Assembly (NCBI GenBank): GCA_009917695.1
Contig: JAACJG010000023.1
Coordinates: 1-32,220, forward strand
Reading direction: 5' to 3'
Origin: Candidatus Rifleibacterium amylolyticum
GTDB lineage: Bacteria > Muiribacteriota > Ozemobacteria > Ozemobacterales > Ozemobacteraceae
Length of the DNA stretch: 32,220 bases
Shown here one piece after another: positions 1 to 32,220 of the stretch. The first letter of the stretch is position 1; each line of letters opens with the position of its first letter. Both the position numbers and the translations under genes were made by a program. The notes under the pieces are model-generated. The model saw only the letters and a program-made list of their open reading frames with translations, was not told the origin of the DNA and searched no databases.

Positions 1-104
1 CTTCTAAATTCAAGTGCAGATCCTCTTCCGCCGCGAAGAGCCTTTTTCAGAAACTTTCGTTGTGAATCAGAAAGCTTGACCACAAACTGCTTTTTTCGGC
101 CCAT
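1..104 (-). CDS. IS630-type transposase, N-terminal fragment (runs off left edge)
   Basis: An open frame starts at ATG 104-102 and leaves the window at base 1, giving about 34 residues beginning MGRKKQFVVKLSDSQRKFL and ending in GGRGSALEFR. A short basic start followed by 'V-KL-(S/T)-x-x-(Q/E)-R' and a helical stretch is typical of the N-terminal helix-turn-helix of IS630/Tc1-like transposases. A GGAGG Shine-Dalgarno sequence lies 5 bases upstream of the ATG on the minus strand. The DDE catalytic domain would lie outside the window, so intactness cannot be judged. No terminal inverted repeat was identified between this start and the neighbouring terminator. It could also be another small DNA-binding protein with a similar start. 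Confidence 0.55.
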   Translation of the reverse strand, partial: MGRKKQFVVKLSDSQRKFLKKALRGGRGSALEFR

Positions 105-168
105 GATGCCCTCCTTCTGGTGCCCTGCTTTAAAAACAGGGTTCAAAGAAGATGATCGCTCAGATAGG

Positions 169-194
169 AAAAAAGTACAAGCTTTTTCTTGTGC
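169..194 (-). terminator. Rho-independent terminator of the nqr operon
   Basis: On the minus strand a 7-bp stem (GCACAAG pairing with CTTGTAC, one G.T pair, 6-base loop) is followed at once by six T. It lies about 20 bases beyond the stop of the last gene of the nqrBCDEF cluster and before the transposase start, where a terminator for the operon is expected. Confidence 0.6.
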
Positions 195-212
195 TTCAAC
201 TTTGACAGACCA

Positions 213-686
213 CTAGGATTGCGCGGTGATGGTTGCGGGATCGAGGATTTCGACAAGAGCCTCGGGGTCGATGCGGTATTCACTGCCATAACCGCCAAAG
301 AAGCCGTGCGCTTCGAGCAGTCGCAGGGTCAGCCGGTTCCATTTCAGGGTTTTGCCGGTTTTCTGATCGATGAGATCAACGTCACCTTTTTCAAACAGGC
401 CGTCGCCCCAGGGGCTTGGAATCTTGCCGCGGTCGTCACGAACCTTAATCAGATAGCGGTTATCAACAAGCACTTCCTGCTCCATCAGGTCCGCACCGCG
501 CTCAGCCAGGTCCTGCAAACAGGCGGCAATCCTGGCGGTATCCAGCTGCAGGCGCTGAACTGTCTGATGATCGACCTCGAGAATATCGGCAAGCTTGCGA
601 TCGTCGTGCCCGAGAAAGCCCTTGAGGGTCAGAACGCCGGGCCGCATTTTTTCCTGAATTCTGTCGAGTTCTGGAGTCTGCTTCAC
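213..686 (-). CDS. Conserved hypothetical protein downstream of nqrF
   Basis: A 157-residue soluble protein with no signal peptide or membrane segment. It starts with GTG at 686, preceded by AAGGA, 13 bases after the nqrF stop, so it is most likely the last gene of the nqr transcript. The N-terminal part (about 1-70) is helical and contains ...GVLTLKGFLGHDDRKLADIL. The second part is mixed, with 'RGKIPSPWGDGLFEKG' and an aromatic/glycine stretch 'EAHGFFGGYGSEYR'. The sequence resembles small uncharacterised proteins of various bacteria, but I cannot name a family or function. Its position suggests a role linked to the Na+-NQR complex or only co-transcription. The gene itself is well supported by start signal, spacing and codon pattern. 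Confidence 0.8.
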   Translation of the reverse strand: MKQTPELDRIQEKMRPGVLTLKGFLGHDDRKLADILEVDHQTVQRLQLDTARIAACLQDLAERGADLMEQEVLVDNRYLIKVRDDRGKIPSPWGDGLFEKGDVDLIDQKTGKTLKWNRLTLRLLEAHGFFGGYGSEYRIDPEALVEILDPATITAQS

Positions 687-699
687 TGCTTGCTTCCTT

Positions 700-1800
700 T
701 CACGAGAACTTGTCGTAGTAAATTCTGTCTTCCGGCATTCCTTTACCGGTCAAAACCTTGACGCAGGCATCGATCATGCCGGGGCTGCCACAAAGATAGG
801 CTTCGAGCTCTTTCATATCGCCGTAGTTGCGGGCGACAACCTCAGTGATAATTCCTTTTTCATAGGGATGATCACTGTCGTCCTTTGAGAGTGCCGGCAC
901 AAATCGAAACCAGGGGTGTTCCTTTTCGATCGCCTTGAATTCTTCGACATAATAGAGATCACGCTGTGATACTGCACCAAAAAAGAAAGTAGCCTTGCGA
1001 TTGCTGATGCCGCGATCGATCATGTCGAGAACGATGCTGCGAATCGGCGCCAGGCCCGATCCGCCAGCGATGCAGACAATCTCGCGATCGGTGTCGCGCA
1101 GAAAAAACTCGCCGAATGGCCCGATCAAACGAACTTTGTCGCCTTCCTTAAGATGTTTGAACACATAAGTGGTGACCATGCCGTTGGGCACGTATCTGAT
1201 AACCAGCTCGATCGCCCGGTTATCGGAAGGAGCAGAACTGATCGAGTAAGCACGCGAAGTCTCTTCTCTGACATCTTCATAAGGTTTGCTGAAGAGATTG
1301 GCGAACTGCCCGGCCTTGAATTTTATGGTTTCACCTTCTGGCAGCTTGAATCTGAGCCCTTTGATGTCATGGGTAAAATCAGTGATGGATTCAATAACCG
1401 TTTCAAATTCTTTGATACTGAGCAACTCTTCGGGGACTTCGATCTTGATGTCACCACGAACCTTTACCTGGCAAGAAAGGCGCACGTCGCTCTTTTTTTC
1501 TTCGTCATTGAGATAAGGCACCTCGGTCGGAAGCAGCGGACCGGCACCTTCGAGCACGCGACATTTGCAGGTGCCGCAGCTGCCACGGCCACCACAACCA
1601 GAAGGCAAAAACAGTTTCTGACCGGCAAGTGAGGTGAGCAGACTGGCGCCGCCCTCAACCTTGAGTACTTTTTCACCCTGATTTACATCTATTGTGCATT
1701 CGCCGTAGTTGGCAAAAAAGAACTCGGCGACCAGAAGCAGCAAAGTCAGGACGCCGCTCAAGGCGCTTAATACAAGCACAGCTGTAATTATCGGTGTCAT
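700..1800 (-). CDS. nqrF: Na+-translocating NADH:quinone oxidoreductase subunit F
   Basis: NqrF is the NADH-oxidising entry subunit: electrons go from NADH to FAD, then to a [2Fe-2S] cluster, then to the membrane subunits. The 366-residue chain shows the family order. An N-terminal transmembrane helix (about 5-30) is followed by a ferredoxin domain with cluster ligands C69, C75, C78 (C-x5-C-x2-C) and C110. An FAD domain has RAYS at 183-186, and a NAD-binding domain has GGSGLAP at 246-252 and 'YLCGSPGMID' near the C terminus. The protein ends with YYDKFS, like other NqrF. It is somewhat shorter than the roughly 400-residue Vibrio protein, but no domain is missing. The ATG at 1800 lies 12 bases after the nqrE stop. 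Confidence 0.96.
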   Translation of the reverse strand: MTPIITAVLVLSALSGVLTLLLLVAEFFFANYGECTIDVNQGEKVLKVEGGASLLTSLAGQKLFLPSGCGGRGSCGTCKCRVLEGAGPLLPTEVPYLNDEEKKSDVRLSCQVKVRGDIKIEVPEELLSIKEFETVIESITDFTHDIKGLRFKLPEGETIKFKAGQFANLFSKPYEDVREETSRAYSISSAPSDNRAIELVIRYVPNGMVTTYVFKHLKEGDKVRLIGPFGEFFLRDTDREIVCIAGGSGLAPIRSIVLDMIDRGISNRKATFFFGAVSQRDLYYVEEFKAIEKEHPWFRFVPALSKDDSDHPYEKGIITEVVARNYGDMKELEAYLCGSPGMIDACVKVLTGKGMPEDRIYYDKFS

Positions 1801-1812
1801 AAAACCTGCCTG

Positions 1813-2412
1813 TCAGTTGATTCTTACGATACCGGAAAACCCGATAAAGGCCATCGCGATTATACCGGTAATGACCAGCGCTATGCCGGCGCCTTCGAGT
1901 TCAGGGATAACCTTGGATTTCTTTTCCATGCGGGCTCTGATGCCGGCCAGTGCGGCAATGGCCAGGGCCCAGCCGGTTCCGGCACCGAGGCCGTAGGCTA
2001 TTGACTGAGTAAAGCTGTATTGCCGGATTACCAGAAACAGCGCACAGCCAAGAATTGCGCAGTTAACGGTTATCAGCGGCAAAAAGATGCCCAGTGTCAG
2101 ATAGAGCAGCGTACTGACGCGCTCGATCACCATTTCGATAATCTGCACGAAAGCTGCGATAACCACGATAAACGCTATATACTGCAGGTATTCAAGCTCA
2201 TACGGAACCAGCAGCTTATGATAAACCAGCCAGTTGATAGGAGCCGTAAAGGTCGAAACAAAGATAACGGCAGCTCCCAGCCCGAGAGAACTCTTGAGAT
2301 CTTTGGAAACAGCCAGAAAGGAACACATACCCAGAAAATTGGTAAGCAGAATGTTGTTGGTAGTAATCGCCGCGAAAAAGATGATAAAGGGGTGAACGTT
2401 CTGTATGTCCAT
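1813..2412 (-). CDS. nqrE: Na+-translocating NADH:quinone oxidoreductase subunit E
   Basis: NqrE is an integral membrane subunit (199 residues, about six transmembrane helices) which, with NqrD, forms an inverted-symmetry pair in the Na+ channel and holds a [2Fe-2S] cluster in the membrane. The two expected half-helix motifs are visible: NFLGMCSFL with C30, and ITVNCAILG with C118. These correspond to the cluster cysteines known from the Vibrio complex. The gene lies 3 bases after nqrD. NqrE and RnfA are homologous, but the operon order and the neighbouring NqrB, NqrC and NqrF identify this as NQR. Confidence 0.95.
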   Translation of the reverse strand: MDIQNVHPFIIFFAAITTNNILLTNFLGMCSFLAVSKDLKSSLGLGAAVIFVSTFTAPINWLVYHKLLVPYELEYLQYIAFIVVIAAFVQIIEMVIERVSTLLYLTLGIFLPLITVNCAILGCALFLVIRQYSFTQSIAYGLGAGTGWALAIAALAGIRARMEKKSKVIPELEGAGIALVITGIIAMAFIGFSGIVRIN

Positions 2413-2415
2413 GCC

Positions 2416-3030
2416 TTACCTCTTTTCTCCACCGGATTTAAAAGCCCTGACGATCCAGATGTAGGTGGCAAGAGCAAAAAATCCGCTCGGCGCTATTACC
2501 ATCATATTCCATTTTGTCCAGTCGGCCGGGATCACCTGGATGCCGAAAAAAGAACCGAGACCGAGAGGTTCACGAATCATCGCGATCGGCAGCAACACCA
2601 GAGAATAACCGATGCCGGCGCCAATGCCATCGAGAATTGAATCGACGGGCTTGTTGGCCATGGCGTAGCCTTCGGTGCGCCCCATGACAATGCAGTTGGT
2701 AATGATCAAACCGACGTAGGGACCAAGTTCGTTGCTGATTTCAGGCAAAAAGGCGTCGAGCACGATTTTGATAAAGATGACATAAGCAGCGATGATCAAA
2801 ACCTGAATTATCATGCGCACACGGCGCGGAATCACGTTACGCATCAATGAAACAGTAAAACACGACATAGCCAGTGTAAAAATCAGGCCAAGACACATTA
2901 CCAGTGTATTTTTAACAAGATTGGTAACGGCAAGAGCTGAGCAGATGCCCAGAATCTGCCCGATAACCGGGTTTTCTTCCCACAGCATTCTTTTGAGGGC
3001 GGCAAAGCCCTTGACCGGACCATTGTTCAA
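2416..3030 (-). CDS. nqrD: Na+-translocating NADH:quinone oxidoreductase subunit D
   Basis: NqrD is the membrane partner of NqrE (204 residues, about six helices). The paired cluster-binding cysteines are present: C30 in GQILGICSALAVT and C113 in LIITNCIVMGR. The start is TTG at 3030, in a TTGA overlap with the nqrC stop, with GGGAGG nine bases upstream. The next in-frame Met is residue 15 and would remove a conserved N-terminal stretch, so TTG is preferred. The four-base overlap implies translational coupling to nqrC. Confidence 0.95.
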   Translation of the reverse strand: MNNGPVKGFAALKRMLWEENPVIGQILGICSALAVTNLVKNTLVMCLGLIFTLAMSCFTVSLMRNVIPRRVRMIIQVLIIAAYVIFIKIVLDAFLPEISNELGPYVGLIITNCIVMGRTEGYAMANKPVDSILDGIGAGIGYSLVLLPIAMIREPLGLGSFFGIQVIPADWTKWNMMVIAPSGFFALATYIWIVRAFKSGGEKR

Positions 3031-3662
3031 TTGCTGTTCCCTCCCTGGTTGAGACTGGCAAAGTAAGCCAGCGACCTGTTGACAATCTTTTCAACAGCGC
3101 TGGAGGTGCCGGTGGCACCGGTAATGCCATCAATTTCATCGCCGCGATTTGCTGATCCTTCGGCAACCATGCGAAAATAAAGGCCATCTGACCGTTTTGT
3201 GGCAAATGATCGTTCTTTGAAGCGCGCCTTGAATTCAGGTTCGCTGATGCGACCGCCAAGCCCCGGAGTTTCGCCATGCCTGGTAAATTCTATGCCCTTT
3301 ATCTGCAGGCTTTTGGCATCGACAGCGATAAAGCCGATGATGTTGTCCCAGAAACCCTGACCGGAAAAGGCAAAAACAAACATTTCATCGCCTGAATTCC
3401 GGCGACGGTAACATTCAAAAGCGGCATCACTGGCAAATTTGACTGGTTCGGTCTGTTCGGCGAACAGAACCGGAACCTCAGAATCAGCGACCGGGCGGTC
3501 TGCCGCTATCAGGCCAAACAGGCCAAGAATCACGCGTTGTCGGGCAACGCTGCGGTTAAGCTCGATACGGTCTTTCAAAACGGCATTTATGCCACTGACG
3601 AGAAGCGTGAACAAGGCAGTGACGGCAACAGTGAACAGAAGGGTTTTGATCTTTTCGCTCAT
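3027..3662 (-). CDS. nqrC: Na+-translocating NADH:quinone oxidoreductase subunit C
   Basis: NqrC is anchored by one N-terminal helix (about 8-26) and carries a covalently attached FMN in its periplasmic domain. The flavinylation motif Dgxt(s/g)AT is present as DGITGAT (178-184), predicting T184 as the FMN acceptor. The family signature HGETPGLGGRI lies at 129-139. The 211-residue protein is slightly shorter than the Vibrio homologue. Its ATG overlaps the nqrB stop (ATGA), and its own stop overlaps the nqrD start. The flavin transferase ApbE needed to load FMN is not encoded in this window. Confidence 0.95.
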   Translation of the reverse strand: MSEKIKTLLFTVAVTALFTLLVSGINAVLKDRIELNRSVARQRVILGLFGLIAADRPVADSEVPVLFAEQTEPVKFASDAAFECYRRRNSGDEMFVFAFSGQGFWDNIIGFIAVDAKSLQIKGIEFTRHGETPGLGGRISEPEFKARFKERSFATKRSDGLYFRMVAEGSANRGDEIDGITGATGTSSAVEKIVNRSLAYFASLNQGGNSN

Positions 3663-4723
3663 GTTGCCGCCTTTAGTGATTTTTCCCAGTTGGTGACGGC
3701 AATTTCGATGAGCGGGCCGAATGTATTGCCTAGCAGTATGGCAAACATGAAGCCGGCATTGAAAGCCGAAAGACTGCGAATAATCGCGGCGAGAAAGCCG
3801 ATCAGAAAGGCGTAGAGCCAGCGGGCGGTATTGTTTATCGGAGCGGTGATCGGCTCGGTTGCCATAAAAATCGAAGCGAACAGGGTGCCACCACCAAAAA
3901 CGTTGACCAGATAGCCCTGCCAGAGCGGTAGTGTATCAAGACCAAGCAGATGCATGATGAGTTTGGCGACAAAAAGCCCAACCAGTGGCCCGACCAGCAG
4001 CGGAATGAAAATTACTTTCTGATATAAAAGCCAGGCCAGCGCCAGCAGCAGAAGAATTGCACTGGTTTCGCCGATGCAGCCATTGATATTGCCGACAATC
4101 AGGCGTTTGAGATCGATCTTGTCGAAAGCCTGCAGCACGCGGTCGGCTTCGGCCTGGTTCTGTGCGGCGAGGGCTTCGCGGCGCACCTGGTTGAGTCGCT
4201 TTACCGAAGTAAGGGTTGTCGCGCTGGTGACAGCATCGATGTTATACATGCTCGAATCGACATCGGCGGTGCGGGTGACCGGAGCATAAGCGGCAAAACC
4301 GGCAGCGCCACCCTGAAATGGCACATACCAGCTGGCAGCCAGAGCCGCCGGAAAGCTGATATACAAGAAGCAGCGGCCGACCATGGCCGGGTTGAAAATG
4401 TTCTTGCCGAAGCCACCAAAGACCATCTTGCCGAAAATCATGCAGAAAAAAGCGCCGACGCCTATCATCCAGAACGGGACATTAGGCGGCGAGATAAGCG
4501 CGAGAAGCGCCCCGGTGACCAGCGCAGAGGCTGAGGCCGGCTTGTTTTCGCGGCGGGTAAAAAGGTATTCGGCCAGCCAGCAGCAAAACATGGAGAAAGC
4601 AACATAAACGGCTGAACGCCAGCCAAAATTGTAGACTGCTCCGGTCAGCGGCAGGCTGAGTGCGATGAGCATGTTTATCTGCGGTTTCTGATACAGCACA
4701 TACTGTTTAAGAAAATTTGACAT
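3659..4723 (-). CDS. nqrB: Na+-translocating NADH:quinone oxidoreductase subunit B
   Basis: NqrB is the large membrane subunit that binds riboflavin and a covalent FMN and forms the main Na+ path. The 354-residue sequence has many hydrophobic helices. The flavinylation motif DAVTSAT at 163-169 predicts T169 as the acceptor, and the family stretches FGGFGKNIFNPAM and GNINGCIGETSA are present. It is shorter than typical NqrB (about 400 residues or more). GGGGAA precedes the ATG at 4723. It is the first gene of the transcript; the usual first gene, nqrA, is not upstream. A promoter is seen about 30 bases before the start. Confidence 0.95.
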   Translation of the reverse strand: MSNFLKQYVLYQKPQINMLIALSLPLTGAVYNFGWRSAVYVAFSMFCCWLAEYLFTRRENKPASASALVTGALLALISPPNVPFWMIGVGAFFCMIFGKMVFGGFGKNIFNPAMVGRCFLYISFPAALAASWYVPFQGGAAGFAAYAPVTRTADVDSSMYNIDAVTSATTLTSVKRLNQVRREALAAQNQAEADRVLQAFDKIDLKRLIVGNINGCIGETSAILLLLALAWLLYQKVIFIPLLVGPLVGLFVAKLIMHLLGLDTLPLWQGYLVNVFGGGTLFASIFMATEPITAPINNTARWLYAFLIGFLAAIIRSLSAFNAGFMFAILLGNTFGPLIEIAVTNWEKSLKAAT

Positions 4724-4749
4724 GGTTCCCCTGCGTTTCTATTATGACG

Positions 4750-4775
4750 CCATGATAATTAATAGCCCATGATAA
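4750..4775. repeat. Pair of 9-bp direct repeats inside the nqr promoter
   Basis: CCATGATAA occurs at 4750-4758 and again at 4767-4775, 17 bp apart. One copy covers the proposed -10 box and the other lies in the spacer. Same-face spacing over a promoter is what a dimeric repressor site can look like, but the repeats are short and may be chance. Confidence 0.35.
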
Positions 4776-4781
4776 AGTCAA
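4752..4781 (-). promoter_or_regulatory. Probable sigma-70 promoter of nqrBCDEF
   Basis: On the minus strand TTGACT (4781-4776) and TATCAT (4757-4752) are separated by 18 bases. Transcription would start near 4745, giving a leader of about 20 bases before nqrB. Confidence 0.5.
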
Positions 4782-4791
4782 ACTAAAGACC

Positions 4792-5045
4792 TCAGCAAAT
4801 AGCGTTAAAATTGAGGATAACAGGCTGTTGCATATTTTGGCAGATGTGCAATATATATATCCGGGCTCTCGGCAGGATACCAACGCTACAACTCTCGCCA
4901 GGCGAGATTATCGGTGAAGAGCCATGGCTCTGCGTCAAAAGTGCCTGACTCAGCCGAGTTGCTCTATCCTGCGCAGCTCGGCATAAGCACCTCCCTGTGC
5001 AAAAAGTTTTCGCTTTTGGTATGCCTGCCTGCGCCCTCAAGCATG
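4792..5045. other. Hairpin-rich intergenic region, possible structured RNA or repeat element
   Basis: No convincing gene lies in the 355 bases between nqrB and the next gene. The stretch holds several inverted repeats: TCTCGCC/GGCGAGA with one central base (4893-4907), the perfect palindrome AGAGCCATGGCTCT (4918-4931), GCCGAG...CTCGGC flanking about 18 bases near 4953-4982, and GCAC/GTGC near 4986-5000. An 82-codon frame crosses it on the minus strand but lacks a ribosome site and resembles no protein I know. The density of stems suggests a structured RNA or a dispersed repeat; I cannot tell which. Confidence 0.4.
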
Positions 5046-5078
5046 AGTCACTCTACATTTTTATTATAACAACTCTGA

Positions 5079-5924
5079 TTAAAGGCTGGCGAAGAGGTTG
5101 TCGAGGGCTTTAAGGCAGTCGAGGGGGTTCGACAGGTTCAAAGCATGACCGGCATCGGGCAGGCGACTGAACTTGACCGCAGGCAGTTTTTCGAGCAATG
5201 CAACCTGGCGCTCGGGCGCGCTGACCTTGTCGGCTTCACCGAGCAGAACCTGAACCGGGCATTTGATTTCGGGCAGGCGCTCATGCACTTCTTTCAGGCT
5301 TCGCAACATGGCATTTTTATCGGTCATCATCGCCATCAGGCTTTCAAACCTGGTATAGCGCGGCAACCAGGTGTCGAGATAATCATCGGTTAGCTTGCCC
5401 GGCGCAAAAACCCGCTCAAGATGCTGCTGCATTTTTGTCTGCGACAACAGTGGCATGAGAATACCCAGCAAGGTTCCGACTATGGCGCCTCTGGCAAGCT
5501 CTGGCAGTGAAGATGGAGTTTCGGAAACATTATCTGGTGTTACGAATGGTGCCAGCATGACAATACCGCGAACTTTTTCGGGGTAGCGTAACGCGACCTT
5601 GCAGGCAATGTAACAGCCGAGTGAATAGCCGACGAGAACTGCCCGGCCACCACATTTTTTATCGATAAGCCCGGCGTAGATCTCAGTATCGAGCCAGGGA
5701 TCGCTGCTATCGTTGATCAGTTCTTCGCTCGACATATGACCAGGTCGATCTGGCATGTGAAAGCGATATTTTTCGGCATTAAAACCATCGAGCAATGAAG
5801 AAAAATCTTTGCGACTGCCGGGATTGCCATGCAGAAAAAGCACGCTTTCGCCTTTTCCAGCCTCTGACAGCGAAATTCTGGTCTCTTTGATCTCTATGGC
5901 CGTGGTCTGTTCGATAGCACCCAT
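5079..5924 (-). CDS. Alpha/beta-hydrolase fold protein
   Basis: A 281-residue cytoplasmic hydrolase of the Abhydrolase_1 type. The oxyanion-side motif LHGNPGSRKDF lies at 31-41. The nucleophile elbow is GYSLG with S101, the acid is probably D232 in LGEADKVSAP, and the base is H260 in PDAGHAL. A variable cap region (about 130-215) separates the core strands and would set substrate choice, which cannot be predicted from sequence. ATG 5924 has AGAGGT seven bases upstream. It stands alone, with about 150 bases to the divergent small-RNA promoter. It could be an esterase, a haloalkane dehalogenase-like enzyme or an epoxide hydrolase-like enzyme; only the fold and catalytic triad are secure. Confidence 0.88.
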   Translation of the reverse strand: MGAIEQTTAIEIKETRISLSEAGKGESVLFLHGNPGSRKDFSSLLDGFNAEKYRFHMPDRPGHMSSEELINDSSDPWLDTEIYAGLIDKKCGGRAVLVGYSLGCYIACKVALRYPEKVRGIVMLAPFVTPDNVSETPSSLPELARGAIVGTLLGILMPLLSQTKMQQHLERVFAPGKLTDDYLDTWLPRYTRFESLMAMMTDKNAMLRSLKEVHERLPEIKCPVQVLLGEADKVSAPERQVALLEKLPAVKFSRLPDAGHALNLSNPLDCLKALDNLFASL

Positions 5925-6044
5925 AATTTACCTCTGCTTGATTTTTAACCATATTAACACAGGTAACCAGAATGACTATACTGTTCTTTTTGTTGCGCCC
6001 ACTTCAGTGAAAACGAACAGATACGGAAAATTTGGCGGGGGGAT

Positions 6045-6072
6045 TTGAAATTTGTGTTCGTACTGTTATAAT
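6045..6072 (+). promoter_or_regulatory. Strong sigma-70 promoter of a small RNA
   Basis: TTGAAA (6045-6050) and a perfect TATAAT (6067-6072) are 16 bases apart. No good open reading frame with a ribosome site follows; instead a stable stem-loop begins within 20 bases. A start near 6079 is predicted. Confidence 0.6.
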
Positions 6073-6078
6073 GAAGGT

Positions 6079-6228
6079 GGCTGGTGGGTACTTTGTACCG
6101 CTGGGGGCACTCCCCCGACCGCGGGACAAAGTGGGAGGTTGAGTGAGTCAGAGAAAGTTGTGCAGCCATATAGAAGGCTGATACTGATTGTTAAATCAGA
6201 CCTGAGGCATGAGTCTCAGTTTTTTTTT
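6079..6228 (+). ncRNA. Putative structured small RNA, about 150 nt, family unknown
   Basis: The transcript is bounded by a strong promoter and a terminator with nine T. Its main feature is a long hairpin: ACTTTGT (6090-6096) pairs with ACAAAGT (6126-6132); after one mismatch CCGC (6098-6101) pairs with GCGG (6121-6124); GGGGG (6103-6107) pairs with CCCCC (6112-6116). Further stems are CAGCC/GGCTG (about 6163-6180) and CTGATT/AATCAG (6184-6199). GGCTG near 6079-6083 could alternatively pair with CAGCC near 6163, closing the molecule. The 63-codon frame over it has no ribosome site and is unlikely to be real. I compared it by eye with 6S RNA, SRP RNA and T-box leaders and found no convincing match. 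Confidence 0.5.
6202..6228 (+). terminator. Rho-independent terminator of the small RNA
   Basis: CTGAG (6202-6206) pairs with CTCAG (6215-6219) and is followed by nine T (6220-6228). Confidence 0.65.
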
Positions 6229-6255
6229 GCGCTTTTTGCCTGAACTGGCTCTAAT

Positions 6256-6378
6256 TCAGAGAATCTCGTTTCTGAATATGCATGCTTCAGGGGAGCAGGG
6301 CGACTTTAGGATAGCGAATCTTCTGCAGGTCTTGCATTCTGGCTGAAGGGCGTGTTTGGAACCTTTTTCCTGTTTCAT
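6256..6378 (-). CDS. Small cysteine-rich protein (40 residues)
   Basis: The frame could start upstream at TTG 6438 (60 residues). The ATG at 6378 has an almost perfect ribosome site, GAGGAGG, five bases before it, and gives MKQEKGSKHALQPECKTCRR... of 40 residues. Cysteines are spaced C-x2-C-x10-C-x4-C, which could bind zinc, but no family is recognised. A possible minus-strand promoter (TGGAAA 6498-6493, 17 bases, TATACT 6475-6470) would serve it. The gene converges on the small-RNA terminator and stops 28 bases from it. The main evidence is the ribosome site; the function is unknown. Confidence 0.45.
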   Translation of the reverse strand: MKQEKGSKHALQPECKTCRRFAILKSPCSPEACIFRNEIL

Positions 6379-6485
6379 TTTAGCCTCCTCAAAATAGATT
6401 CTACTATTACTATCGGCATTCTTTCTCTTAGTCTTCAATGTTTACCACCTTAAAAAAGATTGCGCGCCGAGTATATATGAAAAGC

Positions 6486-6508
6486 AGTCTGATTTCCAGA
6501 CTCTTTTT
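6486..6508. terminator. Possible terminator-like stem-loop
   Basis: AGTCTG (6486-6491) pairs with CAGACT (6497-6502) across a 5-base loop. It is followed on the plus strand by CTTTTT and on the minus strand by GCTTTT. It might end the prfC transcript about 290 bases after its stop, but the distance and imperfect T tract make this weak. Confidence 0.3.
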
Positions 6509-6696
6509 CGACAGAACGTAAAGATTCAGTCTCAGGTGGGATAGCCTGTACTGCGTAGATTCATAGCAACAGGCCATGACTTTTTACGCGTGCTCCCGCC
6601 GACATTACGGGCAATCTCGAATGCTACGACATAGAAGCTCTCTGATTATTTGTCAATTCTCTTTCGGCTGCTTATTCAGAATGCCTATTCATAGAT

Positions 6697-6723
6697 ATCT
6701 GCGTAATCTGTGTCATCTGCGGA
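6697..6723. repeat. Degenerate 9-bp tandem repeat, three units
   Basis: ATCTGCGTA, ATCTGTGTC and ATCTGCGGA lie head to tail. They are followed by an ATGCGCTTCTTCTTCGTGGT-like low-complexity tail. Similar 'atctgcgtaatctgtg' strings are a known kind of intergenic repeat in environmental bacterial genomes (from memory, not searched). Confidence 0.5.
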
Positions 6724-6794
6724 TGCGCTTCTTCTTCGTGGTTTCGCGTCTTAGTGCGATCTTTCGATTACGATTACGAGAACGAAGAGGAGGG

Positions 6795-8381
6795 TCAGAC
6801 GTGTTCGCGGGTTTCGTGGAACTCGATTTCGGGCCATTCTTTGATGATGTAGTTAAGGCGCCACTTGTCGGGAGCCATGAAAGTAAGGGCTTCAGCAGTA
6901 TCGTAGGCCAGGCTGGGTTTGTAGCGACGAGTGAATTCATCGAGTTTTTTCTCGTCGCGACTGGTTATCCAGCGGGCAGTTGAGCAGTCTACGCTTTCGT
7001 AAATAGCATCTACCGCATATTCTTCTTTGAGACGCGACATGGTGACGTCAAACTGTAGAACGCCGACAGCGCCGAGAATATATTCGTTACCGATAAGCGG
7101 TCGGAAAACCTGAACGGCGCCTTCTTCAGACAGTTGCAACAAACCTTTTTGCAGTTGCTTGAGTTTAAGCGGGTTTTTGAGAATTACACGCTTGAAAATT
7201 TCCGGCGAGAAGTTGGGAATTCCGGTGAATTTAAGCGGCTCTTTTATGGTAAAAGTGTCACCGATCTTGATGGTGCCGCGGTTGTGAATGCCAATTATAT
7301 CGCCCGGGTAAGCTTCTTCGATGTTCTGGCGATCCTGGGCCATAAAAATAGTAGCGTTGGCAAGAGTAATTTCTTTGCCGAGACGATGATGCATGACTTT
7401 CATGCCGCGCGTAAATTTGCCGGAACAGATGCGAACGAAGGCAATGCGGTCCCGATGAGCCGGGTCCATGTTGGCCTGGATCTTAAAGGCAAAGCCGCTG
7501 AAGTCAGGCTCATAGGGAGACACAATACGGGTTTCGGTCGGACGCGGAGTTGGCGGCGGTGAGAGTTCGACAAACGCGTCTAGCAGCTCCTGCACACCAA
7601 AGTTATTGAGCGCGCTGCCAAAGAATACCGGCGTCTGATTGCCACGCAGATAATGCTCATGATCGAAAGGAGCTGCTGCGCCCTGCAGCAGTTCAAGGTC
7701 GTCGCGAAGTTCCTGCGCCTGAAAACCAAGCAGATCGTCGAGCCTCTTGTCGGCAAGATCGTCGATAATCATGGTGTCCTGCGGACGGCGGGCTTCGCCG
7801 GCCCGGAACAGAACAAGCTGCTTTTTATACATGTTGTAGACGCCGCGAAAGGTTTTGCCCATGCCGATCGGCCAGGACATTGGCGCACACTCGATCTGCA
7901 GCTTGTCTTCTATTTCCTGGAGCAGATCGAGTGGCATGCGACCTTCGCGGTCGAGTTTGTTGATAAAGGTCATGATCGGCGTATTACGCATACGACAGAT
8001 GGTCATGAGCTTTTCAGTCTGGGTTTCGACGCCTTTGACGCTGTCGATAACCATAAGTGCGCTGTCAACCGCCGTCAGAACGCGATAGGTGTCTTCAGAA
8101 AAGTCCTGGTGGCCTGGCGTATCGAGAAGATTGATCTCGTGGTCGGCATAATCGAACTTCATGACTGAAGTGGTAACCGAAATACCGCGTTCCTGCTCGA
8201 TTTTCATCCAGTCGCTGGTGGCGTGGCGGTCGGCTTTTCGGGCTTTGATAGCACCGGCCATCTGAATGGCACCGCCAAAGAGCAGAAGTTTTTCGGTAAG
8301 GGTAGTTTTGCCGGCGTCAGGATGGCTGATAATGCCAAAGCAACGGCGGCGGTCGATTTCTTTTTTCAGAGTATTCTGCAT
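6795..8381 (-). CDS. prfC: Peptide chain release factor 3 (RF3)
   Basis: RF3 is the translational GTPase that recycles RF1/RF2 from the ribosome after peptide release. The 528-residue length matches the E. coli protein (529). GTPase motifs are intact: P-loop SHPDAGKTT (19-27), switch I ...[11 protein letters not shown] (63-72), DTPGH (87-91) and NKLD (141-144). The C-terminal half carries the RF3-specific stretches [22 protein letters not shown] and [11 protein letters not shown] 8381 has AGGTGAG five bases upstream. A good promoter lies about 30 bases further up, so the gene is probably transcribed on its own. Confidence 0.97.
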
Positions 8382-8416
8382 AGCTCACCTGCGTTAACTG
8401 GTTTAGTGGGCTGATG

Positions 8417-8445
8417 ACTATACAGTAAAAGAACGATGGGGTCAA
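8417..8445 (-). promoter_or_regulatory. Sigma-70 promoter of prfC
   Basis: On the minus strand TTGACC (8445-8440) and TATAGT (8422-8417) are exactly 17 bases apart. A start near 8410 would give a leader of about 29 bases. Confidence 0.6.
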
Positions 8446-8447
8446 TA

Positions 8448-8822
8448 TCAGGCTGCGATGTCGAGTCGGCTTTCGGCCTGGCGCTTCAGCAGCAGGGCTC
8501 GCAAAAGATCGGTGCGACCGGGGTTGTCGTCTGCCGGCGGCAGAATTGCCTGATTTATCACCTGATTTGCACGTTCAATGGTCTTCTGTGGATCGGCTGA
8601 GATAGTGCCGAGCTTCACCTGCTGGCCCTGTTCGAACATATAGCGATAGCGCTCGAGCGGGTCAAGATTGAACATACCCTCAACCGGTCGCTCAACTGGC
8701 GCCGGCGCGGCTCCTCCGTCAAAGTCATCGTCGTGGTCCGGGTTTGTCCTGCCCAGAACCTTGAGACCAGTTAACGGACGGTTATCCGAGAACACAGCAT
8801 AGTCTGCCTTTTCGATGATCAT
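8448..8822 (-). CDS. Hypothetical protein resembling the C-terminal tail of SprA-related proteins
   Basis: A protein of about 124 residues. The frame can start at ATG 8831, but AAGGA sits eight bases before the ATG at 8822 (MIIEKADYAVFS), which is preferred. The middle (about 30-50) is Asp/Ala/Pro-rich and disordered. The C-terminal part, 'LGTISADPQKTIERANQVIN' followed by a helical Ala/Leu/Arg stretch, resembles the 'DP-x-x-T-x-x-K-A-x-x-I' tail of the SprA-related / putative metalloprotease CJM1_0395 family. The HExxH-containing part of that family is absent, so this would be a tail-only relative; the resemblance is from memory. It is an intact short gene upstream of prfC, which has its own promoter. 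Confidence 0.75.
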   Translation of the reverse strand: MIIEKADYAVFSDNRPLTGLKVLGRTNPDHDDDFDGGAAPAPVERPVEGMFNLDPLERYRYMFEQGQQVKLGTISADPQKTIERANQVINQAILPPADDNPGRTDLLRALLLKRQAESRLDIAA

Positions 8823-8933
8823 ATCTGCCATCCTTATTTTTTTATGTCTATGGCATATTTATCGGAATAATCAGCCACATTTCGAACCCAAAGTTTGCCG
8901 GGGCATTTTTTCACCACAGTGGCAGCAGGTTTG

Positions 8934-8942
8934 TGCTAGAAT
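8934..8942 (+). promoter_or_regulatory. Extended -10 promoter of the M18 aminopeptidase gene
   Basis: TGC-TAGAAT (8934-8942) is an extended -10 element about 30 bases before the start codon. No good -35 box is seen at the right distance. Nearly the same word, TGTGCTATAAC, precedes mntP. Confidence 0.4.
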
Positions 8943-8971
8943 TTGTTCAAATATTTCTGTGAGGTCAAAAT

Positions 8972-10273
8972 ATGAAACAGACCAGAGAATTTGCGCAGCA
9001 GCTGATAGATTTCTGTTATGCCAGTCCAACCGCGTTTCATGCGGTAGCTTCGACCCGAGAAATTCTTGAGCAGAGCAAATTCGTGCAACTGCATGAAAAC
9101 GAGAGCTGGAAAATCAAAAGTGGCGGGCGTTACTATCTGATGCGCCACGATTCTGCGCTGATCGCTTTTGTTGTCGGCAGTGCCCCGATCAGCGAGCAGG
9201 GCTTCAAAATCGTTGGCGCACATACAGATTCGCCAGGTTTCAGAATCAAACCGGCCCCAGAAATGCTTACCGAAGGTGCATATGTCAAATTGAACACCGA
9301 GGTCTACGGCGGTCCGATTCTCAGCACCTGGTTCGACCGCCCCCTGGCTGTTGCCGGGCGCGTGGCGCTCAAGAGCAAAAATCCGATGCAGCCGCAGATA
9401 CGTCTGCTCAATATCAGGCGGCCGGTCTGCATAATTCCCAATATTGCAATTCACATGAATCCTGATGCAAACAATGGTTTTACGCCGAACAAGCAGGTCG
9501 ATACCCTGCCCCTGCTCAGCACGATCAACCAGAAACTCGAAGAAAAAAACTATCTCAGCAAACTCATCGCCAGCGAGCTGCGCATAAAAGAAACTGATAT
9601 TCTCGACTTCGACCTGTTTCTCTATGAGTATGAAAAAGGCTGTCTGATTGGCAGTAATGAAGAATTTATTTCGAGTTCCCGCATAGATGATCTTTCTTCT
9701 GTGCATGCAGGCATCAGCGCGCTATGTAAAGTCACCAGGCCGAAAGCAACCTGCGTCATGGCCTGTTTCGACCACGAAGAAGTCGGCAGTTCAACCATGC
9801 AGGGCGCTGATTCTCAGCTGCTGGCGGAAGTTCTCGATCGCATCGTCATCGGGATGAAGGGCGGCAGAGAAGAATATTTCAGAGCACTGGCAAATTCTTA
9901 TATCATCTCGGCCGACGGAGCTCACGCTGTTCATCCCAACAAGGGCGAAAAGGCGGACCCGACGTCGAGACCCCTGGTCAACCGCGGACTGGTCATAAAA
10001 TTGAGTGCCAATCGCAGTTACACCACCGATGCAGCGACAGCTGCAACCTTTATACAGCTTTGCGAAAAAGCTGGAGTTAAGACTCAGCGTTTCGTCAATC
10101 GTTCGGATATGCGCGGAGGTTCGACGATTGGCCCGATTTCATCAACACACGTCAGTATTCGCTCGGTCGATATCGGCCTGCCAATGCTGGCAATGCATTC
10201 GATACGCGAACTCTGCGGAATTGAGGATCACAGCGCCATGCTCAAGGTAATTCAGGAACTGTATCAGGGTTAG
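8972..10273 (+). CDS. M18 family aminopeptidase (aspartyl aminopeptidase type)
   Basis: A cytosolic dinuclear-metal exopeptidase that removes N-terminal residues, usually acidic ones in this family. The 433 residues match the bacterial M18 length. Expected metal and catalytic motifs are visible: AHTDSPG with H84, SSRIDDLSS with D239/D240, CFDHEEVGSST with E269/E270, SADGAHA with D315, and near the C terminus STHVSIRSVDIGLPMLAMHS with the last metal His. The ATG at 8972 has GAGG ten bases upstream. It is followed after 7 bases by a hydrolase gene on the same strand. Many M18 enzymes of this type are called ApeB; I leave the symbol empty because the substrate cannot be deduced. Confidence 0.94.
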   Translation: MKQTREFAQQLIDFCYASPTAFHAVASTREILEQSKFVQLHENESWKIKSGGRYYLMRHDSALIAFVVGSAPISEQGFKIVGAHTDSPGFRIKPAPEMLTEGAYVKLNTEVYGGPILSTWFDRPLAVAGRVALKSKNPMQPQIRLLNIRRPVCIIPNIAIHMNPDANNGFTPNKQVDTLPLLSTINQKLEEKNYLSKLIASELRIKETDILDFDLFLYEYEKGCLIGSNEEFISSSRIDDLSSVHAGISALCKVTRPKATCVMACFDHEEVGSSTMQGADSQLLAEVLDRIVIGMKGGREEYFRALANSYIISADGAHAVHPNKGEKADPTSRPLVNRGLVIKLSANRSYTTDAATAATFIQLCEKAGVKTQRFVNRSDMRGGSTIGPISSTHVSIRSVDIGLPMLAMHSIRELCGIEDHSAMLKVIQELYQG

Positions 10274-10280
10274 ACGGCAG

Positions 10281-11162
10281 ATGTTGAAAAAAATCCTGTA
10301 TGTAATTTTATCTCTGGCAGGTTTGCTGCTTATTGTGCTGGTTTATCTGGTCAACACGGTAATCAACCGCCCGAACTTCGTTGCGCCTGGCAAATTGAGT
10401 GACCCCGATTACCATGAATTTTCGGCAGTCACAGCCGATGGCATAAAGATTCACGCGGCATACTACCAGGGCATTCCTGGTGCCGGCACTGTCCTGCTCT
10501 GCCATGGACATGGTGTTAACCTGAATTATATGGACGACATGATCGGTTTTCTGCGAAAAGCAGGCTACAGCCTTTTGTTGCTTGATTTTCGCGCACACGG
10601 GCGCAGTGGCGGCAAATTATGTTCGATTGGCCTGCATGAATGGCAGGATATAAAGGCAATTCTGACAAAAGCCAAAGAACTGGGTTACTGGTCAGACAGC
10701 TCACCTCTGGCGGCCTATGGCCGGTCCATGGGTGCTGCTACTCTGATCAATGGCGCGAAAAACCTGCCAGAAATCAAAGCTTTCATTCTCGAAGCAAGTT
10801 TTGCGCGCCTGCGCCTGGTGGCTGCCAACGACGCTTACAATACGGTATGGTTGCCAGACACACCGTTGTCAGATCTGGTAATCTGGCTGATCAGCACAAT
10901 CACCGGCATAGATTATGCCAGCAATCAGCCGGTGGAACAGGCAAAACATCTGGCGAACCGCCAGGTTTTTCTGATACATGACGAACTCGACAGCCGTGCA
11001 GACCTGCCGCAGTTCGAGATGCTTAAAAAAAGCATGCCACATGCACGCACCTGGATATCTCCTGACAGCTGGCATGTCTGTGCCCATAAGAAGAACCCGG
11101 TAGAATTCGAAGGCAAATTTCTTGATTTTCTGCACAATGCCGGCATTTACGGACGAAAGTAG
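10281..11162 (+). CDS. Membrane-anchored alpha/beta hydrolase (serine aminopeptidase S33 / BEM46-like)
   Basis: 293 residues. One N-terminal hydrophobic helix (about 5-27, positive residues before it) probably anchors the protein with its catalytic domain in the periplasm. The domain shows LLCHGHGVN (72-80), DFRAHGRSGG (102-111) and the nucleophile elbow YGRSMGA with S149. The likely acid is D237 (HDELDSRAD) and the likely base is H265 (SWHVCAHKKNP). It resembles the YfhR/BEM46 group of hydrolases of unknown substrate. It starts 7 bases after the M18 aminopeptidase stop, so the two are probably co-transcribed. It ends only 8 bases from the convergent mntP stop. Confidence 0.87.
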   Translation: MLKKILYVILSLAGLLLIVLVYLVNTVINRPNFVAPGKLSDPDYHEFSAVTADGIKIHAAYYQGIPGAGTVLLCHGHGVNLNYMDDMIGFLRKAGYSLLLLDFRAHGRSGGKLCSIGLHEWQDIKAILTKAKELGYWSDSSPLAAYGRSMGAATLINGAKNLPEIKAFILEASFARLRLVAANDAYNTVWLPDTPLSDLVIWLISTITGIDYASNQPVEQAKHLANRQVFLIHDELDSRADLPQFEMLKKSMPHARTWISPDSWHVCAHKKNPVEFEGKFLDFLHNAGIYGRK

Positions 11163-11170
11163 CGTTTTTT

Positions 11171-11728
11171 TCAGATCGCCAGAAGCTTGAAAGCGATCAG
11201 ATAAAGGATTATGGCGCCAGCGGTTTCGACTTTTTTACCGTAAGCGTGAGTAAGCCGGCGGCCGAGACGCAGGCCGACAAAAGTCATAGCAGCAGCGGTA
11301 ATACCGATTATTACGGCCGGTTTAAACAGATTCATACGCGCAATGCCCATGCTGAAGCCAACACCGAGAGCATCGATACTGGTTGCAATTGACAAGGCCA
11401 CCAGCGACCAGCCGCGCGTCGGGTCGGCCCGCTGCTCTTCTTCATCTTTTTCTTTTTGCAGGCTTTCGTGCAACATACGACTGGCGATAACGAACATCAG
11501 ACCAAAAGCGAGCCAATGATCGAAATCTTTAATGTGCTCAAACACTGAGCTGCCGACATACCAGCCAATTATCGGCATGAGAAACTGGAAAAGCCCGAAA
11601 TGAAACCAGAGCCGGAAGCAGGCGCGCCGGCAGGGGTTACTGGTACCGACGGCGAGGCCGACGGCAAAGGCGTCACAACCGAGGGCAAAAGCGACACCAA
11701 GGCTAAAAAGCAGATCAGAAAGGCTCAT
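11171..11728 (-). CDS. mntP: Manganese efflux pump MntP
   Basis: MntP exports Mn2+ across the inner membrane. The 185-residue protein has about six helices and the two family repeats with conserved acidic residues: LGCDAFAVGLAVG with D19 and SIATSIDALGVGFSMG with D119. A charged loop (about 92-104, KEKDEEEQR) separates the two halves. Manganese exporters are often controlled by a yybP-ykoY riboswitch or MntR, but the 90-base divergent space upstream is too short for that riboswitch and none is seen. An extended -10 promoter is visible. Confidence 0.93.
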   Translation of the reverse strand: MSLSDLLFSLGVAFALGCDAFAVGLAVGTSNPCRRACFRLWFHFGLFQFLMPIIGWYVGSSVFEHIKDFDHWLAFGLMFVIASRMLHESLQKEKDEEEQRADPTRGWSLVALSIATSIDALGVGFSMGIARMNLFKPAVIIGITAAAMTFVGLRLGRRLTHAYGKKVETAGAIILYLIAFKLLAI

Positions 11729-11775
11729 GCAGTTAACTCTTCTTTGTGGTAGTATGACTGAGATTTGATCCGACA

Positions 11776-11784
11776 GTTATAGCA
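11776..11784 (-). promoter_or_regulatory. Extended -10 promoter of mntP
   Basis: On the minus strand TGC-TATAAC, about 50 bases before the mntP start. The -35 region is poor (TTTATC at 17 bases). The space is shared with the divergent gene at 11820. Confidence 0.4.
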
Positions 11785-11819
11785 CAAAATCATGAACTGA
11801 TAAAGCAAGAGGTGATCAG

Positions 11820-12212
11820 GTGCGAAATCCGCTGGTAGAAAAATGGGAAGAGAAACTGCAGAAGATCTTTAACAAGATCGATCATATACTTGAAGAAAAA
11901 TACGGAAACATGTTTCCTTTAAGGCCCAATCGACCAGAGCGAGGCGAAGGTGTCACGCCCGATGCCGACGGCCTATTCGATCTGGGTGTTTCGTTCACGG
12001 TCGGACTGGGTTCACAGTTCGGGCCAGGCTATGTCTTCAGAGTAAAGTTGGCGACCTTGCGAAAAGTCCCGGAGAATCTGATCGAACAGATAGAAGAAGA
12101 GGTCGTCGATCTGCTCAGTGCTGAGCTGCCCGAGCAGTTCCCTGGCAAAGAGCTCAAGGTAGCCAGAGATGGGCATGTTTACAAGATATTTGGTAATCTC
12201 GACCTGGAGTAA
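11820..12212 (+). CDS. Conserved hypothetical protein
   Basis: 130 residues, soluble, no signal peptide. It starts with GTG at 11820, with AGAGGTG six bases upstream. The N-terminal 30 residues form a charged amphipathic helix (VEKWEEKLQKIFNKIDHILE). A Pro/Arg/Gly-rich linker follows, then an alternating beta/alpha segment (GLFDLGVSFTVGLGSQFGPG, then a helix ENLIEQIEEEVVDLLS). I do not recognise the family. It is divergent from mntP and shares its intergenic region. Confidence 0.78.
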   Translation: MRNPLVEKWEEKLQKIFNKIDHILEEKYGNMFPLRPNRPERGEGVTPDADGLFDLGVSFTVGLGSQFGPGYVFRVKLATLRKVPENLIEQIEEEVVDLLSAELPEQFPGKELKVARDGHVYKIFGNLDLE

Positions 12213-12352
12213 AAAAATCCTCTGAAAATTTGTTAAAAAACTGCTGGAAAAAGCCAGGATTTTGAATACATCAATTTATTGCTTCGTGTCAGCTCTTTCT
12301 GGCAAAAAGGGACTGGCCGTGTGATGGTCCGTGTCTGAGGTATTAATACTGC

Positions 12353-12829
12353 ATGAACGAGAACGAAGAGAGCGGCAAACGCGTAAAATGCCCTTTTTGC
12401 GCTGAGCTGATCATGCCGGAAGCTGTTATCTGCAGGTTCTGCCATTCTGATCTGGTTAAACAGAAAGCTGCCACCAGTCAGACTCCCGGGATCTGGCAGG
12501 CAGTGATCTGGAATCTGATCTGCCCGGGTCTCGGAGCCTGGCGCCTGGGATATCGAAGCCGGGGAGCCATTACCATGCTGGTGCTGGTAGGCGCTCTGCT
12601 GATCGGCTCTCTGCAAATTGCATAACTGATCAGTAAAAAAGTAGAAAAAGCCATGCGAACCGGCAACACTCAGATCATCTACAGCCTGACTGAAGAGACG
12701 AAAGACAATTTCTGGCTCGAAGCGTTTTTTTACGGGTATATCATTTCTTTTGTCGATCTGTGGTTTTTGGTTACGAATAAACAAAAATCGACCGAACAGA
12801 AAAACAAAGATGAACCACGACAAACATAG
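12353..12829 (+). pseudogene. Zinc-ribbon membrane protein gene interrupted by an in-frame TAA
   Basis: The frame begins at ATG 12353 with a zinc ribbon (CPFCAELIMPEAVICRFC, residues 13-30: two C-x2-C knuckles), then a hydrophobic PGLGAW...GYRSRGAITM region of the kind seen in small zinc-ribbon/TM2-like membrane proteins. It meets TAA at codon 91 (12623-12625) in the middle of a hydrophobic helix. The same frame continues without another stop to TAG at 12827-12829. The continuation is protein-like: LISKKVEKAMRTGN..., then a second hydrophobic helix FFYGYIISFVDLWFLV. A single C-to-T change in a Gln codon (CAA to TAA) would explain it. The end overlaps the start of the giant cyclase by 20 bases, suggesting coupling. 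It could be a true nonsense mutation, a sequencing error, or two products. Confidence 0.7.
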
Positions 12830-15800
12830 CCGTGCCGGCAGCAGGCAGACTGCGCACCTGCCGGTCATACTCTGGATATTGCCGCTTCTTGCGATCAATA
12901 TCGGGTTCAGCTTTTTCGCAAGAATTGACGCATACTGGCAGAAACACGAGCAGGAAATCGAGGCCAGACAGGAAGTCGAAGCGCTCGCAGCAGGCTCGGA
13001 TTTTTCTTATCAATATGCGCGCAGAGCCGGAGAATTTGCTGAAGAGTTCAAAGCCGGCGTCGAAGCCGGTTTTAATGACGCCCAGCTGTCTGAGCACCTC
13101 AAAAGTCGAGAACAGCGGATATTTCGCTGGCCGTTTCCTGACTATGAACTTTTCACTTTCAAGGTGCCGGCAAAAGGCGCTTCTGGCAAGCTTCTTCACT
13201 TTAAAACCAGTGCCCCGCCGATACAGCGGGTTCTGATCAGAACTTTTTCGCACCTGGTTCAGGCAAACAAACATGGCAATGCCGAAGATGAGGCTGGAAA
13301 GCAGAATGAGCGCATGCTCAGCGGCCTGTTCGGTTCAGACACCAGGTCGGATGTAACAGCTCACAGCCAGAAGGGCAAAGCAACTTTCGTCATGTATCGC
13401 GGTCTGCCGTCATGGTTTCTTTGGGACTATTTCGAAACCGCAGATGGAACTGTGCTGGGATATTATCTGCTGAGCCGCTTCAGCGAAAGGCATGAGACAG
13501 CCGGACGACTGCTGGCCCTGCGCGACCTGCGCGAACGCAAACAGGCTCTGGGCGCTTTTATACCGGTTCTTCTCGGTCAGGGCGGCATAATAGGCAACGC
13601 CAGGCTTGAACATTCAGGAATTTTCAGAAACTGGGCACTGGAATATGCCGGCATCGCCGAGCGCAACCTTGAAAAGTGGCTTGCCTCGGGCACGCCAGAA
13701 GTCACCAGACTTGGCAATTATCTGGCTTTTTCTTATATAGGCAAAAGTCAGAGTCATCTGGCCGTTTATCTGACGCCGATAATCGCAAAACCTGGCAGGC
13801 CGCTGTGGTTGTTCTTATTCAATCTCGGCAGCATGGGCCTGCTGATACTGATGATACTCCGTGGCCTGCTGCTTAAACAATGGCCCGAATTCAATCTGAG
13901 ATTCAGATTCATCATGACCTATCTGCTTTCGGCAACCCTGCCGTTGAGCCTGCTGATAATATCTTCATATGGTTACATAGCGCAATACCGCAGGGCAGCG
14001 CACTTTGAAACCATCAACAGAATACAGCTCAGCATCAAACAGTTCGATACCCGCAAATCTCAGATAGAAGAAGACTATCGCATTGCATTCAACAATATCT
14101 TCAAAGATGAGAAGCTGCAGAAGATTCTTACCGAGCAGGGATGCAGGAGCAAAGAAGCTATCGCGCAGATACGGTCTCACTTTTTCAGCGCTGGCCAGAA
14201 ATTGCCGTTGCTCTATCTTGCCATTATCGATGAAAATGGCGAAGGTGAACGCTATTACGAGGGTCAGAAAAAGGCCGAAGCTGATCCTTCGATCGATGCC
14301 TTCAGTTACCCTATTGCCCAGCTGATCAGAAACAAAATCACAGCGCACGACCCGCAGGTAAAATTCGAAGAACTGCAGGCTTCCGGGATTCAGAAAACCG
14401 CAGCTGAAGCATATAAATCCATGGCCGGCAGAACGATGGTCAGCGAAGTCGACAGCAGGCGGTCTTTTCCGATAAAACGCCAGATCGGTGCCAGCACTGC
14501 AACTCAGATGCATGAGCTTTTCTGGATAAATGGCCGCGAAAAATACGCTATTTTTGTTTCCTGGGATGACCAGGCTCTCGATAAAGTTATCTTCAAAAAT
14601 TCTCTCAATCAGATCGCCCTGAACAATCCATCATTTAATTTTGTAGGATTCAAGGCCGATCCGCAGGGTTTCAGCTTTCTGGACAAGCCCGACCGTCATA
14701 TCGATGGCGATTTTGTCGACAATGCACGCGAGCTTGCTCTGATGGCTAAGTTTAGAGGCAGTTACGCCTCTAAACAGTATGATAACCTTTCGCTGGTCGC
14801 CATGCCTGCCAAGAAATATGACCAGGTAATTATAGTGGGCGGAACCCAGCACTTCAGTCTGAATCGGGCAATTGATTACCGCATGTTCGTACTTCTGGTA
14901 ATTCTACTGCTCTCTCTCGCCGTAGTTCTGATCGCCAGTTATTATTCAGCCAAGCTGATTCTTGACCCTATTGAAACGCTAAAAACCGCGATAGAAAGAG
15001 TTGCCAGCGGGCACCTTACGACTGAAATTGAAAGTCACAGCGAAGATGAGCTGGGAATTCTCTGTCGCGAGTTCTCGACTATGGCGGTAGGCTTGCGCGA
15101 ACGCAAACGCCTGGCGACCCTGCTTTCGGATCAGGCAATGGATGCCATAACCAAAACTGGTGATGGCAGCCGCCTGTTCGATAACGAAACGTTTTCTGGC
15201 GTGGCACTTGTGTCAGACATCAGAAACTTTACCGGGATCTGCGAAGATTACCCGCCTGACAAAGTAACGGAGCTGCTTAACGAGCACTTTGCCAGCATGG
15301 CCGCCATCATTTCAAGCTATGGTGGTCGCATCTACAAGTTTGTCGGCGATGCCATCGAAGCGGTTTTCCCTGAAGTCCGAGATTCGTCTGAAGATGCGGC
15401 AACCAGGGCGTTCAATGCTGCTGCCATGATGTTGATCAAAGCAAGACAGATCAACCAGGTTCGTTTACGGCGAAAGCTGTTTGGTTACAAGATCGGAATA
15501 GGTCTGGCCTACGGCACTATGCACTCCGGAACTATCGGCAGCATTGAAACCAGGCTCGACTACGCAATAATCGGCGAGCCGCTCAAACTTGCCGCAAAAC
15601 TCGAAGCACTTTCCAGTCAGATACAGGTCTTTCCGATGGTTCTTGATGCTCACATCAACAAAGCATTACAGGGCCACGGGCTAGTCTTCAAAGAGTTCAG
15701 CGAAGTTGATGGACAACAAGCTTACTGTCTGTATGAAATTGGCGAAGGCAGCAATCCCCTGACAATAATTGAGCAGAAACAGGGACTTGCCAGCTCGAAT

Positions 15801-18764
15801 CGCAAAGCGGCTGATGAAGTAGAAAAGTTCGTGGTTGGAACTGGCAAAACGCTTTCGGCAAAAGGCTTTTTTGCTCTAGGTGCAGCACTGGTAGCTGCGA
15901 TTGTTGGCGGAATAATCTTTGCAACCAACATCAGAGAGCATGAGGTTAAACTGCGCCAGCAAAACCTGGCAGCTAACTCAAATCAGCGCATGCTCGAACA
16001 GGTGCGTTCTGAAAACGCTGACCGGATCGGGCTTGAAAACCGTCTGCGCAAGTTAACGGCTGAACTTGAAGAGCGGGCAAACTCGGACAATAAATTTTTT
16101 GATCAGAATCTTGCTGCTTTCCTGGAACCCTACATAGAGACGGGCTCAAACACTGCAGCTATTGCCTCACGTATTGCGGTATATCTGGTAAAGCCCGACC
16201 TGGACAATTCCACACCAACCTGCCAGAGCAGAGAAGCATTTATGCATGGATGGACAAAAAAACAGTCAGCCATGCTGGGAAGACAGGCAGCCCTGAATCG
16301 TCTCGTAGTAAGTATTCCAAATTCAGACAATGTAATGATGGAGCATGAAAACCCCGATTTTGAAAGCCTGTTCGGTGATCAGATAACCGGCAGAATACTG
16401 CATTACGAAACCCTGGGCAAAGTTACCGAAATAATAACAGACGGGCAGAAAGAGTATTTCTTCTGGGACTACATAGTCACCGGCGCAGACCCGAAACGCA
16501 AAGGCGCTTTCGCAAAGTCTGACAAGGCTGAAATTCGCGGTTATATCATGTTCTCGCTGCCAGTTGGCAGCATAAAGGAATCGCCGTCTCAACTTATAGA
16601 GAGTTACGAAACCGATGAACAGAGACTTGCTCTGATCAGTCCCGCCGGAGCAGTTATCAGTTCTGACAAATTCCCGAAAGACTTAAAGCTTAAACTTACC
16701 TACGAAGACCGCCTGCCAGATCATGGTGACGACAAAATCAGCAGTGACTATATTAAAATCGGTCAGGAGCGCTATCGCGCGGTAGTCTGCGCAAAAATAG
16801 AATCAAAAACTATTCTTGAAGAAATCTCGTTCTATCTGGCCCTGCTGATTCTTTCAGCCATCACGCTCAGTATCTGGTGGAAAGCATCTCTGGGCGACTC
16901 ATTTATCAATACCTCGCTAACCGCCAAGCTCTGGCTGACGCTGTTACTCGCTTCAATCGTGCCGCTTACAACCCTGTTTTTCGTTTTCGGACTCTATACC
17001 GACGAAGACTACAGTGTCAGCATTTCGCAAGAAAAGTATGAACTGCACCGGTTCATGGATCTTTTTGAACTGCGCGAATCCTATACCGACCCGCTTGCCT
17101 GGAAAATGATAAGAAACTGGTCGAGAGACGACAAAACACAGGAAGCCGCTGCCATTTTTAACAAAGAGTATGCCCGAAGCGGTCAGATTTCGAGTGAAAG
17201 CCGAAAACTTCTCGACGACATCTTTACTTCATGGTTCAGAGAGCACGAGAAGCTAGACTCCAGACTGATCAATTTCGTTCCACGCGATATCGTTATGGCC
17301 GGAAGTGGCTGGACTCATGTAAGTTCTGGCGCTGACGGCAAAGGACCAAGCAATTTTGCCACCATGCTGCAGGGCACAGCAAAGAATATGGCCGGCAAAA
17401 GATTCAAAACCAGCAAAATCAATGTCCGCCTCGACAGCGAAGCAGTGCAGGGCGAGATTATTGTTGAAACTGGCCTGCAGACGGTCAAATCGCTCTTCGG
17501 CGACGATGTCTTCGTGAGAATGGCACACAGTGTTGAAACTCCAGTGCTCATGAGTGCCATCAGCGGCACTATCGGGATCATAACACATATGGTTCCAGAT
17601 ATTGAGAATCCTGAATATATGATTCTGTGGATGGTCGCCTTTGAATACGAAAATTACCTGAATCGTCTGGCATATCGCTATCATGGCAAATATGACATCT
17701 TCGCTGCCCTCTCCCATCGCCACAGTGCGATAGTAGACCCGAGAATGGCCAATTACCGGAATGATCTGGCGATGATTGGCGCCTGGATCACATCTGCCAA
17801 TTTACCATTGTCGCGCCAGATAGAACGTTCGGGTGAACGTTTTCTGGTCGAAGGCAGACCAGGTGTATCGCAATTGTCTTCATTTCTGGTAGCCACTTCT
17901 TCTGAAGCTCCGATACAGGCAAAAATTGCCGGCAACCGTGTCATGTTCTGGCTCTCATTTCTGCTATCAGTAGTTCTCATACTTGTTATCGCCAAGAATG
18001 CCGCAGCCGACATCCTTACCCCGGTTGAAAGTCTGATCAGAGGGATGAAATTTGCTTCATGCGAAAATTACTCATTTCGTATCAACATGAAACGGGCTGA
18101 TGAACTCGGCAATCTTTGTAACGCCTTTGATTCAATGATGCGTGGGCTTGAAGAAAAGAACCTGATGGGCAAGATGCTTTCAAAAAGTGCGCTGAATTTC
18201 AGTGAGCAGAATGGCAGCGACAGCAGCACCGGTGAGTTCGTCTTTCTTTACATCGGCATACCATCATTTACCTCATGGGTCGCCGGGTCACCGGTAGAAC
18301 AGATGTTTATAGATCTCAAAGAACAGATCACTCAGATATCAGGCTTTGTTATTGGCGAAGGCGGCGATGTCGACAAGATTATCGGCGACAAGATGCTGGC
18401 TGTATATGCAGTAAACGGAAGCCTCCAGGATGCAGTCGATTCGGCATGCCGAACTGCTATTAAAATAATTACCGCCGAGAGCCGCGCCAACCTCCCATTC
18501 CCGGTAGCCATAGGAATCAACTGTGGCAAAGTAATAACCGGAGTATTGGGAGTCGGTGATAAACGCGACTTCACCGTAATTGGCGATGCCGTAAATGTTG
18601 CGGCCAGAATAGAAAGTGTCGCCGAAGTTCTCAGATACCAGCGCTGCCTGCTCTCAGAGAGCGTGTTCAAAGCCATAAAGCCAGGTGTGATTGCCCGCGA
18701 ATATGGCGAAGTAGAATTAAAGGGCAAAGCCATGCCGGTAAAAGTCTATCAGCTTTCAATCTGA
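12810..18764 (+). CDS. Giant two-domain class III adenylate cyclase with duplicated membrane sensor (paralogue 1)
   Basis: 1984 residues from ATG 12810 (an upstream in-frame ATG at 12750 adds 20 Arg/Asn/Lys-rich residues and is less likely). Order: TM 18-38, extracytoplasmic region with WDY 205-207, TM about 332-354 and 366-388, second sensor region, TM about 692-715, HAMP about 716-768, cyclase domain 1 about 795-960. The plan then repeats: TM 1019-1041, coiled coil, extracytoplasmic region with WDY 1219-1221, TM near 1340-1359, 1374-1396 and 1711-1731, HAMP, cyclase domain 2 about 1808-1980. Domain 1 has metal Asp D803 and D847 but K926 and K930 where Asn and Arg belong. Domain 2 has G1816 for the first metal Asp but K1856, D1920, N1929 and R1933. 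The Lys/Asp pair predicts ATP as substrate. The ribosome site is weak; translation may be coupled to the overlapping upstream frame. Confidence 0.93.
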   Translation: MNHDKHSRAGSRQTAHLPVILWILPLLAINIGFSFFARIDAYWQKHEQEIEARQEVEALAAGSDFSYQYARRAGEFAEEFKAGVEAGFNDAQLSEHLKSREQRIFRWPFPDYELFTFKVPAKGASGKLLHFKTSAPPIQRVLIRTFSHLVQANKHGNAEDEAGKQNERMLSGLFGSDTRSDVTAHSQKGKATFVMYRGLPSWFLWDYFETADGTVLGYYLLSRFSERHETAGRLLALRDLRERKQALGAFIPVLLGQGGIIGNARLEHSGIFRNWALEYAGIAERNLEKWLASGTPEVTRLGNYLAFSYIGKSQSHLAVYLTPIIAKPGRPLWLFLFNLGSMGLLILMILRGLLLKQWPEFNLRFRFIMTYLLSATLPLSLLIISSYGYIAQYRRAAHFETINRIQLSIKQFDTRKSQIEEDYRIAFNNIFKDEKLQKILTEQGCRSKEAIAQIRSHFFSAGQKLPLLYLAIIDENGEGERYYEGQKKAEADPSIDAFSYPIAQLIRNKITAHDPQVKFEELQASGIQKTAAEAYKSMAGRTMVSEVDSRRSFPIKRQIGASTATQMHELFWINGREKYAIFVSWDDQALDKVIFKNSLNQIALNNPSFNFVGFKADPQGFSFLDKPDRHIDGDFVDNARELALMAKFRGSYASKQYDNLSLVAMPAKKYDQVIIVGGTQHFSLNRAIDYRMFVLLVILLLSLAVVLIASYYSAKLILDPIETLKTAIERVASGHLTTEIESHSEDELGILCREFSTMAVGLRERKRLATLLSDQAMDAITKTGDGSRLFDNETFSGVALVSDIRNFTGICEDYPPDKVTELLNEHFASMAAIISSYGGRIYKFVGDAIEAVFPEVRDSSEDAATRAFNAAAMMLIKARQINQVRLRRKLFGYKIGIGLAYGTMHSGTIGSIETRLDYAIIGEPLKLAAKLEALSSQIQVFPMVLDAHINKALQGHGLVFKEFSEVDGQQAYCLYEIGEGSNPLTIIEQKQGLASSNRKAADEVEKFVVGTGKTLSAKGFFALGAALVAAIVGGIIFATNIREHEVKLRQQNLAANSNQRMLEQVRSENADRIGLENRLRKLTAELEERANSDNKFFDQNLAAFLEPYIETGSNTAAIASRIAVYLVKPDLDNSTPTCQSREAFMHGWTKKQSAMLGRQAALNRLVVSIPNSDNVMMEHENPDFESLFGDQITGRILHYETLGKVTEIITDGQKEYFFWDYIVTGADPKRKGAFAKSDKAEIRGYIMFSLPVGSIKESPSQLIESYETDEQRLALISPAGAVISSDKFPKDLKLKLTYEDRLPDHGDDKISSDYIKIGQERYRAVVCAKIESKTILEEISFYLALLILSAITLSIWWKASLGDSFINTSLTAKLWLTLLLASIVPLTTLFFVFGLYTDEDYSVSISQEKYELHRFMDLFELRESYTDPLAWKMIRNWSRDDKTQEAAAIFNKEYARSGQISSESRKLLDDIFTSWFREHEKLDSRLINFVPRDIVMAGSGWTHVSSGADGKGPSNFATMLQGTAKNMAGKRFKTSKINVRLDSEAVQGEIIVETGLQTVKSLFGDDVFVRMAHSVETPVLMSAISGTIGIITHMVPDIENPEYMILWMVAFEYENYLNRLAYRYHGKYDIFAALSHRHSAIVDPRMANYRNDLAMIGAWITSANLPLSRQIERSGERFLVEGRPGVSQLSSFLVATSSEAPIQAKIAGNRVMFWLSFLLSVVLILVIAKNAAADILTPVESLIRGMKFASCENYSFRINMKRADELGNLCNAFDSMMRGLEEKNLMGKMLSKSALNFSEQNGSDSSTGEFVFLYIGIPSFTSWVAGSPVEQMFIDLKEQITQISGFVIGEGGDVDKIIGDKMLAVYAVNGSLQDAVDSACRTAIKIITAESRANLPFPVAIGINCGKVITGVLGVGDKRDFTVIGDAVNVAARIESVAEVLRYQRCLLSESVFKAIKPGVIAREYGEVELKGKAMPVKVYQLSI

Positions 18765-18814
18765 TACTGTGATATCTTGTCCTTTATCAGTGATATTAAT
18801 GAAAGCGGCGGCGG

Positions 18815-21800
18815 TTGAACAACAGGGTTAGAAATTCTGTATTGATCTTGCTTTTGCTGATACCCGTGCTATCAGCAAACTACGGCTACAAAGAAATCAT
18901 CTCGATCATAACCAGATGGAAAAATGTTGAACAGGAACGTACCGCGAACCTGAAACTCGGCGAAATCTCGGTACAGATTGATATTTCACAACATATCTCC
19001 GCCTTTAGTGCTTCGTTTCGAAACACACTCAATGATCTGCAAAGTCAGTATCCAGATGAGATGCCTGCTGGCATTCAGTTCTCAGGTATTGCATCAGCGG
19101 TTTTCAAAGCTCCTTTTCCAGAATACGAGCTTCTGGTGTTTTCGCGCACTCATTCACAGCGACAGTCCTCACTGATATTCAGTAACTGCAGCACCAGAAA
19201 CCGGCGTTCGGCAGAGCTGGTTTTTGACCATCTGCTCGCTGAAAACCGTGACAGTCAAAGAAGTGACGGCGAAGCCAGAAGAAACGAAAAGCTCCTGAGA
19301 CGCCTGTTTGGCATGGTCACTCTTGGCAGAGTACTCGCGTGCAACCAGAAAGGCGTATGTACACCGATAATCTACGATCAGCTGCCATCGTTTCTGTCAT
19401 GGGATTACTCGATCAGCGACAGTGGCAACATCCTGGGATTTTTTCTAATTGTCAAGCGCAATCAGGATCTTCAAAAAAGCGCATATGCTCTCGGAGCAGA
19501 AAAAACTGGCGTCGGACGTGAGTACCCAGGTGGATTTGTTTCGATATTTGACAATGGCGAAGACTATTTTTTCCCTGACCGGTTAGCAAAATCTGCGTCT
19601 CTGCAGGGCTGGCGCAAAACCTTGGGAAATGTTCTCTCAGACCGCTTACGCTGGGAAAAGGAAGGCTTTCCATGGGGAAGCAGGCTTGGCAAGCACAAAC
19701 TTTTCACCCGTGTCTTACCAAAAAACCCGCATATCGCCTTTATCCTCATGCCGGATCTTGCCCCGACCGGTCTGCCAATATGGATGAAAGCAATCAATCT
19801 GCTGTCACTGACTTTGATACTGCTTCTTTTTCTCCGCGGCCTGCTTCTTGATATCTGGCCGTTTGCAGCAATTGGCAGCCGCTTTCTCGTCGCATTTCTG
19901 CTGGCAGCTACTCTGCCGGCCGCTCTCTATGTCACTTCTGCAACCGCATATACCTACGAGCGCCACAATGCTGATGAAAACCAGATAGAAGAAACTCTGA
20001 CCGCATGCCTGCTCGACTTCGATGCCGGCAAGGAATACCTCGAGAACATCTATATGTCGGTATTTGCCGAGATGATGAATGATGAAGCCATAAAGAAACT
20101 GCTGGCCGAAAAAGGTCTGGATGCTTCAGACGAGATCTTCGCAAGAATCAGGGACCGGGCTGAGGCATGTCCTGAGAAGATACCCATATCGGGAATCGCA
20201 TTATACGATCTGGCCGGCAATGCCAGATTCAATGTCAGCGGCAATATAATCAGAGATGATTTTGTCTCGATGGCAAGCTTTTACGGTCTGCCCATCACCA
20301 ATAACCTGCAGCTCTTCGTCAGCAAAGATGAGCCTGACTTCGTATTGCCCGAGCATAAAAAGAATCCTGGCCATGTCGCGGCGGCTCAATCTTTCAGACG
20401 CGACACTCATGATCTTGACTATGAAATAGAACGCTTCAGGCACCGCGTGATAAAAACCAGCTTTGGCCAGGGCCATATTGAATACATTTATGATTTTATC
20501 AGCTTGAATGGCAAACAACGCTTTTCTCTGATGTTAGCCTGGATGGAATCAGAAATTAACCAGACAGTATTGCGACAAAGCGCGATAAAACTGGCTTTGA
20601 GCAACCCTGGAATACAAATAGCCGGTTTCAGAAAAACTTCGGGCGGGGTTGAGTCTATACTCGACATTGACCGCAGCATCAGCCCACAGTTACTTAACCG
20701 CTTCGCCCAGGCTGCCAGAGCGTCACTGAGCATGAAGTCCGGCATGGTAAAAACCCTGTTCGACAATCAGTCGATAGTAGCTTATGTTTCAAGCAACTTT
20801 GAAGACACTGTTCTAATTGCTGCTTTTGACCATCGTCAAAAAAACATTGCGCACTGGCTGCGCATTATCAGTTTCGTTGCGACAGGCCTGGCTGGTCTCC
20901 TGATTCTGGTATTGAGCGGGATCACTATTTATGCAAGAGCGGTTCTGCCTTTGAAGCGGGTCAAGGATTCTCTCGACCAGATCGACTCAGGCGCTTTCCC
21001 CGACATACCCTTTACTCAACGAAAAGACGAGATCGGTCTGCTCAACAATGAGTTTTCTGCAATGGTAAAAGGCCTCGAAGAAAGGCAACGGCTCGCTTCG
21101 ATGCTGTCTGAGCAGGCTCTTTCTGCTATTTCAGCCAGCACTGACGGAACGCGGCTAAGGTCAGAAGCAATGACCGGGGTGGTAATGATTTCTGACATCC
21201 GCGATTTCACTACAATGTGTGAAAAGTATGATCCAAAAATCGTAACCCGTCTGCTGAACGTCCACTTTGCGGAAATGGCCAGCGTTATCACCAGCTTTGG
21301 CGGACGCATTTACAAGTTTATCGGCGACGCTATTGAAGCGGTTTTCATCGACGACTCCGGCAACACGCAGTCAGCTTCCATACGAGCGTGCCTGGCTGCC
21401 TCGGCCATGTTGCTGCGTCTGCAACGCATCAATCAACGCCGCCTGTCTGACGGCAGGTTCAGTTATCGAATTGGCATTGGCATCGCAGCCGGGCGTATCG
21501 TTGCCGGCGAGGTCGGCAGCAAAGAGAGTCGTCTTGACTATGCCATGTTCGGAGAAGCTTTCAAATGGGCAGAAAAACTTGAGGCTGCAACAAAAAAATT
21601 TCCGGAATGCCCACTTTTGATAGATCAGGAGGTTGCCTCCCAGGCTTCTGCTGACTGTTTCGAATGGGTCGAGGAAAAGATTGAAAACAGGCCGGTATTC
21701 AGACTCTCCAGTATTAGCGACAACCTTAAAAACATGACGGGCAAGATTATCGGCAGTTCTTTAGATTCTTCCAGACAGCAAACGAGAACAGAAAAAACTG

Positions 21801-24790
21801 AAAAGTCAGGCGAAAGCTGGTTCGACCGGAACCAATCGTTTTGCCGACGTCTTGTCTATCTGGCAGGATTGATCTGCATATTGTTTCCGGTGCTGGCTGT
21901 AGCTCTGGCAGTTCATACGACTGACCTGGCAGCAGAAGAACGCATGCAGAGAGAAACAGCCAGACAATGCAAAAGTGCTCTGGCCAAGCTTGAAGTTGCC
22001 GACCTCGAGGCCGTCCTGCTTGAGCAGTATCTTGACAATCTCTGCGAAAATACTTCGAAGGAAATCGCATGGGATCGAAGTGGCATAGATGTTGAAACAA
22101 CCCGAGCTCAGGCCGATAAAATAAAGCAACAGCTTGATTCTGCAGGTCTTAAGCAGCAGGTTTTTGCAGTATTGCACAAACCTGGCGACAATACAGATTT
22201 TGAGCCTGATGAACGATGGCAGTTAGTGAGTTATCATGGAAAAGCAGAGTTCGGCCCCTATTATCGAGAACTTTTGCAGACACTTCTCAAGGCTATATTT
22301 ATCTCCGGCTGGCCGAATCTGCCGCATATCAGGTCGAAGATGCCCATATTGATGGGCTCGAACATGGCAATAAGCCATATTTATCTCGAACTCTACGCCA
22401 GAATTGTGCAGATTCAGCGTGCCGGTGTGAATGAATATTTTTACTGGCAACCCCTGATGGTAAGAAATTCGGAAAAAGCAGCCGGACTAACTCAGGTTCC
22501 CAGGCTTGATATGCGCAAGCATGTAAGAGAATCAGCTGATTACATGCTCAACAACGCTGCTATTCTGTGCATCTTTGAAAAAGACATTGCAGATAGAAAT
22601 CATCTTGAACCTCTTAAAAATCTGCTGAACCACCAGCAACTCAGTTACGCCATCGTCAGACAGGACTCGACCATAGTTGCTTCTACAGAGCCATTTTCCG
22701 GAAAAAAAATTGATTTTAGCGGCCAGCAGCAGCAAATGGAAGGCTGGCACACTGTTTCCACAACAGTTCGACTCGGGCAGGAAAACTACAGAGTATTGAT
22801 TGGCAAAGCCTATACGAGGTCAGGTATTCGGATAAAAAATCTGCTGATATATTTTGCCCTTATCATGTTCACCCTGGCAGCATTGCGCATGTGGAGCAGA
22901 GCGTTTTATCATGAAAGCGGCATAGCAGCGAAGTTTTCGTGGCAACTCTGGCTGGGACTGTTTGCTGCGGCAATAGTACCCCTGGCAAGTGTTTATACAG
23001 TAAACGAGTGGTTTGCAAGCGGGCAGATCGATTTGCGACCAGTTGAAGAGCGGCTGAAAATGTTTGATGAACTGGAAAGAGCTGAGCGCCGACAGTTTTT
23101 GCAGGAGCAGTCAAACTGGTACAGTCTCGAACAGGTGACAAGAGATGCCGGATTGCGAAAGGCTGCAGATAAAGTTGTCAATATAAAGAATGCCGAAGAT
23201 GCTGCAGAATTCAACGATGCTGTCACCGCGCTAATCAGAAAGGCCAGAGAAAAAAACAGGTCGGTCAGGCATAATGACATGCTCATATTCAGCCATCATG
23301 GCTGGCAGTACAGCTATGCAGAGCCAGATTCATCAGAAACCAAACGTGACGAATTCAGACGTTTTCTCGACTTCTTCGTAAGCAACATTTTTTTTCAGCT
23401 TGGAATGGGTAAAGAAACGGCAAGCGAAAAGAACCAGTCGGTTGGCGCCGGAGTTAAAGCCGAAATCACCAGCAGTGCCGGGCTCGAGGTATTTCGCAAC
23501 CTTTTTGGCAGTGATGCTTATTTCACTCTGGTCAACGGTATCGACTTGAAAATTGATATTTTCATTGCCTCCGGACACGGACTGTTAAGCCTGATATCGG
23601 CACCTGGCCTTTCCAGACCCGAACTTCTGGTTTTCTGGCTATTTTTCGATAATCTGAATTCGCAGATGCAGAGAATATTTTCTCAGATCACCGCCAGATA
23701 CCAGGCATTTACCGAGTCAAAAGTCAGATACGGTTCGCTCAAGATGTCTCACAACGGCGGCCTCGACATTACACCGGCTTATTATGGCAGATGGGCAGTG
23801 GCAACCAAGATGCCGATCAGTGAGCGAACTTCATTTCTGGGCAGAGAATGCATGGTTGAAGCCAGATGGAGCCGACAGAACGAAGTCATGATAATTATCG
23901 GATTCATACCAGTGCATTACTTTCTTGACGAGATCGAAACGACCAGAAAACATTTTCTGGCGCTGCTGGGTCTGGCCGTTCTGGCGATCATTCTGCTCAC
24001 CCTGTTCGTATCATATGACATAACCGGGCCGATTCTGGCGCTGACCCGTGGCGCCAAAAAAATCGCATCGCGCCAGCTTGAATACCGCATCATCGACGAT
24101 AGAAAAGATGAGCTGGGACAGATGCAGAGTACCTTCAATACTATTGCCCGTGGACTTCAGGAAAAGGAACTGATGGGACAGATGGTTTCGAGCGCTGCCA
24201 GACGTATTGCCAGTGACGCTGGCAGTCTGCGCGAAGCCGAAGCCGGGCTGCATCTCAGCGTCAGCGTGCTTTATCTGGCAGTACCGCAGTTTGCTCTGTT
24301 CATGCAGTCGATGAGTCATCAGGAACTCATTGCCGAAGTCAGAGAACATATCGACTGCCTGTGCCATATTATCATCAGCAATGGCGGTGAAGCCGACAAA
24401 ATAATGGGTGAAAAAGTGCTGGCCTGGTTTTACAGTCCAGAGGGAGAAAAAACCAGCACTGCGATGGCTGCCAAGGCAATGAAAGAGATCAGAGATGCCG
24501 AAAGAACAGGAAAACTAAAATTTCCTGTCACGGCAGGCGTTCACAACGGCGAAATCATTGCCGGCCTGCTTGGATTCGGCTCACAAAGAGACTTTACCAT
24601 AATCGGTGATCCGGTCAATACTGCCGCCAGAATCTGCAGTCGGGCGGCCGAACTGCCAGCAGACCGGTTTATCGGAAGCGAAGCCTTCGTCAACAGTCTG
24701 CCAGCCGGCACTGCTCGCTATTACGATTTCGGGCAGGTTCAGTTAAAAGGTAAAGCTGAAACGGTAAATCTCAAGCAGATAGTATTTTAG
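18815..24790 (+). CDS. Giant two-domain class III adenylate cyclase with duplicated membrane sensor (paralogue 2)
   Basis: 1991 residues, starting at TTG 18815 (an in-frame stop at 18800 leaves no better start), 50 bases after paralogue 1. The order is the same: signal anchor about 9-24, sensor with WDY at 196-198, TM near 324-346, 357-378 and 684-708, HAMP, cyclase domain 1 (787-950). Then TM 1013-1035, sensor with a WQP remnant at 1211, TM near 1341-1359, 1378-1397 and 1713-1735, HAMP, cyclase domain 2 (1806-1985). Domain 1 keeps metal Asp D794 and D838 but has K917 and K921 instead of Asn and Arg. Domain 2 has lost both metal Asp (A1822, E1866) but keeps K1862, D1926, N1935 and R1939. The split of catalytic roles is cleaner than in paralogue 1. 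The stop overlaps the convergent next gene by four bases. Confidence 0.93.
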   Translation: MNNRVRNSVLILLLLIPVLSANYGYKEIISIITRWKNVEQERTANLKLGEISVQIDISQHISAFSASFRNTLNDLQSQYPDEMPAGIQFSGIASAVFKAPFPEYELLVFSRTHSQRQSSLIFSNCSTRNRRSAELVFDHLLAENRDSQRSDGEARRNEKLLRRLFGMVTLGRVLACNQKGVCTPIIYDQLPSFLSWDYSISDSGNILGFFLIVKRNQDLQKSAYALGAEKTGVGREYPGGFVSIFDNGEDYFFPDRLAKSASLQGWRKTLGNVLSDRLRWEKEGFPWGSRLGKHKLFTRVLPKNPHIAFILMPDLAPTGLPIWMKAINLLSLTLILLLFLRGLLLDIWPFAAIGSRFLVAFLLAATLPAALYVTSATAYTYERHNADENQIEETLTACLLDFDAGKEYLENIYMSVFAEMMNDEAIKKLLAEKGLDASDEIFARIRDRAEACPEKIPISGIALYDLAGNARFNVSGNIIRDDFVSMASFYGLPITNNLQLFVSKDEPDFVLPEHKKNPGHVAAAQSFRRDTHDLDYEIERFRHRVIKTSFGQGHIEYIYDFISLNGKQRFSLMLAWMESEINQTVLRQSAIKLALSNPGIQIAGFRKTSGGVESILDIDRSISPQLLNRFAQAARASLSMKSGMVKTLFDNQSIVAYVSSNFEDTVLIAAFDHRQKNIAHWLRIISFVATGLAGLLILVLSGITIYARAVLPLKRVKDSLDQIDSGAFPDIPFTQRKDEIGLLNNEFSAMVKGLEERQRLASMLSEQALSAISASTDGTRLRSEAMTGVVMISDIRDFTTMCEKYDPKIVTRLLNVHFAEMASVITSFGGRIYKFIGDAIEAVFIDDSGNTQSASIRACLAASAMLLRLQRINQRRLSDGRFSYRIGIGIAAGRIVAGEVGSKESRLDYAMFGEAFKWAEKLEAATKKFPECPLLIDQEVASQASADCFEWVEEKIENRPVFRLSSISDNLKNMTGKIIGSSLDSSRQQTRTEKTEKSGESWFDRNQSFCRRLVYLAGLICILFPVLAVALAVHTTDLAAEERMQRETARQCKSALAKLEVADLEAVLLEQYLDNLCENTSKEIAWDRSGIDVETTRAQADKIKQQLDSAGLKQQVFAVLHKPGDNTDFEPDERWQLVSYHGKAEFGPYYRELLQTLLKAIFISGWPNLPHIRSKMPILMGSNMAISHIYLELYARIVQIQRAGVNEYFYWQPLMVRNSEKAAGLTQVPRLDMRKHVRESADYMLNNAAILCIFEKDIADRNHLEPLKNLLNHQQLSYAIVRQDSTIVASTEPFSGKKIDFSGQQQQMEGWHTVSTTVRLGQENYRVLIGKAYTRSGIRIKNLLIYFALIMFTLAALRMWSRAFYHESGIAAKFSWQLWLGLFAAAIVPLASVYTVNEWFASGQIDLRPVEERLKMFDELERAERRQFLQEQSNWYSLEQVTRDAGLRKAADKVVNIKNAEDAAEFNDAVTALIRKAREKNRSVRHNDMLIFSHHGWQYSYAEPDSSETKRDEFRRFLDFFVSNIFFQLGMGKETASEKNQSVGAGVKAEITSSAGLEVFRNLFGSDAYFTLVNGIDLKIDIFIASGHGLLSLISAPGLSRPELLVFWLFFDNLNSQMQRIFSQITARYQAFTESKVRYGSLKMSHNGGLDITPAYYGRWAVATKMPISERTSFLGRECMVEARWSRQNEVMIIIGFIPVHYFLDEIETTRKHFLALLGLAVLAIILLTLFVSYDITGPILALTRGAKKIASRQLEYRIIDDRKDELGQMQSTFNTIARGLQEKELMGQMVSSAARRIASDAGSLREAEAGLHLSVSVLYLAVPQFALFMQSMSHQELIAEVREHIDCLCHIIISNGGEADKIMGEKVLAWFYSPEGEKTSTAMAAKAMKEIRDAERTGKLKFPVTAGVHNGEIIAGLLGFGSQRDFTIIGDPVNTAARICSRAAELPADRFIGSEAFVNSLPAGTARYYDFGQVQLKGKAETVNLKQIVF

Positions 24791-25362
24791 AGTTCAGGCA
24801 CCGGCATATCACCCTGTGGTGTCAGGTCGTTGAGATAAAGCTCAAATTCGCCTTCCATTGATGTCTCTTCGTCATTGATGCGCAAAGTGCCGAGCTGGAC
24901 GAAACTTCCCGGATTCGGCTGATTTCTGGTGAGAGTCATGTGACCAATCGGCACTGGAAGCTTGAGCTTATCCTGCTTTTCGTCTTTGCTGATTTCAAAA
25001 TCAGACATGCGAAACAGATCAGCTGCGATTTTTCCCTCTTCAGCAGTTACAATTTTGAGGGCGTATTTGAATCCGGCCAGACCGAGATGACCATCTGGCT
25101 GAGAAGCCGAAACAGCTTTATCGTCGCCACTGCCCTTTTTACTGCCAGATTTATACTTTATGCCAAGCTTGACGGTCTTGAATTCTTTGCCTTTAAAAGC
25201 GAATCCCTGGGCAAACAAAACAATGGTATCATCTTTGGCAGCTCCAACCTGTGCGGCAGGCCCGTCCTGACAACCGGCCGAACCGCAGCCTGACTCAGCA
25301 AAAGCCGGTACAAAACCGATGGCGACCAGAACAACCAGCAGAATTACAAGTTTACGCATCAT
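24787..25362 (-). CDS. Secreted hypothetical protein
   Basis: 191 residues from the ATG at 25362, which has AGGGGGAA a few bases upstream; the longer frame from 25383 places that ribosome site inside the gene and is rejected. A signal peptide (MMRKLVILLVVLVAIGFVPAFA, about 22 residues, cleavage before ESG) is followed by SGCGSAGCQD, whose two Cys could form a disulfide or bind metal. The rest is a predicted beta-rich domain with a Lys/Gly/Ser loop (KYKSGSKKGSGDDK). No family is recognised. Its last codons overlap the convergent end of cyclase paralogue 2, so the two transcripts are antisense at their 3' ends. Confidence 0.82.
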   Translation of the reverse strand: MMRKLVILLVVLVAIGFVPAFAESGCGSAGCQDGPAAQVGAAKDDTIVLFAQGFAFKGKEFKTVKLGIKYKSGSKKGSGDDKAVSASQPDGHLGLAGFKYALKIVTAEEGKIAADLFRMSDFEISKDEKQDKLKLPVPIGHMTLTRNQPNPGSFVQLGTLRINDEETSMEGEFELYLNDLTPQGDMPVPEL

Positions 25363-25390
25363 TGTTGTTTCCCCCTGTGGCATAATCTAA

Positions 25391-25396
25391 TATAAT
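25391..25396 (+). promoter_or_regulatory. Possible -10 box before the ankyrin gene
   Basis: A perfect TATAAT lies 18 bases before the ATG at 25414 and 36 bases before the ATG at 25432. The -35 region is poor (TTTCCC at 17 bases), and the AT-rich stretch could equally serve the divergent gene. Confidence 0.3.
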
Positions 25397-25413
25397 TTTA
25401 TCAGACTTTACTT

Positions 25414-26148
25414 ATGCGTGGTATTGAAAGCATGTTAATTTTTTTTAAGCGACTGTTTTTACTGATTACATTGGCAAGCCTTTTCTGGTGTGAATCACCG
25501 GCAAATGCAGCAGCCTTTCACGATCTGATCAAAGAAGGCGAACTCGAGCAGGTTCGCACCAGTATTGCCCGCGACAGCGTTCTCGCCAACATGGCCGACG
25601 AAATCGGCATGTCACCGCTGCATATCGCAGTAATCAGCGGACATCTACGCATAGTGAATGTGCTGATCAATGCCGGAGCCGAGGTAAACGCGACCGACTA
25701 CCTGAAAAGACGCACGCCGCTTCATTATGCCGCATTTCACAATTACCCGAAGATAATGCTTTTTCTGCTCAGTCGGCGCGCTGACCACAGTATGGCAGAC
25801 AGCGAAGGGAACCAGGCTCTGCATTTTGCTGCGGCAAACGGCTGTTACAGCACCGTCGATATTCTGCTGCAACATCTCGCAAATCCCGACTGCCTCAACC
25901 AGAACTGGCAGACGCCGTTGCATCTGGCCGCTTATGCCGGCAGTCGTCGCGACCTTTTTCCCAGCGCCTCAAAAAAAGAAGAAGATTATCTGGCTGTTAC
26001 CAGACTATTGCTTCTACAGGGCGCCACACCAGGAATAAAAGACATCTGGCAGAACATACCAGAAACCCTGGCCTGGCAGCGCAGCGGCGGCAAAGAATTT
26101 GCCCGCAGTTTTACGCGCCTGATGAACGGCAAGGATCTGCACCGCTGA
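25414..26148 (+). CDS. Secreted ankyrin-repeat protein
   Basis: 244 residues. A hydrophobic signal sequence (residues 7-33, FFKRLFLLITLASLFW...ANA) directs it out of the cytoplasm. An N-cap helix pair (34-60) is followed by four ankyrin repeats, recognisable by their TPLH-like cores: SPLHIAV (67-73), TPLHYAA (101-107), QALHFAA (134-140) and TPLHLAA (167-173). The fourth repeat carries an insertion (about 177-192, SRRDLFPSASKKEED) before its second helix. ATG 25414 is listed, but ATG 25432 gives a more usual signal peptide and may be the true start. Ankyrin repeats bind proteins; the partner is unknown. It is divergent from the preceding gene. Confidence 0.88.
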   Translation: MRGIESMLIFFKRLFLLITLASLFWCESPANAAAFHDLIKEGELEQVRTSIARDSVLANMADEIGMSPLHIAVISGHLRIVNVLINAGAEVNATDYLKRRTPLHYAAFHNYPKIMLFLLSRRADHSMADSEGNQALHFAAANGCYSTVDILLQHLANPDCLNQNWQTPLHLAAYAGSRRDLFPSASKKEEDYLAVTRLLLLQGATPGIKDIWQNIPETLAWQRSGGKEFARSFTRLMNGKDLHR

Positions 26149-26252
26149 CATAGATTTCTGGTCACTCCCCGGAAAAACTTTACTTGCAGCCATGTTTTTT
26201 ATTAAACTACAGCAATTGAGTCGATCACAGTCAAGATCCGGCAGGTAATAAC

Positions 26253-28376
26253 ATGAACGAATTTGCAGAGGGCAATCCGGCAGCAGCTGCCGAAAACGGT
26301 CAGCAACCGGCGACAGGAAACTCTTCGGGCAGTAATGCTGTCGAAAAGATTGGCTTTTTTCAGAGTATCAAGCTCAGAGCCTGGGCAGGCATCTTTCTGC
26401 TCACGCTGATTCCGCTGCTTCTGCTCGGCGGCTATGCCTTCAATATTCTGGGCGACATCGCCAGAAATATTCTCATCGAGGGCAATATACAAGCTTTTCA
26501 GCAGGTCAAATACGAAGTTGACCAGTATGTCAGTGGTTATGATGAGCTTACCGGGTTTCTTGCCAAAGATGTGCGACTGCAGAACCCCGGCAGTCCAGAG
26601 GCACGGCAGGCGCTGCAACAGCTCGATCAGGCCTACGAATACGTCGAAAGAATAGTATTGTGCGGCGCCGACGGCACGCTGCTTTCGCACTCAAAACCTG
26701 ACAGTGAAGCGATAACTGAGCTGAGCGTTCCAGAAAAGCTTTTATTCAACATGTCTGATCGCATCTTTTTTTCGCCGGAAGCTTTTCATGTGAAGGCCGC
26801 GATCAGCAACGACCCGGACTCTCCGCTGATCATCAGTACGATATCTTTTCTCAAGCTGCGCAAATCGCTTGAGGGAATCACCTTTGGTACAAATTTCCGC
26901 TATTTTCTGGTCACACAGAATGGCGAAAACATACTGGAACAGCCTGATTTTCCGAAAGATCTGATTGCCGAACTCATGGAGAAGCAGTGCGGAGCCTACG
27001 ACCTGCTGCCCGAAAAATCCGGCATATCTCCACAGCTCGTAATTTCGCTGCCCATACTGCAATACGGCCTGCGCATCTTTGTTTTTCAGAATGCCGGCGA
27101 TGTTTATGCGGTTGCGCGCTCGATCGGCAGTAAAACACTCAATTTCACCCTGCTTCTCTGTGCGATCGCCTTTATCATGGCAACCTATTTCAGCCACCGC
27201 ATGACCAGCCCGGTCATTCAAATTGCGCGCAAGGCCAATGAAATGAGCGAAGGCAATCTGACCGCCCGAGTAGCGATCAACAGCAGCGATGAAATAGGTT
27301 TTCTCGCACGCAGCTTCAACCACATGGGCGACCGCATTCACAAAAAGGTATTCGAACTCAGCGCCATGTACCGCGTAACCCAGCTGATAAACACCTCTGC
27401 CACCTATCAGCAGGCTCTCGATGGCTGTCTCGAGCACCTGATCGAAATTTTCAAGGCACAGCGTGGTTCTATCATGCTGCTCAACGAAGACAAAACCAGA
27501 CTGCGCGTCGAAAGTTTTCGCCAGGCCGATAAGTCAGGCAGTGACAGCGACAGAACTCCTAAAACCCGTCTCGAACTCAGGCTCGGCGAAGGCATCGCTG
27601 GCGAGGTGGCCGAAAGCGGTCAGGCCATTCTCTGCATGGACTGCAAAACCGACGAACGTTTCAAAAATTACGATGCGCAGAATGACCTCAAATCACCAGG
27701 AACCTTGATATCAGTGCCTCTGACTGTGCATGGCAACACCATGGGCGTCATCAATCTGACCGACCGTTCCAACAGCCAGCCGTTCAGTCAGGAAGACCTC
27801 GATCTGCTGCTGGCCATAGCCAAGCAGATGGCGATGTCGATCGACAATGCCAGACTGCACGACCTTTCGATCAGCGATGGGCTGACCGAGCTTTACATCA
27901 GGCGCTTTTTCGAAATTCGTCTCGAAGACGAGATCAAGCGTGCGCGGCGTTTCAGCTTTCCGCTGACTCTGGTCATGTTCGATGTCGATGACCTGGCAAA
28001 GGTTAACGAAGCGAGAGGTCGTAAAGCCGGCGATGTTGTGTTGTATGAAATCGCCCGCATACTGAAAGACTCAGTGCGCGCAACCGATATTCCGGCCCGG
28101 TTTGGCGAAGAAGAATTTGCTGTCATTCTTGCCCACACCACTGCTGACCAGGCACTGATTTTTGCCGAGCGCCTGCGCGAACGCATTGCCGCCCAGAAGA
28201 TCACAACCCCCACCGGAGAGGTACAAGTCACAGTCAGTGTCGGAATTGGCGAATACGACTCTGGCATAGAGCGCCATTATCAGCTGGTTGAGCACACACA
28301 GAAGGTTCTTGCCGAAAGCAAGCAAAAGGGTAAAAACCGCACAACCACATGGAAGAAGAAGGAGCCGAAGGCATGA
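26253..28376 (+). CDS. Membrane sensor diguanylate cyclase-like protein (extracytoplasmic sensor-HAMP-GAF-GGDEF)
   Basis: 707 residues. TM 43-64, an extracytoplasmic region of about 230 residues (probably Cache-type), TM about 296-316, HAMP about 317-370, GAF about 385-540 and a GGDEF domain about 545-695. The active-site loop reads GEEEF (618-622) instead of GGDEF/GGEEF. The I-site RxxD is present as RATD (609-612), five residues before it. Metal residue D577 and N585 are present, but the usual DhFKxxND segment reads DDLAKVNE. Activity is therefore plausible but uncertain; it may act as a c-di-GMP receptor. ATG 26253 has AGG seven bases upstream. Its stop overlaps the next gene (ATGA), so a periplasmic binding protein is translated with it. 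Confidence 0.92.
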   Translation: MNEFAEGNPAAAAENGQQPATGNSSGSNAVEKIGFFQSIKLRAWAGIFLLTLIPLLLLGGYAFNILGDIARNILIEGNIQAFQQVKYEVDQYVSGYDELTGFLAKDVRLQNPGSPEARQALQQLDQAYEYVERIVLCGADGTLLSHSKPDSEAITELSVPEKLLFNMSDRIFFSPEAFHVKAAISNDPDSPLIISTISFLKLRKSLEGITFGTNFRYFLVTQNGENILEQPDFPKDLIAELMEKQCGAYDLLPEKSGISPQLVISLPILQYGLRIFVFQNAGDVYAVARSIGSKTLNFTLLLCAIAFIMATYFSHRMTSPVIQIARKANEMSEGNLTARVAINSSDEIGFLARSFNHMGDRIHKKVFELSAMYRVTQLINTSATYQQALDGCLEHLIEIFKAQRGSIMLLNEDKTRLRVESFRQADKSGSDSDRTPKTRLELRLGEGIAGEVAESGQAILCMDCKTDERFKNYDAQNDLKSPGTLISVPLTVHGNTMGVINLTDRSNSQPFSQEDLDLLLAIAKQMAMSIDNARLHDLSISDGLTELYIRRFFEIRLEDEIKRARRFSFPLTLVMFDVDDLAKVNEARGRKAGDVVLYEIARILKDSVRATDIPARFGEEEFAVILAHTTADQALIFAERLRERIAAQKITTPTGEVQVTVSVGIGEYDSGIERHYQLVEHTQKVLAESKQKGKNRTTTWKKKEPKA

Positions 28377-29341
28377 AAATCCGGCAAAAAGCGATTTTTC
28401 TGGTTGTAGTTCTTTTTTCCTGCGCATGTTTCAGTGTTTCTGCTGCCGATTACCGGGTAAAACTGATCAAAAAGTTCTATTCTATTGGCACAGCAACCAT
28501 AAGCGGCACTTATTACCCTACCGGAAATTCAATAGCACGCGTTCTCAGCGCCAACCTCAACGGGGTTGTCGCCATTGCCGAACCAACCGCCGGTTCTCTT
28601 GCCAATATAGAATACCTGAGACGTGGGCAGATCGATCTTGCCCTGCTGCAGAGTGATGTTGCCTGGCAGGCAGGAAACTCAACCGCTGACAACCGGTTCA
28701 GGGAGTTGCGCATAATCGCTTCCCTGTATTCAGAGGTCATTCAGCTGGTTGTGCGCGACAATTCGAATATCAAGGAACTTAAAGATCTAAAAGGCTGTCG
28801 TATCGCAGTTGGCGACAAGGACAGCGGCAGTGCGGCCAGTATTATTCCAGTTTTCAAGGCTGCCGGACTTGAAGAAAGTGATTACACAATAGTTTATGAG
28901 CGCTTCACCAGGGCAACCGAATCGCTGATTGATGGCTATGTCGATGCTGTCTACTACGCAGGCGCAGTGCCGGCAGACGGCATAATCCGGCTGAACGCCA
29001 AGATGCCGGTAAGATTGATCGGCATTCCGACTGATGTTCGCCAGAAGCTTCTGGCTGAGCATCCCTATTTTACCGGCGAAAACATTCTTGCCGGATCTTA
29101 CAAGAACCAGAAGGCTGACGTCACTACTATTGGCTTCAGAGCGTTATTTGCCGGCACCGAAAGACTTTCGCCAAACGAGGTTTATAATATTTTACAGGCA
29201 ATTTATGAAAGCCCGGCTGGCCTGACTGACCTCAAACTGCGAAAAAGTGACGCAACCCGCGGTATTCAGCCCGAAATGCTGCACGAAGGCGCCCGCCGCT
29301 TCTTTACCGCACCCGACAATGCCGCTGCCCCGGCCAGATAG
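28373..29341 (+). CDS. TAXI family periplasmic solute-binding protein
   Basis: 322 residues from ATG 28373, which sits in an ATGA overlap with the GGDEF gene and has AAGGAG eight bases before it; the frame also opens earlier at 28349 but that start is inside the upstream gene. A signal peptide (1 to about 24, cleavage after VSA) precedes the TAXI signature: YSIGTATISGTYYPTGNSIA (36-55). TAXI proteins are the ligand receptors of TRAP transporters and bind carboxylates such as glutamate or 2-oxoglutarate. No TRAP membrane subunit lies in the window. Coupling to a membrane sensor suggests it delivers a ligand signal rather than feeding a transporter. Confidence 0.9.
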   Translation: MKIRQKAIFLVVVLFSCACFSVSAADYRVKLIKKFYSIGTATISGTYYPTGNSIARVLSANLNGVVAIAEPTAGSLANIEYLRRGQIDLALLQSDVAWQAGNSTADNRFRELRIIASLYSEVIQLVVRDNSNIKELKDLKGCRIAVGDKDSGSAASIIPVFKAAGLEESDYTIVYERFTRATESLIDGYVDAVYYAGAVPADGIIRLNAKMPVRLIGIPTDVRQKLLAEHPYFTGENILAGSYKNQKADVTTIGFRALFAGTERLSPNEVYNILQAIYESPAGLTDLKLRKSDATRGIQPEMLHEGARRFFTAPDNAAAPAR

Positions 29342-29358
29342 TTTTTGCTATGCCCGGT

Positions 29359-29387
29359 TTGGCAATTTGCTGATTTGTCAGTATAAT
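29359..29387 (+). promoter_or_regulatory. Strong sigma-70 promoter
   Basis: TTGGCA (29359-29364), a 17-base spacer and a perfect TATAAT (29382-29387). A start near 29394 gives a 25-base leader before the gene at 29419. Confidence 0.65.
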
Positions 29388-29418
29388 TTATAAAAAATCT
29401 CTATCGGGCGGTGTACGT

Positions 29419-30090
29419 ATGAGTCTATACAAGACCAGATTCATGGCGATTATATTGGCATTTATTCTCACTTTTGGTTGTTTGAGTGCAAGAGCTGAAG
29501 ATTCCAAGGCGACGTTCGACCGCTACCAGTCGCTTTACAAGTCTTACCAGGAAGCAGTGACGCGCCAGATTGACAGCGCCACGCTCGAGCAGATGGCCGC
29601 TGAACTGCAGGCCGCCAGCCGTGATTACTACCGCTCGATCGGCGTTGAAGTCACATTTGATGCCGAAAATCCTGGCGAACCCGTTGTTACACAATCCGAA
29701 CAATTTGCAGATTCAGCCGATTCCCAGGGCATAGGTGTCGTAAAATCGGCCCTGCAAAGAAAGTATGAAGAAATTCTATCCGCTCTTGGCAGCCCGAACC
29801 GCGAGAGCCGCTACGCCGAAATACAAAAGCAGCTCGAAGATTTTTTAAGCAGCTGCAATGATGCAGCTCTTCAGAAAGAAGCAATTTTTCAACTGTCAGA
29901 AGTCGTTTATGAGCGAACCAGAAGCATGGCAAAGGCCCAGGAAGTCCTGCTTAAATTTGCCAAAGCGACTGGCAATTCTGAATTTCGCCGCCAGGCAATG
30001 GCGCGCATAGTGGTTCTTAAAAAGAAATCGATCGTAGCCCAGAAGCGCGAGGAATTCAAGCAGATTCAGCAAAGCACCATCAACAAATAG
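29419..30090 (+). CDS. Secreted helical protein, frame continues past its TAG into a phospholipase D-like gene
   Basis: 223 residues before TAG 30088-30090. A signal peptide (about 1-26, cleavage after ARA) is followed by a nearly all-helical, Gln/Glu/Lys-rich chain with a short linker (about 75-100). The later part has helical-hairpin character (EKY...ILSALG, KQLEDFLSSCND, EAIFQLSEVVYERTRS), like TPR-type or periplasmic coiled proteins. No named family is recognised. The frame after the TAG is open and protein-like and runs straight into the phospholipase D domain, so this may be the N-terminal half of one 687-codon gene broken by a nonsense codon (CAG to TAG). A strong promoter lies 32 bases upstream. 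Confidence 0.8.
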   Translation: MSLYKTRFMAIILAFILTFGCLSARAEDSKATFDRYQSLYKSYQEAVTRQIDSATLEQMAAELQAASRDYYRSIGVEVTFDAENPGEPVVTQSEQFADSADSQGIGVVKSALQRKYEEILSALGSPNRESRYAEIQKQLEDFLSSCNDAALQKEAIFQLSEVVYERTRSMAKAQEVLLKFAKATGNSEFRRQAMARIVVLKKKSIVAQKREEFKQIQQSTINK

Positions 30091-30225
30091 GGCAAATACA
30101 GTAAGACCTCATGGCTGGCGATTCCAGTTAAGGTCTGGAGTCTGGGCAGTTATGCAGTTAACAATTTAAAACGACGTGCCAAAGGCCGTGAACTCGATAA
30201 AGCACTCAAAGACTATGACAAAGCT

Positions 30226-31482
30226 GTGCTCGATACCTATCCGGCCGGCTCTGCCGATGCGCTCACCCGTTCGAGTCTGATTCCTCTCAATACTGTCAGG
30301 GTCATGGTAAACGGCCGAACCAGCTTTCACTACCGCATCGAGCGGGCTAAGCAGGCGACTTCGAGCATCTTTTTCCAGACTCTGCTTTATCAGGACGATG
30401 AAACCGGCAACCGCATCGCCGATATTCTTATCGAAAAGGCGCAGAGCGGAGTCGATGTCAGGCTGATTCTCGATGATTTTTTCTCGTTCAACAAGAAAAG
30501 CGGCGTGATTCAGCGCCTGCGCAACGGCGGCGTGCAGGTCATGATCAATAATCCGATACTGAAAAACCTGCTCAAGGCCAACTTCAGATCGCATCAGAAG
30601 CTCTTTATCATCGACGAGAGCATAGCGATCGTCGGTGGCATGAATACCGGTGATGAGTATGCCAAAGGCGAAATTACCGAGTATGGCTGGCGCGATACCG
30701 ATGTTGAGCTGCAGGGACCGATAGTAAGAGAGATCGTTGAGCTGTTTGAACGCAACTGGGAAGACCTGACCCTGAAAAAGTGGAACGAAACTGGCGCTTT
30801 GAGCAAATATAAGAAGGCCAAAGAAATACGTAACGAGTTCGCGCCGCTCAAAAATGTCGATAAACTGATACGCGGCCCGCTGCCCGTTTATTTTGAACAG
30901 CCGCCGATTTATGACGATGTCAGCGCACGTTTTGTAAAAACCGCGCCGATAACCGAACAGGATGACAACGTTCTCGATCTTTTCGAGATTTATCTCAACC
31001 GCGCCCGCAGCGAAGTTATTCTCGAAACCGGCTATTTCATCCCGACCGAGCGTCTGGTTAATGCCATTGCAGCGGCCCGCAGCCGCGGAGTTACCGTCAA
31101 GATCATCACCAACTCGCTTGAATCCAATAACCATCCTTACGGTGGATTGGCAGGCCGCGCGACCTACGAACCGGTGCTGCGCACCGGCGCCCGCATATTC
31201 GAGTGGCAGGGCGCCCAGACGTTGCATTCGAAAGTCAGTCTGTTCGACAGCTTCGCGGTAACCATTGGTGCCTACAATATCAATTCACGCAGTCACAGCT
31301 GTGATTCTGAAGATGTCATAGCAATCGAAGATCGTCGTGTCGCCCAGGCATTTCGTTATGTTTTGAACAAAGACCTCAGCCGCTGCCGCGAGATCACCCT
31401 CGAAGAAGCTATCAGCTGGGACAAAAACCTGATCACCAAAGCAAAAATGCAATTCTTCAGCCTGTTCAAGTTTATGTTCTGA
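30226..31482 (+). CDS. Phospholipase D-family enzyme, cardiolipin synthase-like
   Basis: 418 residues if started at GTG 30226, but this GTG has no ribosome site. Both catalytic HKD motifs are intact: H123-x-K125-x4-D130 (SHQKLFIID) followed by VGGMN, and H334-x-K336-x4-D341 (LHSKVSLFD) followed by GAYNINSRS. This pairing is typical of cardiolipin synthases/phosphatidyltransferases that act at the membrane. The frame is open from 30091 onwards and encodes a plausible preceding segment (SWLAIPVKVWSLGSYAV, then a basic/acidic helix RRAKGRELDKALKDYDK), with no ATG, GTG or TTG start between. The natural product is therefore probably an extension of the upstream secreted helical protein, making a periplasmic-facing enzyme, unless the TAG inactivates it. 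Confidence 0.85.
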   Translation: MLDTYPAGSADALTRSSLIPLNTVRVMVNGRTSFHYRIERAKQATSSIFFQTLLYQDDETGNRIADILIEKAQSGVDVRLILDDFFSFNKKSGVIQRLRNGGVQVMINNPILKNLLKANFRSHQKLFIIDESIAIVGGMNTGDEYAKGEITEYGWRDTDVELQGPIVREIVELFERNWEDLTLKKWNETGALSKYKKAKEIRNEFAPLKNVDKLIRGPLPVYFEQPPIYDDVSARFVKTAPITEQDDNVLDLFEIYLNRARSEVILETGYFIPTERLVNAIAAARSRGVTVKIITNSLESNNHPYGGLAGRATYEPVLRTGARIFEWQGAQTLHSKVSLFDSFAVTIGAYNINSRSHSCDSEDVIAIEDRRVAQAFRYVLNKDLSRCREITLEEAISWDKNLITKAKMQFFSLFKFMF

Positions 31483-31580
31483 CTTTCTGAAAACAATCAG
31501 CTGGCTTTGCGGACTGACGCTTGAACAGTTCTGAGAGTTTGCCTCGGCAAATAGAGAAGGATTGTCGTCAGAATACAAAT

Positions 31581-31609
31581 TTATCACAAACGGCCGGCAG
31601 TGTTATGAT
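31581..31609 (+). promoter_or_regulatory. Possible sigma-70 promoter
   Basis: TTATCA (31581-31586) and TATGAT (31604-31609) with a 17-base spacer, about 30 bases before the ATG at 31641. Confidence 0.4.
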
Positions 31610-31640
31610 GTTCAGGTAATAAACTAAAGAGAATAAGAGA

Positions 31641-32220
31641 ATGAAGTCATCAAACTTGAGAGCCCATGCTACTTTTCTGACAATTCTGCTGGTGTTTTGC
31701 TGTTTTATTGCCAACTCCGCCGTTGTTGATACAGATGGTATTCCAGAAGCTGTTACCGAACTTTTATCCGGTAAAACCACCGACTTTACCGGTGTTGCAA
31801 ACCAGATTCCAGAGCATCAGCTCCCAACCGCCCTTGCTGCCGCAAAACTACTCAAATTCCGCGCCCTGCACGGTGAAACCAGTTTTAGCAGTAACGAAGC
31901 CGAAGCTTTTGAAACGATTCTTCTTGATCGAATGTCGGCAACTCGGCAGGTCGCTTTCTCGCAAAACGAAACCTGCCGCAAAAAGATCGAACAGCACGAA
32001 ATCATGTTTGATGGCCAGAAGCTGCTTGTTCCGGCGCATTTTGTTGCTGATGCTGCTCTTGCAATTATCGACTGCCGCCCGAAAGGTGAAGCCGGCAGCC
32101 TGTTTCCAGATTTCAACATCGAGGTTTTCTCTCAAAGCCCGTTAACAGAAATAACACTGGCCATAAATGGCCAGGCGGTTAACACCAGAAACATTCTGAT
32201 AAACCAGAGCGCAAACACTT
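31641..32220 (+). CDS. Secreted protein of unknown function, N-terminal part (runs off right edge)
   Basis: The frame is open from ATG 31641 to the window end (193 codons), with AAGAGA close before the ATG. A signal peptide (about 1-27: LRAHATFLTILLVFCCFIANSA) is followed by an acidic start (VVDTDGIPEAVTELLSG), a helical stretch with ALAAAKLLKFRALHG, and then a more beta-like part from about residue 120 (HEIMFDGQKLLVPAHF) with two Cys (in ETCRKK and IIDCRPKG). The last visible residues (IEVFSQSPLTEITLAINGQ) look like the beginning of an immunoglobulin-like or other beta-sandwich domain, which is only an impression. No family is recognised. Confidence 0.75.
   Translation, partial: MKSSNLRAHATFLTILLVFCCFIANSAVVDTDGIPEAVTELLSGKTTDFTGVANQIPEHQLPTALAAAKLLKFRALHGETSFSSNEAEAFETILLDRMSATRQVAFSQNETCRKKIEQHEIMFDGQKLLVPAHFVADAALAIIDCRPKGEAGSLFPDFNIEVFSQSPLTEITLAINGQAVNTRNILINQSANT

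Follow-up and report, generated by a model that had tools for sequence, protein, structure and literature searches.

The window analysed here, the whole 32,220-nt stretch of contig JAACJG010000023.1 from Candidatus Rifleibacterium amylolyticum (assembly GCA_009917695.1), encodes two proteins, ORF1 and ORF2, which are very probably membrane receptor adenylate cyclases whose two halves form an obligate heterodimer and whose family descends from a duplicated symmetric cyclase.

Two fused cyclases with divided active sites

The ORF1 frame is open from a TTG at 12750, and residues are numbered here from the ATG at 12810 (Table 1). Pfam searches identified two PF00211 and two HAMP domains in the protein, the former with a score of 100.8 bits over two stretches (family cut-off 21.9). 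The domains and residues are ordered membrane-C1-membrane-C2, with complementary sites within one chain and with the two cyclase domains set about 810 residues apart by membrane sensor and HAMP sequence. The ORF1 orthologues in L050 and L051 are 1982 and 1985 residues in length, respectively. ORF2 lies downstream in tandem, separated from ORF1 by 50 nt, and its active site is divided in the same manner; this tandem arrangement was conserved in L050, L051, L056 and L063.

The preliminary description of this DNA had assigned D803 and D847 to domain 1, with lysines (K926 and K930) where Asn and Arg would be expected, and a glycine (G1816) at the first metal Asp of domain 2, in which K1856, D1920, N1929 and R1933 were held to be intact; every one of these residues was read in the translation. 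The motifs of domain 1 (VSDIRNF, YKFVGDA and LDYAIIGEPLKLAAKL) and of domain 2 (YIGIPSF, DKIIGDK and RDFTVIGDAVNVAARI) align with each other free of gaps, and misalignment was hence rejected as the source of the split. The purine positions are also intact in domain 1 (Lys843 and Asp917) and the second metal Asp is still present in domain 2 (D1860), such that the dead site would lack one metal Asp, the Asn and the Arg. Only in combination do the two domains provide all residues of a site: both metal Asp, the purine Lys and Asp, the Asn and the Arg. The proposal that the combined domains form one complete and one dead site was upheld at the level of sequence, and extends to ORF2 and to the wider family through residue conservation, masked trees and correlated partner trees.

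Amino acid identities of the CHD to its orthologues ranged from 68 to 82%, with synonymous sites saturated or nearly so, and both cyclase domains are under purifying selection. This selection, together with the complementarity of the partner losses, led to rejection of the idea that a redundant domain is decaying.

Hydropathy analysis of half 1 revealed hydrophobic segments at residues 19-37, 332-350, 367-385 and 692-710, bounding two extracytoplasmic regions, and four such segments were likewise found in half 2. The sensors of the C1 and C2 halves are homologous (hhalign probability 100, E 4e-43, 741 columns). When an AlphaFold model of the half 1 sensor block (pLDDT 72.8) was submitted to Foldseek, the matches were mostly dCACHE chemoreceptor domains (lowest E about 5e-5; TM no higher than 0.46 relative to the target); no Pfam cache domains were matched in the sensor regions. 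Each half is predicted to hold two extracytoplasmic sensor regions, of which at least one is probably dCACHE-like. PF00672 was present after the last transmembrane helix in both halves of ORF1, as well as in all nine of nine relatives of half 1, and complete symmetric cyclases with detectably homologous sensors were found in the same genome (C4:476260 and C3:124119).

Table 1. Features of ORF1 and ORF2, with positions in the window
Feature	Position	Strand	Basis
ORF1, class III cyclase of fused heterodimer type, 1984 aa	12810..18764	+	ATG 12810
Half 1 membrane/sensor block, aa 19-710	12864..14939	+	hydropathy, AlphaFold, Foldseek
HAMP domain 1, aa 714-764	14949..15101	+	Pfam PF00672
Cyclase domain 1, C1-type	15174..15767	+	Pfam, motif alignment
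D803, metal Asp, domain 1	15216-15218	+	translation
D847, metal Asp, domain 1	15348-15350	+	translation
K926, Asn position, domain 1	15585-15587	+	translation
K930, Arg position, domain 1	15597-15599	+	translation
Half 2 membrane/sensor block, aa 1020-1729	15867..17996	+	hydropathy; hhalign of half 1 against half 2
HAMP domain 2, about aa 1721-1782	17970..18155	+	Pfam; position from HAMP-containing NCBIfam matches
Cyclase domain 2, C2-type	18213..18761	+	Pfam, motif alignment
Gly1816, first metal Asp position, domain 2	18255-18257	+	translation
Kept in domain 2: K1856, D1860, D1920, N1929, R1933	18375, 18387, 18567, 18594, 18606	+	translation
ORF2, fused cyclase of the ORF1 kind, 1991 aa	18815..24790	+	Pfam, motif alignment
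ORF2 cyclase domain 1, C1-type: Asp, Asp, Lys and Asp kept; Asn to Lys, Arg to Lys	21152..21745	+	motif alignment
ORF2 cyclase domain 2, C2-type: first metal Asp to Ala, second to Glu; Lys, Asp, Asn and Arg kept	24236..24787	+	motif alignment

Half-site domains in the genome and the wider family

Classification of all 61 PF00211 domains of the Candidatus Rifleibacterium amylolyticum genome, which belongs to the Candidatus Riflebacteria, yielded 18 that retained only the metal residues (C1), 18 that kept Asn and Arg (C2), 23 that were complete and two with neither. The half-site domains (36/36) sit in 18 complementary neighbouring pairs, outside of which all of the complete and degenerate domains were located. 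Were the 36 domains paired at random, the probability of all 18 pairs being mixed C1/C2 would be 2.9e-5, hence this complementarity is not due to chance. Five of the pairs are fused chains and 13 are adjacent genes of ~1000 aa, mostly overlapping, typically by 4 nt. The unfused C1 and C2 genes are equal in size to each half of a fused chain, and gene pairs of the family occur in both orders.

A set of 77 pairs was assembled from this genome and related genomes; a single pair, in L097, was matched greedily to the wrong neighbour (the true order being C2 then C1), which leaves the residue counts unaffected in kind. Both metal Asp were present in every C1 domain (77/77), and Lys, Asn and Arg in every C2 domain (77/77), with none of the 77 C2 domains having both metal Asp. 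Two of the 77 C1 partners (L055_13030 and L092_5270) retain both Asn and Arg, demonstrating that the division is not absolute on the C1 side. Beyond the catalytic residues, T, E and G were invariant in C1 only, and V, N and R in C2 only. L054 was found to be an ordinary complete cyclase.

As the residues themselves served to assign the C1 and C2 labels, independent support comes from the pairing, from masked trees and from mirror-tree analysis. C1 and C2 separated in a tree for which the catalytic columns and their neighbours had been masked. Partner trees were correlated across the 77 pairs (r = 0.85; highest of 2000 shuffles 0.10), as well as within this genome alone (r = 0.77; highest of 5000 shuffles 0.43). 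C2 domains whose first metal position is occupied by His form a subgroup that joined C2 (all but one) in two trees and C1 in another; with placement this unstable, it is uncertain that all C2 domains share one origin.

Proposed pairing and alternative readings

We propose that domains 1 and 2 would physically pair head to tail, with domain 1 (C1) giving the metal/triphosphate side through its two Asp and a DIRxFTxxxE loop, and domain 2 (C2) giving the adenine Lys/Asp pair together with the transition-state Asn/Arg, thereby creating one working site (ATP to cAMP) and one dead site. Sensory input to the ORF1 and ORF2 cyclases would be received by the two extracytoplasmic sensor regions of each half and passed on by a HAMP relay, in which case up to four input regions would converge on one active site. 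As to origin, a symmetric cyclase of ~1000 aa was probably duplicated in the Riflebacteria and its active-site residues then divided, after which the partners would have multiplied as co-expressed gene pairs, some later fusing into single 2000-aa chains.

An AlphaFold model of residues 785-1984 (10 sequences; mean pLDDT 54, pTM 0.34) did not resolve the domain packing; both catalytic domains were folded in this model, mostly at pLDDT 70-90. A Foldseek search with it returned no single-chain two-domain match with an acceptable rmsd, the one long match being human AC5 at an rmsd of 42 A. Such results fit equally an intermolecular arrangement in which domain 1 of one fused chain meets domain 2 of a second, a dimer of these chains then being the unit. 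HAMP and dCACHE receptors are usually parallel dimers, in keeping with such an arrangement. However, the unfused C1 and C2 genes are of half size, so that a C1 half and a C2 half would already make up a symmetric-looking receptor dimer, and fusion joins that very unit; we therefore regard interchain pairing as unlikely and infer that the two domains pair within the chain.

The pair would have adenylate rather than guanylate activity, going by its purine-site residues. Class III adenylate cyclases select adenine through a Lys/Asp pair; in the C2 domains, including those of ORF1 and ORF2, the Lys is universal and the Asp present in 71/77. Purine-site residues only suggest the base, and Ser or Glu replaces the Asp in the remaining 6/77, but cGMP or another cyclic nucleotide as the product is nonetheless improbable.

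Cyclase domains that have degenerated can acquire regulatory functions, and each domain taken singly has lost residues, hence one could be a regulatory or scaffolding pseudocyclase alongside a partner active as a homodimer. This is very improbable, as the lost sets are complementary and neither partner has a full residue set in 75/77 pairs; homodimers of C2, and of nearly all C1 domains, could not be active. That the pair is catalytically dead and serves as a nucleotide or ligand sensor, a reading suggested by the degeneracy of both partners taken singly, is likewise very improbable, since the residues of one complete site are conserved over many genera whilst the other site drifts, and a dead enzyme would not retain such a set.

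Comparison with known cyclases

A 2022 review (PMC9552081) states that bacteria are not known to have any class III adenylyl cyclase in fused dimeric form, treats the advantage of that form as an open question, and gives a bacterial range of up to 30 isozymes per strain, compared with the 61 cyclase domains in this one genome. The available portion of PMC2447327 contains nothing on heterodimers. To say that bacteria lack tandem cyclases would be too strong, since tandems resembling soluble adenylyl cyclase (sAC) occur in control genomes; what looks new is the membrane-receptor version, along with its radiation. Symmetric cyclases, split pairs and fused chains occur together in one genome, making the steps from homodimer to pseudoheterodimer directly comparable and testable, and the family suggests a general design in which several sensor regions feed one active site.

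There is a parallel in layout with animal ADCY1-9, in which two membrane blocks alternate with two cyclase domains in one chain, C1 supplying two metal Asp and C2 the Lys/Asp and Asn/Arg, one site being live and the other dead. The membrane parts differ, the animal enzymes having two hexahelical anchors whereas each ORF1 half has four predicted transmembrane helices, two extracytoplasmic regions and a HAMP domain. The best solved relatives of the ORF1 catalytic domains were the bacterial cyclases bPAC, OaPAC and CyaB, with animal matches near threshold (ADCY8 at E 2e-4 and 3e-5; AC5 likewise). The term animal-like, applied earlier to this protein, thus holds for mechanism only, sequence and fold comparisons having grouped the domains with bacterial cyclases, and the split appears to have arisen within the Riflebacteria independently of the animal enzymes.

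ADCY10 and the bacterial sAC-like tandems also have two complementary cyclase domains per chain, a similar split being present in L121 and L124 of the control genomes. In sAC-like proteins, however, the cyclase domains are adjacent and followed by AAA and TPR regions, without a membrane sensor (L121); neither AAA nor TPR was detected in ORF1 by Pfam. Work from 2004 on bacterial sACs reportedly included Chloroflexus enzymes with two catalytic domains. Reference [74] of PMC3085406, of that year, concerns bacterial sACs whose domain structure is conserved.

Two other bacterial genomes (L122 and L123) harbour adjacent CHASE2 cyclase genes with complementary half sites, C2-type then C1-type. These differ from the Riflebacteria pairs in their CHASE2 sensors, their separate tree branch and their unfused state, and are apparently of independent origin. 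Together with the sAC-like tandems, they indicate that the half-site principle recurs in bacteria, and, judging by the control genomes, cyclase gene pairs of complementary type may be commoner there than the literature states. On balance, we favour the view that obligate heterodimeric receptor-type class III adenylate cyclases evolved several times in bacteria, the 18-pair Riflebacteria radiation being represented at all stages (symmetric ancestors, overlapping pairs and fusions) in parallel to the animal enzymes, with the dead site perhaps an allosteric pocket.

Membrane-anchored class III chemistry is shared with mycobacterial Rv1625c/Cya and other bacterial class III homodimers, which, unlike ORF1 and ORF2, are symmetric with two live sites. 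Obligate heterodimers of unlike subunits are found in soluble guanylate cyclase alpha/beta and fungal NeoR/RGC (PMC8815786 and PMC3591389, as far as their available portions go), yet these are eukaryotic, respectively guanylate-specific and light-gated, and without dCACHE-like sensors.

Fused cyclases of the window

The reading frame of ORF1, a fused class III cyclase, spans 12750/12810-18764 and encodes 1984 residues counted from the ATG at 12810, with two Guanylate_cyc and two HAMP domains recognised by Pfam. When every cyclase domain of the genome was aligned and six positions were scored (metal 1, metal 2, purine Lys, purine Asp, and the transition-state Asn and Arg), domain 1 carried D, D, K, D, K, K; the corresponding letters in domain 2 were G, D, K, D, N, R. 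Combined, the two domains provide one complete composite site and a second that lacks one metal Asp, the Asn and the Arg. The preliminary description had proposed one full and one dead site in ORF1; the aligned residues bear this out, and every catalytic residue it had listed was located at its number. The split was real and its scope had been understated; ORF2 had not been mentioned. ORF2 is divided identically (domain 1: D, D, K, D, K, K; domain 2: A, E, K, D, N, R), and the ORF1-ORF2 tandem was also retained in four stretches fetched from other genomes (L050, L051, L056 and L063).

Each half runs from a sensor block through HAMP to the cyclase domain; its two regions of ~300 aa each are bounded by four hydrophobic segments. 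A structural model of half 1 (pLDDT 72.8) matched mostly the dCACHE ligand-binding domains of chemoreceptors, these regions not being recognised by Pfam. C1 and C2 halves have homologous sensor blocks (hhalign E 4e-43, 741 columns), and a profile of the cyclase sensor block also matched the neighbouring diguanylate cyclase (E 3e-15), possibly through HAMP. As for the Rnf/Nqr-type genes of the window, a search with NQRA_N alone returned no NqrA N-domain across the assembly (G000; genome ~96% complete).

Locations of the cyclases and other features discussed (L-numbers, stretches fetched from other genomes)
Feature	Location	Strand	Remarks
Rnf/Nqr-type genes: NqrF-like reductase, Rnf-Nqr membrane protein, NQR2/RnfD family and neighbours	window 700-4723	-	
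ORF2, second fused cyclase	window 18815-24790	+	directly downstream of ORF1; same two-domain build
HAMP-GAF-GGDEF diguanylate cyclase	window 26253-28376	+	just downstream of the fused cyclases
C2-type domains, His at metal 1	G000 C2:209909, C2:215905; L062, L083, L089		placement varies between C2 and C1 clades by tree
sAC-like tandem cyclases, residues split between two domains	L121:2651-6550; L124:2-3760		control genomes
CHASE2 cyclase neighbour genes, complementary half sites	L122:2353-9299; L123:2474-9422		C2-type then C1-type; non-Riflebacteria genomes G068, G107
Separate complementary dCache cyclase pair	L115:3794-8120	-	Riflebacteria family f2; sensors recognised by Pfam

Half-site pairs in the genome and its relatives

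A census of the entire 5.39 Mb assembly, made with no selection for the split pattern, retrieved 61 PF00211 domains, comprising 18 of C1-type (both metal Asp, lacking Asn and/or Arg), 18 of C2-type (Lys, Asn and Arg kept, at least one metal Asp lacking), 23 complete and two with neither pattern. All 36 half-site domains fell into 18 mixed neighbour pairs, namely five fused chains (~2000 aa) and 13 adjacent gene pairs (~1000 aa per gene), whilst all complete-site domains lay outside them; random pairing of the same 36 domains would yield 18 mixed pairs with a probability of 2.9e-5. Homodimer, gene-pair and fused stages coexist in this one genome. The 19 cNMP-binding domains also encoded, one adjoining a split pair (C1:274142), are consistent with cAMP signalling, without being specific to it. 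With 61 class III cyclase domains, the genome lies above the range given for bacteria in PMC9552081, which reaches 30 isozymes in a strain.

The named genomes with close relatives of domain 1 (61-73% identity) all belonged to Candidatus Riflebacteria. A profile of C1-type domains matched all 40 Riflebacteria genomes searched, a large share of the matches being ordinary complete cyclases, and split pairs also occurred elsewhere in this genome's own family, f1 (several genera), and in one further family, f7. Residues were read in stretches fetched around C1-type matches. Across 77 pairs (G000 included), every C1 partner had both metal Asp, a figure partly due to this selection, and every C2 partner, whose state was unselected, had Lys, Asn and Arg, with none (0/77) retaining both metal Asp. 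Asn and Arg were kept by two of the 77 C1 partners, L055:13030-19041 (domain 1) and L092:5270-8215, both of the C1 clade and each beside a C2 partner in which a metal Asp is missing; in these two pairs the C1 partner shows an incomplete or reversed division of residues. A scripted count of unfused pairs gave 28 with C1 first and 20 with C2 first, one L097 pair being mis-assigned. Their genes mostly overlap, commonly by 4 nt, which suggests translational coupling. The half-site domains that had no partner were located next to a contig end or the limit of a fetched stretch. In family f6, a lone C1-type domain (L117:1066-4575; Asn to Glu, Arg to Ala) lies near a contig start, its partner not seen within the fetched stretch.

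Divergence of the two domain types and the proposed heterodimer

A FastTree analysis of 207 cyclase domains grouped 81 C1-type domains with two exceptions that keep Asn and Arg (support 0.98), and all 80 C2-type domains (support 0.96). When the six catalytic columns were masked together with those adjacent to them, 79 of the 80 C2 domains remained together (support 0.94 by both programs used), as did all 81 C1 domains with the two exceptions and one C2, joined in one tree by two complete singletons. This continued separation argues that the split is old and no artefact of the catalytic columns. C2-type domains carrying His at metal 1 joined C1 instead in a later tree that included outgroups, and this subgroup may represent a C2 partner of separate derivation. 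Fused chains formed no single clade, hence fusion may have happened on more than one occasion, with branch supports too weak for the fusions to be counted. G000 also encodes two complete cyclases, C4:476260 (1018 aa) and C3:124119 (968 aa), which are presumably symmetric and look like the ancestral form, since their sensors are detectably homologous and they place near the C1 clade. Distance matrices of the partners were correlated (r = 0.85 for 77 pairs; 0.77 for the 18 G000 pairs), exceeding every shuffle.

The asymmetry in conservation between C1 and C2 goes beyond catalytic residues: C1 domains hardly vary in the metal/triphosphate loop (DIRxFTxxxE), nor C2 domains in the segment TxIGDxVNxAAR, and a C-terminal KGK motif is kept almost without change in C2 but not in C1. 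Animal C1 and C2 domains divide their labour in the same pattern. With residues, gene pairing, conservation and co-evolution established, we consider a heterodimer mechanism highly probable for the paired cyclases. The C1 and C2 domains would associate physically and form a product of adenylate type, the sensors would signal through HAMP to the cyclase site, and the dead site may have a role of its own. The structure predicted for the pairing of domains 1 and 2 gave a model too weak to bear on packing.

Comparison with known cyclases

Bacterial class III adenylate cyclases are typically described as monomers which dimerise (PMC12505454, 2025), a view that is too strict, as complementary split cyclases were found among 15 control genomes from other bacterial groups. 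These (L121-L124) occupy separate branches; the sAC-like protein of L121 carries AAA and TPR regions, and the CHASE2 pairs apparently constitute an independent origin of a heterodimeric cyclase. The members of the L115 pair (first metal Asp to Lys in one, Asn to Ser in the other) are mutually closest relatives, and the pair is apparently recent. Together, the control and L115 cyclases show that complementary splits recur in bacteria. The single-chain membrane-receptor form and the large paired radiation in Riflebacteria appear to be undescribed in the open-licence literature. The ORF1 family shares its mechanism and membrane-C1-membrane-C2 order with animal transmembrane cyclases, whereas the membrane architecture is unlike and sequence similarity marginal; heterodimers of the ORF1 type have apparently evolved independently.
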